A stretch of 64,000 nucleotides of DNA from Caldisericum exile AZM16c01 (lineage in GTDB: Bacteria; Caldisericota; Caldisericia; Caldisericales; Caldisericaceae). The translations under genes were made by a program, and so were the position numbers. The stretch covers positions 1 through 64,000 of the forward strand of contig NC_017096.1 in NCBI RefSeq assembly GCF_000284335.1. Direction: 5' to 3'. Positions 1-64,000 of the stretch are shown one piece after another (position 1 is the first letter of the stretch; every line of letters begins with the position of its first letter). The notes under the pieces are model-generated. The model searched no databases, had not been told where the DNA came from, and saw only the letters and a program-made list of their open reading frames with translations.

Positions 1-1305
1 ATGAATACCTGGGAAAAAGTTTTGGAGCAATTAAAAGAAATCCTAAGTGTGCCTGCTTTTGAAACATTTATAAGGCCTGTTGAGTTTGTTTCAGAGAGTG
101 ATTCAGAAATTATTTTGAAGGCTCCATCAACATTTGTAAAAGAGATGCTTGAAACAAAGTATGCAAGCTTGGTAAATGCAACTCTTCAAGAGGTAAGTGG
201 AAAAAGTATTTTACTAAATATAATCGTTGAAGAAAAAAAACCAAAAACTCCCCCTGTTATCATCGTAAACAACATCACTTTAAATAAGGACTTTACATTT
301 GAAGAATTCGTAGTTGGAAGTGGTAATAGGCTTTCCTATGCTGCAGCGAAAGCAGTTGCATCAAACCCCGGCAAGGTGTATAATCCACTTTACATTTACG
401 GGAAAGTTGGTTTGGGGAAAACACACCTTTTGCATGCAATAGGGCACGAACTTATAAGAAACTTTAAAGACATAAAAATCATTTATACCACGGCCGAAAA
501 GTTTACAAATGAAGTTATCTTTGCAATACAGAACGCACAGAGCAATAGTGATCTCATTGATAGATTCCACAAGAAGTACAGAACAACTGATGTGCTTCTC
601 ATTGATGATATTCAATTTCTTGTGGGAAAAGAACGAACGCAAGAAGAGTTTTTCCACACATTCAATGCACTTCATGAAACAGGTAAACAAATTGTAATTA
701 CTTCTGATGTACCACCTAAGGAACTTGCAACACTTGAAGAGCGTTTACGTTCTCGCTTTGAATGGGGACTTATAACCGATATTCAACCTCCTGATTACGA
801 GACAAGGATAGCCATTTTAAAGAAAAAGGCTCAAAAGGAAAATATTACTATTTCAGATGAAGTATTAGCCTACATTGCAAACAACATATTCTCAAATATA
901 AGAGAACTTGAAGGCGCCCTTATAAGACTCGTTGCAAAGGCATCGTTATTGAATGAAAATATAACTGTTGAGTTTGCTAAAAATGCACTTTCTGATATCA
1001 TAAAACAGACTTCTGAACCAATAACCGTTGATCGCATAAAGAAGGTTGTTGCTAATTATTTTAATGTTGATGTGGAAAGTTTGTCTGATAAAAGAAGAAC
1101 ACAAAACATTGTCCTTCCAAGACAGATTGCAATGTATCTTACAAGAGAATTCACAGATCTTTCTCTTCCACAAATTGGCGATGCATTCGGCGGAAGAGAC
1201 CACACAACTGTAATGCACGCATATGCAAAAATAAAAGAAGAAGTAAAGAAAACCGAAACAATGCGTGCACTTGTTGATGAAATTATAAACAGGTTAAAAG
1301 AATAG
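1..1305 (+). CDS. dnaA: Chromosomal replication initiator DnaA
   Basis: DnaA binds origin boxes and opens the duplex for helicase loading. The 434-residue protein shows the short N-terminal domain I (about 1-75), a very short linker, then the AAA+ core. Walker A GKVGLGKT lies at 134-141, Walker B VLLIDD at 198-203, and the sensor/arginine-finger stretch RLRSRFEWG near 248-256. The C-terminal DNA-binding domain carries the signature DHTTV at 400-404. The start is the first base of the window, so upstream signals cannot be seen. The gene is followed directly by a DnaA-box cluster and dnaN, the usual origin layout. The linker between domains I and III is only about 15-20 residues, short for the family. 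Confidence 0.98.
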   Translation: MNTWEKVLEQLKEILSVPAFETFIRPVEFVSESDSEIILKAPSTFVKEMLETKYASLVNATLQEVSGKSILLNIIVEEKKPKTPPVIIVNNITLNKDFTFEEFVVGSGNRLSYAAAKAVASNPGKVYNPLYIYGKVGLGKTHLLHAIGHELIRNFKDIKIIYTTAEKFTNEVIFAIQNAQSNSDLIDRFHKKYRTTDVLLIDDIQFLVGKERTQEEFFHTFNALHETGKQIVITSDVPPKELATLEERLRSRFEWGLITDIQPPDYETRIAILKKKAQKENITISDEVLAYIANNIFSNIRELEGALIRLVAKASLLNENITVEFAKNALSDIIKQTSEPITVDRIKKVVANYFNVDVESLSDKRRTQNIVLPRQIAMYLTREFTDLSLPQIGDAFGGRDHTTVMHAYAKIKEEVKKTETMRALVDEIINRLKE

Positions 1306-1547
1306 TTGTGGATATATGTGCAAAATGTGGATAAGTTTGTGGATAAATGTGGATAGTTTGTGGAAATTAGAATGGGTTGTGGAAAAGTGGAAAAGAAAAC
1401 AAAGTTATTAACAAGTTTTTACACAAGGAAAACTTACAAAATAATTGCTTTTATTAAATCTTTCCACGCTATTCACATGTATTATGAAGGTTATTATGAT
1501 TCTTTCAATATTTATTAAAATAATTAATAATAAAAAAGGGGTGGATT
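1306..1547. other. Probable oriC (DnaA-box cluster plus AT-rich unwinding region)
   Basis: Directly after the dnaA stop lie six TGTGGA-type 9-mers in the same orientation, starting at 1307, 1326, 1338, 1348, 1359 and 1378. Two (1326, 1338) are exact TGTGGATAA, the complement of the consensus TTATCCACA box. The inner four are 10-12 bp apart, about one helical turn. From about 1400 to 1535 the sequence becomes strongly A+T-rich and could act as the unwinding element. The position between dnaA and dnaN supports the origin call. The dnaN ribosome-binding site (AGGGGTGG) sits at 1538-1544. Confidence 0.85.
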
Positions 1548-2651
1548 ATGAGGATAAAAGCAAAAACAAGCGAACTTACAAAGGCAGTAAATAATGTTGG
1601 AAAAGTAATTTCAGGTAAATCGGTAGATCTAATTTTGGAAAATATCTTATTAAAAGTAAACGACAAATTAACTCTAACTACGACAAATCTTGAACAGGCA
1701 ATGGAATATGCACTTGAAGTTGAAATTTTAGAGAATGGATTAGAGACAAGCACTATTCTTCCTTATGATATTCTAAGGGATATTACGCCAAAGTTTAAAG
1801 GTGAATACATCGAGTTGGAAATAAAAGAAAAGAAGGCAGTAATAAAAGAAGACAGCGGAGAGTTTACACTTCATACATTTAATCCTGAGGCATTTGCAAT
1901 TATCCCAGAGGTAAGTTCAGAACTAAAATTTTCACTTTCATTTGGAACACTTAAGGAACTTATTGAGAATACTATCTTTGCTGCATCTAAAAAGGAAGAA
2001 AGTAGACGGGAATTTAAAGGAGTCTATTTTGATATAAAAGATGATTATGTAAATTTGGTTGCAACAGATAGCACTGCACTTGCTTTAAATAAAATCAAAG
2101 AGGCTGGACTTCCAAAAACAAGTTTTATTGTACCCTGGAAAGCACTTGATATCTTAACACACTTATCATATGAAGATAATACACCCGTTCAAATTGAGGT
2201 TACAGAATCTAATATTAAATTTTCTCTCCCAAATTTATCTCTTATAAGCCTTTTAATTAATGGACAGTTTCCACAGTATGAAAGCGTAATTCCAGGGGAA
2301 GCTGAGTTTTACGGAAAAGTTGCAAAGAATGTCCTTATGGATGCACTTGATATTATTGAAGTATTTGCTAAGAAAGGAACAGGAAGGATTATATTTACAT
2401 TCTCACATGGGAATCTCATTATTGAGTCAAGTTCTTCTGAGATTGGGCAAGGCAAAAAGGTAATTCCTTGCGAAACGAACGCTGAAGTATCGCTACAGTT
2501 TTATGCTGAAAAAATTATTGATGGAATTGAACATGTTAAAGACCAGACTGTTTTCTTTGGGATTCAGGGTCCGATACATCCTGTTTTAGTAAAAGGCACT
2601 GATTCTGAAGATTATCTTTATGTAATAATGCCTCAGAAGCCGATTGAATGA
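1548..2651 (+). CDS. dnaN: DNA polymerase III beta sliding clamp
   Basis: The beta clamp tethers the replicative polymerase to DNA as a ring-shaped dimer. The 367-residue length and three-domain pattern are normal for the family, beginning MRIKAKTSELTKAVNNVGKVI and ending with the typical VIMPQ near the C-terminus. The ATG has a good Shine-Dalgarno (AGGGGTGG, 1538-1544). The stop overlaps the recF start by 4 bp (ATGA), indicating translational coupling in a dnaN-recF-DUF721 operon. Confidence 0.97.
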   Translation: MRIKAKTSELTKAVNNVGKVISGKSVDLILENILLKVNDKLTLTTTNLEQAMEYALEVEILENGLETSTILPYDILRDITPKFKGEYIELEIKEKKAVIKEDSGEFTLHTFNPEAFAIIPEVSSELKFSLSFGTLKELIENTIFAASKKEESRREFKGVYFDIKDDYVNLVATDSTALALNKIKEAGLPKTSFIVPWKALDILTHLSYEDNTPVQIEVTESNIKFSLPNLSLISLLINGQFPQYESVIPGEAEFYGKVAKNVLMDALDIIEVFAKKGTGRIIFTFSHGNLIIESSSSEIGQGKKVIPCETNAEVSLQFYAEKIIDGIEHVKDQTVFFGIQGPIHPVLVKGTDSEDYLYVIMPQKPIE

Positions 2652-3721
2652 TAATTGAAAGTTTACTTTTGCAGAATTTTAGAAGGTTTAAGGAGGAAAG
2701 ATTTAACTTTGATAGTGGTTTTAACATTATTATTGGAAAAAATGGAAGCGGTAAAACAACTTTACTTGAAGCAATATATTTACTTTCGACAGGAAAAAGT
2801 TTTGTAACGAATGCTGTGCAAAATTGCGTAAACGTAAATGATGATTATTTTTTTATTGAAGGAATTTTTAATAAAGTTTCAGGAGCAGACGCAAATCCAA
2901 ATACTCTTTCAATCCTCTTTAGTAGGGATAAAAAAATTGTTCATCTAAACAAAAGAAAGGTTAAAGCACTTTCTGAAATTATCGGAAAATTTCCCGTAAT
3001 TGTAACAGACTATGCTCTTGTTGAACTTGTTAAAGATGGACCATCAAAGAGAAGGGATTTTATAAACCACGTATTAACATTTACTGATGAGGATTACTAC
3101 AAGAATGTTTTAAGATATTACTCTTTTCTTGAGAGAAGAAATGAATATCTTAAAAATGGTAATTTCACAATGGATTTACTTATATTTTTATCCCAGGAGA
3201 TCTATGATTATGGGAGAAAAATTAGGGAAAAGAGAGAAAAGATAATAAATGACTTTAATGAAAGAATTAGAAATATATTTTACACCATATTTGAAAAGGA
3301 ATCTAATTTAACGATAATTTATCGTCCCTCAAAACTTGAAAAACTCCTTGATACAGATTCACTGACCGATGAGGTAAATAAAAAAAGAACACTCTATGGT
3401 ATTCATCTTGATGAGATAGAAATTTTTGATGGAGAAATAAATTTAAGAGAATTTGCCTCATTAGGAGAGGCATACAGTATAGGTTTTATTTTGAAACTCA
3501 TCGAAAGTGAATTAATTGAGCGTTATAAAGGCACTGCACCCATACTTCTTCTCGATGACTTTTTTTCTCATCTTGATGAAGTGAAAAGGGATAAAATATT
3601 AAACTATATAAAGAATAATCAGGTTATACTTACATCCGTTAGCATTGACGATGTTTCAAAAAAGATTCTTGATAGTGCAAATATCATAACACTTGAGAAT
3701 GGTTCAAATGGAAACAATTAA
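2648..3721 (+). CDS. recF: DNA replication and repair protein RecF
   Basis: RecF is an SMC-like ATPase that helps load RecA at single-strand gaps. The 357-residue protein has Walker A GKNGSGKTT near residues 30-38, the family stretch NFRRFKEERFNFDSGFN before it, and a Walker B/D-loop region LLLDDFFSHLD near the C-terminus. Its ATG overlaps the dnaN stop. The 3' end overlaps the next gene, giving a continuous translationally coupled cluster. Confidence 0.96.
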   Translation: MIIESLLLQNFRRFKEERFNFDSGFNIIIGKNGSGKTTLLEAIYLLSTGKSFVTNAVQNCVNVNDDYFFIEGIFNKVSGADANPNTLSILFSRDKKIVHLNKRKVKALSEIIGKFPVIVTDYALVELVKDGPSKRRDFINHVLTFTDEDYYKNVLRYYSFLERRNEYLKNGNFTMDLLIFLSQEIYDYGRKIREKREKIINDFNERIRNIFYTIFEKESNLTIIYRPSKLEKLLDTDSLTDEVNKKRTLYGIHLDEIEIFDGEINLREFASLGEAYSIGFILKLIESELIERYKGTAPILLLDDFFSHLDEVKRDKILNYIKNNQVILTSVSIDDVSKKILDSANIITLENGSNGNN

Positions 3722-4277
3722 AAGAGGTATTGACGATTTTTTTGAGAGGAGAGGACTTCTAAAAAAGATTAAAGGATTTTATCCTGTAGTGAAATGGGGC
3801 GAAATTGTTGGAGAACAACTTGCAAGATACACTCGCCCCTTAAAATATCAGGATGAGACTATTTTTATTGGCGTAAGTTCACCGCTTTTTAAGAGAGAAC
3901 TTGAAAGAATGAAAGACGATTTGATAAGGATGATAAAGGAAAAAAGTGGTGAAGATACACCTGTTAAGTATTTAAATTTTAGGCTCATTCCGTTTGGAGA
4001 AGAAAAAATAAAGGCAAAAAAGAAGTTAAAGAACATTGTTGAAAATGTCGAAGTTGAGTTGGATAAGACTGATTATGATTGGATAGATTCGCTTTTATTG
4101 TGTTTTAAAGGTGATGATAAGTTGAAAGAATCTTTTAGAAATGTCCTTATCGCATATAGAATTGCCGAGAAAAAAATGGAGAAACTTGGCTATAAAAGGT
4201 GCGCTAAATGTGGTGCTCTTTTTAAAGGTCGTGGAAAACTCTGTCCCGTATGTGAAATTGAAGATAAAAAAAGGTAA
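3708..4277 (+). CDS. DUF721 / DciA-like protein with C-terminal zinc ribbon
   Basis: The N-terminal part (METIKRGIDDFFERRG... ...VKWGEIVGEQLARYTRP) matches the DUF721 family, whose DciA members act in replicative helicase loading. The recF-linked position is typical of the family. The C-terminus carries two CxxC pairs (CAKC and CPVC, about 12 residues apart), a rubredoxin-like zinc ribbon not usual in short DUF721 proteins. ATG 3708 is chosen; ATG 3699 and TTG 3693 are in-frame alternatives inside the end of recF, and none has a strong Shine-Dalgarno, so coupling to recF is likely. At about 190 residues it is longer than many homologues. The helicase-loader role is inferred. Confidence 0.8.
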   Translation: METIKRGIDDFFERRGLLKKIKGFYPVVKWGEIVGEQLARYTRPLKYQDETIFIGVSSPLFKRELERMKDDLIRMIKEKSGEDTPVKYLNFRLIPFGEEKIKAKKKLKNIVENVEVELDKTDYDWIDSLLLCFKGDDKLKESFRNVLIAYRIAEKKMEKLGYKRCAKCGALFKGRGKLCPVCEIEDKKR

Positions 4278-4295
4278 AAATTTGTCTCTTCCGAT

Positions 4296-4521
4296 TTCCG
4301 TTTTTCGTCATTCCGAAGCCGAAGGCGATGAATACCTAATTTGGAGGGGGGCTTGCAATTCTTCCCCTCTAACTCCCCCTGAAAGGCGTAGATCCCTAAT
4401 ATTTGTTCGGGATGACTTCAATTAGAAAGGGGCACATCCCCTTTCTAACTTACCCCTAAGGATAAAAAGATTTTTAATGTTTATGGGGGAGTACTGAGGG
4501 GGTATCTTTCCCCCTCAGATT
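4296..4521. repeat. Dispersed palindromic repeat block R1
   Basis: The intergenic space after the DUF721 gene is filled by a copy of a dispersed repeat. It contains a CATTCCGAAG-type module, a CCCCCTCTAACTCCCCCTGA-type module and a CATCCC/GGGATGAC arm. About 115 bp of it (roughly 4370-4490) recur in inverted orientation near 31315-31435. Most of the same stretch recurs at 40920-41040. No gene is supported here. Confidence 0.8.
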
Positions 4522-4523
4522 TT

Positions 4524-5090
4524 TTATATTCTTTTTATTGCTTTTGCAAAACCAAAAGAGGCAAAAATTTTAAGAATATCGCCAATAATGAATGGGAAGA
4601 ATCCAACAGATAAAATATGGAATAAACTAACACTTCCACTTCTTGATAAAATCACATAGAGCCACAAAAGTCCTGGAACATAAATCGAAAGATCAGCAAG
4701 AATAAGCCCTAAGATAAGCATTTTTGAGCTAACAAATTTTCTTGTAAAAACTCCAGCAAGGTATGAAGCAGGTATAAACCCAACAATGTATCCAAAAGTT
4801 GCCGAGAACACATAGCTTAATCCACCACCATTAGTAAATACTCCTACACCAAGAATTCCAAGTGTCAAATAGAGAACTTGTGAAATTACTCCTTCTTCCT
4901 TTAAAACAATTCCCGAAAGAATTACGGCGAATGTTTGCATTGTTATTGGGACAGGTGAGAATGGAAGAAAGATTTTGACTTGAGATGAAATTGCCGTTAA
5001 AACTACAAAGGTTAGTGTTAACGCAACCTTACCCACGATACCAAGGCTTAAAATTTTCTTTTCAAGCCGTGAAAGAGCGAAAGTCTCCAT
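4524..5090 (-). CDS. bioY: BioY-family biotin transporter substrate-binding (S) component
   Basis: BioY is the membrane S-component that binds biotin and works alone or with an ECF-transporter energizing module. The 188-residue protein is almost entirely hydrophobic, with about six membrane segments. It shows the family stretch LPFSPVPITMQTFAVILSG near residues 45-60 and a glycine-rich GYIVGFIPASYLAG segment. A clear Shine-Dalgarno (GGGAGG) precedes the ATG. The gene stands alone behind its own sigma70-type promoter with an embedded palindrome, so transcription is probably regulated. No ECF A/A'/T genes are adjacent. Confidence 0.92.
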   Translation of the reverse strand: METFALSRLEKKILSLGIVGKVALTLTFVVLTAISSQVKIFLPFSPVPITMQTFAVILSGIVLKEEGVISQVLYLTLGILGVGVFTNGGGLSYVFSATFGYIVGFIPASYLAGVFTRKFVSSKMLILGLILADLSIYVPGLLWLYVILSRSGSVSLFHILSVGFFPFIIGDILKIFASFGFAKAIKRI

Positions 5091-5128
5091 CTACTACCTC
5101 CCATAGATTTTTTAAAAAATACGCATAA

Positions 5129-5158
5129 ATTATACCACAATGGGTATAAATAAGTCAA
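5129..5158 (-). promoter_or_regulatory. bioY promoter with embedded inverted repeat
   Basis: Reading toward bioY: TTGACT (5158-5153), 18 bp, TATAAT (5134-5129). Inside the promoter is an inverted repeat TTATACC - 6 bp - GGTATAA (5130-5149), overlapping the -10 box. That position would suit a repressor. It does not look like the known BirA operator (TTGTAAACC arms), so the regulator is unknown. Confidence 0.75.
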
Positions 5159-5220
5159 TACATTTTACAAAGAATTTTTAAGATACTTTAAAAGATGGAG
5201 TTATACTTACTATTTATTCC

Positions 5221-6144
5221 TTAATACCCCTCAGCTTCTACGAATTCAAGCCATCCAAATGGGTCTTTTCCTTCATGCACGATTTCTCTAAATTTTTCTA
5301 TAAGCATTCTTGTAATTTTACCAACACTACCATCTCCTACAGGGATTCTATCGACAGAAACAATTGGTGTTATTTCTGCAGCAGTGCCACAAAAGAACAC
5401 TTCATCTGCTGCATAAAGCATCTCTCTTGGAAGATTTTGCTCAAATACAGGGATATTTAGAAGACCTGCAATCTTTATAATCGAGTCCCGAGTAATTCCT
5501 TTTAATATCGAATTCGTCAATGACGGCGTGTATAGTGCACCATCTTTTACAAGGAAAATATTTTCTCCTGGTCCTTCAGAAATGTATCCATAAACATCAA
5601 GCATAACTGCTTCGTCAAAGCCATTTAATTCTGCTTCCATCATCGCAAGTTGTGAGTTTAGATAGTTTCCTGTCGCTTTTGCAACTGCAGGGATTGTATC
5701 AGGTGCAAATCTTCTATATGATGAAACGCATACATTTATTCCCTTTTCAACTTTCTCGTTAAATAAATTTGGCATTTCAAATGCGGCAATTGCTGTTTCA
5801 ATTGGTGCATGTAATGGATTTGGTGAAATTGGCCCGAATCCTCTGTATACCACAGGTCTAATATATGCACTTTTAAGTCCATTTTTTATGAGAAGTTCCT
5901 TTGTGATATTTATGTAGTCTTCTATTGTTTCACTTGTCTCCATTCGGTACATTTTCATTGATTCTTTAAGTCTTTTGTAGTGGTCATATGCCCTAAAAAT
6001 TGCAGTGCCCAATTTTGTTTCATATGCTCTAATTCCTTCAAAAACTCCTGAGCCATATTGTATTACATGTGACAAAATGTGGATCTTTGCTTTGTCCCAT
6101 TCGACGAAATGCCCATTAAAGTAAATAAATTTTCCTTCAACCAT
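5221..6144 (-). CDS. ilvE: Branched-chain amino acid aminotransferase
   Basis: This fold-type IV PLP enzyme interconverts branched-chain amino acids and their 2-oxo acids with 2-oxoglutarate. The sequence opens MVEGKFIYFNGHFVEWDKAKI, typical of IlvE. It has the PLP-lysine context AVAKATGNYLNS, the motif YISEGPGENIF, and a CGTAAEITPI segment near the end. ATG 6144 is preferred (AGG spaced 6 bases upstream). The frame extends 10 codons further but that stretch runs into transposon remnants. At 307 residues it is of normal length. The gene is monocistronic. Confidence 0.93.
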   Translation of the reverse strand: MVEGKFIYFNGHFVEWDKAKIHILSHVIQYGSGVFEGIRAYETKLGTAIFRAYDHYKRLKESMKMYRMETSETIEDYINITKELLIKNGLKSAYIRPVVYRGFGPISPNPLHAPIETAIAAFEMPNLFNEKVEKGINVCVSSYRRFAPDTIPAVAKATGNYLNSQLAMMEAELNGFDEAVMLDVYGYISEGPGENIFLVKDGALYTPSLTNSILKGITRDSIIKIAGLLNIPVFEQNLPREMLYAADEVFFCGTAAEITPIVSVDRIPVGDGSVGKITRMLIEKFREIVHEGKDPFGWLEFVEAEGY

Positions 6145-6157
6145 AATTACCTGGTTC

Positions 6158-6397
6158 TCAAAAGTGTATAACACTTACACTTTTGGTAGGCTTATTTGTA
6201 GTCCGCCAATTCAGGTTAGCCATATAGCCTACAGGCGGAATTTGGCTAACCATAGTCCCTGCACCAAGCACAGGAACTAACTTTTCTATTAGTCTGTTGT
6301 ATGCAAATCTCATACATGATGAGAATTTTCTCATAAGTTTTAAGAGTAATTCTTTATCTGTTTTAGAGAGTTCTAACTCACATTGCAAGGTTATCAT
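6158..6397 (-). pseudogene. Remnant of an IS200/IS605- or IS607-type TnpB
   Basis: The 79-residue frame begins MITLQCELELSKTDKELLLKL and continues RKFSSCMRFAYNRLIEK, which resembles the N-terminus of TnpB RNA-guided nucleases (CxxAYNRLxE). After about 43 residues the sequence changes to an unrelated short tail (GAGTMVSQIPPVGYMANLNW...) that may be the far end of the same protein joined by an internal deletion. All RuvC and zinc-finger motifs are missing, so it cannot be functional. It lies just upstream of ilvE. Confidence 0.6.
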
Positions 6398-6497
6398 GAA
6401 AGCTTCCTCTTTTTCTTTCCAAACTTAAAATAGTCCCTCTACTTATTTCATAAATTTCTTTTAAGTTTTGTGTAGTTAATAGCTTCCTATTTTCCAT
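6378..6497 (-). pseudogene. Small helix-turn-helix fragment upstream of the TnpB remnant
   Basis: A 39-residue frame reads MENRKLLTTQNLKEIYEISR then GTILSLERKRGSFHD. This looks like a MerR/excisionase-type helix-turn-helix, as found at the N-terminus of IS607 serine recombinases (TnpA). It overlaps the start of the TnpB remnant by 20 bp, as tnpA and tnpB often do. It is more likely the stub of a dead IS607-like element than an independent gene. Confidence 0.35.
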
Positions 6498-6643
6498 ATT
6501 TAACAATATACAGTTTTTGTCAACCGTTTTCAACCTCCTATCACGAAAATTTTACTATTATATTCATTTTTCTTGAAATGCAAAATCGTTTATAATGAAC
6601 TTGAAAGGATATAAAATTCAAAAAATTAAAAAGGAGTGCTTAT

Positions 6644-8200
6644 GTGGAAGTAAATCCTTATGCAGTGTTTGTATTTAAGCGAAAAGTAAAAACAATGAGA
6701 GGATTGCTAAAAGGTGAATTAAAGGAGGAAAAAAACTTTTTTAAAACGCTATCCTTAAAGAAAGTTAAAACACTAAACGATCTTGCCAAACAAAATAATT
6801 TAATATTGCGCGGATTAAAGGCATTTTCCATTTTAAACGGTAAAGTGCAATATCCTTTCAACATTAACAACAATGAATATATTTTTGAAATTACAGAATA
6901 TTCATATAAGCCTTATTCTATTATTCTAAGACTTGTATCACAAGACATTATCACGATTTTTAGGGAAATGAATTATGATTTGCCTATTGCAACAGTTTTG
7001 CTTAACAACAATTCAAAAATTATTGATGTAAATCCACAATTTGAAAACCTTTTTGGATTCAAAGGAAATGAAATTATAGGAAAGGACCTCAACGAATTAA
7101 TTGTCCCAAAAAATGAATTAAAAGATGGATATTCACTTGATAATATTGCAAAGGATACGGGTTATGTGAGAGTTGAGCGGAAAAGACTTACTAAAAATGG
7201 GAGAGAAATTCCTGTGCTTGTGTCAGGATCACCTTTAAAAATTGGTGAAAAAACCATTGGGATTATAGGGGTTTATGAAGATATAAGAGATATAAAAAAG
7301 GTCCAGGAGGCTTTATATTATCAGGCAACGCATGATGTTTTAACAGGATTGCCAAACAGATACCTTCTTGAGGACCGTTTCAATATTGAGAAAGCGCGTG
7401 CAGATAGACTTGGCTCAAAGGTAGCATTATTTTTTGTTGACATAAATAGATTTAAGGACATAAACGATACATATGGGCATGATATTGGAGATAGGGTAAT
7501 AAAATATGTCGCTCACAAACTTTTAAGTAGTGTAAGATCGACCGATTCTGTTGTGCGTTTTGGAGGAGATGAATTTGTAATCGTTTTTGACGAAGTAAAG
7601 GAAATTGAAGATATCGTTTCAATTGCAATGAAAGTAGTGGATGCATTTTCTCTTCCTTTTAAATTTGATGAATACACAATTGATGTTGGAATAAATGTAG
7701 GTATTGCGATTTATCCTGATGATAGTGCAACGCTTGAGGAACTTTTAAGAAAAGGTGATATTGCAATGTATGAGGCAAAGGTCATGGGTACAAATAATTT
7801 CGTATTTTATTCAAAAGAAATCGAAGAAGAGAGATTGAAAACACTGTCTGACCTTAAGGCAAGGGATATCATGTTTAGGCTTGTCTTCGAAAAATCGCCA
7901 CTTCCTCAGATTATCATTGACGACGAGTTCAGAGTGCTTCGTGTAAATGAAAGTTTTAAAAAGGTATTCAAAATCGATTTGAGGAAAATCTATGGGAAAA
8001 AGTTAGTAGAAGTTGAAGGATTTGAAAAACTTTTAGAATTTCTTCAAAAGGATATGACCTCGAAAGAAATAGAAATTAGTAGTGTAAAGTTTTGTAAAGG
8101 TATGTATAATTTAAAATATAGCATAAGTTGTTTAAAAAGTCTTGGTAGGACTTATTATTTAATTGTGTTTAAGGAGGTGTGGGAGAGTGGATCAGAATAA
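6644..8200 (+). CDS. PAS-GGDEF-PAS diguanylate cyclase
   Basis: Predicted to make cyclic di-GMP from two GTP. The 518-residue cytosolic protein has an unassigned N-terminal region (1-105), a PAS domain (about 110-215), a GGDEF domain (about 225-390) and a second PAS-like domain (about 410-510). The GGDEF domain has LPNR at 236-239, the active-site motif FGGDEF at 306-311, and a canonical product-inhibition I-site RSTD (298-301) exactly five residues before it. It is therefore expected to be active and feedback-inhibited. No membrane segment is seen. The GTG start at 6644 follows AAGGAG (6631-6636) by 7 bases; an overlapping ATG in another frame stops at once. The 3' end overlaps clpB by 14 bp. 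Confidence 0.93.
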   Translation: MEVNPYAVFVFKRKVKTMRGLLKGELKEEKNFFKTLSLKKVKTLNDLAKQNNLILRGLKAFSILNGKVQYPFNINNNEYIFEITEYSYKPYSIILRLVSQDIITIFREMNYDLPIATVLLNNNSKIIDVNPQFENLFGFKGNEIIGKDLNELIVPKNELKDGYSLDNIAKDTGYVRVERKRLTKNGREIPVLVSGSPLKIGEKTIGIIGVYEDIRDIKKVQEALYYQATHDVLTGLPNRYLLEDRFNIEKARADRLGSKVALFFVDINRFKDINDTYGHDIGDRVIKYVAHKLLSSVRSTDSVVRFGGDEFVIVFDEVKEIEDIVSIAMKVVDAFSLPFKFDEYTIDVGINVGIAIYPDDSATLEELLRKGDIAMYEAKVMGTNNFVFYSKEIEEERLKTLSDLKARDIMFRLVFEKSPLPQIIIDDEFRVLRVNESFKKVFKIDLRKIYGKKLVEVEGFEKLLEFLQKDMTSKEIEISSVKFCKGMYNLKYSISCLKSLGRTYYLIVFKEVWESGSE

Positions 8201-10793
8201 ATTTACAGAGAAAGTGCAGGAAGCATTACTTGATGCAAAGAATATCGCAGTAAACTACGGAAACGAAGCGGTTGATGTTGAGCATGTCCTTGTTGCGCTT
8301 ATCAATCAAAAAGATGGTTTTGTTCCAATGATTCTTGAGAATATTGGAGCACCAAAAAATGAAATCCTTAAGGAACTCTATTTCAAAATAGAGCGTTTTC
8401 CAAAGGCTCATGTTACGGAAGAATCCCAATTTTACATTACAAATAGACTTAACTCCCTTTTTGTAAGGGCTGAATCTGAAGCAAAGGCTTTGCAAGATGA
8501 GTTCATTTCAACAGAACACCTGTTTTTAGCATCTCTAACAGATTATGAGATGGGACAAATTTATGCAAAATATGGTATAAATAGGCAGAGTGTTCTACAA
8601 GCAATACAGAACATTAGAGGAGGTAAAAAAGTGGCGGATAGAAATCCTGAAGAGAAAGTTAAAGTGCTTGAAAAATATGGAAGAGATCTTGTAAAACTTG
8701 CAAAAGAAGGAAAACTTGATCCAGTTATTGGGCGCGATGAAGAAATAAGGCGCACGATTCAAATTCTTTCAAGGCGCACTAAAAACAACCCTATCCTTAT
8801 AGGAGAGGCAGGCGTTGGTAAAACTGCAATTGTCGAAGGTATTGCACAGCGTATTGTTTCAGGAGATGTCCCTGAGACTCTTAAAGACAAAACGATTTTC
8901 CAACTTGATATGGGCGCTCTCATTGCAGGCACAAAATTTAGAGGAGAATTTGAAGATAGGTTGAAGGCCGTGCTTGATGAACTGAAAAACTCCGAAGGTC
9001 AAATAATTCTTTTCATTGATGAAATTCATACGATTGTTGGGGCTGGTGCAACGGGTGAAGGCGGAATGGATGCTTCAAATATGCTAAAGCCTGCCCTCGC
9101 AAGGGGAGAGATAAGGACAATTGGTGCAACGACAATTGATGAATACAGAAAATACATTGAAAATGACGCAGCGCTGCAACGAAGATTTCAGCCTGTCCTT
9201 GTTAAAGAGCCGTCGGTTGAAGAAACCATTGCAATTTTAAGGGGTCTTAAGGAACGTTATGAGGTGCATCATGGTGTTAGAATTAAGGATTCTGCACTTG
9301 TTGCAGCAGCAAAACTTTCGTACCGCTACATTACTGATAGATTCCTTCCTGATAAGGCAATTGACCTTATAGATGAGGCAGCATCGCTTTTAAGGATGCA
9401 AATTGACAGTATGCCAGTTGAACTTGATGAACTGACACGAAAGTTAAAACTCCTTGAGATGGAAAAAAGAGCCCTCGAAAAAGAAACAGAGGAAGAATCA
9501 AAGGCAAGGCTTCAAGATATTGAAAAGGAGATTGCAAATCTTAAAGAGTCAGTCGATGCACTAACTTTGAAGTGGAAAAAAGAAAAATCAATTATTGAAG
9601 AGATAAGAAAAATTAAAGCGCAGATTGAAGAACTTAAAACAAAGGCAAACATCGCACAAAGCCAAGGTGATCTTGATACAGCAGCAAAAATTCTCTACGG
9701 CGATATTCCAACTCTTAATAAGCAACTTGAGGGAAAATACGAAGAGTTAAAACAGGTACAGGGAGATAATCCACTTCTTAAAGAGGAAGTTGGTGAAGAA
9801 GAAGTTGCACAGGTTGTTTCAAAGTGGACAGGAATCCCTGTTTCAAAAATGCTTAGAACTGAAAAGGAAAAACTCGTCAACCTTGAGGAAACTCTTAAAA
9901 AGCGTGTTGTAGGTCAGGACCAGGCAGTTGAAGCAGTCTCCAATGCAATAAGACGTGCAAGGGCAGGGCTTTCAGATCCAAATAGACCTATTGGCTCATT
10001 CATCTTCCTTGGGCCAACAGGTGTTGGAAAAACAGAACTTGCGAAGGCTCTTGCAGAAGCACTTTTCGATACAGAAAAAGCATTAATTAGAATTGATATG
10101 TCTGAGTATATGGAGAAATTTGCCGTTTCACGATTGATTGGCGCACCTCCAGGATATGTTGGCTATGAAGAAGGAGGGCAACTAACTGAAGCAGTGAGAA
10201 GACAACCTTACTCTGTTATTCTTCTCGATGAAATTGAAAAGGCACATCCAGATGTATTTAATATCCTTCTTCAGGTGCTTGATGACGGAAGATTAACAGA
10301 CTCGAAAGGACGAACCGTTGACTTTAAAAATACAATCATCATCATGACTTCGAATATTGGAAGTAAATATATAACCGAAATTAATGCAATTCCAGGTACG
10401 GCAGAATATAGAGAGCAGTATGAAAGGGTTGTTGAAAGAGTTTACGAAGAAATGAGACATATCTTCCGTCCAGAATTTTTAAATAGAATTGACGAAATCG
10501 TTGTTTTCAATCCTCTTACTATTAGAGAACTCAAGGCAATCGTTGATTTACTCCTCTCAAAAACCAATGAAAAACTCAAAGAAAAGGGTATCATAGTTGA
10601 GTTTGAAGAGGACGTCAAGACATTTATCATAAACAAGGGATACGATCCTGTTTATGGTGCAAGACCTTTAAGGCGTGCAATACAGAAATATGTCGAGAAC
10701 CCACTTGCAGAATTTATCCTACGTGAAGATATTGAAAAAGGCGAAATTGTTGCCTTTATGGAAAAAGGAGAGGTTAAGTTTAAACTTAAGTGA
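8187..10793 (+). CDS. clpB: ATP-dependent disaggregase ClpB
   Basis: ClpB is a hexameric AAA+ machine that resolubilises aggregates with DnaK. The 868-residue protein has the N-terminal Clp repeat domain (1-145), NBD1 with Walker A GEAGVGKT near 206-213, the long coiled-coil middle domain (about 400-520) characteristic of ClpB, and NBD2 with GPTGVGKT. No ClpP-binding IGF loop is visible. The GTG start at 8187 is preceded by AGGAGG (8172-8177) inside the end of the diguanylate cyclase gene. The stop overlaps the rsmG start, so the cyclase, clpB and rsmG appear to form one transcript. Confidence 0.96.
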
Positions 10794-11515
10794 GCGAATT
10801 TACGGAAAAATTAAGGGAGGCTTTGCTAAGTGCCTCCCTTCCATTTGATGAATCAGTATTGACCTATTTTGAGGTTTACAAGAATCTTCTTTTGGATTGG
10901 AATACACACATGAACCTTACAGCAGTCCGAGACGAAGAAGGGATTATTTATAAACATTTCGTTGATTCGCTTATGATTTTGAAGGTTGTGGATAACTTTT
11001 CAAGTTTGCTTGATGTGGGGAGTGGTGCAGGATTTCCAGGTGTGCCTGTAAAAATAGTTAAGCGTGATGTTTCATTGTCTCTCATTGAGTCTCAGAAGAA
11101 AAAGGCAACATTTCTTGAAATTCTTCTTGAGCGTCTTACATTTACTGATGCGAAGGTGTATAACACACGAGCAGAGGAACTTGGGAAAGAACATTTGAGA
11201 GAAAGTTTCGATGTTGTGTGTGAGCGTGAATTTGGAAAAATTCCGATAAATCTTGAGATTGGCCTTCCGTTTGTGAAGTTGGGGGGACGTCTTTTACTTT
11301 ATAAAGGCGCAAAGGACATTGAAAAGATGGATATTTTTAAGATTTTTATTGAAGAATTAGGCGGCTCAATAGAGAAAATAATTCCATATAAACTAAACGA
11401 CCCAATTGAGCGATATATTGTCTCAATCAAAAAAGAATGGTACACGCCAAAACGCTATCCGAGAAGTTATAGTTCAATGTTAAGAGATCTCAAAAAATGG
11501 GGAGAGTTTGCATAA
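10790..11515 (+). CDS. rsmG: 16S rRNA (guanine527-N7)-methyltransferase RsmG
   Basis: RsmG methylates G527 in the 530 loop of 16S rRNA using S-adenosylmethionine. The 241-residue protein has the SAM-binding motif LLDVGSGAGFPGVPVKI near residues 64-80 and the family stretch WNTHMNLTAVRD. The GTG start overlaps the clpB stop (GTGA). rsmG often sits beside gidA near the origin; here it is instead coupled to clpB. Confidence 0.95.
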   Translation: MSEFTEKLREALLSASLPFDESVLTYFEVYKNLLLDWNTHMNLTAVRDEEGIIYKHFVDSLMILKVVDNFSSLLDVGSGAGFPGVPVKIVKRDVSLSLIESQKKKATFLEILLERLTFTDAKVYNTRAEELGKEHLRESFDVVCEREFGKIPINLEIGLPFVKLGGRLLLYKGAKDIEKMDIFKIFIEELGGSIEKIIPYKLNDPIERYIVSIKKEWYTPKRYPRSYSSMLRDLKKWGEFA

Positions 11516-13275
11516 ATAAGGCCTTAAAGCGATTTTTCATTTTCGCCTTAGTCATTCTTATGGGTTTTTCATTCCAATTAAATGCATTTTCAAAAGTTGG
11601 TTCGTATAAAAATGTTTTATGTGATTCGTCAAATCTTGAAAATTTCATTATCTTAACTAAAAAAGATTTCATAGATGCTTTGAAACCGATTGAAGAATTT
11701 TTTCCACAATATAACTACTTTTATATTCCAGTCGAAAGCATTGGCCTACAAGACCCTATGAGCGTAAGGAAATACATTTTTGAACATTTTAATTCAGGAT
11801 ACTTGCTTATTGCTTTAAACGAGCATGTTTTGGAGCAAGGAACCTTGACGATAGATCAATCGGGTTCATTTTCTCCAAAGACAGTGAAATCGGATATGTT
11901 TTATGGGCTTGAGGATATCGATTTTGATAACGATGGAAATTATGGAGAATTTTATGATGATATTTTAAAAAGTGGTTTAAAGTTTAGATTTATTGTTGCG
12001 AGGCTTCCTTTTGATAGCATAAAGGACTTTCAAAAATATTTTGAAAGTTTGAAGGCATTTCGGGATAAATTGCCTTTGGTTTTACTTGCAGCATCGTTTA
12101 TCGCGTTCCCAAATGAAACGTATGATGGTGGAAAAATTCTTACAGGCGATGGTGCACGCCTTACGGAATTATTAAAGGAGAGGTTTTTTAATGACGCTAT
12201 AACACTTTACGAAAAAGGCGGGGATTTTCCATCAATTTACGATTGCACCATGCCTTTGAACAGGGAAAATTTCATAAGCGCTTCAAAGAACGCAACACTA
12301 ATTTTGTGGGATGCACACGGCTCTCAAACAGGAGCATACAGTGAAACGTGGACTGATAAAAACGGCAATGGAATTCCTGAAAATGGCGAATTTACTTTTA
12401 TGCCTTTTATTTCTTCTTCAGATACATTTTCAACAAATGCGATAGTATTCTCAGGAAGTTGCCTGAATCTTCAAGGGTATAATAACCTTGGGAATGCATT
12501 TCTTAAAAATGGATCTGTTGCGTTTGTTGGCTCAAGAGAAGTATCGTATGCCCCGTCGTATTTTCATGAGCCTTCGGATGGTGGTTCTTCGAGCATTATG
12601 TATTATTTTGCTGAAAATCTTTACAAGGGGAAAACCATAGGCAAGGCCCTTTATGATTCTTTTAAGTATTTTTACGATAACCTCCTATATTCCGATTTAG
12701 AGGATCCTGTTGAAAGTGGTCTTCTTAACATTTATGACTTTAATATCTATGGCCTTCCTTCGATAACTTTAAATTATGTAAAAAGTGAGAGAAAAAGTAT
12801 CGGAGGCCTCAACCAAAAGGATTTATCTTTTGAGTTCAATTACGATGATAACAAAAAGGAATTTATAATCAAGGTTTTAAGCGATACGCCTTATTTTGTA
12901 ATTCTACCTAAAGGGCTTTTTGTAAAAAGAGTTTATTATGAAAACTCTAAAAATGCTCCTATCTTTGACTGGTATTTTAACATCGTGAGAGCAAATTTTC
13001 ATTCTCCACTTGTAATAATTGGGGTTGTGAGGGGAGAGGTTCAAGGGAATGTTATTGTTAAAGGTGACGATTTTGAAAATCATTATCCCGTTTCGTTTTC
13101 TGGTTTTGACATAAAAGACTTCAATTTTGACTTCATTGTTGATGAAACGGATTTTGAGATGCTTAAACAATCATTTGGTAAAACTTATATGAACGATGGT
13201 TTTTTATCTCAATGTGATCTTGACTCAAACCTAAAAATAGACGGCACTGATGCCCTTATGTTCTTTCACAAATAA
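11497..13275 (+). CDS. Secreted gingipain-like (C25 / caspase-fold) protein with dockerin-like tail
   Basis: An N-terminal hydrophobic signal segment (about 10-31) marks the 592-residue protein as exported. The central region resembles peptidase C25 (gingipain-type). It has a likely catalytic His274 in WDAHGS and Cys322 in FSGSCLN, each after a hydrophobic strand, followed by AFVGSREVSYAP as in C25 proteins. The last about 50 residues contain two calcium-loop-like repeats (DFNFDFIVDETDFEML and CDLDSNLKIDGTDALMFF), resembling a type I dockerin. The ATG at 11497 lies within rsmG and has only a weak Shine-Dalgarno, suggesting coupling. Activity is inferred from motif spacing only. Confidence 0.75.
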   Translation: MGRVCINKALKRFFIFALVILMGFSFQLNAFSKVGSYKNVLCDSSNLENFIILTKKDFIDALKPIEEFFPQYNYFYIPVESIGLQDPMSVRKYIFEHFNSGYLLIALNEHVLEQGTLTIDQSGSFSPKTVKSDMFYGLEDIDFDNDGNYGEFYDDILKSGLKFRFIVARLPFDSIKDFQKYFESLKAFRDKLPLVLLAASFIAFPNETYDGGKILTGDGARLTELLKERFFNDAITLYEKGGDFPSIYDCTMPLNRENFISASKNATLILWDAHGSQTGAYSETWTDKNGNGIPENGEFTFMPFISSSDTFSTNAIVFSGSCLNLQGYNNLGNAFLKNGSVAFVGSREVSYAPSYFHEPSDGGSSSIMYYFAENLYKGKTIGKALYDSFKYFYDNLLYSDLEDPVESGLLNIYDFNIYGLPSITLNYVKSERKSIGGLNQKDLSFEFNYDDNKKEFIIKVLSDTPYFVILPKGLFVKRVYYENSKNAPIFDWYFNIVRANFHSPLVIIGVVRGEVQGNVIVKGDDFENHYPVSFSGFDIKDFNFDFIVDETDFEMLKQSFGKTYMNDGFLSQCDLDSNLKIDGTDALMFFHK

Positions 13276-13310
13276 ATTGGGGAATAAGAATCTCTTAAAC
13301 TGTTTGTATG

Positions 13311-13333
13311 GGAAGGGTTGAATCTCCCTTTTC
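13311..13333 (+). terminator. Weak hairpin after the gingipain-like gene
   Basis: A short stem AAGGG/CCCTT (13313-13317 with 13326-13330) followed by a short T tract could end the diguanylate cyclase-clpB-rsmG-protease transcript. The stem is short, so this is tentative. Confidence 0.35.
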
Positions 13334-13375
13334 TTACCTTTTATTTTGCTGTGATATTTTCCCTCTAAACCCCTA

Positions 13376-13765
13376 AAAGGTAAAGATAATTTTTATGGTG
13401 GAGTATTGAGAGGGGATTTCGTCCCCTCAGATTTAAAGGCGGAGACTCCTCGTCATTTCATTCCTCGGAGTGACAATTAAAGGTCATTCCGAAGGCTTTA
13501 GCCTGAGGAATCTCCTCCTTTAATAGAGGGGGACTTGCGATTCTCCCCCTCTAACTCCCCCTGAAAGGCTAAGAAAATTTTTTATTTTTAGGGTGGAGTT
13601 GGAGGAGGGTATCCCTCCTCCAATAAGAGGAGATCCCTCACATTCGTTCGATGACCGTCGTTTGTCATTCCGAAGGAGCAAAGCGACTGAGGAATCTCCT
13701 CAGTTTATATTAGAGAGGAATCAATAAAACTCCCCCTCTAACTCCTTCTGAAAGGAGGAGTTTTG
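13376..13765. repeat. Dispersed palindromic repeat block R2
   Basis: This 390-bp stretch has no gene. It is made of repeated modules: TCATTCCGAAGG-type units ending GAGGAATCTCC, CCCCCTCTAACTCCCCCTGA units, and GGAGGAGGG/CCCTCCTCC palindromes. It lies between the gingipain-like gene and the HEPN/MNT pair. Confidence 0.8.
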
Positions 13766-13769
13766 CGCC

Positions 13770-14117
13770 TCAAAATGTTGGGTATATCTTTATCCCTATT
13801 TTTACTGTTTCTTCGGCAATGGGATTTTGCTTTTTAAGAAGTCTTTGAAATTCTTCTTCAGTGTATGCTTTTGGCTCAATTAGTGGAGGAATATTTTCGT
13901 ATAATAATTTCATTCTCTCAATAGGGTGCTTTGGCAATTTTTTTGCAATGATTACCACATCTATATCGGAAGCATCATTAAAGTCTCCCCTTGAAACTGA
14001 TCCAATTACAAAGGCTTCAATTATGTCAATCCTTTTTGAAAGGTTTATGATATAAACCTTTGCCTTTTCAATGTATTCCTTTTGCCTTTGGATTTTGTCT
14101 TTCACTATCTTATACAT
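13770..14117 (-). CDS. mntA: Minimal nucleotidyltransferase (MNT domain), partner of HEPN
   Basis: A small (115-residue) polymerase-beta-like nucleotidyltransferase. It has the motif GSVSRGDFNDASDIDVVI, that is GSxxRG followed by DxD metal ligands. In HEPN/MNT modules the MNT protein neutralises its HEPN partner, in characterised cases by AMPylation. ATG 14117 overlaps the end of the HEPN gene by 8 bp; a TTG at 14138 is an in-frame alternative. The gene is second in a two-gene operon flanked by dispersed repeats on both sides. Confidence 0.82.
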   Translation of the reverse strand: MYKIVKDKIQRQKEYIEKAKVYIINLSKRIDIIEAFVIGSVSRGDFNDASDIDVVIIAKKLPKHPIERMKLLYENIPPLIEPKAYTEEEFQRLLKKQNPIAEETVKIGIKIYPTF

Positions 14118-14526
14118 TGTTGTTTTTAAATGACTCAACGAATTCTATAATTTTTTTTGAGGCGTTTTCGGAAAGTGAAGTGGTATTTTCATCAAAAAAT
14201 TCATGTGGAGAACCTTCGGGATATGCATCAGGATAGCGAGTTGCAATGTAGTTCATATCAAGAATTCTTGCAGATGATTTTAAATCTTCTGAGACCTCAA
14301 TTCCCAAATTTTCTATTTCTTCAAGAAGTTTAAGTAGAGAATGTCCTAAAGCGCTTTTCCCAAAAGCCTTCAAAAGTGCTTTAAGTGCATATTCACCTGC
14401 TTGCTGAAATTTAAAGCAAGCCCAGTTATAAAATTTGAGATCTTTATCGTGTGTGGCAGATTCAAATGTATAAAGGCTTTCCTTGAACCATCTTTCAAAT
14501 TCTTCGGTATCAAAATAGTTTTCCAT
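14110..14526 (-). CDS. HEPN domain protein of a HEPN/MNT pair
   Basis: The 138-residue helical protein has typical HEPN features: YNWACFKFQQAGEYALKALL in the first half and YIATRYPDAYPEGSPHEFF in the second. No clear Rx4-6H RNase motif is visible, so this may be the non-RNase HEPN type. It is the first gene of a pair with the nucleotidyltransferase, the usual toxin-antitoxin-like arrangement. The ATG lies in a short spacer after block R3. The pair may also have a role other than toxin-antitoxin. Confidence 0.8.
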   Translation of the reverse strand: MENYFDTEEFERWFKESLYTFESATHDKDLKFYNWACFKFQQAGEYALKALLKAFGKSALGHSLLKLLEEIENLGIEVSEDLKSSARILDMNYIATRYPDAYPEGSPHEFFDENTTSLSENASKKIIEFVESFKNNNV

Positions 14527-14574
14527 CGTGAATATTATACAATCAATATTGATTTTAAAAAATGCAAAATAGGA

Positions 14575-14945
14575 ATACCTAATTTAGAGGAGGGCTTGCA
14601 ATTCTTCCCCTGAAACAGAATGCTTTTATTTTGTTAGTCATTCCGAAGGAGCAAAGTGACTGAGGAATCTCCTTCTTTAATAGAGGGGGATTAGCAAGAC
14701 TCCCCCTCTAACTCCCCCTGAAAGGCGGAGATCCCTCGCATTCGTTCGGGATGACTTTTTTTGGGGGGAGTACTGAGGGGGGTATTTTGCCCCCTCAGAT
14801 TTAACTAAGGAGATCCCTCACATTCGTTCGGGATAACCATCGTTTGTCATTCCGAAGTGGCGAAGCCACGAGGAATCTCCTCCTTTAAATCGAAGGGGAC
14901 TTACAATTTTCCCCATCTAACTCCTTCAGAAGGTTGTAAAAATAG
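14575..14945. repeat. Dispersed palindromic repeat block R3
   Basis: A gene-free block of the same repeat family, with several TCATTCCGAA...GAGGAATCTCC units, GATCCCTC/GGGATGAC arms and CCCCCTC modules. With R2 it brackets the HEPN/MNT genes. The rest of the gap to 15086 is an AT-rich promoter region. Confidence 0.8.
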
Positions 14946-15025
14946 GGTTTTAGGGAGGTAGTGTTGTGTGCTTACAGATTTATAGGAGAAAAATTTTGTT
15001 TTTTTCCTGTGTGTATAATAGACAC

Positions 15026-15054
15026 ATTGACAAAGTCAATATTGAGCGTATAAT
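15026..15054 (+). promoter_or_regulatory. Promoter of the DUF2892 gene with a palindrome over the -35 box
   Basis: TTGACA (15027-15032), 16 bp, TATAAT (15049-15054), 32 bases before the ATG at 15087. The -35 box is half of a perfect inverted repeat ATTGAC-AAA-GTCAAT (15026-15040), which could be an operator. Confidence 0.75.
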
Positions 15055-15086
15055 ACATAGAGTAGAATTTTTATTGGAGGTGAAAA

Positions 15087-15296
15087 ATGAAAGGATGTCC
15101 AGTTCCTAATGAAGGAAACGTTGATAGAATTATAAGAATTATCATAGGAGTTGTGTTAATTCTTCTTTCTGTATTTGCGCAGATAAATCCAACTTTGAAG
15201 GTTATCTTTATTATCATTGGTGTAATTGCACTTATTACAGGACTTACAGGCTTTTGCCTTGCTTACAAACTCCTCGGAATTTCAACGAGAAAGTAA
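15087..15296 (+). CDS. DUF2892 small membrane protein
   Basis: The 69-residue protein begins MKGCPVPNEGNVDRIIRII and has two membrane helices, matching the DUF2892 inner-membrane family (the YgaP membrane-domain type). Members often lie near sulfur-transfer or redox genes, but their function is unclear. The Shine-Dalgarno is GGAGG (15076-15080). It has its own promoter and a terminator follows, so it is monocistronic. Confidence 0.85.
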   Translation: MKGCPVPNEGNVDRIIRIIIGVVLILLSVFAQINPTLKVIFIIIGVIALITGLTGFCLAYKLLGISTRK

Positions 15297-15322
15297 AATT
15301 TTAGTTCTTTTTATATGTTTTT

Positions 15323-15350
15323 GGGGGTGTTAAAACCCTCTTTTTATTTT
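15323..15350 (+). terminator. Rho-independent terminator after the DUF2892 gene
   Basis: Six-pair stem GGGGGT/ACCCTC (15323-15328 with 15335-15340, one G-T pair), six-base loop, then TTTTT. Confidence 0.7.
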
Positions 15351-15406
15351 TTTAAAAAGTGATTTTCATATACAATTTGGTGGCATGATAAGAAAGGGGT
15401 GGAAAA

Positions 15407-17245
15407 ATGCATCCATTAATTTCTAAAAAAGGTGGAGAGAAACTATTTTTGCTTGGAAACGAGGCTGTCGTAAGAGGTGCAATTGAGGGTGGCGTTGCAG
15501 TTTCTGCAACATACCCTGGTACACCTTCCTCTGAAATTGGTGATACATTTTATGAAATCTACAAGGAATTAGGCATATATTTTGAATTCTCCGTAAACGA
15601 AAAAGTTGCTCTTGAGGTTGCAGCATCGGGTTCTGTATCGGGACTAAGGAGTTTTGTATGGTTCAAACATGTTGGGCTTAACGTTGCATCTGACTCGTTT
15701 ATGTCGCTTGCTTATACGGATATTAGAGGTGGGCTTGTTGTATTGTCGGCTGATGATCCTTCGATGTTTTCATCACAAAACGAACAGGATAACAGGCACT
15801 ACGCAAGACTTGGTAACGCAGTCCTTATTGAGCCTTCAACTCCGCAAGAAATGAAAGATTTAATGCCTTATGCCTTTATGGTTTCAGAAAAGGTGAGGCT
15901 TCCAGTTTTATTTAGGACTACAACTCGCGTTGCTCACATGCGAGGCATAGTTGAACTGGGTGAAATATTCACAAATATTCCCAAAGGCGAGTTTGTAAGG
16001 GATCCATCTAAACTTGTGCCTGTGCCTGCAAATGCCTATAGGTCGAAGGGAGAAATCATTGAAAAACTCAAAAAGGCAAAATACGTTGCAAATGAAAGTG
16101 TATTTAATAAATTAATTGAAGTTGAGGGGAAAATTGATACAGGACTTCTTATTATCGTATCTGGAGTTTCTTTTAATTATGTTATGGATTCACTTTACGA
16201 AAGGAACCTCAAGGCAACGGTACTTAAACTTGCACTTACTTATCCATTCCCAGAGGAACTTGTTGTTAGTGCATTGAAAGAAAAAGATAAAATTCTTGTT
16301 GTTGAAGAAGTTGACCCGATAATGGAAAAAGAAATCTTTTACATTCTTGGAAGGCATGGGCTTAATAAGAAAGTCTATGGAAAACTTGACGGAACTTTGC
16401 CGTATGCTTACGAATACAATCAGGAGATAATTGAACGTGCCTTTGAACAAATTTTGGGAGTGAATTTTGAAAGACCAAGACCGTTGAAAACAGACCTCCC
16501 TCTTGCTGCACGCCCTCCCGTTTTTTGCCCAGGGTGTCCACATAGAGGAATGTATGATGCTGTAAAAAGAGCAGTTAACGAGTTAGGGATTGATGCAATT
16601 TATCCAAACGATATTGGTTGCTACACGCTTTCTATAAATGCACCGTTTAATATGGCAGATTACCTTCTTTCGATGGGTTCAAGTGTTGGCACTGCATCTG
16701 GTTTGTCAAAATTTTCGGGTAAGAAAGTCATTGCCTTCATTGGTGATTCAACTTTCTTCCATGCAGGGCTTCCTGCACTTGTAAATGCAGTACATAATAA
16801 AGACAATTTTACGCTTGTTATTCTTGATAATAGAACTACTGCAATGACAGGTGCACAGCCAAACCCTGGCCTTGACGAAGAGGATAAAAAGGAAATTGAT
16901 ATCGAGAATGTTGTAAAAGGGCTTGGTGTTGATTTTGTAAAAACGGTTGATCCATACAACCTTAAAATGTCAACGGATGCTGTAAAAGAAGCACTCAACA
17001 CAGAAGGTGTAAGTGTTGTAATCTCAAAGAGGGAATGTGCACTCATTGTCCCCAAGAAAAAATACACATTTGTTGTTGACCTTGATAAGTGCACCGGTTG
17101 TATGAACTGCATAAATGAGATTGCATGTCCTGCAATGTATGTAACGGAAAACCACAAAGTTCAAATTGATGAAATTCTGTGTGATGGCTGTGCTGTGTGC
17201 GTGCAAACTTGCCCTGAAAAAGCCATAAAGGTAAGGAAGAGTTAA
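15407..17245 (+). CDS. iorA: Indolepyruvate:ferredoxin oxidoreductase, alpha subunit
   Basis: IorA carries the thiamine pyrophosphate site that oxidatively decarboxylates aryl pyruvates from aromatic amino acids, passing electrons to ferredoxin. The 612-residue protein has the N-terminal pyrimidine-binding domain (YPGTPSSEIG), a C-terminal TPP domain (FCPGCPHRGMY; GDSTFFHAG), and a tail with two [4Fe-4S] motifs (CTGCMNCINEIAC and CDGCAVCVQTCP). The Shine-Dalgarno AGGGGTGG precedes the ATG. The beta subunit gene (iorB) is not adjacent; the next sequence is a broken gene on the other strand. The missing iorB must be elsewhere or the enzyme works without it. Confidence 0.93.
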   Translation: MHPLISKKGGEKLFLLGNEAVVRGAIEGGVAVSATYPGTPSSEIGDTFYEIYKELGIYFEFSVNEKVALEVAASGSVSGLRSFVWFKHVGLNVASDSFMSLAYTDIRGGLVVLSADDPSMFSSQNEQDNRHYARLGNAVLIEPSTPQEMKDLMPYAFMVSEKVRLPVLFRTTTRVAHMRGIVELGEIFTNIPKGEFVRDPSKLVPVPANAYRSKGEIIEKLKKAKYVANESVFNKLIEVEGKIDTGLLIIVSGVSFNYVMDSLYERNLKATVLKLALTYPFPEELVVSALKEKDKILVVEEVDPIMEKEIFYILGRHGLNKKVYGKLDGTLPYAYEYNQEIIERAFEQILGVNFERPRPLKTDLPLAARPPVFCPGCPHRGMYDAVKRAVNELGIDAIYPNDIGCYTLSINAPFNMADYLLSMGSSVGTASGLSKFSGKKVIAFIGDSTFFHAGLPALVNAVHNKDNFTLVILDNRTTAMTGAQPNPGLDEEDKKEIDIENVVKGLGVDFVKTVDPYNLKMSTDAVKEALNTEGVSVVISKRECALIVPKKKYTFVVDLDKCTGCMNCINEIACPAMYVTENHKVQIDEILCDGCAVCVQTCPEKAIKVRKS

Positions 17246-17650
17246 ATTGGATCAAAGTGCACAGTTATGTTGTATGCCTCTCTCTTTTGGACGGCCTCTT
17301 CAACTGAACTTGCAATATTATGGGCTTCTTCGACACTTAGGTTGTCTTTTACTTCCACATGCAATGAAATGATTGTGTTTGTGACATAATCATGCACATA
17401 AATCTCATGGATGTTTAGAACCCCTGGAACTTACAAAGTAGCATCAGTATCTTATTAGTTAGATCTGAATCTGATGCTTTGCCAATAGCATTGGTTGAAC
17501 TATATAAAAGTCCAACTGCAACCCATCCAATGAGTCCTGCAACACCAAGCGCAAGAATTCCATCAACTCTATAAATTCCAAATTTTGAGAATATTAGGCC
17601 AAAAGCAACAAAGAGCGTTGCAATCGCATCAGATCTGTTATACTATGCAT
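17242..17650 (-). pseudogene. Decayed cation diffusion facilitator (CDF) transporter, C-terminal part
   Basis: Two reading frames on the minus strand together give the last third of a CDF metal efflux protein. The membrane part reads RSDAIATLFVAFGLIF then YRVDGILALGVAGLIG; after a frame break near 17430 comes the cytosolic domain IHEIYVHDYVTNTIISLHVE and a typical C-terminus ending HFDPI. The N-terminal membrane helices and metal-site aspartates are absent. Its stop overlaps the iorA stop by 3 bp. An intact CDF gene lies at 24652. Confidence 0.8.
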
Positions 17651-17689
17651 CTTACAATATATTATGCTAACTTGTTTAAAAAAATCAAA

Positions 17690-18289
17690 TTAATTAATCT
17701 CTTTTACCATTCTGTAGAAGTGGAAAACTTTTCCAAGATTGAGTGTTTTTTTCTCTGTGATTTTGTACCCCAATTTCTTATAAAGATTTACTGCCGTTTC
17801 ATTTTTGCATTCAACATCAAGCGACAGATATTTTAAATTTCTTTTGGATGCAGTTTGCTCTGCATGAAGCATGGGTTTTGTGCCAAGCCCACTTCCTCTA
17901 AACTCTGGGTATATAGCAACATTTGATATGTAATATTCATCCCTTAGCGCCTTTCCTATTTTTGTGTATGCCTTAAAGAGGTTTTTGAGGATTGCAAATC
18001 TATTTCCTTTTGTAACATGAATAATGTTAAAGAATGTGCTAATCGATTCTAATTTTGATTCTCGAAAGTCATACCCCACAAGGAGTCCTGCAATTTTCCC
18101 ATTTACTTCTATAAATATTGTGTGTTTGAAACTATAGAGATTTTTCTCGTTTTTGTAAAGCGCTTTTAAAACATCTTTCGTGAGCCCTTGAAATATAGAA
18201 TCAAGGACATTACCCGAAGCAAAATATACAAGATTATAAAAATCTTGAAAATCAGAATTTTGTGCTTTTCTTATGAAGATTTCATACAT
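17690..18289 (-). CDS. GNAT-family N-acetyltransferase
   Basis: The protein of about 199 residues has the GNAT acetyl-CoA motif A (VAIYPEFRGSGLGTKPML) and the downstream AVNLYKKLGYKI stretch typical of the family. The substrate is unknown. ATG 18289 is chosen because GGTGG lies just upstream; the frame extends 11 codons further. No operon partner is clear. RimI-type or small-molecule acetylation are both possible. Confidence 0.82.
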   Translation of the reverse strand: MYEIFIRKAQNSDFQDFYNLVYFASGNVLDSIFQGLTKDVLKALYKNEKNLYSFKHTIFIEVNGKIAGLLVGYDFRESKLESISTFFNIIHVTKGNRFAILKNLFKAYTKIGKALRDEYYISNVAIYPEFRGSGLGTKPMLHAEQTASKRNLKYLSLDVECKNETAVNLYKKLGYKITEKKTLNLGKVFHFYRMVKEIN

Positions 18290-18369
18290 CTTTCCACCCA
18301 CAAACATTATAGTGGAAAACAAAAAATCTTTCTATAAAAATTTTACTTGTTTTCGATTATTTCTAAAAG

Positions 18370-18879
18370 TTAGAACTTAAAAAGTCCGCTTAGGGCTTGC
18401 TTAACTTCCTCAAAGTTTTTGTTAAACTGAAATACTATCTTTTGTCCGTTTACGGTCATGGTAAGTTCGTGGGGAGTTTCAAGATCTTCTACTTCGTTTG
18501 AGCCAACATTTATCTTAACATTTATACGAGAAGTTTTGCCTCCTCTAACTGTCCCTTTTCTTAATCTGATATCCGTTACATCCTTTGAGTAGATTGAGAA
18601 GTTATCAGGGTGTTCGTGACCAATTTCTTCTGGTTGCATTTGGTAATACTTGTCGTAGTATGAGAAACTTGCAGATAGTTGCGATAAAAACTGTTTTAGT
18701 TTTCCTTCACCCTCTTCCTTTGTTTGCTCTTTTCGTTTTTGTGCCTCTTTGTTAAATAATTCTTGTGTCCATTTTGCAAAGATGAGCCTTTCATTCGTAA
18801 TTATCATTGCCCATGGTTCACTCTTAAAAAGACTTTTCCTCCATGTAACAGGTACTACTTCAATAATGATTTCATCCAT
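18370..18879 (-). CDS. Hypothetical cytosolic protein (possible PH-like domain)
   Basis: I do not recognise this 169-residue protein with certainty. It has no signal peptide or membrane segment. The N-terminal stretch VTWRKSLFKSEPWAMIITNERLIFAKW and the strand-rich C-terminal half (ELTMTVNGQKIVFQFNKNFE) resemble bacterial PH-like domains that contain a TNERLIF-type strand. A charged Lys/Glu helix lies at about 45-65. A Shine-Dalgarno (GGAGGG) precedes the ATG. Confidence 0.65.
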   Translation of the reverse strand: MDEIIIEVVPVTWRKSLFKSEPWAMIITNERLIFAKWTQELFNKEAQKRKEQTKEEGEGKLKQFLSQLSASFSYYDKYYQMQPEEIGHEHPDNFSIYSKDVTDIRLRKGTVRGGKTSRINVKINVGSNEVEDLETPHELTMTVNGQKIVFQFNKNFEEVKQALSGLFKF

Positions 18880-19290
18880 TTTTCCCTCCTTTTTGTTTTA
18901 TTGTAACCAAACTTGTGAAAATTGCAAGTATAATTTCTTTTGTGTTATCGCACTAATGTTTTTAATCTTTTGAAACTTTTTACAAATATGTTTTATGAAA
19001 TATTTACTTTGCTTATCTAAATTCAATCTTTAATAGTTGCTTATATAAATTTGCCTACATTATTAGAATCAATACCTTTTTATACACGAAGGTAATCTCT
19101 TTCCTTTTTAATGTTCTAAATGTCTTTATTTTACCTTTACTTACATTTTTGAAAGGCTTTTATATAAGGAAGGCTCAATTTCATGTGGAATTTTAACGGG
19201 AAAATTTGCCCCTTGATTTTTTTAAATTCTTTTTCTAAAATGGAACATAGGAGGTTTCCACTCTCTAAATCAAACAAAAGGAGGTTGTTT
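18880..19290. other. AT-rich intergenic region, no gene seen
   Basis: This 411-bp gap between divergent genes is AT-rich, with no convincing promoter pair. The downstream gene has a strong Shine-Dalgarno (AAAGGAGG, 19278-19285). An upstream in-frame start at 19183 exists but has no ribosome-binding site. Confidence 0.6.
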
Positions 19291-21834
19291 ATGAAAACAA
19301 TTGCTGTTACCGTAGTTTTAGTAATCCTTGGCTCTTTTTTTTATTTCCCCTTGAATGTTACAACTGCAAAAAATCTATCACTCTTTGAGTCGGATGTGCA
19401 AATCTCGTCAATGCCTGTAAAATTGGGAGAGAAGGTCATAAATTATTCCGACCTTATATTGACTTCGCAATCTTCTTCGAATACGCCTGGTTTTATAAGA
19501 ACATTAGGAAGTTCACAAGGAGGCGAATATGGAACATCGATCATACTTGATTCTGATGATGATATGATTGTTGCAGGAGCCTACGGGGGCCCGAATTCGA
19601 TTGGCACTAATGATATTGACATTTTTGTTGCAAGAGTTGGCTTAGATAAGAGGGTAAAGTGGGGGGCTGTCTTTGGTGGAACTGAATACGAGAAAAGCGT
19701 TAAGATTATAAAAGCATCAGATGGAAACTACATTTTGTTAGGTAATACAAGATCTTTTGGGAAAGGATTAACTGACATTTTAGTTATGAAAATCTCTTCA
19801 TCAGGTTATATTATGTGGGCAAAAGCATTTGGAACTAATTCTGACGATACGGCATCTTCAATAGCAGAAACTTCTGATGGTGGTTTTGTTATTGCTGGGA
19901 CTTACGGAGAGGGTAGTGCAAAATTATTCTTAGTTATAAAACTTACATCGAATGGTAGTCTTTCTTGGGCAAAAACTTATAAGAATTCAAATATTAATAT
20001 ATCACATTCAATAAAACAAACCTCAGATGGAGGATACATAGTTTTAGGAAAGCAGTATTCAACGACTCTTGATGAGGGAACATTACTCATAAAGATAAAC
20101 TCATCAGGCACTTTAACATGGGCGAAAGTATACTTCCAAGGAAACAAACTAATTGGTAAGTCATTAGACATAACTTCAGACGGAGGTTTTATCATTGCAG
20201 GGGAATCCCGTTCAACAGTAAACGATTCCATGTCTTCGCTTTTATTCAAAGTTAAAAGTGATGGCTCACTTCTATGGGCTGAAAAACTGCTGAGTTCTTA
20301 TGGAAACGGAATAAATTCAATATCTAAAAACGTAGACGGGAGTTTTATTACGGCGGGATATACAGATGTAAATAATGGTGATTGTTTGGTTATAAAATTT
20401 TCGTCAAATGGTATCATTGAATGGTCAAAAAGAATTGGTGGTAGAGTTTTCGACAGTGCATATGACGTTAAACGAACAGATAGTGGAGAATTTGTGATGG
20501 TTGGAGAAACAAACTCTTTTGGCTTTGATATCACAGATATATTATTAGCACGTTTTATGTATGATGGGATAATTTATCACAACATTGGCGGTGGCAGTAT
20601 AGTTTTCCCTGAACCCTATTTTAGCAATTATTCTGCTTCTTTATCCCGTCTTTCTGTAAGTGTTTCCGATGTCACACCAAATACAGAAACAAAATCTCTT
20701 TCAATAACTGTTACAACTCCTGAACTTAAAAAGAACTTCACAAACTTAGCAATTGCTCCTGCGCTCGTTAATATATTCTTCTACGATAATGTTAATACTT
20801 CGCCATATAAAACGCGTTACATTCTCTTTAACCATAGTTTCGACTCCGATATGCCACAAAATCCAACACGTGAGGGATATACTTTTACAGGTTGGAATAC
20901 AAAAAGTGATGGAAGTGGAGCATCTTTTACGGATAGCACAGTTGTAATTTCGGAAGATCTTAAAGTTTATGCACAATGGAAAATGAATACATATACTATT
21001 ACTGCCTCTGCATCAAGTGGTGGTTCTATAACTCCCTCAGGAAGTGTTGTAGTAAATCATGGAGATTCAAAGACATTCACAATTCAACCCAATTTAGGAT
21101 TTAAGATAAAGGAAGTAAAAGTTGATGGATCTTCTGTTGGAGCAGTTTCAACATATACATTCACGAACATAACAGGTAATCACACAATAGAGGCAGTATT
21201 TGAGGCGATAGCATTCACTATAACGGCATCTTCAGGCACTGGTGGTTCTATAACTCCCTCAGGAAGTGTTGTAGTAAATCATGGAGATTCAAAGACATTC
21301 ACAATTCAACCCAATTTAGGATTTAAGATAAAGGAAGTAAAAGTTGATGGGTCCTCTGTTGGAGCAGTTTCAACATATACATTCACGAACATAACAGGTA
21401 ATCATACAATAGAGGCAGTATTTGAGAAGGTAGAGGATAAGATAGTTATGATTCTTCAGATTGGAAATGCACGCTTTACTGTTAATGGTGTAGCGAAAAC
21501 TCTTGACTCACCGCCTATCATTAAAAATTCAAGGACTTTACTTCCCATAAGAGCAGTAGTTGAATCCTTAGGTGGAACAATTGATTGGAATGGAACAGAA
21601 AGGAAAGTAACAATTTCTTTCAAAGGAAAAAATATTGAACTGTGGATTGGAAAGGCAATTGCTATGGTAGACGGAGTATCTACTCAGATTGATCCTGATA
21701 ATAAAAACGTTGTGCCTGAGATAATCAATTCAAGGACAATGCTTCCTCTAAGGTTTGTTGCTGAATCCCTTGGCTGTGTTGTGCAGTGGGACGGCACAAC
21801 AAAGACAATTACAATAACTTACCCAAAGCCGTAA
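19291..21834 (+). CDS. Large secreted multi-domain repeat protein
   Basis: The exported protein of about 847 residues starts with a signal peptide (MKTIAVTVVLVILGSFFYFP). Roughly the first half holds repeats built on TSDGGFVIAG-like units (GGTEYEKSVK..., ETSDGGFVIAGTY, QTSDGGYIVLGKQ, SDGGFIIAGES), suggesting a beta-propeller. Then come one InlB B-repeat-like unit (TREGYTFTGWNTKSDGSG), two almost identical units of about 62 residues (GGSITPSGSVVVNHGDSKTF...), and a C-terminal copper-amine-oxidase-N-like domain (NSRTLLPIRAVVESLGG; NSRTMLPLRFVAESLGC). That last domain is common on surface proteins as an attachment or stalk module. ATG 19291 is chosen for its strong Shine-Dalgarno. A surface or adhesive role is inferred. 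Confidence 0.82.
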   Translation: MKTIAVTVVLVILGSFFYFPLNVTTAKNLSLFESDVQISSMPVKLGEKVINYSDLILTSQSSSNTPGFIRTLGSSQGGEYGTSIILDSDDDMIVAGAYGGPNSIGTNDIDIFVARVGLDKRVKWGAVFGGTEYEKSVKIIKASDGNYILLGNTRSFGKGLTDILVMKISSSGYIMWAKAFGTNSDDTASSIAETSDGGFVIAGTYGEGSAKLFLVIKLTSNGSLSWAKTYKNSNINISHSIKQTSDGGYIVLGKQYSTTLDEGTLLIKINSSGTLTWAKVYFQGNKLIGKSLDITSDGGFIIAGESRSTVNDSMSSLLFKVKSDGSLLWAEKLLSSYGNGINSISKNVDGSFITAGYTDVNNGDCLVIKFSSNGIIEWSKRIGGRVFDSAYDVKRTDSGEFVMVGETNSFGFDITDILLARFMYDGIIYHNIGGGSIVFPEPYFSNYSASLSRLSVSVSDVTPNTETKSLSITVTTPELKKNFTNLAIAPALVNIFFYDNVNTSPYKTRYILFNHSFDSDMPQNPTREGYTFTGWNTKSDGSGASFTDSTVVISEDLKVYAQWKMNTYTITASASSGGSITPSGSVVVNHGDSKTFTIQPNLGFKIKEVKVDGSSVGAVSTYTFTNITGNHTIEAVFEAIAFTITASSGTGGSITPSGSVVVNHGDSKTFTIQPNLGFKIKEVKVDGSSVGAVSTYTFTNITGNHTIEAVFEKVEDKIVMILQIGNARFTVNGVAKTLDSPPIIKNSRTLLPIRAVVESLGGTIDWNGTERKVTISFKGKNIELWIGKAIAMVDGVSTQIDPDNKNVVPEIINSRTMLPLRFVAESLGCVVQWDGTTKTITITYPKP
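21019..21426 (+). repeat. Tandem in-frame duplication inside the secreted protein
   Basis: Two 186-bp copies (21019-21204 and 21241-21426), 222 bp (74 codons) apart, are nearly identical at the DNA level. Only a few silent-type changes are visible, indicating a recent duplication or gene conversion of the repeat unit. Confidence 0.85.
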
Positions 21835-21969
21835 GGATAAGTTACAATGGATAGAATAAGGAAAGACAAAATCTTCCCTACAAGTTCTGTGTGGAATAAT
21901 TTTTAGGATTAAGAAATAATGGTTGCGATAACAAGATATTACGGACTTTTTATAGTGCAGTTATTAGGG

Positions 21970-21998
21970 TTGACATTCAAAAGAAATTTTATTATACT
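21970..21998 (+). promoter_or_regulatory. Promoter of the lipoprotein gene at 22030
   Basis: TTGACA (21970-21975), 17 bp, TATACT (21993-21998), followed by AAAGGAGGGAG and the ATG at 22030. Confidence 0.75.
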
Positions 21999-22029
21999 TA
22001 ATTATACAAACTAAAAGGAGGGAGTAATT

Positions 22030-22937
22030 ATGAGAAAGTTTGCGGTTTTTTAATTATTTTGTTAGTATTGTTTGCCTTCGGGTGTAGCGGAGGGACAACT
22101 TCGCAAAATCAAACAAAGACATATAGTCTCACTGTGCAGGTAGTGGATGCAGGCGATAACTCACCAATTGAAGGTGTAAAAGTCTCGATAGATGGACAAA
22201 GTGGCACTACTGATAATTCTGGTAAAGTTGAGATTAAAAATCTATCAAGTGGAACTTACACCATAAAAGCGTCCAAAGAGGGCTATTCTGATAATTCACT
22301 GGAAGTTTCAATTACTGACTCATCAAAAACTGTTTCTATAAGTTTAAGTAAACAAACTCTTACGAAACTAACGGATCTATCAAAGGCAAAGAGTTATTAC
22401 TATACATTAAAGGTGAAGGAAGTAAGCGGCAAATTACAAACTAACATTGAAATTTACGTAGATGACTTTGGTAATAAGGAAAAATTGATTTCATACAATC
22501 CTGATGGTAAAGTAGATATGGAAATTTATGTTGTAGGTGATAAAGGCTTGATAAAGATGGGAGGTGGCAATAATATGAGCGTTGATAAGGATACGGCAAA
22601 GGGATACATTGAGAATATCGCAAGTATTGGACAGAGTTTTGTTTCATCATTTAAAGATGAATATGACAACTTTGTTATAACTCCAAGTGGCACATTGACC
22701 GTGAAGGTTTCAAAGGGAACTCAAAATGGATATTCTACAGATTCGGTTGAGTATACAGTTAACATAAGTGGCGCTCAATATACCTTTGCTGGATGGGTTA
22801 TAAATAGCGGTGAATACAAAGGATTTCTCACACGACTTCTTATTGAAAATAAAACGCCAAATTTAAAAAGTGATGAGATAAAAACGATAGAAATAAACGT
22901 AAAAGATTTCGGAAAATCGTTTGATATAACACTTTAA
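22030..22937 (+). CDS. PEGA/carboxypeptidase-regulatory-like lipoprotein with frameshifted signal peptide
   Basis: The true start appears to be ATG 22030, 6 bases after a strong Shine-Dalgarno, but it reads only MRKFAVF then stop. One extra T in the T6 run at 22046-22051 would join it to the long downstream frame and give a perfect lipoprotein signal (FLIILLVLFAFGC, lipobox FAFGC). The mature part begins with an Ig-like carboxypeptidase-regulatory domain (IEGVKVSIDGQSGTTDNSG...). A domain of about 180 residues follows (YYYTLKVKEVSGKLQTNIEIYV...) resembling lipoproteins of unknown role. As it stands, only a TTG at 22059 without ribosome-binding site opens the long frame. Phase variation, decay or a sequencing error are all possible. 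Confidence 0.75.
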
Positions 22938-22967
22938 TAGACTCTTTAAAAGTTTTTAGTATCAATC

Positions 22968-22997
22968 TCCCCCACTTCAAAAGGTGGGGGATTTTTT
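22968..22997 (+). terminator. Strong rho-independent terminator
   Basis: Eight-pair stem TCCCCCAC/GTGGGGGA (22968-22975 with 22984-22991) followed by TTTTTT. It ends the lipoprotein transcript. Confidence 0.92.
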
Positions 22998-23069
22998 CAT
23001 ATTCTCTTCACATTGTTTTTCTATACTTGGGTAGTAGTAAAAAATAAAAATTTAATTTAGGAGGTAAAG

Positions 23070-23603
23070 ATGAAAAAATTTACATGGCTTTTAGTAGGAA
23101 TTTTAGGAGTAGCGGTTTTGTTTGGAAGTATTGCAGTGGTAAGTGCTGCAACAGGAAATGGAACGGCAAGTAGAGCTGGATTTGGTAAAGGTCAGGGTGT
23201 TGCAATTGGTCAAAGGTTTGAAAACTTTGAAAGTGACATCGCAACTTACCTTGGAATTTCAGTTGAAACCCTTCAGTCGGAAAGAATTTCTGGTAAATCA
23301 TTAGCAACGATTGCAGTAGAGCATGGAAAAACAGAAGAAGAACTTATTCAGTTTATCGTTTCAAAAAAGACAACCTATTTGAATGACTTACTTTCACAGG
23401 GCAAGATCACACAAACCCAGTATGATAACGCAGTAAAAACCCTTACCGAAAGGACAAAAACAATGGTTGAGAGAACCTCTACAGGCAGGCTTTCTGATAG
23501 AGGCGCAAACGGAAGTAATCAAGGTAGATTCGGTATTGGTAATAGTGAAGCAAAAAGAGGCCAGGGAAACGGCACTTGCATTAAAACACAAACAAATCCA
23601 TAA
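23070..23603 (+). CDS. Exported DUF2680-like protein
   Basis: The 177-residue protein has a signal peptide (MKKFTWLLVGILGVAVLFGS, cleavage near VVSA-A). A helical domain follows with IATYLGISVETLQSERISGK and EEELIQFIVSKKTTYLND, which match the DUF2680 pattern of small exported proteins in anaerobic Firmicutes-like bacteria. The C-terminus is low complexity and Gly/Asn-rich. Function is unknown. Shine-Dalgarno AGGAGG (23059-23064). A terminator follows. Confidence 0.8.
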   Translation: MKKFTWLLVGILGVAVLFGSIAVVSAATGNGTASRAGFGKGQGVAIGQRFENFESDIATYLGISVETLQSERISGKSLATIAVEHGKTEEELIQFIVSKKTTYLNDLLSQGKITQTQYDNAVKTLTERTKTMVERTSTGRLSDRGANGSNQGRFGIGNSEAKRGQGNGTCIKTQTNP

Positions 23604-23625
23604 CTCTTTAAAAATTGGAAATATG

Positions 23626-23652
23626 AGGCAGGCTAAGATGCCTGCCTTTTTT
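23626..23652. terminator. Terminator between convergent genes
   Basis: Stem AGGCAGGC/GCCTGCCT (23626-23633 with 23640-23647) with T6 on the plus strand. On the minus strand the tail is less clear. Confidence 0.88.
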
Positions 23653-23668
23653 GATTTAAATAAAAGTG

Positions 23669-24541
23669 TTATGACACTTCGATTATGTAAGGCGAAATTG
23701 GAAAAAGAATCCCATTTGTTTGCAAATAGATGCGGTATTTACCTGTTTGAGCCTCCTCGTCAATTTGGATTGGTCCAAGATTTATTTCGGGGTGTTCCTC
23801 AGGAAATTTTGAATTTTCACTTTTTATTAGGGCAAAATGCCTCATTTTAATTGTTGAAACATCATCACCCGAATAAAATACCGTTTCATAATTATAAGGG
23901 TATTTTGGTGTAGATGGCTCTGGATACAATATAAAACTCACTTCTCCAATGTTTCCAAGAGCCTTTGGTGGGTTTAAGTCAAACACAATTTCGACTTCAT
24001 CGCCACTTTTCACCTTATTTGGTATTGCACTTTTTATATTCGTGAATAGTTCTGGATTTGTTTCAACATAATTTGCAATAAGAGAATCGGTTTCAAAAGA
24101 TTTTGAGAGTTTATAGCCATCGCTTCTTTTAATGAGGTAAAAGATCATAAACGTATCTTTCTCTGTCGGAAAATACATTCCATATTGTCCGCCTTTGTTT
24201 GTAGGTTTTAGATGCATTTGTGTTACAATTTCAACCTCGTCGGGGCTATTACCAAGATTAACGGGATTGCTTATGTGCTCTAAATTTATTTCTACGTATT
24301 TGTCTTTTACCTTTGAATTTGTAAGTTCTTCAAGGATTCCTATTCCTGGCCAAACAATTGCAGATTTTGAGAGAGCAAGTGCAAAACTCTTATCATAGTT
24401 TGCATCGTTTATGTATTTTATGTATGCTTCAACAACACTCTTTGCGTTAAACCTGTCAAAATTAAATTCACTTGGCTTTTTAGCACACGAGGGAATGATA
24501 ATTGCAATAAGCAATATCAAAACCACTGTAAACTTTTTCAT
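23669..24541 (-). CDS. Lipoprotein of unknown function
   Basis: The 290-residue protein begins MKKFTVVLILLIAIIIPSCA, with a lipobox cysteine at residue 19. The mature part has an N-terminal helical region (KSVVEAYIKYINDANYDKSF...), like NTF2/DUF4878-type lipoproteins, and a C-terminal strand-rich domain. I do not recognise the family. Shine-Dalgarno GGAGG precedes the ATG. It converges with the DUF2680-like gene and diverges from the CDF gene. Confidence 0.75.
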   Translation of the reverse strand: MKKFTVVLILLIAIIIPSCAKKPSEFNFDRFNAKSVVEAYIKYINDANYDKSFALALSKSAIVWPGIGILEELTNSKVKDKYVEINLEHISNPVNLGNSPDEVEIVTQMHLKPTNKGGQYGMYFPTEKDTFMIFYLIKRSDGYKLSKSFETDSLIANYVETNPELFTNIKSAIPNKVKSGDEVEIVFDLNPPKALGNIGEVSFILYPEPSTPKYPYNYETVFYSGDDVSTIKMRHFALIKSENSKFPEEHPEINLGPIQIDEEAQTGKYRIYLQTNGILFPISPYIIEVS

Positions 24542-24651
24542 AGTTTCACCTCCTCAAAATAATTTTATGAGCAAAAATTATTTACAGAAAATTTTTCAAA
24601 AATGCTTTGTTAATGTATAATTGATTGCTATTTAAACATTGAGGCGAAAGA

Positions 24652-25518
24652 GTGGACGAACGAACTCATACAGGGTTGCGTGCTGTAAAGATTGCAATGG
24701 CAGTAAATACATTCCTTGCAGTATTAAAGGTTCTTTTAGGTTTTATTGCAAATTCTATTGCGCTTATAGGCGATGGTCTTGATACAACTATTGATGTTGT
24801 AAAAAATGTTATTGTGTATAAGGGCACGCAAATTGCTTCACGTCCTCCAGATTTTGACCACCCTTATGGCCATGGAAGAGCGGAAACCATTTCATCAAGT
24901 ATAATCGGTGTTTCTGTTGCTCTTGCAGGCGCATTTGTTATGTATGAAGCAATTATAAGATTTGGTAAAACTGAGGCACTTGATACCCTTATGATGATTG
25001 GTGCTTCAATCAGTATTGCAGGAAAAATATTTTTGTCTGCATATATGAACATTGTTGGAAAAAGAATTTCCAACCAAGCACTTATTGCGAATGCAAAAGA
25101 TTACTTTGGTGATATTCTTTCATCTATTTCGGTTCTCCTTGGTGCAATTCTTATAAGATTTACAGGAAAGAGTTATTTTGATAGCATTGCATCATTTTTT
25201 GTTGCGATAATCATCATTTATATGGGGTTTGATATTTTAAAACCTGCTATTTCTGAAATAATGGAAGAAACCGACGAAAGCGTTGCAAAAGAAGTTGAAA
25301 ACATTATTTCAAGCTTTGAAAGTGTCTGTAATCCACATCAAATAAGAGTAAGAAAACTTGGGTCATATTATGTTGTTGATCTTCACCTTGAATTTCCAGA
25401 AGATATGTGCGTAGGCGAAGCGCATTCAATTGCAACTGAAATTGAAGATACTATTAAAAAGAGTATAAAAGGTATAACTGAAGTAATCATTCATATTGAA
25501 CCATGTAATAAAAATTGA
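24652..25518 (+). CDS. Cation diffusion facilitator (CDF) metal efflux protein
   Basis: CDF proteins export divalent metals (Zn, Mn, Fe, Co) by proton antiport. The 288-residue protein has about six membrane helices, the metal-site motif GDGLDTTIDVV in helix 2, the DHPYGHGRAE loop typical of the family, and a cytosolic C-terminal domain (VRKLGSYYVVDLHLEFPED... ...VIIHIEPC). The GTG start follows a weak GAGG. A degraded second CDF gene lies at 17242-17650. Confidence 0.9.
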   Translation: MDERTHTGLRAVKIAMAVNTFLAVLKVLLGFIANSIALIGDGLDTTIDVVKNVIVYKGTQIASRPPDFDHPYGHGRAETISSSIIGVSVALAGAFVMYEAIIRFGKTEALDTLMMIGASISIAGKIFLSAYMNIVGKRISNQALIANAKDYFGDILSSISVLLGAILIRFTGKSYFDSIASFFVAIIIIYMGFDILKPAISEIMEETDESVAKEVENIISSFESVCNPHQIRVRKLGSYYVVDLHLEFPEDMCVGEAHSIATEIEDTIKKSIKGITEVIIHIEPCNKN

Positions 25519-25549
25519 AAAATTCTTACAAAAATAGTAAGTTTACCTC

Positions 25550-25579
25550 TTGACAAAAGTTAAAAATCGTTAATAATAA
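25550..25579 (+). promoter_or_regulatory. Probable promoter of the AOR operon
   Basis: TTGACA (25550-25555) and a TAATAA (25574-25579) 18 bp downstream, just before the structured leader. The -10 box is imperfect and could shift by a few bases. Confidence 0.55.
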
Positions 25580-25586
25580 CATAAAA

Positions 25587-25698
25587 GGCTTCGACCTTGT
25601 GTGTCCCTTTGGGATAGCAAGGCGATAGGGTTTGAAGAGCAATCTTCAAGCCTGCCTTCTTGCAAAGAAGCCCTAAAATAAGGGCTTCTTATTTTTTT
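25587..25698 (+). promoter_or_regulatory. Candidate riboswitch (Moco/Tuco-like) controlling the AOR gene
   Basis: The leader folds as a closed multi-stem unit. P1 is GGCTTC/GAAGCC (25587-25592 with 25667-25672). A hairpin CCTTG/CAAGG (25595-25599 with 25618-25622) is topped by TCCC/GGGA. A second hairpin TTGAAG/CTTCAA (25632-25637 with 25644-25649) follows. The 3' strand of P1 is also the 5' strand of a strong terminator (25665-25698), so P1 and terminator exclude each other. Ligand that stabilises P1 would then turn the operon on. Upstream of a tungsten/molybdenum-pterin enzyme this suggests a Moco/Tuco sensor, but I cannot confirm the Rfam family by eye. Confidence 0.6.
25665..25698 (+). 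terminator. Attenuator terminator ahead of AOR
   Basis: Ten-pair stem AAGAAGCCCT/AGGGCTTCTT (25665-25674 with 25681-25690) followed by A then T7, 13 bases before the AGGAGG of the AOR gene. Its 5' arm is shared with P1 of the upstream aptamer-like fold. Confidence 0.88.
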
Positions 25699-25723
25699 AA
25701 AAAAATTTATAAGGAGGTGCATG

Positions 25724-27532
25724 ATGTTAGGTGGCTACATGGGGAAGATTGCAAGAGTAAACCTCTCAACAGGAGTTGTAGAGATCGAGCCTATTAACGA
25801 GGAACTTGCAAAAAAATTTATCGGTGCAAGGGGTTATGCTGCAAAAATCATCTTTGATGAAGTTCCGAGGCATGCTGATCCACTTGGTCCTGAAAATAAA
25901 CTGATTTTTGCAACAGGTCCACTTACACTTACCACAGCGCCAACGGGTGGGCGTTATGATGTTGTTACAAAATCACCATTGAATAATGTTATTGCTGCAT
26001 CAAACTCTGGCGGATTTTTTGGTCCTGAGTTAAAGAAGGCTGGCTTTGATATGCTTATTGTGGAAGGAAAGTCTAACAAGCCTGTGTATCTTTGGGTTCA
26101 TGATGGAAATGTGGAAATTAGAGATGCATCACACCTCTGGGGTAAGGATACCTATGAGACAACCGATATGCTTCTTGAAGAGGTTGGTGATAAAACGGCA
26201 AAGGTTGCTTGCATTGGGCCTGCAGGCGAAAAACTTTCAATGCAAGCATGTGTTATTAACGATAAGGCAAGGGCTGCAGGTAGGACTGGCGTTGGAGCAG
26301 TAATGGGTTCAAAAATGTTAAAGGCAGTTGTTGCAAAAGGAAATCTTAGGGCTCCAATTGCAGATAATGAAGCGTTCAAAGAAGCGTTGCGTGTTGCAAT
26401 GGACAAGATAAAGACAAATGGTGTAACTTCACAGGGGCTTCCGACATATGGAACAATGGTTCTAAACCACATTATTGATGAACATGGATTGTACCCAACG
26501 AACAACTTCCAAAAAGGCACATTTGAATATGTTGACGAGGTCTCAGGAGAGAAATTGAAGGACACATATCTTATAAGAAACAAGGCTTGTTTTGCATGTC
26601 CAATAGGTTGTGGGCGTGTTGTAAGAATTCCCGAAATCGAAGAAGAAGTTGAAGGGCCTGAATATGAAACAAGTTGGGCATTCAGCGCAGATTGTGGTGT
26701 GAAAGATCTCAAAGCGGTTATTACTGCAAACCACCTTTGCAATAAACTTGGCCTTGATACAATTGCTACAGGTGCAACAATTGCTGCCCTAATGGAACTT
26801 TATGAAAAAGGATATGTGCCTAAGGAACATATTGGTGATCTCCCAGAACCAAAGTTTGGTAATGCAAGTGCTATTGTCGAATACACAAAGGCAATTGGAT
26901 TAAGAATAGGCATTGGTGATAAACTTGCAAAAGGCTCTTATGAGTTTGCATCAGAATATGGGCATCCAGAACTTTCAATGAGTGTAAGGAAGCAAGAACT
27001 TCCAGCATATGATCCAAGAGGCGCTCAAGGACATGCTCTTGAATATGCTACCTCCAACCGTGGTGGTTGCCATGTGAGAGGTTATATGATTTCGCCAGAA
27101 ATCCTTGGCGTACCCGAGAAACTTGACCCATTTGCAACAGATGGTAAAGCGCAATGGGTTAAGACGTTCCAAGATCTTACAGCAGTAATTGACTCTGAGG
27201 GATTATGCCTGTTTACTTCGTTTGCTTTGGGATTATCTGACTATACAGCAATGCTTAAAGCGGCAACAGGATTTGACTATACAGAGGATGAAGTTATGAA
27301 AGCAGGTGAAAGAATATGGAACCTTGAAAGACTGTGGAATATCGATCTCGGTGTTGGACCAGAAGAAGATAAACTTCCTGAAAGATTCATTAAAGAGCCA
27401 CTTCCAGATGGTGCTTCAAAAGGACAAGTTGTTAGACTTGACCTAACATTGCCCGATTATTACAAAGTTCGTGGTTGGGACGAAAAGGGATACCCAAAAG
27501 AAGAGAAACTAAGAGAACTTGGACTAAAATAG
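25724..27532 (+). CDS. Tungsten-type aldehyde:ferredoxin oxidoreductase
   Basis: AOR family enzymes oxidise aldehydes to acids (or the reverse) with ferredoxin, using a bis-pterin W or Mo centre and one [4Fe-4S] cluster. The protein of about 602 residues has the N-terminal AOR domain (GARGYAAKIIFDEVP; GPLTLTTAPTGGRYDVVTKS) and the cluster cysteines as CFACPIGC (C290, C293, C297 counting from 25721) with the distal C496 in EGLCLF. Two ATGs are adjacent; the second (25724) has the better 6-base spacing from AGGAGG. The gene is preceded by a candidate riboswitch/attenuator and followed by a radical SAM gene, a usual AOR companion. Confidence 0.94.
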   Translation: MLGGYMGKIARVNLSTGVVEIEPINEELAKKFIGARGYAAKIIFDEVPRHADPLGPENKLIFATGPLTLTTAPTGGRYDVVTKSPLNNVIAASNSGGFFGPELKKAGFDMLIVEGKSNKPVYLWVHDGNVEIRDASHLWGKDTYETTDMLLEEVGDKTAKVACIGPAGEKLSMQACVINDKARAAGRTGVGAVMGSKMLKAVVAKGNLRAPIADNEAFKEALRVAMDKIKTNGVTSQGLPTYGTMVLNHIIDEHGLYPTNNFQKGTFEYVDEVSGEKLKDTYLIRNKACFACPIGCGRVVRIPEIEEEVEGPEYETSWAFSADCGVKDLKAVITANHLCNKLGLDTIATGATIAALMELYEKGYVPKEHIGDLPEPKFGNASAIVEYTKAIGLRIGIGDKLAKGSYEFASEYGHPELSMSVRKQELPAYDPRGAQGHALEYATSNRGGCHVRGYMISPEILGVPEKLDPFATDGKAQWVKTFQDLTAVIDSEGLCLFTSFALGLSDYTAMLKAATGFDYTEDEVMKAGERIWNLERLWNIDLGVGPEEDKLPERFIKEPLPDGASKGQVVRLDLTLPDYYKVRGWDEKGYPKEEKLRELGLK

Positions 27533-27553
27533 TTTAGACTTGTTATCAAAGAA

Positions 27554-27576
27554 AAGGGAGGGTGTATCCCTCCCTT
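27554..27576 (+). terminator. Intra-operon hairpin between AOR and the radical SAM gene
   Basis: Nine-pair stem AAGGGAGGG/CCCTCCCTT (27554-27562 with 27568-27576), loop TGTAT, followed by AATTATT without a true T tract. It may act as a partial terminator or mRNA stabiliser, lowering expression of the downstream maturase relative to AOR. Confidence 0.6.
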
Positions 27577-27594
27577 AATTATTAGGAGGCTAAA

Positions 27595-28692
27595 GTGGGT
27601 TCACTTACACTTAAATTTCAAGGATACACAGTTGAAATCCCAGATGGAAGAGACATTAAGAAAGCATATGTCGAGATAACTACTTTTTGTAATTTGAATT
27701 GTAAAATGTGTTTTAGAAGATTCTGGCAGGATAAACTAAGACAGATGCAATTTTCTGATTATCTTAAAGTCCTCGACAATTTTAAAGATTTCCCGCAACT
27801 TGAGACCGTTTATCTTGGAGGAATTGGCGAGCCTCTTGTTCACCCAGATATAGTTGAGATTATAAAGGAAACTAAGAAAAGAGGATATCGAGTAGAATTT
27901 GGAACAAATGGGGCGCTTTTGAACAAATATGCGGAAGATCTTGTTAATCTTGGTGTTGACAAAATTACTGTTTCAATTGATGCGCCAGAAAAAGAAGTCT
28001 ACATGGACATAAGAGGGACTGATTTTAGTAAAGTTGAAGATAACGTTTTATATCTTCAATCTGTTAAGAAAAAACTTGGAAAATCAAATCCAGAAGTATG
28101 GCTTGAAGTAGTTTTGATGAAAAGCAATATTGGTCTTATAGAAAATCTTCTGCCTCTTGCAGATAAATTAGGCATAACTACTATTCTTATGTCAAACCTA
28201 ATGCCATTTTCAAAAGAACTCTCAAAAGAGATAATTTATGATGGCTCCTTTGATGACACCACCTTTATTGATAAACTTAATACAAAAATTGGGAAATACA
28301 GACTTAAAATTATTTATCCAAAATTTAAACTTTTAACCGAGAGGAAGTGCCAGTTTATTGAAAATAATTCAACCGTTATAGGTGTTGATATGGGAGTTTA
28401 TCCTTGCTATAGACTTCTTCATTCGTATACTGAATATATCTATGGAAGAGAAAAATTTGTGAATAAGTATTCTTTTGGTTCACTCAATGAAAAAAGCCTT
28501 TTTGAAATATGGAATTCCAATGATTATAAGAGATTTAGATTTAATGTTAAGAATGCTCTTTTCCCATCGTGCACTGATTGTCCTCTTGAAAATGTTTGCG
28601 ACTTTTGTCTTACAAGCGATTCGGATTGCTATAATAACACTCCCTCATGTGCAGATTGTTTGTGGTATAGGGGTATTGTTCAGTGTCCATAG
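27595..28692 (+). CDS. Radical SAM/SPASM protein, probable W-cofactor enzyme maturase
   Basis: The 365-residue protein has the radical SAM cluster motif CNLNCKMC (C32, C36, C39), GGIGEPL-type glycine residues (YLGGIGEPLVHPDI), and a C-terminal cysteine-rich SPASM-like region (CTDCPLENVCDFC... CADCLW... C). Placement directly after AOR matches the family known as tungsten-cofactor oxidoreductase radical SAM maturase. Its exact chemistry is not established here. The GTG start follows AGGAGG. It is probably cotranscribed with AOR through an intervening hairpin. Confidence 0.85.
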   Translation: MGSLTLKFQGYTVEIPDGRDIKKAYVEITTFCNLNCKMCFRRFWQDKLRQMQFSDYLKVLDNFKDFPQLETVYLGGIGEPLVHPDIVEIIKETKKRGYRVEFGTNGALLNKYAEDLVNLGVDKITVSIDAPEKEVYMDIRGTDFSKVEDNVLYLQSVKKKLGKSNPEVWLEVVLMKSNIGLIENLLPLADKLGITTILMSNLMPFSKELSKEIIYDGSFDDTTFIDKLNTKIGKYRLKIIYPKFKLLTERKCQFIENNSTVIGVDMGVYPCYRLLHSYTEYIYGREKFVNKYSFGSLNEKSLFEIWNSNDYKRFRFNVKNALFPSCTDCPLENVCDFCLTSDSDCYNNTPSCADCLWYRGIVQCP

Positions 28693-28707
28693 GTATTATA
28701 ATAATTA

Positions 28708-29634
28708 TTGGAGGCGATAGAAACGGGTATTAAAGATTACCTAAAGTTAAGAAACCCCAAAAATGTTGTAGATAAAATTGTGGAATTTATCAAAGAGCAG
28801 TTTGAAAAACGCAACGCAAATGGTGTGATATGTGGTCTTTCGGGTGGGATTGATTCAGCACTTGTTGCATTTTTGCTTGGAAGAGCGCTTCCAAAAGAAA
28901 AAATTCTTACGCTTTTCATGGGTGAGCGTGACACTCACCCAGACAGTTTAAAGCATGCACGCCTTGTTGCCGAAACCCTTGGCGTAGAACTAAGAGAGAT
29001 AAATATCACAGGAATTCTCAGAAGTATAGGTGTTTATTCTCTTGAACCATCACCTTTATTTATTCCAAGAAAGTTTCAGGAGCGTTATACGATTAATAAG
29101 TATTTATCAAATCAGGATGAAAAAGAAACTTCGTTTTTGAAATCCCTCAAAGGTGGGGCAGGAAGTATTGAGATAATGAAAGGAAATGCTTACCTACACA
29201 CAAAGCACCGGATAAGAGCAGTGCTACTATACTTTTATGGTGAACAAAAGAATTACATTGTTGCAGGATGTTGCAACAAAACGGAAAAACTCACAGGATA
29301 TTTTGTAAAATATGGAGATTCTGCATCTGACTTTGACCCCATTGCAGACCTATATAAAACTCAGGTAAGAGAACTTGGTGAATTTTTAGGCGTTCCACGG
29401 GAGATTATTGAAAAGCCACCCTCACCTGATCTTGCGCCGGGGATAACAGATGAATTTGCCTTACAAATGCCGTATGAAAAAATTGATATTATACTTTATG
29501 CACTTGAGCACAACCTTGAAAGTGAACTCAAAAATGAGGGTATAAGCGAAAAAGAAATTGAATACATTAAAACCCTCAAGGAATTATCATCCCACATGCG
29601 GGAACTCCCCCCACATCCAGAAATTAAAAATTAA
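28708..29634 (+). CDS. nadE: NAD synthase (NadE family)
   Basis: NadE amidates deamido-NAD using ATP. The 308-residue protein has the PP-loop motif SGGIDS (45-50), the segment GCCNKTEKLTGYFVKYGDSASDFDPI, and KPPSPDLAPGITDE near the end. No glutaminase domain is present, so ammonia is the likely donor. It contains about 40 residues more than short NadE proteins around 120-165. The start is uncertain: TTG 28708 overlaps the only Shine-Dalgarno-like sequence (GGAGG, 28710-28714), and no ATG or GTG is well placed after it. It lies 15 bp after the radical SAM gene. Confidence 0.85.
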   Translation: MEAIETGIKDYLKLRNPKNVVDKIVEFIKEQFEKRNANGVICGLSGGIDSALVAFLLGRALPKEKILTLFMGERDTHPDSLKHARLVAETLGVELREINITGILRSIGVYSLEPSPLFIPRKFQERYTINKYLSNQDEKETSFLKSLKGGAGSIEIMKGNAYLHTKHRIRAVLLYFYGEQKNYIVAGCCNKTEKLTGYFVKYGDSASDFDPIADLYKTQVRELGEFLGVPREIIEKPPSPDLAPGITDEFALQMPYEKIDIILYALEHNLESELKNEGISEKEIEYIKTLKELSSHMRELPPHPEIKN

Positions 29635-29787
29635 ACAAACAAATTCTCAAAATTTAATCCCGAAAACCATTGTTAAGAACTTTCTTAAGCAAGAATATTT
29701 ATTTTTCTTAATTTGATATATGATTCAGGTATTGACAATTCTGCCTAAACTAAAGGTGGGATAAATTGCATAGATTTCTTGTTGAAT

Positions 29788-29898
29788 TTAAATTGTCTTT
29801 GCAATGGCAACCACAATCTTATCATATTTAATGGTTTCATCGGGTGACAGGAAGCGCGTTTTTTTGTCCTTCAGCCATTTTGAAAGGGTATGAAAACG
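29788..29898 (-). pseudogene. C-terminal scrap of a type ISP/Eco57I-like DNA methyltransferase
   Basis: A short minus-strand frame reads RFHTLSKWLKDKKTRFLSPD then ETIKYDKIVVAIAKTI and stops. This resembles the extreme C-terminus of restriction-methylase fusions (WLKDRKGR.LS.DDI.HY.KIV.AL.ETI). Nothing upstream encodes the rest, so only the tail survives, at the 3' end of the ATPase gene. The surrounding 29635-29907 gap holds nothing else I can identify. Confidence 0.5.
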
Positions 29899-29907
29899 TC
29901 TAATTCA

Positions 29908-31179
29908 TTATCCAAAAAGGAATTTCAATATTGATTCGAATTTAATTGATGTTCCATTAATATTAACTTCTTTTTCCTCGTCCCAGGTTATAACTTTTAA
30001 TTCTTTTGCATTGAGTTCTTCCTGGGCTTCAATTAGGCTTTTAACTTCCCTTTTTTCTGTTTCGATGTTCGTGGTATCGTATGAAACTTGAATCAATGTG
30101 TTAATTTGTAAACCATCTTTTATAACAAAATCCACTTCTCTTCCATTTCTTGTTTTGTAGTAAAAGAATTCAGTGTTTGGTTTCTTACCATTTTTTATAA
30201 GTTCTGTAAAAATAAGATTTTCAAGCATTTTGCCTCTATCTAAGGATGTTCTCACAGATTTTGCAGTTATATATCCATTGTCAACCACATAGATTTTTCT
30301 GGGAGATTTTATTCTTTGAGAAGCCTTCGAGGAATATTGAGAAAGTTCAAAGAAGATGTATGACTCTTCAAGGTATTTAACGTACTTTTCGGTTGTGGTA
30401 ACGCTTTTTAAGGATAGGAAGTTTTGGATAGACCTAAAACTTAGCAGGTTTGAAAAGTTATTTATAAGGTATGTTGCAATATTATCTATTTCTGAAGCAT
30501 GCTTTACTCTGTATCGTTTTACAACATCCTTAAATATTATTGAATCAAAAAGTGTTTTTAAGTATTCCTTTGGTTCAAATCCTTTTACGGCAATTTCTGG
30601 GAATCCGCCGTTAAGAAGATATTCTTCAGCAAGATGTAGTAATATGCCTCGCTTTTGAGGTATACTTAGATATTCTTCCTCAAACGTGTAATTCTTTGCT
30701 TTTAAGAATTCCTTGAAATTGAATGGGAGGATTTCTATGGGAATATGCCTTCCTGTAAGGGCGGTTGAAAGTTCCTTACTAAGAAGTTTTGAATTTGAGC
30801 CTGTTATTGTAATATTGTAACCTTCACGTTTTAATCTATTAGCGAAGAGTTCCCATCTTGGAAGATTTTGTATTTCATCAAAAAGCACAAACTTGGTGTT
30901 TCCGTAAACTTCATGAAGGTTCTTAATAAGTTCATCGGTATTAAGAACTTCCGAAAGATTTAATGATTCATCATCAAAGTTAAAATACATAAAAGGCAAT
31001 TCTTTTAAAAGCATAAATGCAAAGATTGACTTGCCTGCCCTTCTTGGCCCTATGATAACTTTAATAATGTCACTTTCAAGCCATTTTTTTGCCGTAGTTA
31101 TCTTTTCTCTTTCAATGTAAATGCCCTTTAAAATTTCTTCCTTTTCGTATTTTTGCTTTAGAACAGTATTTTTTATCAT
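29908..31179 (-). CDS. AAA_14/DUF4143 ATP-binding protein
   Basis: The 423-residue protein has Walker A GPRRAGKS (44-51), Walker B FVLFDEIQNLPRWE, a sensor TGSNSKLL, and a C-terminal DUF4143 nuclease-like domain (EFFYYKTRNGREVDFVIK, with the E..D.xxD/ExK pattern of the PD-(D/E)XK fold). Proteins of this type are widespread in archaea and thermophiles, often in multiple copies, with unclear function. The gene has its own sigma70-type promoter with repeated TGGTCAA half-sites across the start region. Confidence 0.88.
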   Translation of the reverse strand: MIKNTVLKQKYEKEEILKGIYIEREKITTAKKWLESDIIKVIIGPRRAGKSIFAFMLLKELPFMYFNFDDESLNLSEVLNTDELIKNLHEVYGNTKFVLFDEIQNLPRWELFANRLKREGYNITITGSNSKLLSKELSTALTGRHIPIEILPFNFKEFLKAKNYTFEEEYLSIPQKRGILLHLAEEYLLNGGFPEIAVKGFEPKEYLKTLFDSIIFKDVVKRYRVKHASEIDNIATYLINNFSNLLSFRSIQNFLSLKSVTTTEKYVKYLEESYIFFELSQYSSKASQRIKSPRKIYVVDNGYITAKSVRTSLDRGKMLENLIFTELIKNGKKPNTEFFYYKTRNGREVDFVIKDGLQINTLIQVSYDTTNIETEKREVKSLIEAQEELNAKELKVITWDEEKEVNINGTSIKFESILKFLFG

Positions 31180-31191
31180 TTTATCATTAAA

Positions 31192-31253
31192 TGGTCAAAA
31201 TTGGTTATTTTTGACCACTATACATATTATAATGGTCAATTTAAAAAAGTCAA
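31192..31253 (-). promoter_or_regulatory. Promoter and operator-like repeats of the AAA_14 ATPase gene
   Basis: Reading toward the gene: TTGACT (31253-31248), 16 bp, TATAAT (31231-31226). Just downstream is a perfect inverted repeat TGGTCAAAA - 8 bp - TTTTGACCA (31192-31217) covering the expected transcription start. A third half-site TGGTCAA lies at 31233-31239 between -35 and -10. The layout suggests a repressor binding three half-sites. Confidence 0.7.
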
Positions 31254-31284
31254 GTAAGAAATTTTTAAGTGAGAAGTGAAAAAT

Positions 31285-31670
31285 GGGGAGTCTTGTTAAT
31301 CTAACTCCACCCATAAACATTAAAAATCTTTTTATCCTTAGGGGTAAGTTAGAAAGGGGATGTGCCCCTTTCTAATTGAAGTCATCCCGAACAAATATTA
31401 GGGATCTACGCCTTTCAGGGGGAGTTAGAGTGGGAGAATCGCAAGTCCCCCTCTATTAAAAAGAGGAGATTCCTCGCCTTCGGCTTCGGAATGACTTTTA
31501 ATTGTCATGCCGAAATGACTTTCTGAGGCATCTCCTCATTTCAGGGGGAGTTAGAGGGAGAGAATCGCAAGTCCCCCTCTATTAAAAGGAGGAGATTCCT
31601 CGTGGCTTCGCCACTTCGGAATGACTTTTAATTGTCATTTCGAACGCAGTGAGAAATCTCCGCCTTTTAC
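31285..31670. repeat. Dispersed palindromic repeat block R4
   Basis: A gene-free repeat block. About 31315-31435 is essentially the reverse complement of part of block R1 near 4370-4490. It also contains a GTCATTTCGAACG site at 31634-31646, the exact sequence matched by the candidate IS110 bridge RNA target loop, here without an insertion. The remaining gap to the ATPase gene has a TATAAT at 31763-31768 but no good -35. Confidence 0.82.
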
Positions 31671-31828
31671 CCCTCGCATTGTGGATAAATTAAGTCAGGT
31701 TGCATTCTAATAATTTTAGAAAATCACAGTATGCTTAAAGTTTGTAATTTTCAAAAGCGGATTATAATTTGGCATAGGAATGCATTGTTTTTAGGGCTAC
31801 GTCTGAAGGCTAACAAGGAGGTGTAATG

Positions 31829-34252
31829 ATGGATCAACAAGAAGTGAGTGTTGGTTTAAGCACTCAAGAAGCAAAAGAGCGGTTGGAGAAATTTGGAAGG
31901 AATATCATATTTAAAAAGTCAAAAATAAGTTTCTTTGAAACATTTAAGCATGAAGTGACAGAGCCGATGATACTTCTCCTTATAGTGGTTGGTGTGCTTT
32001 ATAGCATCTGGGGGAAACTTGTTGATGCAATTACGATATTTGCAATTATCCTTGCACTTGTCTTGACAGAGGTTTTTAACGAATATAGGGCAAAGAAAAC
32101 TATTGATGCTCTTGAGAAACTCTCTGCACCGAAGGCAAAAGTTATAAGAGATGGAAAAGTTACAGAAATAGATACGGAAGAGGTTGTAAAAGATGATATT
32201 CTCGTTCTTACTCCTGGAACAAAAGTTGCAGCAGATGCAGTTGTAGAGATTTCGCTTGGCCTTGAGACGGATGACTCGGCTCTTACAGGTGAATCCCTTC
32301 CACAGAAAAAAGAAAAGGGAAGCATGGTTTATGCGGGAACCGTTGTTTTAAGTGGTGAAGGTCACGCAAAGGTCGTTGAGACAGGAAAAAACACAAAAAT
32401 GGGGCAAATTGCGGAGAGCATAAAAACAGTTAAGCCTCCACGAACGCAACTTCAACTTGCGATGAAATCACTTTCAGGAAAACTTGTTTATGTTGCGATA
32501 TTTTTCTCAATATTTATTCCTCTTTTGGGAATTCTCAGGGGACAGAACTTTAAACAAATGGTTTTAACGGGGCTTTCTCTTTCTTTTGCAACAATCCCTG
32601 AGGAACTTCCAATTATCATAACTATGGTTCTTGCTCTTGGCTCTTACACTCTTTCAAGAAATAATTTACTCATTAAAAGACTTAGAGCCGCAGAAACATT
32701 GGGAACCGTGACGATTATCGTGACGGACAAAACAGGCACAATAACTGAGGGAAAAATGAAAGTTGCAAGTTTGTTTCCAGTTGGACAAGAGAAAGAGTTG
32801 CTTGAAAAGGCTTTTGCAGCAACCCCTCTGTATACAACAAATCCAATTGAAATAGCAATTGGAGAAAAGGCAAAGGAAATCGGCGTAAAACTTGACTCTG
32901 AAATTTATCGTGAAGGCGGCGTTAGAGGTGGAAGAAATACAAGGTCAAATATTAGAAAATCAAATGGCGTTTTCGAAGTTTTCACCATTGGAGCACCCGA
33001 GGATGTAATAAATATCTCAAAGGATGCACCATCTAATGTAAAACAGTTTTTAGATAATGAAGCAAGCCTCGGCAGAATGGTAGTAGGTGTAGCATATAAA
33101 AGAATTGATGAATCTCAAAAAGACAAGCCTTTTGAAGAAATTGAAAATGACATGGATTTTGTTGGATTGATAAGTTTTGAAGATCCACCAAGAGCAGGTG
33201 TTGAAGAAACAATCTCGAAGGTGAATAAAGCACATGTAAGAACAATGATTGTATCTGGTGATTATCCTCTTACGGTGAGTGCAATAGGGCATGCCGTTGG
33301 TATAAATTGCAATGAAGTAATAACAGGCGTTGAGCTTGACAAAATGAGTGACGAAGTGCTACGAGAGAAAGTAAAAAAATCTTGCATTTTTGCAAGATCC
33401 ACTCCTCAACATAAGTATAGAATTGTTAAGGCATTACAGGATAATGGAGATGTTGTTGCGGTTACAGGCGACGGGATTAATGATGCTATCGCTTTAAAGG
33501 CTGCAGATGTTGGTATTGCGATGGGGATAAAAGGGACAGATGTTGCAAAAGAAGCAGCCGATGCTGTCCTTGCTGATGACAACTATATAACCATTACGAA
33601 AGGGCTCTTTGAAGGAAGAAAATTCTACGACAACCTTAAAAAAGGGATAAAATATTATCTTACAATAAAGAGTGCATTAATTCTCGTTTTCCTTATACCT
33701 GTAATATTGGGCTTGCCAATGCCATTTGCGCCTATTCTTATAATTGTGCTCGAGTTATTTATGGACCTTGCAGCATCAGCAGGATTCGTTGCAGAACCTG
33801 CAGAAAAAGATATCTATGTAAGACCTCCAAGGGATCCAAAAGAAAATTTATTTAACACAAGGACTCTATTGGATATAGCCGTAAGTAGCTTCTTACTTTT
33901 CATAGGAGTTCTTGGAGTATATCTCTATGCAAGACACATAACAACTGATGTTAAAGTTATGCAGACTTTTGCATTCTCTGCATGGATGTTTGGGTATGTG
34001 CTTCTTGCATTTACTTCACGCTCTGAGCATGAGCCGCTACTTTCTCAGGGAGTTTTCAAAAATATAATTATAGATCTCTGGGCAATACTTGCACTTGCAT
34101 TTATCCTTATGGGAATATATGTCCCATCAATTGGAAACGCGCTCAACCTTGCGTATATTAAGCCGATTGAGTTATTCCTTGTCTTCTTGGTAATGTTTGT
34201 ATTAATTGGCTTACTTGAATTGAGAAAATATATTGCCAAAAGAAGTTATTAA
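31829..34252 (+). CDS. P-type cation-transporting ATPase
   Basis: The protein of about 807 residues has all P-type motifs: TGES (154-157), the phosphorylation site DKTGT (Asp301), and GDGINDAIAL in the hinge. There are eight to ten membrane helices, and the cation-transporter N-domain at the N-terminus indicates a P2/P3-like type. The helix-4 motif reads PEELP (258-262) instead of PEGLP (Ca2+) or PEMLP (Mg2+), so the ion cannot be named. Two adjacent ATGs exist; the second (31829) has 7-base spacing from AGGAGG. Monocistronic. Numbering here starts from 31826. Confidence 0.92.
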   Translation: MDQQEVSVGLSTQEAKERLEKFGRNIIFKKSKISFFETFKHEVTEPMILLLIVVGVLYSIWGKLVDAITIFAIILALVLTEVFNEYRAKKTIDALEKLSAPKAKVIRDGKVTEIDTEEVVKDDILVLTPGTKVAADAVVEISLGLETDDSALTGESLPQKKEKGSMVYAGTVVLSGEGHAKVVETGKNTKMGQIAESIKTVKPPRTQLQLAMKSLSGKLVYVAIFFSIFIPLLGILRGQNFKQMVLTGLSLSFATIPEELPIIITMVLALGSYTLSRNNLLIKRLRAAETLGTVTIIVTDKTGTITEGKMKVASLFPVGQEKELLEKAFAATPLYTTNPIEIAIGEKAKEIGVKLDSEIYREGGVRGGRNTRSNIRKSNGVFEVFTIGAPEDVINISKDAPSNVKQFLDNEASLGRMVVGVAYKRIDESQKDKPFEEIENDMDFVGLISFEDPPRAGVEETISKVNKAHVRTMIVSGDYPLTVSAIGHAVGINCNEVITGVELDKMSDEVLREKVKKSCIFARSTPQHKYRIVKALQDNGDVVAVTGDGINDAIALKAADVGIAMGIKGTDVAKEAADAVLADDNYITITKGLFEGRKFYDNLKKGIKYYLTIKSALILVFLIPVILGLPMPFAPILIIVLELFMDLAASAGFVAEPAEKDIYVRPPRDPKENLFNTRTLLDIAVSSFLLFIGVLGVYLYARHITTDVKVMQTFAFSAWMFGYVLLAFTSRSEHEPLLSQGVFKNIIIDLWAILALAFILMGIYVPSIGNALNLAYIKPIELFLVFLVMFVLIGLLELRKYIAKRSY

Positions 34253-34416
34253 TTAGAAAGTAATTGAAAAAGTTATAAAAATGTTGCCAAATTTAAGGGC
34301 GCGATATTTATTTATCTTGAATGAATACCTTTTTCGGGGTAACATCGCTATTCAAAATATGAAATTCAGGATGTGAATCCATTTTTTGACCGTATGTAGT
34401 TGCAAATAGATTGTGA

Positions 34417-34923
34417 TTAAAGCAAAATCCCCTCGTTTTTTAATTTCTCTTCAATTTTATCAAGAATCTCTTCTCCGTCTGCACCTATGTGGTGAAGGTG
34501 AATACCGTGGGAGAGGGTTAGAAGTGGTTCTGCATGTGCTGTTTCCATTGCAGTGATAAATGATTTTATATCGTCAAGTGTCTTTATATTTAAATATCCT
34601 TTTATTTCTCCGTAAACTGGGTGCTCGACAATCACATCTAACACCTCTCCTCCATTTGAAACAATAATTTCAAGTTCCTTCCTAATATCACCTTTTTCGT
34701 GCCTTACTGCAATAAGTCTTACAAATTTAGGCGCTTTTTTGTTAAGGATATATCCTCTTGCAGTTGAAATGATATTATAGCCTCTACTTTTAAGAACTGC
34801 AATGTCCTGAACGATTATTTGCCTGGTTACACCTAATTTATTTGCAAGGATAGTGCCACTTATAGGCACATTATCTTCAAGTAGTTTTAAAATTTCCTTG
34901 AGGCGAGTTTCCTTCTCCTTCAT
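34417..34923 (-). CDS. niaR: NiaR-type transcriptional regulator (HTH + 3H domain)
   Basis: NiaR represses niacin/NAD genes when nicotinic acid is abundant. The 168-residue protein has an HTH_11 domain (about 1-57, ILANKLGVTRQIIVQDIAVLK) and a 3H domain with the conserved histidines H75, H101 and the H139/H142/H144/H145 group (HGIHLHHI). It overlaps the end of the transporter gene by 4 bp and is cotranscribed with it, so it probably autoregulates through the palindrome at 36224-36243. Confidence 0.9.
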   Translation of the reverse strand: MKEKETRLKEILKLLEDNVPISGTILANKLGVTRQIIVQDIAVLKSRGYNIISTARGYILNKKAPKFVRLIAVRHEKGDIRKELEIIVSNGGEVLDVIVEHPVYGEIKGYLNIKTLDDIKSFITAMETAHAEPLLTLSHGIHLHHIGADGEEILDKIEEKLKNEGILL

Positions 34924-36200
34924 CCTATACTCTTACCTTTGGTTTCCCTGCCTATTACAAGGACAAGAATGCCACCTATAACAAGGATAACACCGAGTGT
35001 CGAGATTGCGAAAGTCAGGTTTTTGAATTGAGAGGATATGAAAATTGGTGCAAGTATTCCTGCAACTCTTGCAAGCGCACCAGCGGATCCGTTTGCAGTT
35101 GCCCTAAATTCTGTTGGATAGAGTTCTGGTGTGTAGGCATAGATTATACCCCATGCGCTCATGCAGAAAATCGTAAGAAGGCTTCCATTGATTAAAATGT
35201 GGTTTGGTGTCCTTGATGTTGCAAAGAAGAATGCCATTATGGATGTCCCTAAAAGTGAAATAAACAAACTTTTCTTTCGTCCAATTGTTTCAATAATGTA
35301 TGCGCCAAGCAAGTACCCTGGAAGTTGCATCACTAACATCGTAAAGGTGTAGTTTATGGATTTAGTGATTTCAGTTCCAATCAAACTTGAAATAACCCTT
35401 GGAAGCCATGTAAAAAATGCATAATAAGAGAAAGAGATAACAAACCAAACATAAAAGACCATAAGTGTTATTGCAAGGTACTTTTCTCTGAACAAGTTTA
35501 AAATAGGCACCCTGAGAACACTTTCTTTTTTAATTTCGATAACACCATCGTAATCTATTCCCAAGAGTATGAGGTTCTTCTTTGCTTCATCAATTCTACC
35601 TTTTTTGAGAAGAAACTTTATTGATTCTGGGATAAATTTTAGGAAAACAAGCGTTAATAGTCCTAAGAGAAATACAAAGTATGTAACTGAGTAATTGGTT
35701 TTCCCCAAGGTAATTGCAACAATGCCAATGATAATTGAACCGATTGCCCAACTGCCTTCAAGGATTACAAGGAGCCTACCTCTTACGACTTTTGGCGAAA
35801 ACTCTGTTAAATACGCATTCACAACGGGTAAAAGTCCACCAAGCCCAAAGCCTGTGATAAACCTAACCAGAAGAAGTGTTGAAAAATTAATCTTCAATCC
35901 TGACAAAGCGCTAAAAATTGAGATAATTGAAACAAGAATACCAATTAAAGGTTTTCTTCCGATAATGTCTGCAATGTTTCCTGAAAGCAATGCACCTGTA
36001 AGCATACCAAAAAATGTGGATGATGCAATTAGGCTTGCAGTAGTACTTTGTAATCCATAAGTTTGCGCAATCTTTGGAAGTGTAAGGCTAAGAACCATTA
36101 CACCTGCTGCAACGATACTCCAATAAATTGAAGAAATTAATACAAGTTTAATTTGAACACTTCTTGAGACTCTTTTTTCCAAAAGTTCTTCTATGTCCAT
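34920..36200 (-). CDS. MFS transporter, probable niacin uptake (NiaP-like)
   Basis: This major facilitator has twelve membrane helices and the GxxxDxxGRK loop (GNIADIIGRKP) and a second RKK-type loop (IETIGRKKSLF). Its sequence type matches the sugar/organic-acid MFS branch containing NiaP. Cotranscription with niaR makes niacin the most likely substrate. ATG 36200 is chosen for the GGAGG Shine-Dalgarno; the frame extends 13 codons into the promoter. About 426 residues. Confidence 0.82.
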   Translation of the reverse strand: MDIEELLEKRVSRSVQIKLVLISSIYWSIVAAGVMVLSLTLPKIAQTYGLQSTTASLIASSTFFGMLTGALLSGNIADIIGRKPLIGILVSIISIFSALSGLKINFSTLLLVRFITGFGLGGLLPVVNAYLTEFSPKVVRGRLLVILEGSWAIGSIIIGIVAITLGKTNYSVTYFVFLLGLLTLVFLKFIPESIKFLLKKGRIDEAKKNLILLGIDYDGVIEIKKESVLRVPILNLFREKYLAITLMVFYVWFVISFSYYAFFTWLPRVISSLIGTEITKSINYTFTMLVMQLPGYLLGAYIIETIGRKKSLFISLLGTSIMAFFFATSRTPNHILINGSLLTIFCMSAWGIIYAYTPELYPTEFRATANGSAGALARVAGILAPIFISSQFKNLTFAISTLGVILVIGGILVLVIGRETKGKSIG

Positions 36201-36218
36201 TTCAACAACCTCCGTAAT

Positions 36219-36246
36219 ATTATACATATGTATATACATATGTCAA
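36219..36246 (-). promoter_or_regulatory. niaP-niaR promoter with perfect 20-bp palindrome (candidate NiaR operator)
   Basis: TTGACA (36246-36241), 16 bp, TATAAT (36224-36219) on the minus strand. The whole spacer forms a perfect palindrome ACATATGTAT/ATACATATGT (36224-36243) touching both boxes. A bound dimer would exclude RNA polymerase, fitting NiaR autorepression. Confidence 0.8.
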
Positions 36247-36293
36247 GAGATGTAAAAAGTTATTCAATTTTATGAATTTTCATAACGAAATGC

Positions 36294-36321
36294 TTGACAC
36301 GTTGGCAAAAAAATGTATAAT
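36294..36321 (+). promoter_or_regulatory. Promoter of the ABC importer operon (leaderless layout)
   Basis: TTGACA (36294-36299), 16 bp, TATAAT (36316-36321). The first ATG (36331) begins only 9 bases after the -10 box, and there is no Shine-Dalgarno, so the transcript probably starts at or within about 3 bases of the start codon. Confidence 0.8.
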
Positions 36322-36330
36322 TTATTGACT

Positions 36331-36900
36331 ATGAATATGCCAAAAGCGGAGAAAATTGAATTTGTTAGCGATGTGCCGCATTTAAAGGTTGCACTTAAAG
36401 GTGTTATAGGAATTGGTAAAACAACCGTCCTTAGTAGAGTTTTATCTTACATAAGTGAGCCTCCTTTTGGATTTAGGACTTTGCCTGTTATTGAGGGAAG
36501 CGCGCTCATTGGATTTGAGTTAGTAAATCTTAGAACTCTTGAAAAGGGAATAATTGGCTATTTTGATGATAATTTCGTGATTCATCCTGTTACGGAGACT
36601 TTTGAAACTGTTGGATTAAAGGCGCTTCAAGATGCACTTAAATATGGAAATATTATCGTAATGGATGAACTTGGATTTCTTGAAAATAATGCCCTCCATT
36701 TTAAAGAGATGGTTTTTAAGGTGCTTGAAAGCAATAAACTTGTCTTTTATGTGGTTAAATCCGACTTAAACGAATTTTTGGAAAGTGCACTCAAAAAGGC
36801 AAACCGTGTTTTTGAAGTAAATAAAGAGAATAGGGATACATTGCCTGACGAAATCTGGAGGTATATATGGGACTATATGAAGACCTCATCGAAAGTGTAA
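36331..36900 (+). CDS. THEP1-type nucleoside-triphosphatase
   Basis: The 189-residue P-loop NTPase has Walker A GVIGIGKTT, the segment GFRTLPVIEGSALIGFELVNL, and Walker B NIIVMDELGFLE, all typical of the THEP1 family. THEP1 hydrolyses nucleotides in vitro; its physiological role is unknown. It heads an operon with a DUF364 protein and an ABC importer of the FecCD type, so a role linked to metal or cofactor uptake is possible. ATG 36331 is chosen from the promoter; ATG 36337 is an alternative. No ribosome-binding site is present. Confidence 0.82.
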   Translation: MNMPKAEKIEFVSDVPHLKVALKGVIGIGKTTVLSRVLSYISEPPFGFRTLPVIEGSALIGFELVNLRTLEKGIIGYFDDNFVIHPVTETFETVGLKALQDALKYGNIIVMDELGFLENNALHFKEMVFKVLESNKLVFYVVKSDLNEFLESALKKANRVFEVNKENRDTLPDEIWRYIWDYMKTSSKV

Positions 36901-37586
36901 AGACATACCACAATGAGGTAGTAAAAGATGTAAGAGTTGGCGTTGTGTGGAGTGCGGTGAAGTCAAAAGGTGTTGGCATTTCTCTTACATATTCAAATAT
37001 CTATGATGAGGTTGAAGATGCAGGAAATCTTGTAGGGAAAAGCGTAAAAGAACTTCTTCAGTATATGCTTACGTTTAACCTTACAAAGGTTTCAATTGGT
37101 GTTGCAACATTTAATTCTCTTTTTGATAAACCTAAAAAATATGAAAACGTAAACATGCTTGATTACATTGAAAGCATTGCGGATAATAAACGTGTTGTGT
37201 TTGTAGGACATTTTCCAATCTCAGAGTCTCTTAGGAAAAGAGCAAAAGAAGTGATTATCCTTGAGCGAACACCTCGTGAAGGAGATACAATTGATACAGC
37301 CGCATACTATATTATTCCTGATGCAGATATTGTTGCAATAACAGGCTCAACTTTATCAAACAAGAGCCTTGAAAGTCTTCTTTCGCTTAAAAGAAAAGGA
37401 ATTACGATTGTTTTCGGGCCGTCAACACCACCATCATCGGTTCTTTTTGATTACAGTGTTGATATAATTGGTGCATCTATTGTAAAAAATCCACAATTTG
37501 TGCTTGATGCAATCTCTCAGGGTGGAAAACTTTCTAATTTTAAAAAGCATCTTGAATATATTGTTTTAAAGAAGGAGGCAATATAA
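36867..37586 (+). CDS. DUF4213/DUF364 protein (putative heavy-metal chelation)
   Basis: The 239-residue protein has an N-terminal DUF4213-like domain (VGVVWSAVKSKGVGISLTY) and a C-terminal DUF364 Rossmann-like domain (RVVFVGHFPISESLRKRAKEVIILERTPREGD; VAITGSTLSNKSLESLL). The family is linked with metal or cofactor ABC importers and was proposed to chelate heavy metals. It overlaps the NTPase gene by 34 bp and has a GGAGG Shine-Dalgarno 5 bases upstream. Its stop overlaps the next ATG by one base. Confidence 0.82.
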   Translation: MGLYEDLIESVKTYHNEVVKDVRVGVVWSAVKSKGVGISLTYSNIYDEVEDAGNLVGKSVKELLQYMLTFNLTKVSIGVATFNSLFDKPKKYENVNMLDYIESIADNKRVVFVGHFPISESLRKRAKEVIILERTPREGDTIDTAAYYIIPDADIVAITGSTLSNKSLESLLSLKRKGITIVFGPSTPPSSVLFDYSVDIIGASIVKNPQFVLDAISQGGKLSNFKKHLEYIVLKKEAI

Positions 37587-38956
37587 TGAAAAGATTATTT
37601 TCGTTAATTCTTGTTGTTGTGCTTATTTTTACACTTTTTCCAAAGATGCAAATTAAAGGTGCATCGTATGTGCCAATGGGCACTTTTGAATTTAAGGGAG
37701 GTTCAAACACATTCAAAATTGATAGCTTTGAGAAGAAAATTGATGTTGCACCAGTTTTAAAGGGTGATACACTTTTTGTCCCCATAAGGACAGTTATTGA
37801 AGAATTGGGTGGCACAATTTCATACAACCCAAGGGATAAATCCATTCCAATTACTCTTAATGACATTAAGGTTACTTTATGGCTTAACAAAAGCGAAGCA
37901 GTTTTAAATGGCAAAAGTGTAAATATCGAAATGCCTATTCTTAAAAATGGACGCACACTTGTATCTCAAAAAGATATCGTAAATCTTTTTGGAGGAAGTT
38001 TAAATTCAAATTCAATTGAAATTCCAAAGCAACTTATTGTTGCGTATGACACAACTGGAAGAAAGATAATCGTGCCAAAGAAAATTAATAAAATTGTTTC
38101 CCTTTATCCTATGGCAACCTTGCTACTGTTTCCTTTAAACATGCAGGATAAAATTTCAGCAATGCCATCTGCAAAGGTTTTGAATATGGATAATTTTTCA
38201 AAAGTTTTCCCTAAGGCAAAAAATGTTCCAAATGGTGGAGACTACAGAAACCCCAATGTTGAGACAATTTTATCTTTTAAGCCAGACCTCGTTATTACTA
38301 ATGCAACAACGCCAATTAATAAACTTGTTGAAGCGGGTATTCCTGTTGCCCTACTTGATGTTGAGTCAGTTTCAGGTATCCTTAAGTCAACGCAATTTTT
38401 GGGGACTATTCTTGGAAAAGATGCAGATGCAAAAAAGGTTCTTGTGTATATAAACTCGAAACTTCAATACATTGAAAGTAAGACAAAGTATTTACAGAAT
38501 AAAAAGAAGGTGTATTTTGCACTTGGAAAACTCACGCAAACGGCAGGCTCAACACTCATTCAGAATGAAATTATTGCACGTTCCGGCGGCATAAGTGTTA
38601 CATCAACGCTTAAAGGTGGAAAGGTTGATGTATCGGTTGAGCAAATTTTAAACTACAACCCTGATTATATTATACTTGCTCCATACTGCTCTGATACAGT
38701 GCAATCGGTTCTTTCGAATAGCGTCCTTCAAAATGTGAATGCAGTGAGAAACAAAAAAGTCTTTGTGATGCCGCAGTTTATTGGCTCGTATGACCTTCCT
38801 GAGTTAGAGTCTGTGCTTGGTATTATGTGGCTTTCAAATGTTCTTTATCCAAACGAAGTTAATTTCAATTTAAGAAATGAATCAAAGGAGTTCTACGATA
38901 AGATATTTAACTATAATTTAACTGATGAGGATCTAAAGTATATATTTGGAAGTTAA
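37586..38956 (+). CDS. ABC importer substrate-binding protein fused to a copper-amine-oxidase-N-like domain
   Basis: An N-terminal signal sequence (MKRLFSLILVVVLIFTLFP) is followed by a copper-amine-oxidase-N-like module (about 30-150: VPIRTVIEELGGTISYNP; LVSQKDIVNLFGG). A class III periplasmic-binding domain of the BtuF/FecB type follows (about 165-450: IVSLYPMATLLLFPLN; VETILSFKPDLVITN; KVFVMPQFIG). No lipobox is visible, so the extra domain may hold the protein at the cell surface in place of a lipid anchor. The ligand is unknown; corrinoid, heme or siderophore are all possible. It lies between the DUF364 and ATPase genes of the same operon. Confidence 0.87.
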   Translation: MKRLFSLILVVVLIFTLFPKMQIKGASYVPMGTFEFKGGSNTFKIDSFEKKIDVAPVLKGDTLFVPIRTVIEELGGTISYNPRDKSIPITLNDIKVTLWLNKSEAVLNGKSVNIEMPILKNGRTLVSQKDIVNLFGGSLNSNSIEIPKQLIVAYDTTGRKIIVPKKINKIVSLYPMATLLLFPLNMQDKISAMPSAKVLNMDNFSKVFPKAKNVPNGGDYRNPNVETILSFKPDLVITNATTPINKLVEAGIPVALLDVESVSGILKSTQFLGTILGKDADAKKVLVYINSKLQYIESKTKYLQNKKKVYFALGKLTQTAGSTLIQNEIIARSGGISVTSTLKGGKVDVSVEQILNYNPDYIILAPYCSDTVQSVLSNSVLQNVNAVRNKKVFVMPQFIGSYDLPELESVLGIMWLSNVLYPNEVNFNLRNESKEFYDKIFNYNLTDEDLKYIFGS

Positions 38957-38957
38957 C

Positions 38958-39716
38958 ATGATAAAGATTGAGAATCTGAATTTTGGATATTTTGATACGG
39001 AAGTACTCAAAGGTCTCTCAATAGAGGTTAGGGAGGGCGAAATACTTGCCCTCCTTGGCCCAAACGGAAGCGGTAAGACTACACTTTTAAAAATTTTATC
39101 GAAAATTCTTGAGCCAAAGGGTGGAACTGTCCTTATCTTTGGAAAGGATATAAGACACTATTCCTATAATGAACTTGCAAAGACTGTTTCAATGGTGCCG
39201 CAGATTCACAGGGCAAATCAACCATATACCGTTTTCGATGTAGTTTTAATGGGAAGAAATCCACAGATGGATTCAATGTTTCCAAGGGAATCTGATAAGA
39301 GGATTGCGCTTTCAATATTAGAAGAATTGGGGATACTGCACCTTAGGGACAGGCCATATACGGATATAAGTGGCGGAGAATTAAGACTTGTCCTCATTGC
39401 AAGGGCATTAGCGCAGGAATCAAAAATAATGCTTTTAGATGAACCTACGGCATTCCTTGATTTTAAAAATGCATCTGTAGTCCTTCAAAAAATTGTTGAA
39501 CTCAAAGAAAAAAGGGGGAAAACAATTATTGTAACTTTGCACGACCCGAATGAAGCGCTTTCGGTTGCTGACCGCATACTTCTTATGAAAAGGGGTGAAA
39601 TTGTCCAGATTGGTACACCTGAGGAAGTGCTCAGTGAGAAAAATCTCAAATACGTTTACGGAATCGATGTCGAAAAGATTAGTATAAACGGAAAAACTTT
39701 CATCTATGCAAAATAA
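38958..39716 (+). CDS. ABC importer ATPase (FecE/BtuD type)
   Basis: The 252-residue ATPase has Walker A GPNGSGKTT, Q-loop around MVPQIHRANQ, signature ISGGELRLVLIARAL, Walker B IMLLDEPTAFLD and an H-loop histidine in VTLHDPNEA. It energises the FecCD-type permease encoded next. ATG 38958 follows the previous stop after one base; an in-frame TTG 12 bases upstream is less likely. The permease start overlaps its 3' end by 11 bp. Confidence 0.94.
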   Translation: MIKIENLNFGYFDTEVLKGLSIEVREGEILALLGPNGSGKTTLLKILSKILEPKGGTVLIFGKDIRHYSYNELAKTVSMVPQIHRANQPYTVFDVVLMGRNPQMDSMFPRESDKRIALSILEELGILHLRDRPYTDISGGELRLVLIARALAQESKIMLLDEPTAFLDFKNASVVLQKIVELKEKRGKTIIVTLHDPNEALSVADRILLMKRGEIVQIGTPEEVLSEKNLKYVYGIDVEKISINGKTFIYAK

Positions 39717-40710
39717 AAACGATATTATATTCGGTAAAAATGAAAGTCGATTTTGGGGAAGTTTACTGCTTGCAATTATCGTAAACATAGCACTTGTAAT
39801 TGTTTCTATTGCGCTTGGGCGTTTCAAAATAAGTTTTAAGGATATACTTTTATTTTTTGTAGGTAAACTTGAAGGTGTATCAAAGTCCGTCATTCTTGAT
39901 GTAAGGATTCCGAGAATTATTGCAGCACTTCTTGTTGGTGCAACACTTTCACAGACAGGTGCCGTTTACCAAGGGATATTCAATAATCCGCTTGTTTCTT
40001 CATATATTCTGGGTGTCTCATCTGGTGCAGGGTTTGGTGCAGCAATGGGAATTCTTATTTCGAATAATGTTGTAGTGGTAGAAACTCTTGCCTTTACTTT
40101 TGGGATTCTTGCAGTTTTACTTACGTTGAGTGCCGCAAGAATAAAAAACGATAGCATCACCCTTGTTCTTGCAGGGTTTGTTGTGGGAAGCCTTTTTCAA
40201 TCTTTTACGTCGTTTTTGAAGTATGTTGCAGATCCGTTTTCAAAGTTACCACAGATTGTTTTCTGGCTTATGGGAAGCCTTGCTCAAATTACACTTAGGG
40301 ATATTTATATCTTTGGTCCTATGCTTTTTATATTTTTGGTTATTGTTTCTTTCTTTGGGTGGAAATTAAATATTCTTTCTTTTGGTGAAGAAGAGGCGAT
40401 AAGTCTGGGGGAAAATCCAAAGGCGCTTAAACGCACCCTTATAGTTATAACAACGCTTCAAACCGCTATAGTTGTGTCTTTAGGTGGTGTTATAGGTTGG
40501 GTTGGACTTATAGTTCCCCATATGGTAAGATTTGTCATAGGATATGACAATAGGTTTGTGTTGCCTCTCTCTGCGCTTTTTGGGAGTGCATTTTTGTTAT
40601 TGATTGATACAGTCTCACGAACGGCATTCCCCTCAGAAATCCCAATTGGAATTCTAACAGGTCTCATCGGTGCACCATTATTCGTTGCCTTAATAAGAAA
40701 AAAGAAGTAA
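39706..40710 (+). CDS. FecCD-family ABC importer permease
   Basis: The 334-residue protein has 9-10 membrane helices and the family signatures RIPRIIAALLVGATLSQTGA, PLVSSYILGVSSGAGFGA and the coupling region GVIGWVGLIVPHMVRF. It forms the channel of the importer with the preceding ATPase and binding protein. Last gene of the five-gene operon starting at 36331. Substrate unknown (iron-chelate, heme or cobamide class). Confidence 0.94.
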   Translation: MQNKNDIIFGKNESRFWGSLLLAIIVNIALVIVSIALGRFKISFKDILLFFVGKLEGVSKSVILDVRIPRIIAALLVGATLSQTGAVYQGIFNNPLVSSYILGVSSGAGFGAAMGILISNNVVVVETLAFTFGILAVLLTLSAARIKNDSITLVLAGFVVGSLFQSFTSFLKYVADPFSKLPQIVFWLMGSLAQITLRDIYIFGPMLFIFLVIVSFFGWKLNILSFGEEEAISLGENPKALKRTLIVITTLQTAIVVSLGGVIGWVGLIVPHMVRFVIGYDNRFVLPLSALFGSAFLLLIDTVSRTAFPSEIPIGILTGLIGAPLFVALIRKKK

Positions 40711-40859
40711 AAAGGCAATATAAAATTGAAAATTTCTTTTTTAAATTAATCCAAAAACAATTTTTTCGAAGTGTGTCTTTTAAACACCCCTGCTTTAACT
40801 AAGAAGATTCTAAAGACTAAAGAAACCGGCATGACCAATTAATTTTTACTCCAAGAAGC

Positions 40860-41330
40860 CTTTCTGAGGAGTGTCCTTATTTAAATCTGAGGGGGCAAAA
40901 TACCCCCATCAGTACTCCCCCATAAACATAAAAAATCTTTTTATCCTTAGGGGTAAGTTAGAAAGGGGATGTGCCCCTTTCTAATTGAAGTCATCCCGAA
41001 CGAATGTGAGAAATCTCCGCCTTTCAGGGGGAGTTAGAGGGGAGGCTTTTAATCCCCCTAATTAAAGGAGGAGATGTCTCGCTTCGATCGACATGACTCA
41101 TAATGGGGGAGGGTATCCCTCCTCCAACTCCACCCAAAATAACCAAGAATACTTTTTTGTTTTTAGGGGTAGTTCGAAGGGGATATTTTAAACCCCTCTA
41201 AAGTAGGTATTCCTCGCCTTCGGCTTCGGAACGACTAATCATGCGTCATTTCGAAGGAGCGTAAGCAACTGAGAAATCTCCTCATTTAAATCAGAGGGAA
41301 AACCACCTCTCAACACTCCTTCAAACAAGG
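40860..41330. repeat. Dispersed palindromic repeat block R5
   Basis: The gap after the importer operon holds a long repeat block. About 40920-41040 repeats the stretch shared by R1 (inverted) and R4. It also contains TCATTTCGAAGG at 41246-41257, one base from the IS110 target core, and CCTTCGGCTTCGG hairpins. No gene seen. Confidence 0.8.
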
Positions 41331-41439
41331 CAATTATTTTATGCGTTCACGCCGAGAAGCTCTTACAAAAAGGTCTCTCACTTTTTGGGGAAATTAGAGT
41401 AGTTTCTATCTCTCCTCACTAAATATCCGATGTTTTAAA

Positions 41440-42057
41440 AAGGAGAAATTTAAATAAGTTAAAAGCATTTAAAGAAGAAAAAAAAGAGGCAATTAATCTC
41501 CTGGGAAAGAGTGCAGATTACAAAGGATTAGGGTATAAGAAGAAACCATTTGAAATAGTGCTATAGATGTAAAGCATGTAGAAAGTCTTAAAGGACAGGG
41601 AAGAGTATTTCAGTTTACAGCAGCAGATGATGCGGCAAGAGTTGCTTATGCTAAACTTTATGGAAGAAAGGGCTCCTTTAAATAGTTGCCTTTCTTAAAG
41701 AAGATTATGTAACTCTCTTCCTTTAGAATACAATCTATCCTGACGGACAATGGTTTAGAGTTCGCTAACATAAGGGAAGCGATAAATTCTTATATCTTAG
41801 ATGTGTTTTGCCTAAAGAATAACATCAAGCCTAAACTCATGAGAAAAAGAAGACCGCAAATAGATGAATGGTAAAGTGGAAAGATTCCATAAAGCCATTC
41901 AATAGGAGTTTTACAGTAGGAATTTTTACTTGACCTTAGAGGATATGGAGGAATGTTTGGAAAAGTATGTTGAATACTACAACAAGTTGACCTCACATGG
42001 GCATAAAGGGATTTACTCCTTATGAGAAGTTGAAAGAGTTACAAGTAGGTAAATTTT
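41440..42057 (+). pseudogene. Degraded IS481-like (rve-type) transposase
   Basis: Scattered plus-strand frames read as an integrase-core transposase: DVKHVESLKGQGRVFQFTAA then DDAARVAYAKLYGRKG, later LTDNGLEFANIREA, and finally KVERFHKAIQ and EEYVEYYNK-like stretches ending near HGHKGIYSL. These fit the DDE core in order. Many stops and frame changes separate them and the N-terminal DNA-binding part is missing. No terminal repeats recognised. Confidence 0.75.
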
Positions 42058-42089
42058 AAAAGGCTTTGAAGTCTCTGATATTTTGCCTA

Positions 42090-42119
42090 TTGACAAAATT
42101 TGTAATTTTGGGATACTAA
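42090..42119 (+). promoter_or_regulatory. Promoter of the ChrB-domain/MFS operon
   Basis: TTGACA (42090-42095), about 18 bp, TACTAA (42114-42119). The ATG at 42164 has GGAGG upstream. Confidence 0.6.
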
Positions 42120-42163
42120 ATAAAGATGTTGTTAATTGAGTTTATTTTCAAAAGGAGGCAAAT

Positions 42164-42604
42164 ATGAAATGGGTTACAAGAGCGCATGTACACGTAGACA
42201 GGGTTGCCTGTCCATGGCTTATCGCAAGATTCATTGATTCTCACGCAGAGTTTTTGTTCGTGGCACCTTCAATGGTGAAGAGTGTAGCAGAAGAAACGGG
42301 TGCAATTCCATTTGATGCAGAGGGTGTAGAATTAGGTCACAAAGACGGACACTGTAGTTTTGTTACAATTATTGAGAAATACGGATTGAAAGACCCTGTC
42401 CTTCATAAAATTGCAGAAATTGTAAATGCTGCAGATACTGGCAATCTTGATAAGAATCCTTATGCACCAGGGCTTGAGGCAATTGCTTCTGGGTTTTCAA
42501 TTATGTTCCCTGACGATTATGAAAATCTTGAAAACCAATTTTTAGTTTATGATGCCCTTTACGCATTTTTCAAATTGAAATTAGCAAAAGAGAATGTTAA
42601 ATAA
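42164..42604 (+). CDS. ChrB C-terminal-domain protein
   Basis: The 146-residue protein starts MKWVTRAHVHVDRVACPWLI and continues ARFIDSHAEF. This is the signature of the ChrB C-terminal domain (W.TR...HVDR.ACPWLI.RFID), found in chromate-resistance regulators and as a stand-alone protein. Here there is no N-terminal regulatory part. It is encoded directly before an MFS transporter and overlaps it by 11 bp, a recurring pairing, so export or detoxification of an oxyanion is possible. Confidence 0.85.
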   Translation: MKWVTRAHVHVDRVACPWLIARFIDSHAEFLFVAPSMVKSVAEETGAIPFDAEGVELGHKDGHCSFVTIIEKYGLKDPVLHKIAEIVNAADTGNLDKNPYAPGLEAIASGFSIMFPDDYENLENQFLVYDALYAFFKLKLAKENVK

Positions 42605-43820
42605 AATTGACATGGAGTCTATGAAAAAAAGCCCATTAAAAGGTATAATAGACTTTCTTGGTTTGAACAAAACAATGCTCACTATGCTTATCATGGTGGT
42701 ATTCTTAGGTCTTGGCGAGAAAATGGCAGAAAGATTCCTGCCTCTTTATATCATTGCCCTTGGTGGCTCATCAATATCCGTTGCATTTTTAAATGGAATG
42801 GATAACCTTTTAAGTGCTCTTTACTCTTTCCCAGGAGGTTATCTTAGCGATAGAATCGGCTACAAGAAATCATTGATTGCTTTCATTGTAATGGCAATGA
42901 TAGGGTATCTTATTGTAATAGTCTTCCCGGGATGGAAAGCAGTGCTTGTGGGTGCAGTATTTTTTATTTCTTGGAGTGCAATATCACTCCCTGCTATTAT
43001 GAGCCTTGTCTCAAAATCAGTAAAGAAGGAAAAACAGACAATAGGAGTTTCGCTACATTCCCTTGTTAGGAGAATACCTATGGGGCTTGGGCCTATCCTT
43101 GGTGGAATTTTAATAGGAATGTATGGAAAAATAGTCGGAGTTAAAATCGCTTTTGCATGTGCATTTGTTCTTGGTTTGATGTCGATTTTCTTTATAAAAA
43201 AATATATGGCGGAAGATCCAGCAATTATGGGCAAAGGGATGGGTCTCAAAGAATCTTTTTCCGGCATAAATCCTGACCTTAGGGTACTGCTTGCCTCTGA
43301 CATTCTTATAAGGTTTGCAGAACAGATACCTTACGCATTTGTTGTGCTCTGGGTTGTTGACAACCTGCACTTCAGTGCGCTTCAATTTGGTGTGCTTACA
43401 GGCATTGAAATGCTAACTGCAATGGTTGTTTATATTCCAATAGCATTCCTTGCTGATAGATACGGTAAAAAGCCATTTGTGGTTATAACATTTGGCTTTT
43501 TTACAATATTTCCTCTTCTTATATATTACTCAAGAACTTTTGAAATGCTTGTTTTTGCCTTTATCATAAGAGGATTAAAAGAGTTTGGGGAGCCAGCAAG
43601 AAAATCTCTGATTCTTGACCTTGCGCCTCCCAGCGCAAAGGCATCAACATTTGGCACATATTATCTTATCCGCGATGTTATTGTGTCAATGGCAGCGTTC
43701 TCTGCAGGGTTTTTATGGAATATTAGCCCAAAGGTAAACTTCATGACCGCATTCGCCTTTGGCATTACAGGGACATTATTTTTCCTGCTATTTGGTAAAG
43801 AAAATAGGAATGAAAGTTAA
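42594..43820 (+). CDS. MFS transporter paired with the ChrB-domain protein
   Basis: The 408-residue protein has twelve membrane helices and the loop motif GGYLSDRIGYKKS between helices 2 and 3, repeated as FLADRYGKKPF in the second half. Cotranscribed with the ChrB-domain gene. Substrate unknown; chromate, other oxyanions or drugs are possible. ATG 42594 overlaps the preceding gene; ATG 42612 is an in-frame alternative. Confidence 0.85.
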   Translation: MLNKIDMESMKKSPLKGIIDFLGLNKTMLTMLIMVVFLGLGEKMAERFLPLYIIALGGSSISVAFLNGMDNLLSALYSFPGGYLSDRIGYKKSLIAFIVMAMIGYLIVIVFPGWKAVLVGAVFFISWSAISLPAIMSLVSKSVKKEKQTIGVSLHSLVRRIPMGLGPILGGILIGMYGKIVGVKIAFACAFVLGLMSIFFIKKYMAEDPAIMGKGMGLKESFSGINPDLRVLLASDILIRFAEQIPYAFVVLWVVDNLHFSALQFGVLTGIEMLTAMVVYIPIAFLADRYGKKPFVVITFGFFTIFPLLIYYSRTFEMLVFAFIIRGLKEFGEPARKSLILDLAPPSAKASTFGTYYLIRDVIVSMAAFSAGFLWNISPKVNFMTAFAFGITGTLFFLLFGKENRNES

Positions 43821-44084
43821 CTGAAATAAACAAAATGTAAATAAGCGATAAAAAATGGGTAAAAATGTAGGGAAGTTACCCAATCCAAAATTCTACAAAT
43901 CACACTTAAAGCCATCTATCAGAAATACGAGATATAATATTAGGTATCAGCAGAATAATATCATACCGTAAAGTAGTGATAAATACCAATTGGAATACCT
44001 CTAATTTAACGCATTTTAAAGTGGAAAAAAGCTGGAAGATGTAAACCACAATCTCCTCTTTATGAGGGAATTACCTTCCTCCGA

Positions 44085-44360
44085 ATCCACCCAAAAATTA
44101 AAAATTTTCCTTGCGTTTAGGGGGAGTTAGAGGGGGAGAATCGCAAATCCCCCTCTATTAAAAAGAGGAGATTCCTCAGGCTAAAGCCTTCGGAATGACT
44201 TTTAATTGTCATGCCTAAATGACTTTCTGAGGCATCTCCTCATTTAAGGGGGGAGTTAGAGGGGAGGCTTTTAATCCCCCTAATTAAAGGAGGAGATGTC
44301 TCTCTTCGCTCGACATGACTCATAATGGAGGAGGGATACCCTCCTCCAACTCCACCCAAA
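44085..44360. repeat. Dispersed palindromic repeat block R6, left of the first IS110 element
   Basis: The last part of the gap after the MFS gene is a repeat block with GGGGGAGTTAGAGG modules, CCTCAGG.AAAGCCTTCGG palindromes and a GGAGGAGGG/CCCTCCTCC arm. It abuts the left end of the IS110 element. The stretch 43821-44084 before it shows no gene. Confidence 0.78.
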
Positions 44361-44446
44361 AGATAGTAATTAGTCATCGTATATAATAGTGTAGGTAGTG
44401 AGAATGAGGAGCATATTCTTTAACAGTGCATCGTAAGTATTGTTAG

Positions 44447-44614
44447 AGGTATGTGGGGAAGTGATGATTTTTATCCGGTCATTGGTTTATTAAAACCGTT
44501 CGAAATGTTAAAACCACTTCCCCTTTTCCTCAAGAACCTGCACTTGGTACATTAGGCACATTAGCCTGTATTTACGATGATAGGTCAAGAGGAAAACTCA
44601 ATAATCACATACCT
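44447..44614 (+). ncRNA. Candidate IS110 bridge RNA, copy 1
   Basis: The region upstream of the transposase folds as a three-way structure. An outer stem AGGTATGTG/CACATACCT (44447-44455 with 44606-44614) encloses hairpin A GGGGAAGTG/CACTTCCCC (44455-44463 with 44515-44523) and hairpin B TTTTCCTC/GAGGAAAA (44524-44531 with 44589-44596), each with a large loop. Loop A contains CGTTCGAAATG (44497-44507), the exact complement of the right target flank CATTTCGAACG, plus GTCATT (44478-44483) in target sense. Loop B contains GGTACATT (44545-44552), matching the right end, and TACGATGA (44573-44580), complementary to the left end TCATCGTA (44374-44381). This is the target-loop/donor-loop layout of IS110 bridge RNAs. 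The RNA 5' end is not known and may lie nearer 44390-44430. Confidence 0.8.
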
Positions 44615-44648
44615 AAAATAACTATTACCATTATAGGAGGTTGGATAG

Positions 44649-46067
44649 ATGGAGTCAATACTTGCTATTGGTATTGATGTTTCAAAAGAGAAACTCGATG
44701 TGTCTTTCTTTGATGGCAAAAAGAGAAAGAGTCGTGTCTTCTCAAACAAAGATGAAGGTATTGAAGATCTAATAAAAGAAATTGAAAAGAGAATTAAAAA
44801 GGAGTTTGAATTAGAGAAGAAATTAGAAGAAACGAAAAAAGGTACAAAGAAAAGCAAAAAGAAAAATGATACTAATACCAATACTAATAGTATTACTAAT
44901 AGTACTACCAATAGTATTGCTAATACTACCACTACTGATAATACTCCTACTATTACCGAAGTTCATATCCTCTTTGAATCAACTGGTTCATACCATGCAA
45001 GACTTGCACTTCAGTTGCTTAAGTGGAAAAGAGGAATTGGAGAACATAAAGCAAATGAAGATAGATTATACAATATACCCATCTTCATCTATGTCATTAA
45101 TCCATTGGTAATAAGAAAGTATACTGAAGAATCCCTTGATAGAGCATCAACAGATAAAATTGCATCAGAGACAATCTGTCAGTATGTGTATGAGGCAGTT
45201 TCAAGTAATAGATCAAACATATCCTCAAGACAGTATGAGACTCTTAGGTCATTTTTGTTAGATTCCTCATATGAAGATAAACTTGAGATAAAGATACTCA
45301 TTAAAACCCTTGAAGGACTCAAAAGAACAAGGACAAGAATACTCAATGAGATAGAGGCATTAGAGCAATATCCAGATTCATATGCTCATGATGCAATAGA
45401 GAGTCTAAAGAGAGTATTAATTGAATTAGAGAAAGAGATAAAAGAGATAGAAAAGAAGATAGACAATGTAATTAAAAACAAGGAGAAATACAGAGAACTA
45501 TTCATAAGACTCACAGGTATACCAGGTATAGGTAAAAGAACTGCCTCTGCTATCATTGCATACTTTGGCACATTTGATTCATTTAACGATGCAAAGGAGG
45601 TTTCCTCATATGTAGGACTTACACCATCAATAAAGGAATCTGGCAAGAGTGTAAAAAGAGCATCATACAACATATCAAAGATGGGAAATCCATATCTAAG
45701 ACAATTACTCTACATGGCATCTCTATCTGCATCAAGATACAATACTCAGTGCAAATTGCTATACAATAGACTCCTCACTAAGGGAAAGGAGAAGAAACTC
45801 ATACATATTGCAGTTGCAAATAAACTCATAAGACAGGCATTCTCAATTGTGAAGCTCAATAAGTCATATGATCCAATATATGGATTAGATGAGGATATGG
45901 GAAAAGAGATCCTTAAGGAACATGAAAGAATAAAAGAAAAGAAAGCATTAATGAAAATTCTAAAACAACAGAAAGAGAAGAAGGAAAAGATCAATACCAC
46001 CATCAATAACATACCTATACCATTAGATAACACATTAAACCACTATCCAAATATTGCAGAATACTGA
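44649..46067 (+). CDS. IS110-family transposase (DEDD recombinase), copy 1
   Basis: The 472-residue recombinase begins MESILAIGIDVSKEKLDVSF, the RuvC-like DEDD domain start, with HILFESTGSYH as the next acidic strand. The C-terminal Transposase_20 domain has IPGIGKRTASAIIAYFG and the serine-bearing KRASYNISKMGNPYLRQLLY stretch. An unusual insert (about 75-105) rich in Lys then Thr/Asn/Ser (KKKNDTNTNTNSITNSTTNS) interrupts the N-terminal domain. Start chosen after GGAGG (44636-44640). Opposite-strand frames here are shadows. Confidence 0.95.
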   Translation: MESILAIGIDVSKEKLDVSFFDGKKRKSRVFSNKDEGIEDLIKEIEKRIKKEFELEKKLEETKKGTKKSKKKNDTNTNTNSITNSTTNSIANTTTTDNTPTITEVHILFESTGSYHARLALQLLKWKRGIGEHKANEDRLYNIPIFIYVINPLVIRKYTEESLDRASTDKIASETICQYVYEAVSSNRSNISSRQYETLRSFLLDSSYEDKLEIKILIKTLEGLKRTRTRILNEIEALEQYPDSYAHDAIESLKRVLIELEKEIKEIEKKIDNVIKNKEKYRELFIRLTGIPGIGKRTASAIIAYFGTFDSFNDAKEVSSYVGLTPSIKESGKSVKRASYNISKMGNPYLRQLLYMASLSASRYNTQCKLLYNRLLTKGKEKKLIHIAVANKLIRQAFSIVKLNKSYDPIYGLDEDMGKEILKEHERIKEKKALMKILKQQKEKKEKINTTINNIPIPLDNTLNHYPNIAEY

Positions 46068-46140
46068 TAACTACTATATGGAAAACAATTTTCTAAAAAC
46101 TTTCAAAATTCTCATGAAAAGGTATTGACTTAACACGGTA

Positions 46141-46290
46141 CATTTCGAACGTAGTGAGAAATCTCCTTAGTTCAATCTGAGGGGGCAAAAACCCCCTCAG
46201 CGCTCCCCCCCAAGAAAATCTTTTTGTCCTTTCAGGGGGAGTTAGAGGGGGAGGTTCGTAAGTCCCCCTCTAATATAGGTATTTTGCTCC
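46141..46290. repeat. Dispersed repeat right of IS110 copy 1 (block R7)
   Basis: Begins with the target sequence CATTTCGAACG and continues AGTGAGAAATCTCC, then CCCCCTCAG and GGGGGAGTTAGAGGGGG modules. The same series with many differences follows IS110 copy 2, so the two insertions are in two diverged copies of the same repeat. Confidence 0.82.
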
Positions 46291-46373
46291 TGCAGCTACT
46301 ACATTTATATTCTCTCTTGTCAAGAGGTTTTTAAAAGGATTTACAAAATATTTTTTAATTTTTTCTTCGTATA

Positions 46374-46402
46374 TTAGATACAAAAACTCTCAAAAAAGTT
46401 CC
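46374..46402 (-). promoter_or_regulatory. Degenerate ECF-type promoter
   Basis: On the minus strand GGAACT (46402-46397), 17 bp, ATCTAA (46379-46374). The spacer TTTTTGAGAGTTTTTGT is close to the well-formed copies, but the -10 lacks GTCTTA. It points into IS110 copy 1, with no related gene beyond it. Confidence 0.5.
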
Positions 46403-46440
46403 AGAATTTCGAGAAGAATTTTCAAAAAAGTTTTTTCCAC

Positions 46441-47357
46441 ACAATCAGCTTATAATTTCTGAGGAAAGCATACGATAACTCTTTTTACTCTATACAAATT
46501 CTTATACATGCTTTTTTGGATTTTGCTTATGCTAAATTTCTCAAACTCCAATCTCCATTTTTTGCTGTCAAGTGTTTTTCGATTTACCCTTCTCATTCAA
46601 CATTTCTCATTTCTTATTCAACATTTATAATCCAACATCTCTCATCCAGCATCCTACATTCATACTACATCACCTTCCTCATCACAAGCAATATACAAAC
46701 TAAAATCTCTATTTTTCATTTTCTTTCTGCTCATCAAAATTTTCTGCCTCTATATATAAGATGCAAAGCTTGCAAAAAAGTTCCATCATTTTTCAAAATA
46801 TTTCCTTGAATTTTATACTATGCGATTGAGAAGCAAAGAAGTTCAGTAAATTTATAAGAAGTTTAAAAAATTTTCATCGCATCGATATGTTGTGACGAAG
46901 TAAGCTCGATATCTCATTTATATCCTTTCTAGGCAAACAAAATATACTATCCTCAATCCAAAAATTTACCTGAAATTATTTCAGAGTGAAGCGGTCTTTC
47001 TGAGGAGCACTTTTTAGGACGAAAAACCTCTATTTTGTCATACCGAACTTGTTTTAGCATCTCTGTTATAGTAACATACAAATCAAAAACCGAGACTCTT
47101 CGCAAATACAGCTCAGAGTGACAAAAAAGTTGTCTTTCTGAACGAAGTGAAGAATATCCTATTTGTCTTTTACTTTTCTGGAGGAATATTCAAAATTCAT
47201 AGTGCATAAAAACAGGAGCTTTTCGTCATGCGGAAATGGAGGAGCTCCTGATATTATTCGTTGCTAAATTTTTCAGATACTTTTAAATTATTTTTAAAAG
47301 CCGCAGGCATAGGACCTATGTTCATATAAGAGAATTGCCTAATTCTTCGAGGTTCCT
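46441..47357. other. Gene-free decayed region
   Basis: About 900 bp without a supportable gene. It contains a pyrimidine-rich stretch with loosely repeated TTCTCATTCAACATTT-like units (46590-46660), a degenerate ECF-type promoter at 46757-46784, and a GTCTTTCTGAACGAAGTG repeat-family unit near 47130. A 97-residue frame at 46516 is low-complexity and not convincing. Confidence 0.55.
46757..46784 (-). promoter_or_regulatory. Degenerate ECF-type promoter
   Basis: Minus strand GGAACT (46784-46779), 16 bp, ATCTTA (46762-46757), followed by TATATAG. It resembles the well-formed ECF promoters of the island but has no gene downstream. Confidence 0.45.
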
Positions 47358-48545
47358 TTACTCTTCAACGAACCTTCTAACAAGGAAGTCGACAACCATA
47401 AACCAGCTATCTTTTTCCATCCTTTTTGTACTGAGCAAGTTGTTTATCAATTTTATTTAGCTCTTTTACGCTATTATTCCAGCTGCTGATAATTTCTTCT
47501 GCAGAAACGTCACGCGCTTTTTTATCTGGATAATTTATTATATCCGGATATTCCATCCAATCTTTTCAAAGTGCCGCAACTATTTAAGACATTTGATGTT
47601 TCACAGGGGTAATCGAATAAAAGTTATCGTTTTCTGATTTTTCTGCGTCTTCATAGTTTCCAGTAGAATATTCGTAAATTTTCTTGCCCCACGTTTTGCT
47701 TTTTATTCTGGAAGACACTGCTTGCCTTTCTTTTTCTGCTCTTTCCTTGAGAGAATTGCCCTTTTATCTTTTGAAGAATAGTGCCTTCTCTTTACTGAGT
47801 CAACAATTATTTTTCTGTAATCAATACTATTCTTTGCCATCTGTGTATCTGAAAGTGCCACACTCAGACTTCTTTCAATTTGCAGCTTTGTATTGTTCTC
47901 TCTAAATTTCCCTCCGGTTAAACTTCTATAATATGACAGTTTTTCCTCTACCTGCTTAAACAGATTACCATTAATATCTTCAATCCCATTCACTACATAT
48001 GAGAGGTTTAACCAGCTTTCAAAATCTATTTCGTTATTATTTTCGTAATCTAAATTTTTTGCTCAAATTTTTCTAATTCAGACTAGCATGTATTGTAATT
48101 ATTCAGGGCTTCGGCGCATAAATCAGCCGATTTGTTATCAGGTAAATTAAACGGCAGAATACAGTACCCCTCAACCAAAATTTCTTTTGCATATTGCCAC
48201 GTTTTACTCCAGTCGTTTTTTGATACAGCATCTTTCATTTCTTGTGCGAGTATTTCTAAGTTACTGTGCTGATTGGTTAGATTTGAAGGCTTTTCGCCAC
48301 TGTCTATTCTTTTAGTAAGATTCAGCGCCTGTGCGAATTCACTTTTAGCCTCTTTTATTATTTCGCTGTTGTTTTCTGCAGGAAAAGCTTCAAATGCTTT
48401 GCGAATAAAATTAAAATCTGGGAACTGTGAGCTATATTTTTTTTATGGTTTCTGCAATTTCTGTCTCGACATTACTTTTAGAAATAATGTAGCCTGACAG
48501 CACTAATACTAAAATTAGAATTAAACTTAATGTACGAAAATACAT
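47358..48545 (-). pseudogene. Multiply frameshifted gene for an exported protein
   Basis: The minus strand starts with a signal-like segment MYFRTLSLILILVLVLSGYI. After one frame break (an A7 run near 48442) it continues as KYSSQFPDFNFIRKAFEAFP, DWSKTWQYAKEILVEGYCI and ADLCAEALNNYNTC. Later pieces in other frames include KQVEEKLSYYRSLTGGKF and ARDVSAEEIISSWNNSVKEL, ending near EKDSWFMVVDFLVRRFVEE. At least four breaks and several stops make it non-functional. It lies 44 bp after the 48590 gene and was probably the third gene of that ECF-type operon. The family is not recognised. Confidence 0.65.
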
Positions 48546-48589
48546 TTTACAATTATCACAAAAAATGTGCTTCATAAATTATCTACCAA

Positions 48590-49153
48590 TCAGTTGATTT
48601 CAATGTTCAGATTTTTTGGAACCTCTACGTTTACAATAGGCCAGCCTGGACGTGAGATAATCGAACTTTTACGTTCTGGGTCCTCTTTCCATTCTGGATT
48701 TTTAACCCATCTATGTGCTCGTATTTTGAGGGTAATGTTCCTTATTACTACTTCTGGGTTCATATCTTTCGAGCTTTCAACTACAATATTAAAGTATATA
48801 CGTTTTTCTCTGAAAGGCCCTGCTTTCTCATAATGCGGTATTGAAGGTTCAACAGCAATTATACTAAAGCCGCCTCTTAGTGGTTTGGAAATTATTTCTT
48901 CAAATTGAAAAGAAAAAGGCAAATGTGGCTGAATGGACACTATATATGAAATCTGGAGATACTTTTTCTGAGGATTAAAGTTCCATTCAGCATCTTTTAA
49001 CCAATAATTAAGTGCCTCAGTATCGTTATTTAAATTGTGCACCTTCACGCTTTCAACCTTAGCAGTACAGGGGGAAATGTACAATATAATTATTAAAGAA
49101 AAAAGGGCGATAATAGTAATAAAAATAGGAAATTTTCTGCTCATTTTAATCAC
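48590..49153 (-). CDS. Exported protein of unknown function
   Basis: The 187-residue protein has an N-terminal membrane/signal segment (FPIFITIIALFSLIIILYIS) and a strand-rich mature part (LQISYIVSIQPHLPFSFQFE; KRIYFNIVVESSKDMNPEVV). I do not recognise the family. The start is either GTG 49153 or ATG 49144; AAAGGA lies just upstream of both. It follows the Amidase_6-type gene by 11 bp and is likely cotranscribed. Confidence 0.65.
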   Translation of the reverse strand: MIKMSRKFPIFITIIALFSLIIILYISPCTAKVESVKVHNLNNDTEALNYWLKDAEWNFNPQKKYLQISYIVSIQPHLPFSFQFEEIISKPLRGGFSIIAVEPSIPHYEKAGPFREKRIYFNIVVESSKDMNPEVVIRNITLKIRAHRWVKNPEWKEDPERKSSIISRPGWPIVNVEVPKNLNIEIN

Positions 49154-49164
49154 AATCCTTTACT

Positions 49165-50061
49165 TTAGTGGAAATGCAAAAGAAAAAAGTGGTCAATAGT
49201 ATTTCTGTTAATTATTTCTTGTAGGGAACTGTCGACACAATCATATCCATTAGGACCAGAATGATAAGTTAAGTATATTTCTCCATTTTCCTTTTTGGTC
49301 ACAATTGTTGAATGCCATTTACTACCACCAGTTTCAAGTTGGATAACGTCTCCTGGAACAGCGGAAGCCCTCAGAGAATTAGCCTGACTTATTGCAAATA
49401 CCGTAGGGAATGCATTATTCTTATATTGACTTTGATATGTATAGAAATCTCCTACAACAGACCAAGAAGTAGACCATGCCCATCTTGATTGCAAACACCA
49501 CCACTGTGCCTTATTTACATACCATTTTGTGAAAGTTGAATAACTTGAACAAGTCCCACTTCCATCAATTGGAACATTCCCTGCGTTTACCACTTGACTT
49601 GCAAAATTAGTACAATCTCCCCCCTTGTTTCTAAAATCAGGAAAATTTGGATTTTGACCGTATCCGGCGTTTATAGAATACTTATAAGCGTAATTCACTG
49701 CAGAAGATGAATTATATACCCATGTAGTACTTTGAGTGTTATGAGTTTCAATAACATCATTTAGACAACTTTTACATTGTTCTGGATAAAGGATCTCTGG
49801 ATGTGCATAATAATAAGCAGCGTATTTCAATATTTTTCTGAAATAAGTGGATTTTTGCAGATCTTTATTATACTCACCCCATAGCAAGTTATTTAAAAAA
49901 TCGAAATACTCAGAGGTGCCTTCCTTTAGATTGAATCCTTTTAAGTTAATGTAATTTACAATTTCCTGCTTACCCATAGTATAATCATCCGCTGAGACAT
50001 TAAAAAACATTGAACTTAATACCATTGCCACAATTACTAAAACAATAATTATTTTTTTCAC
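49165..50061 (-). CDS. Secreted Amidase_6-type (papain-like) protein
   Basis: The 298-residue protein has a signal peptide (MKKIIIVLVIVAMVLSSMFF, cleavage near VSA-D). Its C-terminal half matches the putative amidase domain: AVNYAYKYS then GGDCTNFASQVVNAG with likely nucleophile Cys150, and a candidate His250 in KWHSTIVT. Such domains are papain-like hydrolases of peptides or cell-wall bonds; the substrate is unknown. GTG start with GGGAG upstream. An ECF-type promoter faces it from 51259-51287 but is separated by a nested transposon remnant. Confidence 0.82.
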   Translation of the reverse strand: MKKIIIVLVIVAMVLSSMFFNVSADDYTMGKQEIVNYINLKGFNLKEGTSEYFDFLNNLLWGEYNKDLQKSTYFRKILKYAAYYYAHPEILYPEQCKSCLNDVIETHNTQSTTWVYNSSSAVNYAYKYSINAGYGQNPNFPDFRNKGGDCTNFASQVVNAGNVPIDGSGTCSSYSTFTKWYVNKAQWWCLQSRWAWSTSWSVVGDFYTYQSQYKNNAFPTVFAISQANSLRASAVPGDVIQLETGGSKWHSTIVTKKENGEIYLTYHSGPNGYDCVDSSLQEIINRNTIDHFFLLHFH

Positions 50062-50308
50062 GCTTTTCTCCCTTATAATTTTATCCTAAATTGAGCGATT
50101 TTTTTATCACTCTAAAAAATTTTAGTGCTTTTTTGAAAAATTTAAAGTTTTTAAGCATATTTTTTCTACTTTCACATTTTACTCTGATTTAGATGATTCA
50201 AACACATGGTAATCTAAGCAATTTTGATGTGTTTTATGTATTTTAAGAATAGTTACCCTGCCCCTAATGTTTTGGGAGGAAAATTTGAGAAATTGATTAT
50301 ACCTGTCT

Positions 50309-50975
50309 CTATGCAATAGTAGGTGGATTATTACATCTTTCCCAAAGTAATGGGATGTTCAGTCTTTCATAGATATACTGAGAGACTTTGAGAATGATTC
50401 TTCTTCCTGTGTGGATAATCTTATTTGCATTGTCGATGAGCATTCTCCTAAATGTTGTGGGATAACTTCTTACGTCAATGATACCCTTTGCTACATCTCT
50501 TTTGAATGACTCGTAGAGAAAGAATGACAAGACTACTGAATAATAGAATGCTCCCCGGAAGAAATCTCTTGAAAGGCATCTCTTCTGTCCCAAACTCTTT
50601 CAATGCCCTGTTAATAAGTTCATCATTACCTCTATTGTGGTATGATTCTATGATTGTTTCTCCCATGAAGTATTCTTCTTTTTCTGCTTTAATGAAGATA
50701 TCATTAAGTTCTTCGTCAATACCAAGGTTCGTATAGATTATCCTCTCGCTATCTTCTCTTGCAAATGGAAGCACTGTTTCTCCTCTATCGTTTATGAAAG
50801 GCTTGAGGTAGATAGCACGCCTTCCTTTATCCCAACTTTTTCTTTTGTCTATGAAGTCTACAAACTCCCATATATTTTCTTTTCCAAGGTAACAAAGGTA
50901 CCTTGCAAACAGTGCAAGACCTGCTCTATCTGATAGTGTATCTGATGTTTTCTCAATACTGTCTATCCATTAATC
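50309..50975 (-). pseudogene. Truncated DDE transposase, IS1380-like
   Basis: Minus-strand frames read IEKTSDTLSDRAGLALFARY, then after an internal deletion RGETVLPFAREDSERIIY, ETIIESYHNRGNDELINRAL and KEFGTEEMPFKRFLPG, and after a frame shift FYYSVVLSFFLYESFKRDV... to the end. The E..HNRGNDE stretch resembles the C-terminal acidic motif of IS1380/IS4-type enzymes. The catalytic middle is missing. Confidence 0.65.
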
Positions 50976-51111
50976 CTTTGTTTCGTTACTCTTTTCCTAC
51001 GAATATCTCATACGTGTTCTTCTGTTGCTTGCATTTTTTATCATTTTTGTCTTACTTCTTTGTATTCGCTACTCCTTTCCTGCGAATATCATAATATCAC
51101 CTCAGTAGTAT

Positions 51112-51154
51112 GATAGTGCCTTATCACCCACTAAGTGAAGGCACTATCTTTTTT
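51112..51154. terminator. Long hairpin at the edge of the nested IS remnant
   Basis: Eleven-pair stem GATAGTGCCTT/AAGGCACTATC (51112-51122 with 51138-51148) followed by TTTTTT on the plus strand. It may be a terminator or part of the IS1380-like element's end. Confidence 0.6.
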
Positions 51155-51258
51155 AATATGTGCTTAAATTATACATTAAATCTATGTTTTACCAAAGAAA
51201 AATACAGGGAGAATTTGGAGAATCGCTCAGATTAGGCATAAATTTCTCCTCTCATATA

Positions 51259-51287
51259 TAAGACTTTCAAACTGCCAAAAAAGTTCC
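51259..51287 (-). promoter_or_regulatory. ECF-type promoter (operon 50061)
   Basis: Minus strand GGAACT (51287-51282), 17 bp, GTCTTA (51264-51259), then TATATGAGAGGAG. It is nearly identical to the copies at 55455 and 59005. It would have driven the Amidase_6-type operon before element E1 inserted. Confidence 0.75.
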
Positions 51288-51367
51288 ACATTTTTGAAAG
51301 AATTTTTCTATTTTTTTCTTAAGAGGGTGCCTTTAAGCACTCTCAAACTAATTACTTAAATAAATCT

Positions 51368-51943
51368 TTATTTTATAGGGTTTTCGAAGATTATCTGAAC
51401 CTTGGCTTCAGGGAGAAGCATTTTTGTTAAATCAGAATATTCATGGTAGCAATAGATAAATTTATTAATCTCAAAATTTTCAGGTAGTTCAAAAATAACC
51501 CATCCTGAAGCTACTTTTCCTTCTAATTTTCCCATTCCAATTACAGATGGATGGTCTTCTCCAAAAAGGGAAACTATTTCAGGTGGAGAAAGACTAAGTT
51601 GATAGATTTCTCTTCTACCAATTTTTCCTTCCAGATAAATTCCGCACGTATTGTACGAATCTAGCGAATCCCAACCAACATAACTTCCAAAGCGTCCTCC
51701 TGTTCTGTCCTTGCTTCCATCTAACAGCACCTCAAATGCGATGTATTTTTTTGTCCCTGGTTCTTTTTCTTTAATAGGTGGGTAAACTCTTTTATAATCT
51801 AACACAGTTATGTAAATTCCTGTGAATCCAAGTTGTGCTCTTTCATTCATATCAATAGTTTTAGTTCCTCTACCCGCAAGATTGCAAAAAGGAGTTATAA
51901 TTGTTCTTAGAATTAAGAGTATAATAATTATTGCTTTATTCAT
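51368..51943 (-). CDS. Exported DUF4352-like protein
   Basis: The 191-residue protein starts MNKAIIIILLILRTIITPFC, a signal or lipoprotein-type N-terminus. The mature part is a strand-rich domain (GFTGIYITVLDYKRV... KYIAFEVLLDGS... LEGKVASGWVIFELPENFE), the pattern of DUF4352 immunoglobulin-like domains. The role is unknown. Its ATG overlaps the stop of the preceding (frameshifted) gene, so it is the third gene of the 53198 operon. Confidence 0.7.
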   Translation of the reverse strand: MNKAIIIILLILRTIITPFCNLAGRGTKTIDMNERAQLGFTGIYITVLDYKRVYPPIKEKEPGTKKYIAFEVLLDGSKDRTGGRFGSYVGWDSLDSYNTCGIYLEGKIGRREIYQLSLSPPEIVSLFGEDHPSVIGMGKLEGKVASGWVIFELPENFEINKFIYCYHEYSDLTKMLLPEAKVQIIFENPIK

Positions 51944-52574
51944 AATCTAAGGTCTCCAATAAATTATTCTTCTCAAGTTCTGCAAACACATTTGGTGCAT
52001 ATCCATCCCACGAGTTTGTTTTCTCATGTTTTGGATTCTTTACAAAGTGAGTGTCGGCAGAAGGGTCAACTAAAAAAAGCTAATTTATCATTTCTTAGTT
52101 TTTGCATGTCCTTATTTTGGATATTTCCGACAATAGCAATAAATCCTTTGAATTCTGCATTGTTTCTTTGTAACATATCTAAGAGCAGGTTTTTGTCATA
52201 AAGCATTCCGTTCTCGGGAGAAACAAAGAAAGTTCCATTAAGATTTGTTTCTTTTTCAATACTTTTCCCTCTATTGCAAGTACTTCAATATAATATTCCT
52301 TAACAAGTTTTTCAAGTTCCTCCTCGCTTACATATTTCGAGAATATGATCGTCACAAAATATTTTTCAAAAGGAGATTTCTCGGTTTTTACCTTATCAAG
52401 AGCTTTATCTATCTTATTCTTATAATTGAGGAGGGAATCCTTACTTAAAGAAAATTCTTTTGCAATAGAAAACATATCAAAGAAAGGTTTATCCTGTGAG
52501 TATGCTTTCAGGAAGCCAAATGCCCCCAAGGTAATGGATTCTAATATTACTCCAATGATTATTAATTTTCTCAT
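51936..52574 (-). pseudogene. Exported protein gene with two compensating homopolymer frameshifts
   Basis: Starts MRKLIIIGVILESITLGAFG (signal-like) and runs about 100 residues to EVLAIEG. An A4 run near 52270 appears one base short; the next frame continues KSIEKETNLNGTFFVSPENG, LLLDMLQRNNAEFKGFIAIV and MQKLRNDKLAFF. A T7 run near 52079 appears one base long; the original frame resumes as VDPSADTHFVKNPKHEKTNS and ends NNLLETLDYE. The joined protein would be about 212 residues. Because every segment keeps protein-like sequence, the breaks are recent, switchable, or sequencing errors. Family not recognised. Confidence 0.7.
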
Positions 52575-52631
52575 ATTAACCTCCTAATACCAGGGATAAT
52601 CCCGACTTTTATGTTCCTTGGACATCCCTGG

Positions 52632-53198
52632 CTATGTATCGTATTCGCTACCAGCCCATGAACTCATCTGAGAGTTAAATGTGAAAGTCGTTTTTGGGCT
52701 TTTAAAATATACTCTAAACCGAGAGTCAAAGCGATAATCCGTATTAGCTAACATCGAAAGTGGGCTAAGACAGGTAACTTCAGTTTCATCATAATAACCA
52801 TTTCCTCCTGATTCTTCTGGGTCATCGTCTCTATCAAAGTGAGGAGAGGGAAGTGTAGAGTAATACATCGTAGTATTAAGAGCGGAGACAGTTGTATTGT
52901 ATGGAAAAGTAGAAATATCGAAAGTATAGTATAGGGGTGGAAAATGCCACCAATAATAATTTTTTATTGTATCAATAGCGTCTTGCGTAAATCTAAATCT
53001 TGCCTGTGGTGAGACATATAAATTATACTCGCTATCGTTATACTCATACATTACAGTTCTCCCCCAATCAGGTGAGTATGTACCAACTTGCTCTCCCCAG
53101 TCTTCTGTGGGGCTACATTGATCAGCAAAGACTTTGCTACAAAAAGATAGACTTAGAAGGACAATGAAAACAGCAATTAAAATTATGATTTTCTTCAT
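52632..53198 (-). CDS. Secreted protein of unknown function
   Basis: The 188-residue protein has a signal peptide (MKKIIILIAVFIVLLSLSFC, likely cleavage after VFA). The mature part is rich in Tyr, Ser, Thr and Asp (YYWWHFPPLYYTFDISTFPY; PHFDRDDDPEESGGNGYYDE). No family recognised. The ATG follows a weak AGG. It is the first gene of a three-gene operon whose ECF-type promoter (55455-55483) is now separated from it by IS110 copy 2. Confidence 0.7.
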   Translation of the reverse strand: MKKIIILIAVFIVLLSLSFCSKVFADQCSPTEDWGEQVGTYSPDWGRTVMYEYNDSEYNLYVSPQARFRFTQDAIDTIKNYYWWHFPPLYYTFDISTFPYNTTVSALNTTMYYSTLPSPHFDRDDDPEESGGNGYYDETEVTCLSPLSMLANTDYRFDSRFRVYFKSPKTTFTFNSQMSSWAGSEYDT

Positions 53199-53284
53199 CT
53201 TAACCTGCTTATTAAAATTTTACTCAAACTTTTCTTAAAATTCCATCTCTTTTTCCTTTCACTTTTCGTCTCTTTTTGCCTATC

Positions 53285-53316
53285 TCTCATCTCCTTTACC
53301 TCGGAGCCTTGCCCTC
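53285..53316 (-). promoter_or_regulatory. Conserved leader motif (first of two)
   Basis: On the minus strand the sequence GAGGGCAAGGCTCCG followed by AGG, a short A-rich gap and GGAGATGAGA recurs with few changes at 58848-58880, in the leader of another ECF-type operon. An ATG inside it sits directly on the GGAG, so it is probably not a translation start. Function unknown. Confidence 0.55.
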
Positions 53317-53442
53317 AATTTGAGGGGTTGAACTGCACCCCTCAATACTCCCCAAAAAGTAATAATTAGTCATCGTATATAATAGTGTAGGTAGTGAGAA
53401 TGAGGAGCATATTCTTTAACAGTGCATCGTAAGTATTGTTAG

Positions 53443-53610
53443 AGGTATGTGGGGAAGTGATGATTTTTATCCGGTCATTGGTTTATTAAAACCGTTCGAA
53501 ATGTTAAAACCACTTCCCCTTTTCCTCAAGAACCTGCACTTGGTACATTAGGCACATTAGCCTGTATTTACGATGATAGGTCAAGAGGAAAACTCAATAA
53601 TCACATACCT
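53443..53610 (+). ncRNA. Candidate IS110 bridge RNA, copy 2
   Basis: Identical to the copy-1 RNA: outer stem 53443-53451 with 53602-53610, target hairpin 53451-53519, donor hairpin 53520-53592. Its target guide (53493-53503) is complementary to this copy's own right flank CATTTCGAACG at 55137-55147. Confidence 0.8.
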
Positions 53611-53644
53611 AAAATAACTATTACCATTATAGGAGGTTGGATAG

Positions 53645-55063
53645 ATGGAGTCAATACTTGCTATTGGTATTGATGTTTCAAAAGAGAAACTCGATGTGTC
53701 TTTCTTTGATGGCAAAAAGAGAAAGAGTCGTGTCTTCTCAAACAAAGATGAAGGTATTGAAGATCTAATAAAAGAAATTGAAAAGAGAATTAAAAAGGAG
53801 TTTGAATTAGAGAAGAAATTAGAAGAAACGAAAAAAGGTACAAAGAAAAGCAAAAAGAAAAATGATACTAATACCAATACTAATAGTATTACTAATAGTA
53901 CTACCAATAGTATTGCTAATACTACCACTACTGATAATACTCCTACTATTACCGAAGTTCATATCCTCTTTGAATCAACTGGTTCATACCATGCAAGACT
54001 TGCACTTCAGTTGCTTAAGTGGAAAAGAGGAATTGGAGAACATAAAGCAAATGAAGATAGATTATACAATATACCCATCTTCATCTATGTCATTAATCCA
54101 TTGGTAATAAGAAAGTATACTGAAGAATCCCTTGATAGAGCATCAACAGATAAAATTGCATCAGAGACAATCTGTCAGTATGTGTATGAGGCAGTTTCAA
54201 GCAATAGATCAAACATATCCTCAAGACAGTATGAGACTCTTAGGTCATTTTTGTTAGATTCCTCATATGAAGATAAACTTGAGATAAAGATACTCATTAA
54301 AACCCTTGAAGGACTCAAAAGAACAAGGACAAGAATACTCAATGAGATAGAGGCATTAGAGCAATATCCAGATTCATATGCTCATGATGCAATAGAGAGT
54401 CTAAAGAGAGTATTAATTGAATTAGAGAAAGAGATAAAAGAGATAGAAAAGAAGATAGACAATGTAATTAAAAACAAGGAGAAATACAGAGAACTATTCA
54501 TAAGACTCACAGGTATACCAGGTATAGGTAAAAGAACTGCCTCTGCTATCATTGCATACTTTGGCACATTTGATTCATTTAACGATGCAAAGGAGGTTTC
54601 CTCATATGTAGGACTTACACCATCAATAAAGGAATCTGGCAAGAGTGTAAAAAGAGCATCATACAACATATCAAAGATGGGAAATCCATATCTAAGACAA
54701 TTACTCTACATGGCATCTCTATCTGCATCAAGATACAATACTCAGTGCAAATTGCTATACAATAGACTCCTCACTAAGGGAAAGGAGAAGAAACTCATAC
54801 ATATTGCAGTTGCAAATAAACTCATAAGACAGGCATTCTCAATTGTGAAGCTCAATAAGTCATATGATCCAATATATGGATTAGATGAGGATATGGGAAA
54901 AGAGATCCTTAAGGAACATGAAAGAATAAAAGAAAAGAAAGCATTAATGAAAATTCTAAAACAACAGAAAGAGAAGAAGGAAAAGATCAATACCACCATC
55001 AATAACATACCTATACCATTAGATAACACATTAAACCACTATCCAAATATTGCAGAATACTGA
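53645..55063 (+). CDS. IS110-family transposase (DEDD recombinase), copy 2
   Basis: Amino-acid sequence identical to copy 1 (472 residues); the only DNA difference is AGT to AGC in a serine codon at 54200-54202. Intact, so the element is probably active or was very recently. See copy 1 for domains. Confidence 0.95.
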   Translation: MESILAIGIDVSKEKLDVSFFDGKKRKSRVFSNKDEGIEDLIKEIEKRIKKEFELEKKLEETKKGTKKSKKKNDTNTNTNSITNSTTNSIANTTTTDNTPTITEVHILFESTGSYHARLALQLLKWKRGIGEHKANEDRLYNIPIFIYVINPLVIRKYTEESLDRASTDKIASETICQYVYEAVSSNRSNISSRQYETLRSFLLDSSYEDKLEIKILIKTLEGLKRTRTRILNEIEALEQYPDSYAHDAIESLKRVLIELEKEIKEIEKKIDNVIKNKEKYRELFIRLTGIPGIGKRTASAIIAYFGTFDSFNDAKEVSSYVGLTPSIKESGKSVKRASYNISKMGNPYLRQLLYMASLSASRYNTQCKLLYNRLLTKGKEKKLIHIAVANKLIRQAFSIVKLNKSYDPIYGLDEDMGKEILKEHERIKEKKALMKILKQQKEKKEKINTTINNIPIPLDNTLNHYPNIAEY

Positions 55064-55136
55064 TAACTACTATATGGAAAACAATTTTCTAAAAACTTTC
55101 AAAATTCTCATGAAAAGGTATTGACTTAACACGGTA

Positions 55137-55290
55137 CATTTCGAACGAAGTGAGAAATCTCCTTAGTTCAATCTGATGGGGAAACTTACCACCTCAACAC
55201 TCCCCCAAAATTAAAAATTCTTTTGTCCTTTCAGGGGGAGTTAGAGGGGAAGATTTACTTGTCCCCTCTAATATAGGTATTTCATTCCTG
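55137..55290. repeat. Dispersed repeat right of IS110 copy 2 (block R8)
   Basis: Begins with CATTTCGAACG and AGTGAGAAATCTCC, followed by GGGGGAGTTAGAGGGG-type modules. It aligns with the repeat right of copy 1 but is clearly diverged, unlike the IS copies themselves. The stretch 55291-55454 to the ECF-type promoter has no gene. Confidence 0.8.
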
Positions 55291-55454
55291 CATTCACTCA
55301 AGAAATATTGAAACTATTTCTCTTGAGTTCTCACTTTTAAATCTATAATTTTTCCTTCACTTTATTTTGTCATCTCTCTCTTGTCAATACATTTTTAAGA
55401 GATTTTTGGAAATTCATTTTTTTTCACTTTAAGCAAAAATCCTTCCTCATATAA

Positions 55455-55483
55455 TAAGACTTTCAAACTCTCAAAAAAGTTCC
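55455..55483 (-). promoter_or_regulatory. ECF-type promoter (operon 53198)
   Basis: Minus strand GGAACT (55483-55478), 17 bp, GTCTTA (55460-55455), then TTATATGAGG. The 35 bases around it are the same as at 59005-59033. It faces IS110 copy 2 and, beyond it, the operon starting at 53198. Confidence 0.78.
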
Positions 55484-55671
55484 ATAATTTTTAGGGAATT
55501 TTCAAGAAACTTTTCTAACTTACCAAATTTCAAAGTGTTTTTTAGACTCCTTCTTCTTGCAAGATTTTGTGTTTTAAGTTTTCTCATGAAATTAAAGGAG
55601 CAACTAGTGGAAGGAAAACCTCCCACTAGTTATGAAACATGCGAACTACATGAGAGAATTATGTGAATTAC

Positions 55672-57462
55672 TTATTCTTTGTCCTCGATTTTAAAGATAC
55701 CGCCTCCAAGGACACCTATGTAAACAATGTTGTTTTTTGTATCAATTGCAAGAGAAGAAACCGAAAGATGTAAATCATTATCAAGGGTAATTCTTTCCCA
55801 GGATTTTCCTGAATCTTTGGACCTAAATAGCCCGTTGAAGAAAGTTCCTGCATATATTATTCCTGTAGTAGGACTAATTACAATAGCACTTATACGATAT
55901 CCATCCAGACTTATCTTTTTCCAGTTTTTTCCACCATCGTTACTTCTATATATCCCCTGTTTAGCAGATTCTTCAGGTGAAAGTGGTTCTATGTATCCTG
56001 TTCCTGTTATTCCAAGATAAGCCAGGTTATGGTTATGCGGATCAATTGCAATTGCAGAACCATGAATTCGTTTAGAGTGTTGGATAATGTCCATCTCTTG
56101 CCATGTTTTTCCACCATCAGTAGATTTTAAGAACTCGGTTGTCCAATAAATTGTGTTAGGATCATCTGGGCTAACAAGGACTTTACTATTGAAACAACTA
56201 TTTCCATCTGTTACTTCCCAATAATCCTCCTTGAAGTTTGTAATTTGAGACCAATGCAACCCCTTGTCCTCAGACCTAAAAAGTCCATTATAGGTGTCTG
56301 CATAAATTACGCCTTCCCCTCCTATTGAAATGGAGTGAATGCCGTTTTTATCAATATCAAGATCGGATAATTTCCAGCTTTTCCCGTTGTCCAACGATAC
56401 ATAAAGTAGTTTTCGTGAAGGTGGAGTCGTTTTTGTAATTACGATCTTTATACGGATATCGGGATGAAGAGGGTTAAAATAAAAGTCACCAACTTTTTCC
56501 CATGTTTTACCATAATCGGATGACTTAAAGCTAGCGAAAGAATTGTTAAAACCAGTGAAAGAATTGTAGTAGCTGTAAGAGACAGCGTATAGAGAATTTG
56601 GATTTTTAGGCTCAATATATATATAAGAAGTATTCAGACTGTCTCCAATAGGATAGTATTCATAATCCCCTTTCCCTTCAACTCTTTTAAAAAGACCATT
56701 TAGACCGAAGACATAGAAAATATTTGGATTTTTTTTGTCAACAGCTAAAGTAAAGCTTGGACAAGCTAATGGAGGCAAAGAAGTGCGTTTCCATGTTTTT
56801 CCAGAATCAAGCGATGAATATATTGCACCAGTCCACCTGTTCACATCTCCAAAACGAACACTATAAGCAACTGGTAAATCATTTATATTTGTGTTGAGGC
56901 TATTCCAGTACATCCTAAAAATATCATTTTCGTCTTTTTGAAGGTCTTTCTTCCAGGTGATGCCACCATCAGAAGAAAATAACAATCCAGCACCATGTTC
57001 TGATATCCAAATTTTTCTAGAACATTCCGGATCGATATAAATTCCATCAATTGTCAGAGGTCCATAGCGAAGATTTTCTAAAGATAGGAGAATACTCCAA
57101 TGTTTTCCACTGTCTTCAGACTTCCACAGGCTAGTTTTAGCATTTCCTATTACCTGAACCTTAGAAGAGGAGTCAACTTTTTGTGGCGGATATGTGGCTG
57201 CATACAAAATATTGCTATCTTTGGGGTCTATTGCAAAAGCGGTAACAATACCATCATTAATCCTCTCCCAGTGAGAAATCTCCCAGGGCACAAATTGTTC
57301 TTTTTCACTATTCTTAATTTCAACCTCCTGGTTTGGTATTTCACTCTGAGGATTATTTTGTGGCAGGATTCCTTCTGTCCTACTGCATCCAGCATAAACT
57401 GATAAAATAAGTATAACAAATATTGATACCATTAACTTTTTTCTTAGCATAATTTTTTTCAT
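55672..57462 (-). CDS. Lipoprotein with Asp-box (BNR) beta-propeller
   Basis: The 596-residue protein has a lipoprotein signal (lipobox VYAGC, Cys26). The mature part carries about nine Asp-box units of the form SxDxGxxW (SEDSGKHW, SSDGGITW, SLDSGKTW, SSDYGKTW, SLDNGKSW, SEDKGLHW, STDGGKTW, SNDGGKNW, SKDSGKSW), typical of sialidase- or sortilin-like propellers. No catalytic residues of a sialidase could be identified, so a binding or scaffold role is equally likely. It follows the Amidase_6-type gene with no gap and shares its ECF-type promoter. Confidence 0.85.
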   Translation of the reverse strand: MKKIMLRKKLMVSIFVILILSVYAGCSRTEGILPQNNPQSEIPNQEVEIKNSEKEQFVPWEISHWERINDGIVTAFAIDPKDSNILYAATYPPQKVDSSSKVQVIGNAKTSLWKSEDSGKHWSILLSLENLRYGPLTIDGIYIDPECSRKIWISEHGAGLLFSSDGGITWKKDLQKDENDIFRMYWNSLNTNINDLPVAYSVRFGDVNRWTGAIYSSLDSGKTWKRTSLPPLACPSFTLAVDKKNPNIFYVFGLNGLFKRVEGKGDYEYYPIGDSLNTSYIYIEPKNPNSLYAVSYSYYNSFTGFNNSFASFKSSDYGKTWEKVGDFYFNPLHPDIRIKIVITKTTPPSRKLLYVSLDNGKSWKLSDLDIDKNGIHSISIGGEGVIYADTYNGLFRSEDKGLHWSQITNFKEDYWEVTDGNSCFNSKVLVSPDDPNTIYWTTEFLKSTDGGKTWQEMDIIQHSKRIHGSAIAIDPHNHNLAYLGITGTGYIEPLSPEESAKQGIYRSNDGGKNWKKISLDGYRISAIVISPTTGIIYAGTFFNGLFRSKDSGKSWERITLDNDLHLSVSSLAIDTKNNIVYIGVLGGGIFKIEDKE

Positions 57463-58755
57463 TTATTTTGGTGTCCCAGGTTGTGAAGCATAACAATATG
57501 TAACATAATGATGGACGGTATAGAAATCCATATTTGTATTATTGAAATAACTTCCTTCGCTATAAAAAAGGTGTTGATGATTATTAGTATGTGCACTTAA
57601 TGCACGATTTATAGTGTCATTTTGTACAATCATAGCAACATGTCCCGGGGAATCACTGGAATTCGTCCACATCATTACGGATCCTGCATTAGCCCAGTAC
57701 AGATCTGAGTCCGCCCAATAACCATTGTAATACATATAGTTTCTTAAGCCCCAATTATTGTTTTCCTTAACTGCTGTTGTCCATATCCAGGGAGCATAAT
57801 CTGGAGGAAGGTTTGAGGAATCGTACCACCAATGTTCTACATCATGTGTGGTACTCATTGGGATTCCTCCAGCAAACATTGCCTGTGAAACAAAATTTGC
57901 GCAATCACTTCCGTTGAAAGGTGGATTTTGATAGGCTACATAGTTAGCAAGATTATAGTTGTCAGTATCAAAATTACCATGATCATTGGTGTAACGATCA
58001 GCATAGTTAGCAGCATAATTATTGTAGTCGCCATAAACACCATGAGCAGGATCTGGAGGATTGTTAGGATCGCATCTCCGATATTCATCTACTGTGTAAC
58101 AATATTGAGAAGTTTGAGAAAAAGCAGCATCCTTAGCTTTATCTGCAATTTCTTTTGCATGGTTAAATCCCTCTTCCTCCATTTCATCTGCAGTTGGAAC
58201 CAAACTGTATATCTTATAAAAATCGCCCATAGAGTTATCTGCAAAGAAGTTTACCGTATCTAAAAGAATACTTCCAGCCTCTGAAAGGTCTGCTACAACT
58301 TTAAAATCAATATTTAAAGTTTCGGTTTTACCAATGTAGCCCTTTAATTCAGTAATCCAACTCGTTAGTTCCTTATTTACCGCATTATTCTGACTTGGAG
58401 ACAATTCTCCCTTTTTTAAATCCCTAAATCTTTCCATTCCTCTTATTGCTGGCAACTCCTCTGGGGTTATTGCTTTTAATACCTCACTTACAGTTACAGT
58501 AAATGTTCCCTCTATCTTACTATCTTTGATTTCTACCTTAACAGGAGTCGTGGCAATGGAAATATTCTTATAGTACTGTGCCTCGTTCTTAATAATCCAT
58601 GTTCTCAATATTTCAGAGAGTTCGTCTGTGGATACAGTCGTATTTATTGAGGAATCTTTAACAGATAGAGTGTTCTTAGAGTATCCTTTTGGGATCAATG
58701 CAAATGTTGTTAGCAAGAATAATACAACTAAACATACTAATAAACCTTTCTTCAT
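57463..58755 (-). CDS. Secreted Amidase_6-type (papain-like) protein
   Basis: The 430-residue protein has a signal peptide (MKKGLLVCLVVLFLLTTFAL), a helical N-terminal region (about 40-215), and a C-terminal amidase domain. The latter has YNNYAANYADRYTNDHG, NGSDCANFVSQAMFAGGIPM with likely nucleophile Cys285, and His372 in SPGHVAMIVQ. Domain architecture resembles exported putative amidases of Firmicutes. Shine-Dalgarno GGAGG precedes the ATG. The leader of about 245 bp from the ECF-type promoter (59005) contains the conserved motif at 58848-58880. Confidence 0.83.
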   Translation of the reverse strand: MKKGLLVCLVVLFLLTTFALIPKGYSKNTLSVKDSSINTTVSTDELSEILRTWIIKNEAQYYKNISIATTPVKVEIKDSKIEGTFTVTVSEVLKAITPEELPAIRGMERFRDLKKGELSPSQNNAVNKELTSWITELKGYIGKTETLNIDFKVVADLSEAGSILLDTVNFFADNSMGDFYKIYSLVPTADEMEEEGFNHAKEIADKAKDAAFSQTSQYCYTVDEYRRCDPNNPPDPAHGVYGDYNNYAANYADRYTNDHGNFDTDNYNLANYVAYQNPPFNGSDCANFVSQAMFAGGIPMSTTHDVEHWWYDSSNLPPDYAPWIWTTAVKENNNWGLRNYMYYNGYWADSDLYWANAGSVMMWTNSSDSPGHVAMIVQNDTINRALSAHTNNHQHLFYSEGSYFNNTNMDFYTVHHYVTYCYASQPGTPK

Positions 58756-58847
58756 TTTAACCTCCTTGGTTAAATTTTATTTTAATTTCTCTTTTCTTAA
58801 AATTTGTTTTCTTTTTACTCCCTTTTCATCTTCTGTTATTCTTTTTC

Positions 58848-58880
58848 TCATCTCCCTTATTCCCCGGAGCCTTGCCCTCG
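58848..58880 (-). promoter_or_regulatory. Conserved leader motif (second of two)
   Basis: Minus strand GAGGGCAAGGCTCCG then GGGG, an A-rich gap and GGAGATGAGA; matches the motif at 53285-53316. It lies about 95 bp before the start codon of the 58755 gene. Confidence 0.55.
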
Positions 58881-59004
58881 TTTCAAAGCATCACCTCCAA
58901 TCCCGAGGGAGATTTCGCTTCTGTTTTTACTTCGTTTTGTTCTCCAGCTTGTCAATATCTTTTAGGGCAAAATTCTTTCTTCCCGAAATTTTCTCCTCAT
59001 ATAA

Positions 59005-59033
59005 TAAGACTTTCAAACTCTCAAAAAAGTTCC
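59005..59033 (-). promoter_or_regulatory. ECF-type promoter (operon 58755)
   Basis: Minus strand GGAACT (59033-59028), 17 bp, GTCTTA (59010-59005), then TTATATGAGG. GGAAC-type -35 and GTC-type -10 boxes are hallmarks of extracytoplasmic-function sigma factors. This is the best-placed copy, with an intact operon downstream. Confidence 0.8.
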
Positions 59034-59307
59034 ATAATTTTTAGGGAATTTTTAAGAAACTTTCTCTTCTCTTAGAATGGAACTCAAAAGGGCGACGGAT
59101 TACAGGAAAGCAAACCCAATGAAAAAGCTGTGGATTCACCTTCTTGAGTCTTTACTATTTCTAAGAGGATTCCAAAGATAAAATATTTGAATAAAGCGCA
59201 GATTACAAAAAGTAAAAAATCGGATTGGATTAGTGCTCTTTTTTGATAAGCTCTTTCAGGAAATTTCAATAGATGTGTCTCCAAATCATAGGAATGGTTA
59301 TATGCAT

Positions 59308-60009
59308 TTATGGCTGAATTTTTCCTTTTTCAATGTCTACGATAAATTTCGCTGTCATTAAAGGAGGGTACAAGCCAGGTTGTGAGTCTGGGTGGAAGTT
59401 TTGGGGGGTATATGCAAGGAGTACTTCAATTAACTTTTTGCCTGAGTTAGGGAACATTAAACCTTTAATAGATACAACTTCATTTTTACTAATATCCTGG
59501 GGAGAGGCACCTTCGCTTGCAACAAAGTATTTTGCTTCTTTGCTGTTTCTTACGATTTCAATTGCCTTTTCCTTTTCCTCATTAGAAGGCTCATATTCAA
59601 TGGGTTTAGAAACTTCGATATTTCCACTTAATACGTTTACTGTAACCTCTTTATAATTGTAAATGACAATCCCTACTCCATCCTTAACAATGATATCTTT
59701 AAGTGCAACTTTATACTGAAGCTTATTCTCTATAATCTTTGCAGTGGCTAATTTAACAAAATATGGTTTGGTGTATACAAACGAAAGGATAAAGAGCAAT
59801 AAAACGAATATTCCAATGCCATAGGCAAGTCTTACTCGTAAGTGATGACTTCTTTCTCTTTCACGGGCAACATTGTCGAACTCTCCTTGCAAATATTGTT
59901 CAAATTCATTTTTATATCTTTCTATTTCTTCGTCTATCAGTTCTGGAGGCTTAACGCTTTTAAGCATTTTCTCCATTTTTTCTATTTCTTTGTTATTTTT
60001 GTTTCTCAT
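59308..60009 (-). CDS. Putative membrane-anchored anti-sigma factor
   Basis: The protein has a highly charged cytosolic N-terminal region (about 1-62), one membrane helix (YGIGIFVLLLFILSFVY), and an extracytoplasmic strand-rich domain of about 150 residues. Encoded directly after an ECF sigma gene, this architecture is typical of anti-sigma factors, though no zinc-type HxxxCxxC motif is seen. The frame opens at 60021, but that ATG lies 3 bases after the ECF -10 box. ATG 60009, with GGTGAG just upstream, is the likelier start (about 233 residues). Family not recognised by sequence. Confidence 0.75.
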   Translation of the reverse strand: MRNKNNKEIEKMEKMLKSVKPPELIDEEIERYKNEFEQYLQGEFDNVARERERSHHLRVRLAYGIGIFVLLLFILSFVYTKPYFVKLATAKIIENKLQYKVALKDIIVKDGVGIVIYNYKEVTVNVLSGNIEVSKPIEYEPSNEEKEKAIEIVRNSKEAKYFVASEGASPQDISKNEVVSIKGLMFPNSGKKLIEVLLAYTPQNFHPDSQPGLYPPLMTAKFIVDIEKGKIQP

Positions 60010-60024
60010 ATTTCTCACCATATA

Positions 60025-60054
60025 TAAGACTTAAGTTTTTCAAAATTTATACCC
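60025..60054 (-). promoter_or_regulatory. ECF-type promoter inside the end of the sigma gene
   Basis: Minus strand GGGTAT (60054-60049), 18 bp, GTCTTA (60030-60025), then TATATGGTGAG. It would drive the anti-sigma gene separately, giving negative feedback. The -35 differs from the GGAACT class but the -10 block is the same. Confidence 0.65.
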
Positions 60055-60573
60055 ATCATTTTCGATTTTTTTCTTCAAATTGCTTAAAGCCCTGTAGTAT
60101 ACTTTTCTTACCGAACTCTCTCGATAGTTTAATATCAATGCTACATCCTTGAGACTCCTGTGCTCAAAGAACACAAGCGTTAAAACTGTCTGCTCAACTA
60201 CTGGTAATATTTTAATGTACTTATAAATAACTTCGTAATCAATGTCATCTGAGGGTGAAATACTCGTATTTTCGGAATGAGTGCCTTTGTACTTACTTAT
60301 GAATTTGTTTTCTTTGATTTCTTTCTTGTAATGCTCATTTATTACATTCGTTGCAATCCTCAAGAGCCAGAAAATAAAAGGGCTACGTCCTTTGTATGAA
60401 CCTATGTACTTAAGCGCTTTGAGAAACGTCTCCTGAGTAAGATCCTTTGATAGTTCCTTATCAACTGTCCTTTTGTAGATGTAGCCAAACACCTCTTTAT
60501 AGTAAATATCTACAATTTTCCCAAAAGCCTCTCTGTCTGTGAGAGCTTTTTTGACAAGTTCTCTTTCGTCCAT
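60040..60573 (-). CDS. ECF-type RNA polymerase sigma factor
   Basis: The 177-residue protein has sigma region 2 (YYKEVFGYIYKRTVDKELSK, DLTQETFLKALKYI, FIFWLLRIATNVINEHYKKE) and region 4 with a helix-turn-helix (LPVVEQTVLTLVFFEHRSLK, DVALILNYRESSVRKVYYRA), with no region 3 or 1.1, as in ECF sigma factors. It probably recognises the GGAACT/GTCTTA promoters of this island. A TATAAT (60590-60585) lies 11 bases before its ATG, without a good -35. The putative anti-sigma gene follows at once. Confidence 0.92.
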   Translation of the reverse strand: MDERELVKKALTDREAFGKIVDIYYKEVFGYIYKRTVDKELSKDLTQETFLKALKYIGSYKGRSPFIFWLLRIATNVINEHYKKEIKENKFISKYKGTHSENTSISPSDDIDYEVIYKYIKILPVVEQTVLTLVFFEHRSLKDVALILNYRESSVRKVYYRALSNLKKKIENDGYKF

Positions 60574-60644
60574 ATTTTGTTTTCATTATACCATTAAACA
60601 GAACAGGAATACATTTAACGAATTTAATTTACAGAATTAAGATT

Positions 60645-60680
60645 ACTGCAAGGTTCTCATACAATAGGGAGCCTTGCAGT
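60645..60680. other. Hairpin between the lipoprotein and sigma genes
   Basis: Nine-pair stem ACTGCAAGG/CCTTGCAGT (60645-60653 with 60672-60680) with an 18-base loop and no T tract. It could be an RNA processing or partial termination site limiting read-through from the lipoprotein gene into the sigma gene. Confidence 0.5.
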
Positions 60681-60720
60681 AAATTAAGGGAGACATCAAT
60701 TAAAAATTTTTGCACAGATA

Positions 60721-61398
60721 TTACTGAGCCCAAAGACTGATCATGCCTTGATATGAAGAGATATTAGCGCTATTATCCTCTGGATTAATAACCCATGCAT
60801 AGAAAGACTTGGAAGCATCTACATTAAATCCTGTTGAGCCAGAGCCACCTATTAGCCTATGTGCAGTTATTGTAGACGAACCAGTATACTGTATGCCAAC
60901 ATCAATTGGCTCATTGGAAGGATTCCAGGTTAAAGAAAAAGAGACATAAATGTATCCTGAATACGGACCAAATCTGTTACCATAGCCTGGCTGAAGGTTT
61001 GCTCCACTTATAGGTACATCAATATGCCAAACATCGGGTTTTACAATAGGATGGGAAACCTTTTCAAATTTCACACTGAAAGATTCATTAGGGCTTTTCC
61101 TTTCAGATTCTGCTTTCTTCATTGCTTCCATATCTATTCCTACAACATAAGCATAAGGCAACCTATTAGGAGAGTTAGTAAATTCCTCAAATTCTTTTAC
61201 ATCAACCAATTGGTAAATAACTATGTTGGATAAATTCCTGATATCTTCTTCAAATGAAGTAAACTCAGGCACTTCAACAAGTTTAAGGTTTTCATCCGCA
61301 ATCTTTACGTTTCTTACAGAAGTGGAATCTGTCGCTTTTGCAAGACCAACACAACCTGCGATGATGATTACTAACGCAACCAAAATTAATTTCTTCAT
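60721..61398 (-). CDS. Lipoprotein of unknown function
   Basis: The 225-residue protein starts MKKLILVALVIIIAGC, with a good lipobox (Cys16). The mature part has a helical N-terminal half (FEEDIRNLSNIVIYQLVDVK) and a strand-rich C-terminal half ending SYQGMISLWAQ. Family not recognised. An ECF-type promoter (61440-61469) lies about 40 bases before its start, the shortest leader of the set, so it is a likely direct target of the adjacent sigma factor. Confidence 0.72.
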   Translation of the reverse strand: MKKLILVALVIIIAGCVGLAKATDSTSVRNVKIADENLKLVEVPEFTSFEEDIRNLSNIVIYQLVDVKEFEEFTNSPNRLPYAYVVGIDMEAMKKAESERKSPNESFSVKFEKVSHPIVKPDVWHIDVPISGANLQPGYGNRFGPYSGYIYVSFSLTWNPSNEPIDVGIQYTGSSTITAHRLIGGSGSTGFNVDASKSFYAWVINPEDNSANISSYQGMISLWAQ

Positions 61399-61439
61399 TT
61401 AACACCATCTCCTTTCTGAGAATTTTTCTTCTCATATAA

Positions 61440-61469
61440 TAAGACCTGAGATTTTGAAATTTTGTACCC
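61440..61469 (-). promoter_or_regulatory. ECF-type promoter (lipoprotein 61398)
   Basis: Minus strand GGGTAC (61469-61464), 18 bp, GTCTTA (61445-61440), then TTATATGAGAAG. Same class as the promoter at 60025-60054. Confidence 0.7.
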
Positions 61470-61524
61470 ATAGTTTGAAAGAATTTTTACTTTTTTCTTA
61501 AGATCATTTCCTCTTATATCTATC

Positions 61525-62775
61525 CTAATCTGAGCGATTCTCCAAATTTTTCTCGTGTTTCCCTTGGATAAAACATAGATTCAATGTAGAACCTGCTGGG
61601 GAAGAACGCAGGTGAACAAGTTACGATACATATGAGACTCCTATCTTAGAAAAAGGAGAGTGAAATATGTTAAAAAGAAAAACTGTTACCTCTGTATAAT
61701 GAAACTATAGAAAGATTAATAAGAGCTTCCAAGTTCTCTAAAAGTGATGAAGCCCAATTTAGGTTAAAAGTTGTTGAGTTCTCAAAGAAGCATGGTATAA
61801 GACTTGCCGTAGAAGTCTTCAAGTATCAAGAGCAACCATATTTAGGTGGAGGAGGTGTTTAAGAGAATCAGAGGGTAAACTTGATAGTCTCATTCCTAAA
61901 TCAAGAAGACCTAAGAAACTACGGAAGATGAAAATAAGCCCTGAGATTATATCCTTCATAAGAGAGATAAGAGTAGCATCCAAGAATGGGAAAAGAAAAG
62001 TTGAAGAAATTCATTGATGATTACTGTGGTAAAAGATGAATGAAGTCTATCTCAATATCAACAATAAGGAAGGTTATCAAAAGGTATAACCTCATAGAAT
62101 ATCCAAAGGGATTAAACTACCATAATCCTCAAAGTGGATTTGCAAAGAAAAAGAAAAATTACAAACTAAAGGTAAAGCCTTATCCTAAACCAAAAGAATT
62201 AGGATACATAGAGATAGACACAATCGTCAGGTTTGTAGAAGGAATAAAGAGATACATCCTCAATGCAGTTGACATATCCTCTAAGTTTCAATTTGCATAT
62301 GAGTTTAAATCATAAAACGGCAGAAACACATTAATCTTCTTTAAGAAACTTGAAACTGTTTATTTAATAAAGGATAGCATAAAGGTAGTTCAAAGAGATT
62401 TTGGTTCTGAGTTCTTAGGAGAGTTTGATGAATATCTCAAGAAGAAAAATATCAAACACAACTTCATTTATCCAAGATGTCCAAGAATAAATGGATTCAT
62501 AGAAAGAGCAAACAGAACATTACAGGAAGAATTCATAGACTTAAATCTCTTACTTCTTCCTGATAACATCAATGAATTCAATAAGAGACTTATTGACTAC
62601 CTCATATGGTACAATACTCAAAGACCACATAAGAGCTTAAACAATTTGACACCAATTGATTATGTGTTAAAATATTCTGTAGAGTCTCAAATGTATGTGA
62701 CTCATACAAAAACTTGCAATTTTTTCAAAAAAGTACTAAAACTTTTATGATGATAAAAAAATCGCTTAATTTAGG
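61525..62775 (+). mobile_element. Transposon E2 with decayed rve transposase
   Basis: Ends are CCTAATCTGAGCGATT at 61525 and the inverted CCTAAATTAAGCGATT ending at 62775. The element is 1251 bp and encloses a transposase pseudogene on the plus strand. Its ends match those of E1. It separates the island's ECF promoters from the peptidase-like gene at 62803. No target-site duplication was found. Confidence 0.72.
61667..62750 (+). pseudogene. rve-type (DDE integrase-core) transposase, frameshifted
   Basis: After the start codon the frame breaks within 10 codons. Other frames then give an N-terminal helix-turn-helix region (FSKKHGIRLAVEVFKVSRAT), the DDE core (ELGYIEIDTIVRFVEGIKRY; VVQRDFGSEFLGEFDEYLKK; CPRINGFIERANRTLQEEFI) and a typical end (WYNTQRPHKSLNNLTPIDYV). 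At least three frame breaks or stops are present. Confidence 0.8.
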
Positions 62776-62802
62776 TAAGAATTAAAGGAAAGGAGGAAAA
62801 AA

Positions 62803-63788
62803 ATGAAAAAGATACTAATTATTTTTGCCGTTCTTTGCTTAGTTTTAAATGTTCTCGTGCCTAAGGCCTTAGCAATTGGAGATAAGAACAAAGCAGAAGG
62901 AATGTTAAAAACTCTTCAAACTGCTAACCCAAATATTGCAAACTACGATATTAAGACTCATCTTGTAACTTACAAAGATGGCAGTAAACCAATTTATGTG
63001 ACGCCAAAAGGAGAACCTTCACAAAATGGTGAGGTAAGTTGGGATGATTTTATAAACAATCACGGAGACATGCGAGGCTGGTTAAAGTTGCCTCTAAACG
63101 CCATAATAGCTGAAAAAATGCGATTCTAGCAAAACATGGAATGCAAAGACAAGGAATCAAAGCAACTGCTTCTAATTATGCATATACAAATATGACACAG
63201 TACCCTCAACAAGGCTGTACATGGTGCGGTGTAGCAGCATCTGAGTCTGTTTTATCAAGCTGGGCTAAATATTCATCACAAACCGATATTGCCAACAAGG
63301 AATACGGATACATGGGGCTTTCAGTTCCAAGTGTTTCGGACTGTAATGCATCAGGTGTATCTGAGAGTGCAATTGCTTATGCCTTGAATGGATATATTTT
63401 CAATCAATGGAGTACATCTTACTGGTATAAGATTTGTCATTTTTATTCTATGCAGGATTTAATCAATCTACTATCTGCTGATATAGGAGCTGATACTGCT
63501 GGTGTTGTTTTTTGTGGTTATACCGAATATTTACCGGCTTGGAACGGACATCATGCTGTTCACTATACGGCAGTCTACGGCTATAATCTTGATTCTTCAA
63601 ACTTAGGTAATCCGACTATTTTTTACACGGATTCAGCAAATGGTTTGTATATTTATCTTGGCATAAAAACAAGTTCAGACGGATTAGTAAATTATTCCAT
63701 GCTTCCCGCATACAATAGTTGCCATTTAAATTATTCTTCAAGAGATAGCTATTATCAATATGCTTATCCGTATCCAGGGGTAGGATAA
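62803..63788 (+). CDS. C39-like papain-fold secreted protein with frameshift
   Basis: The first part (108 residues) has a signal peptide (MKKILIIFAVLCLVLNVLVP) and a pro-region-like segment. The second frame (from 63141) encodes the catalytic part: QQGCTWCGVAASESVLSSWA with the likely nucleophile Cys in WCG, HHAVHYTAVYGYN with the catalytic His, and FYTDSANG. One extra A in the A6 run at 63111-63116 would join the frames as AEKNAILAKHGMQRQGIKAT, giving one protein of about 328 residues. GGAGG precedes the first ATG. As read, the gene is broken, switchable, or affected by a sequencing error. Confidence 0.78.
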
Positions 63789-63808
63789 ATTTTTAGGAGA
63801 GAAGAATT

Positions 63809-64000
63809 ATGAAGAAAAAAATACATCGAATCATTACATTACTTGTTGGAATGGCCGTATTATTTGCTATAACTGGGTGTAGCAACAACCCACAATCTAA
63901 CAACCAAAATAATGCATTGCCTAATACAAATCAAAGCACGGTAACTCTTCAAAATCTTGTCAAAGGGAATGAAATAGTAAACCAAGCTAAATTAAAATAT
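63809..64000 (+). CDS. Lipoprotein, N-terminal part (runs off the window)
   Basis: Starts 20 bp after the peptidase-like gene with AGGAGAG upstream. The visible 64 residues begin MKKKIHRIITLLVGMAVLFA and continue ITGCSNN (lipobox Cys24), followed by an Asn/Gln-rich linker. The family cannot be told from this part. Confidence 0.75.
   Translation, partial: MKKKIHRIITLLVGMAVLFAITGCSNNPQSNNQNNALPNTNQSTVTLQNLVKGNEIVNQAKLKY

What the first reader, a model, noticed from the sequence alone, without database searches (positions are those of the whole stretch)
44375..46151. IS110 element whose own bridge RNA is programmed for the genome's dispersed repeat
Seen: upstream of the transposase, two adjacent hairpins with large loops sit inside an outer stem (44447-44614). 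Loop A contains CGTTCGAAATG, the exact 11-base complement of the sequence to the right of the insertion (CATTTCGAACG, 46141-46151). Loop B contains GGTACATT, as at the element's right end, and TACGATGA, complementary to the left end TCATCGTA. All four guides meet on one core dinucleotide, CA. Known: IS110 elements use a bridge RNA with target- and donor-binding loops; IS621 uses core CT. Inference: this is a natural thermophile-type bridge RNA aimed at a multicopy chromosomal repeat, which gives the IS many safe sites.
Basis: partly seen in the sequence, partly recalled or inferred. Interest (0 to 1): 0.85.

Follow-up and report, generated by a model that had tools for sequence, protein, structure and literature searches.

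The report
Jumping gene guided to chromosomal repeats
A bacterial jumping gene appears to carry its own guide RNA that steers it into a repeat scattered between the host's genes, and one of its four copies shows a one-letter change in the guide matched by a one-letter change in the site it entered, which supports RNA-guided insertion and natural retargeting.

Summary
44375-46140 is a 1766-bp IS110-group element in a 1.56-Mb Caldisericaceae genome, with four full copies, all intergenic, each at GT|CA of a dispersed GTCATTYCGAA repeat. Upstream of the transposase is a two-loop RNA whose fold is supported by compensatory changes. Three copies carry guide TCGAAATG and sit at CATTTCGA. The fourth carries TCGGAATG and sits at CATTCCGA, so guide and target changed together inside one genome. 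A covariance model finds the RNA in other Caldisericaceae, Cloacimonadota and Bacteroidaceae. Over 20 elements the right guide matches its own right target far above permutation (98/120 against 68, p about 5e-6); covariation covers core+2 to +5 on the right and -3 to -1 on the left. All 12 testable left donor guides match their right ends exactly. A promoter-like TTGACT-17-TATAAT is rebuilt only across the circle junction. Unexpected: the recombinase lacks the fourth D of the DEDD motif, which is essential in IS621. RNA expression and activity are untested.

The parts
44375..46140 (+). IS110-group element, copy A, 1766 bp (a second CA core copy follows at 46141-46142)
   Evidence: Ends fixed by comparing four genomic copies with uninterrupted GTCATTYCGAA sites
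53371..55136 (+). Copy B of the same element (one base different), right target 55137-55147 CATTTCGAACG
44448..44605 (+). Bridge RNA core: outer stem, target-binding loop and donor-binding loop
   Evidence: Covariance model match 166.5 bits (the model was built from this sequence among others); compensatory pairs
44478..44483 (+). Left target guide GTCATT (GT + core CA + TT)
   Evidence: Equals the target top strand GT|CATT in all four copies; LTG-LT covariation at -3 to -1 over 25 elements
44497..44507 (+). Right target guide CGTTCGAAATG, ending in core complement TG; base 44503 is A in copies A-C and G in copy D
   Evidence: Exact complement of 46141-46151; RTG-RT covariation over 20 elements
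44546..44552 (+). Left donor guide GGTA-CA-T
   Evidence: Equals right end GGTA|CA; the LDG matches its own right end in 12 of 12 elements
44573..44580 (+). Right donor guide TACGATG, plus A that could pair with target T at -1 (possible handshake base)
   Evidence: Complement of CATCGTA at the left end; handshake role inferred from IS621 (PMC11208158)
44382..44387 (+). -10 box TATAAT of the circle-junction promoter
   Evidence: 17 bp from TTGACT only when right and left ends are joined
46125..46130 (+). -35 box TTGACT of the circle-junction promoter
44649..46067 (+). IS110 recombinase, 472 aa; D10, E110, D169, A172 (fourth D missing), S331
   Evidence: Pfam PF02371 2.7e-22 and PF01548 3.4e-8; IS621 8wt6 by sequence 3.5e-24 and by fold TM 0.81; catalytic columns
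46141..46151 (+). Right target CATTTCGAACG in the dispersed repeat
44373..44374 (+). Left target GT next to the core; GT precedes the core in all four copies
31634..31644 (+). Empty T-allele target site GTCATTTCGAA
41245..41255 (+). Empty T-allele target site GTCATTTCGAA
44189..44199 (-). Empty C-allele target site GTCATTCCGAA

Best explanation
The element is an IS110-group insertion sequence that moves by bridge-RNA-guided recombination. Inferred cycle: the recombinase excises the element as a circle at the CA cores. Joining right end to left end assembles a TTGACT-17-TATAAT promoter that drives the left-end RNA. The second RNA loop pairs with the circle's own junction (GGTA-CA-TCGTA). The first loop pairs with GT-CA-TTTCGAA in a dispersed intergenic palindromic repeat, with the right guide doing most of the selection. 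Recombination at CA inserts the element. A one-base change in the right guide (G to A at 44503; G is the state in copy D and the relatives) moved this lineage from the common CATTCCGAA allele to the rarer CATTTCGAA allele, where it now has three copies. Shown here: element ends, copy sites, guide-target and guide-donor covariation, conserved fold. Inferred: RNA expression, excision, recombination and direction of change.
For: Four copies, all in the repeat at the same base, all intergenic. Guide A at T-allele sites in three copies and guide G at the C-allele site in the fourth. RTG-RT matches over core+1 to +6: 98 of 120 against 67.8 permuted, p about 5e-6, also within clades; per position core+2 to +5 p<=0.00065 each; LTG-LT 79 of 100 against 48.1, p 1e-5. 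LDG equals its own right end in 12 of 12 elements, 48 of 48 bases, p 1e-5. Fold with 9 pairs changed on both sides and 95% of cells paired, against at most 50% in slid controls. Model hits in Caldisericaceae, Cloacimonadota and Bacteroidaceae. Circle-junction promoter boxes at 17-bp spacing in three of four element types; 15 bp in the fourth. Protein matches IS621 and ISCro4 recombinases by sequence and fold.
Against: No expression or activity data. In-genome retargeting rests on one divergent copy; permuting guides among the four copies alone gives only 1 in 4. Bridge RNAs can act in trans, so a copy's own guide need not have chosen its site. Some elements fit poorly: G008 (right flank CATCGTATGTT), L152, L158, G005_2, and L054 with one mismatch. 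The fourth catalytic D is missing, and its mutation abolishes IS621 recombination (PMC11208158).
Confidence: 0.9

Rival explanations
1. The recombinase protein itself recognises the repeat, and the guide-like sequence in the left end is a captured or decaying piece of the repeat.
For: The repeat is abundant and the guide equals part of it; most relatives also target similar repeats.
Against: Guide and target change together within one genome and among 20 elements, including ones with unrelated targets such as TTTC|CATATCT, TTT|CATTTAAAA and CAAC|CATTGCG; the donor guide covaries too; the guide is split over two sides of an internal loop, as in IS621.
Confidence: 0.04
2. The element is an immobile relic: the recombinase lost the fourth D of DEDD and the copies spread by recombination between repeats or by helper recombinases in trans.
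For: A172 replaces the residue whose mutation kills IS621 (PMC11208158).
Against: The 472-aa frame is intact in all four copies. Copies sit at different repeats at the same exact base. A relative lacking this D (Cys in its place) has four 100% identical copies in Sphingobacterium sp. CZ-2.
Confidence: 0.06
3. The reader's 11-base match is a chance coincidence.
For: The loops are AT-rich, and relatives do not use the last 3 to 5 bases.
Against: Reversed-pattern control 0 against 11 sites; covariation.
Confidence: 0.005

Closest known systems
IS621 (IS110 group, E. coli; PMC11208160, PMC11208158)
   Same: RuvC-like plus Tnp domain recombinase, left-end bridge RNA with target and donor loops, circle-junction sigma-70 promoter, insertion in dispersed palindromic repeats (REP), target chosen by loop complementarity
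   Different: Core CA instead of CT; left target guide short (about 2-3 bases plus core) and right guide long, whereas IS621 has a long left and a short right guide; 472 aa with a long variable region against a 328-aa chain; fourth D of DEDD absent
ISXne4/ISEc11 natural reprogramming (IS1111 group; PMC11187229)
   Same: Natural change of guide with matching change of target
   Different: Between two elements with 72% identical transposases; here between copies in one genome differing by about 1%, by one base
REP-targeting IS elements ISPpu9, ISPa11, ISRm22 and others (PMC1525189)
   Same: Specific insertion into dispersed intergenic palindromes
   Different: Different repeat (GTCATTYCGAA...GGAATCT)

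Membership tests
IS110 group | DEDD RuvC-like N-terminal domain | tested here: not met
   D10, E110 and D169 present, fourth position is A172. The domain itself is present (PF01548; IS621 fold), so it is filed as a variant
IS110 group | C-terminal Tnp domain with conserved Ser (PF02371) | tested here: met
   2.7e-22; S331-G332, Ser in 95 of 95 aligned sequences
IS110 group | Guide RNA in the long left end, upstream of the gene | tested here: met
   44448-44605 against gene start 44649
IS110 group | Circular intermediate | not testable with these tools
   Only the junction promoter is visible
IS621-type bridge RNA | Two internal loops with LTG/RTG and LDG/RDG sharing one core dinucleotide | tested here: met
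IS621-type bridge RNA | RNA expressed and bound by the recombinase | not testable with these tools
   No expression data
IS621-type bridge RNA | CT core | tested here: not met
   Core is CA in all four copies
IS1111 group | Guide RNA in the right end, downstream of the gene | tested here: not met
   RNA lies upstream; right end is only 73 nt
Known Rfam RNA family | Match at gathering score | tested here: not met
   Only a Moco riboswitch elsewhere in the window

The most novel reading that the evidence does not exclude
A cross-phylum IS110 lineage whose active recombinases do without the fourth catalytic Asp, often with a Glu five residues after the third Asp, and whose bridge RNAs follow allele changes of a dispersed intergenic repeat by single-base guide mutations, observable between copies in one genome.
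Probability: 0.4. Interest if true: 0.65.

Novelty: new variant of a known kind. Interest (0 to 1): 0.5.

Why it matters
It shows natural bridge-RNA retargeting at single-base resolution between near-identical copies in one genome, which makes the evolution of guide specificity directly testable. It adds a CA-core, right-guide-dominated bridge RNA type found in three phyla. It raises the question of how an apparently mobile IS110 recombinase works without a residue that is essential in IS621.

Tried and rejected
Viral contigs gave no relatives. Rfam has no matching family. Papers: no hit for the repeat sequences, none for insertion sequences in Caldisericum exile, and none of use. A second RNA type in Chitinophagaceae-like loci (L059, L061-63, L074, L075, L078) matched the model weakly and its donor core was unclear, so it was left out of the covariation test. 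Adaptive meaning for the CCG to TTC change in copy D's left guide was considered and rejected: it does not improve pairing with its left target. The fold alone was not used as proof; a single-sequence z of -3.2 is modest.

Full report
Observation. The element is copy A of four full copies in a single 1,558,103-base contig. The organism is a member of the Caldisericaceae: the nearest named relative is a Caldisericaceae MAG. The genome size suggests Caldisericum exile AZM16c01, which is a recollection, not a test. Comparing copies with empty repeats fixes the element as CATCGTA...GGTA followed by a second CA, 1766 bp in all four copies.

Target. The genome has 37 uninterrupted GTCATTYCGAA sites, 9 with T and 28 with C, inside longer imperfect palindromes of the type GTCATTCCGAAggctttagcctgaGGAATCTCC. 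All four insertions split such a site between GT and CATTYCGAA. All ten empty sites in the window and all four insertions lie outside open reading frames, although frames of at least 120 aa cover 77% of the window.

Guide and target change together within the genome. Copies A, B and C have guide CGTTCGAAATG and right flanks CATTTCGAACG, CATTTCGAACG and CATTTCGAAGT. Copy D differs from copy A at 14 positions of the element and one of the flank. Four of the 14 lie in the target loop (three adjacent bases in the left guide and 44503), and one of these, A to G at 44503, is the complement of the one flank change: CATTCCGAA. With 12 T and 29 C sites in all, three T-guides at T sites and one C-guide at a C site has a probability of about 0.02 if sites were chosen at random (own calculation); permutation among the four copies alone gives 1 in 4. 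Relatives carry G at this base in most cases, so A in copies A-C is probably the derived state.

Fold. Five related left ends align at 79% mean identity and share an outer stem with two stem-loops. With the RNAalifold structure given, 95% of cells pair, 9 pairs have changes on both sides, and structures slid by 1-3 columns reach at most 50%. Five sequences are few, the structure was derived from the same alignment, and the shuffles do not keep relatedness.

Wider family. A covariance model finds the RNA upstream of IS110 recombinases in Cloacimonadota and Bacteroidaceae and in relatives within the family. I read guides and flanks by hand. Right ends were located by the conserved right-end motif before CA, or by the donor guide match, not by the target guide match. 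Over 20 elements, Watson-Crick matches between right guide and right target at core+1 to +6 are 98 of 120, against 67.8 when guides are shuffled, p about 5e-6, also within clades. By position, core+2 to +5 each have p<=0.00065; +1 is invariant; +6 is inconclusive; +7 to +9 show nothing. Left guide and left target: 79 of 100 against 48.1, from positions -3 to -1. Left donor guide and right end: 48 of 48 bases in 12 elements, against 37.5. Many of these elements aim at the same kind of repeat (GTCATYCYGA), but several do not (TTTC|CATATCT, TTT|CATTTAAAA, CAAC|CATTGCG, GAC|CATTTGAAA), and their guides follow.

Misfits. G008 has right flank CATCGTATGTT, which resembles a left end, not a target; this may be an aberrant recombination at a donor-like site. 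L152, L158 and G005_2 match poorly, and L054 has one mismatch.

Expression. TTGACT in the right end and TATAAT in the left end lie 17 bp apart only in the circle; G005_1 and G008 have the same spacing, while G005_2 has TATATT at 15 bp. This is the arrangement described for IS621 (PMC11208160). A consensus match is not proof.

Protein. Pfam, PDB sequence search and AlphaFold plus Foldseek (mean pLDDT 82.9, TM 0.81 normalised to IS621) agree on an IS110 recombinase. D10, E110, D169 and S331 are present, but the fourth D is A172. In IS621 mutation of D105 abolishes recombination (PMC11208158). Of 85 aligned proteins 15 lack this D, and 10 of these 15 have Glu five residues after the third D, against 1 of 70 with the D (relatedness not corrected). 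One such relative has four identical copies in Sphingobacterium sp. CZ-2, which suggests that such enzymes are active.

Verdict. It is a variant of a known kind: bridge RNAs and repeat-targeting IS110 elements were known, and so was natural reprogramming between elements (PMC11187229). New here are the single-base retargeting seen within one genome, the cross-phylum right-guide-dominated CA-core lineage, and the missing catalytic residue.

Noticed in passing
window 45153-45170 (codons 169-174): The fourth Asp of the DEDD motif is Ala; 15 of 85 aligned proteins lack it, and 10 of those 15 have Glu five residues after the third Asp, against 1 of 70 with the Asp.
   Followed up: partly
L005, genome 95856-95918: A 63-bp fragment of the element's left end, bounded on one side by CATCGTATGTT; the right flank of the G008 element also begins CATCGTATGTT, inside a gene. 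Possible recombination at donor-like chromosomal sites.
   Followed up: partly
L135 (same genus, G004): A shrunken relic with left end, target loop and right end but no donor loop and no transposase; its guide still matches its right flank CATTCTGA.
   Followed up: partly
L134 (same family, G015): A complete bridge RNA followed by only the first codons of a transposase; the gene is deleted.
   Followed up: no
window 44429-44437: GCATCGTAA, an internal near-copy of the element's left end, 56 bp inside it.
   Followed up: no
window 25577-25686: Molybdenum/tungsten cofactor riboswitch (Rfam RF01055, 47.2 bits).
   Followed up: no
L019, L037: The region between the two recombinase domains is long and Asn-rich or of low complexity in the Caldisericaceae relatives.
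   Followed up: no
window 31485-31644: Cluster of three repeat units in alternating orientation, like a composite REP array.
   Followed up: no

Follow-up and report, generated by a model that had tools for sequence, protein, structure and literature searches.

Candidate ECF promoters ahead of genes for exported proteins in the Caldisericum family, and a putative cognate promoter at the sigma gene's 3′ end

ECF (group IV) sigma factors contain only the sigma2 and sigma4 domains and are about 160-200 aa long, and in class I systems a membrane anti-sigma factor holds the sigma factor until an envelope signal arrives. ECF sigma factors, GGAAC promoters and envelope regulons are already known. In E. 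coli, the sigmaE (RpoE)-RseA system combines a GGAACTT -35 box with a membrane anti-sigma factor encoded beside the sigma gene and a regulon of envelope proteins, and an internal sigmaE promoter may lie ahead of rseA. SigW/RsiW-type class I ECF systems consist of a sigma gene followed by the gene for a single-span anti-sigma factor, with another promoter sequence and with upstream autoregulation. In the thermophile Thermoanaerobacter tengcongensis, the ECF sigma factor Tt-RpoE1 is encoded ahead of its anti-sigma factor Tt-TolB, GTC is a -10 determinant, and tGTTAC-N16-CGTC is the promoter of the autoregulated sigma gene itself (PMC3397946). In E. coli, the sigma gene rpoE has a promoter ahead of it through which it is positively autoregulated; such upstream autoregulation is usual for ECF sigma factors but is no longer considered defining (PMC8103513).

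We analyzed bases 1-64,000 (hereafter, the window) of a genome that forms one contig of 1,558,103 bases. As the first-pass annotation had noted, the window encodes an ECF sigma factor (60040..60573, minus strand; 177 aa; Sigma70_r2 2.4e-11, Sigma70_r4 2.2e-6) and, after it, a one-helix membrane protein (59308..60021, minus strand). We treat the latter as a candidate anti-sigma factor, encoded behind the sigma gene as in the SigW/RsiW-type and Tt-RpoE1/Tt-TolB systems. Sigma70_r2 and Sigma70_r4/r4_2 are the sigma factor's only Pfam domains, and a second ECF sigma factor of the family, which we assign below to clade B, is 174 aa long. Unlike in the E. coli sigmaE system, where rpoE is autoregulated from its upstream promoter, the family's promoter-like element sits at the sigma/anti-sigma junction; no such element precedes the clade B sigma gene, and the targets are other proteins. 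We consider it likely that these elements are the family's ECF promoters for exported proteins and that a cognate promoter in the 3′ end of the sigma gene raises the sigma factor's own anti-sigma factor. We also lean, with less assurance, towards a family-wide rule in which the 3′ end of the ECF sigma gene carries a cognate promoter that yields a leaderless anti-sigma mRNA, and in which the regulon's -10 "dialect" shifts together with that promoter.

Exact pattern matching located in the window all five well-formed minus-strand promoters that had been proposed there. Three have the form GGAACT-N17-GTCTTA (51259..51287, profile E 1.6e-18, the genome's top profile match; 55455..55483, 9.7e-17; 59005..59033, 2.6e-17). 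The other two have the form GGGTAY-N18-GTCTTA, namely GGGTAC at 61440..61469 (8.4e-9) and GGGTAT at 60025..60054, which overlaps the sigma stop codon and would drive the anti-sigma gene. Shuffled sequence is expected to hold 0.06 sites of the first type and 0.04 of the second, and no shuffle reached the observed number. Across the genome, GGAACTN{15,19}GTCTTA has five matches: the three in the window, one alike at 73130 and one that is unrelated. An Rfam scan of 44-64 kb returned no RNA family. We note that the junction site at 60025 had first been listed merely as one promoter among others.

Two further minus-strand sites had been called degenerate, a description that does not fit them. They score strongly against the profile, with 54.4 bits at 46374..46402 and 46.3 bits at 46757..46785 (values that include the membership of both sites in the profile's training set), and they differ only in the -10, which is GTATCTAA (class B) and CATCTTA (an intermediate class), respectively, instead of GTCTTA. 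A second promoter class is the more apt reading of these sites. The start of the spacer is common to 46374, 55455 and 59005.

The repeated sequence is indeed much longer than the two boxes: 55444-55513 and 58994-59063 are 99% identical over 70 nt, suggesting that the promoters at 55455 and 59005 are probably recent duplicates. In the alignment of sites, conservation likewise extends well outside both boxes, in the order upstream block AAAAATTCTTTCAAAA, GGAACTTTTTTG, -10 and TATATGAG. Anchoring 56 remote sites (a set that partly overlaps the profile's training sites) on GGAACTTTT plus the -10 places AAAATTCTTTCAAAATTAY immediately upstream of GGAAC. UP elements are A/T blocks at about -57 to -38 that are contacted by alpha-CTD, and AAAATTCTTTCAAAATTAY resembles, in both sequence and position, the UP consensus reportedly described by Estrem in 1998. 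In the window, an UP-like A/T block, TTTCTTAAAAATTCCCTAAAAATTAT, lies upstream of the -35 of promoter 59005 (59034..59059, minus strand). The long repeat can therefore be explained as a full promoter with its upstream element.

The boxes point the same way. The -35 is the sigmaE box GGAACTT, the -10 has a GTC or ATC core, and nearly every site in which both boxes were found has a spacing of 17 or 18 from hexamer to TCTNA. AAC-type -35 boxes and GTC in the -10 are known ECF determinants (PMC3397946). With this combination of boxes, spacing and UP-like block, the window elements look like ECF promoters, as first proposed. GGAACT paired with GTCTTA, GTCTAA or TATCTA at 17-18 nt occurs at and around the sigma genes of both clades described below, from which we infer that these sigma factors read GGAACT-type elements.

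The regulon had been thought self-contained, and it is not. A sequence-only profile built from the element sites (training sites counted among its matches) yields 15 sites at E below 1e-7, rising to about 20 at E below 0.02, scattered over this genome, and sites in 17 of the 18 family genomes; G009 is the sole family genome in which the search found no element at E<=0.01. Exact patterns outnumber reversed-pattern controls by 28 to 2, 41 to 6 and 77 to 4 matches. Most sites are intergenic (91/101), and the next gene is co-directional in 80/88. In a search of the wider class, the elements were concentrated in this family, with only scattered matches outside it, most near E 1e-3 and one of 3e-10 in G037.

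What follows the elements is predominantly exported. Among 62 elements with a gene within 700 nt (tandem copies merged), the gene looks exported in 49, compared to 57/290 genes at element-free loci (Fisher 9e-19), although paralogous targets within the 49 are not independent of one another. Export was called by a simple hydrophobicity rule, a signal-like N-terminus with at most two membrane segments. The exceptions include several sigma or anti-sigma genes, transposases and gene remnants. Amidase_6 above all recurs among the exported targets, along with Asp-box propellers and weak SurA-like matches; SpoIID, SIMPL and polysaccharide deacetylase account for one case each. By hand count, about 15 of the family's 22 Amidase_6 genes have an upstream element, and several of the others lie at contig ends. 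The proposed tie between these promoters and exported or envelope proteins is supported.

Within the window, the statement that each intact promoter heads a block of exported proteins held in part. Promoter 61440 precedes the gene for an exported lipoprotein candidate with an IAGC lipobox (60721..61398, minus strand). About 250 nt downstream of promoter 59005 begins an exported Amidase_6 protein (57463..58755, minus strand; 3.2e-12), and the next gene in the block encodes an Asp-box/sortilin-type beta-propeller lipoprotein (55672..57462, minus strand). Promoter 60025, however, heads the anti-sigma gene, and 55455 and 51259 are cut off from their genes, a point to which we return.

The position of the junction site is conserved across the family. 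In clade B, the junction carries an element of the form [GA]GAACTTTTT...TCTA in 17/17 genomes, and its end meets the start codon of the anti-sigma gene. With the C of TC set at -10, following Tt-RpoE1 (PMC3397946), the anti-sigma ATG falls at the predicted +1 in 16 of the 17; in this genome the A of that ATG is at C1:1312049 on the minus strand. The distance from the sigma stop to this ATG ranges from -4 to +151 nt while the motif stays fixed to the ATG, including in G006, where the stop is the full 151 nt away. Because the stop varies and the promoter stays with the ATG, the constraint appears to act on the promoter and start codon rather than on the C-terminus of the sigma factor. At the 17 loci inspected, the clade B sigma gene has no comparable element ahead of it, and none lies near the start of the window sigma gene, so neither displays the upstream arrangement expected for positive autoregulation. 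The exception is G010 C79, where an element also lies upstream of the clade A sigma gene and upstream autoregulation is likely, at least in this one clade A system.

For clade A, the junction is less clear-cut. The -10 is GTCTTATATAT in three of the four cases and GTCTATATATATG in the fourth, and the corresponding site in G006 and G010 has GTCTTATATAT or GTCTATATAT. The -35 boxes (GGGTAT, GGTACT, GATATT and GTGTCA) are weak, making the junction promoter less certain for A than for B. A ribosome-binding site precedes the anti-sigma ATG in G006 and G010 C79, so the clade A mRNA is probably not leaderless there. Across all 49 ECF genes, a junction element was found at 8, compared to 19/548 other genes (p 8e-4); this test is the weaker one because other ECF clades lack the element, weak junction sites are missed by the profile and the background loci were chosen for elements.

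We considered whether the junction motif is real but not a promoter, acting instead as a regulator site or in translational coupling, with the anti-sigma factor made from the sigma mRNA only. Several genomes have a sigma stop codon that runs into the anti-sigma ATG (TGATG), an overlap also seen in coupled genes, and the weak clade A -35 boxes would fit this reading too. However, the clade B motif matches the remote elements in boxes, spacing and dialect, and in G006 it keeps to the ATG despite the distant sigma stop; we regard this alternative as unlikely.

In a tree of 48 ECF proteins, clade A comprises the window sigma factor, its G006 counterpart and two G010 genes (support 100/99), and clade B comprises C1:1312095-1312616 and its orthologues (99/95). 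The clade B sigma factor is present in 17 of the 18 family genomes and absent from G009, the one genome that likewise lacks elements at E<=0.01. Its top score is to RpoE (TIGR02939), under that model's cut-off. The 3′ end of the gene at C1:1312095-1312616 itself contains the GTATCTA variant, which speaks against the single sigma factor originally envisaged.

The GTATCTA class is nearly confined to this genome's genus, where the clade B junction is also GTATCTA; one remote TATCTA site of this genome is at C1:70340. In sister genera, the remote sites and the clade B junction are both GTCTAA/T (TTATCTAA in G005). Excluding junction sites, TATCTA outnumbers GTCTAW by 30:2 in this genus, compared to 2:65 in genera with a GTCTAA junction; the switch may be a single evolutionary event, in which case the statistical independence of this contrast is overstated. 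Sites of the GGAACT...GTCTTA type occur in genomes with a window-type sigma factor (G000, G006, G010, G011) and are absent from the congeners G001-G004, where clade A was not found. The expected co-occurrence of sigma gene and promoters is upheld by these genomes but not by G012 and G007 (completeness 75% and 99%), which have 8 and 2 such sites and no clade A gene that we could find. It is likely that the neighboring clade A sigma factor reads the window's GTCTTA promoters, and we infer at least two ECF sigma factors behind the element classes: A with -10 GTCTTA and, in this genus, B with -10 GTATCTA.

Also unlikely is a rival in which the window sigma factor alone reads all classes, the other -10 forms being tolerated or decayed variants. 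Both classes do have a common -35 and UP block, and site 46374 begins its spacer like 55455 and 59005. Yet GTATCTA sites are present in G001-G004, where the window sigma factor was not found and where GTATCTA equals the clade B junction -10, and their high profile scores do not suggest decay.

The partner proteins can be called anti-sigma factors only tentatively, from their position and from weak matches below curated cut-offs. The candidate at 59308..60021 owes the name to its position after the sigma gene. As first described, it has a single hydrophobic helix, between a cytoplasmic N-terminus and a predicted exported C-terminus, and its homologues in G006 and G010 (62-66% identical) adjoin the sigma orthologue. 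It has no family match and no confident fold match; its AF2 model is of low confidence at the N-terminus, and a fold search gave weak cystatin/PepSY-like similarity over residues 139-237, with VIA matches of Z 4-6. A clade A homologue, in G010 C59, has a SurA-like domain (SurA_N_3 2.8e-5, slightly under cut-off), as would be apt for a sensor of misfolded exported proteins. The clade B partner has about 65 residues followed by one helix in 17/17 and matches NF047528 at 5e-6, far under its cut-off. Foldseek returned nothing under E 0.001 for it; by realignment only, the best match to its modeled N-terminus is E. coli RseA (Z 5.5), then MucA (Z 4.5), values that may be at chance level. Like sigmaE-RseA, the family's systems combine a GGAACTT -35 with an adjacent gene for a candidate membrane anti-sigma factor and with envelope proteins as putative targets.

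We hypothesize the following mechanism. The sigma genes would be transcribed from another promoter (an TGGTATAAT extended -10 lies just upstream of the window sigma gene), and the membrane anti-sigma factor would hold its sigma factor until an envelope signal releases it. Free clade A sigma factor would read the GTCTTA class, and clade B the GTATCTA class within this genus but GTCTAA/T sites in most of its sister genera, driving exported envelope proteins that include amidases, beta-propeller lipoproteins and several uncharacterized families. Each would drive from the junction promoter its anti-sigma gene and not itself, in clade B as a leaderless mRNA. By raising its own inhibitor along with its regulon, the sigma factor may set up homeostatic negative feedback.

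In the open-access literature, we found no paper on ECF regulation in Caldisericum and no description of such a junction-promoter design. As far as we found, the family-wide regulon, the conserved sigma 3′-end promoter tied to the start of a leaderless anti-sigma mRNA and the dialect match are new. This would be the first regulon for a hardly studied bacterial family, with a promoter code readable for much of its secreted proteome, and it suggests that the textbook ECF design is reversed here, with the sigma factor's own promoter on the anti-sigma gene and the start codon at the predicted +1. If correct, a sigma gene brings along, when inherited, a copy of the promoter that its product recognizes, and the junction could be used to read, and then test, which promoters unstudied ECF sigma factors prefer. 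Uncharacterized exported families, such as those of 52632-53198 and 51368-51943, would become tied to one response.

It is very improbable that mobile or repetitive DNA, such as MITE-like repeats or IS ends, has spread through the genome and resembles promoters by accident. Near-identical 70-nt copies, tandem copies and nearby insertion sequences would fit, but the elements point in the direction of the gene behind them, the boxes keep a constant distance around a variable intervening sequence, and orthologous sigma genes in 17 genomes have the element in the same place.

Insertions do appear to have broken promoter-gene pairs in the window. An IS110-family insertion (53324..55184, plus strand; limits set by comparing two copies) separates promoter 55455 from its gene, which encodes an exported protein without an assigned function (52632..53198, minus strand). 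The identical protein of the IS110 copy at 44649-46067 matches Transposase_20 and DEDD_Tnp_IS110. Between promoter 51259 and an exported Amidase_6 protein (49165..50061, minus strand) lie about 1.2 kb with ORF remnants. In relatives, nothing comes between element and gene, which are about 160-370 nt apart, and this uninterrupted spacing supports the pairing. In G010, about 280 nt separate an element from the downstream homologue of 52632..53198 (70%), and that of 51368..51943 (minus strand; another exported protein of unassigned function) in G006 (76% identical) lies about 300 nt behind GAAACTTTTTT...GTCTATATATATG, an element spotted by eye. In G004, three tandem elements directly precede the homologue of 49165..50061 (83% identical).

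Arrays of three predicted ECF promoter elements in tandem, spaced approximately 55-75 nt apart, are found at loci L128 (3060-3256), L129 (3871-4057 and 9058-9236) and L119 (5398-5606). The −35 and −10 classes often differ within one array (GGAACT, GTAACA, GGAACAAAT; −10 GATATT), a pattern that points to convergence of more than one ECF sigma, probably several, on a single gene. Outside the Caldisericaceae, a genome from another family of the same class carries a single strong element (G037:C79:3953-4020; E 3e-10). At L040, an anti-sigma homolog with a SurA-like domain (2875-4161) directly follows a sigma gene of clade A, the type encoded in the window.

On C1, the single contig of the source genome, an element with the same score and sequence occurs at C1:132967 (+) and C1:1010807 (−) (loci L103 and L104), each time accompanied by an apparently identical 426-aa exported gene; the two copies lie in opposite orientation.

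ECF promoters are repeatedly separated from their exported genes by insertions. The window holds two IS110-family copies (44328-46188 and 53324-55184) that are 99% identical to each other, and a DDE transposase (C1:494835-496505) behind the promoter at C1:496772 is a further case of such an insertion. An identical 91-aa transposase-like fragment, for which a Pfam search returned no match, is present near ECF promoters at both 62040-62315 and C1:69751-70026.

Several promoters are also followed, approximately 80-100 nt downstream, by a near-palindrome, CTCTTGACAAGAG or TTGACAAGAGAGA; it lies at 46311-46323, at 55375-55390 and in the leader behind the C1:496763 promoter.
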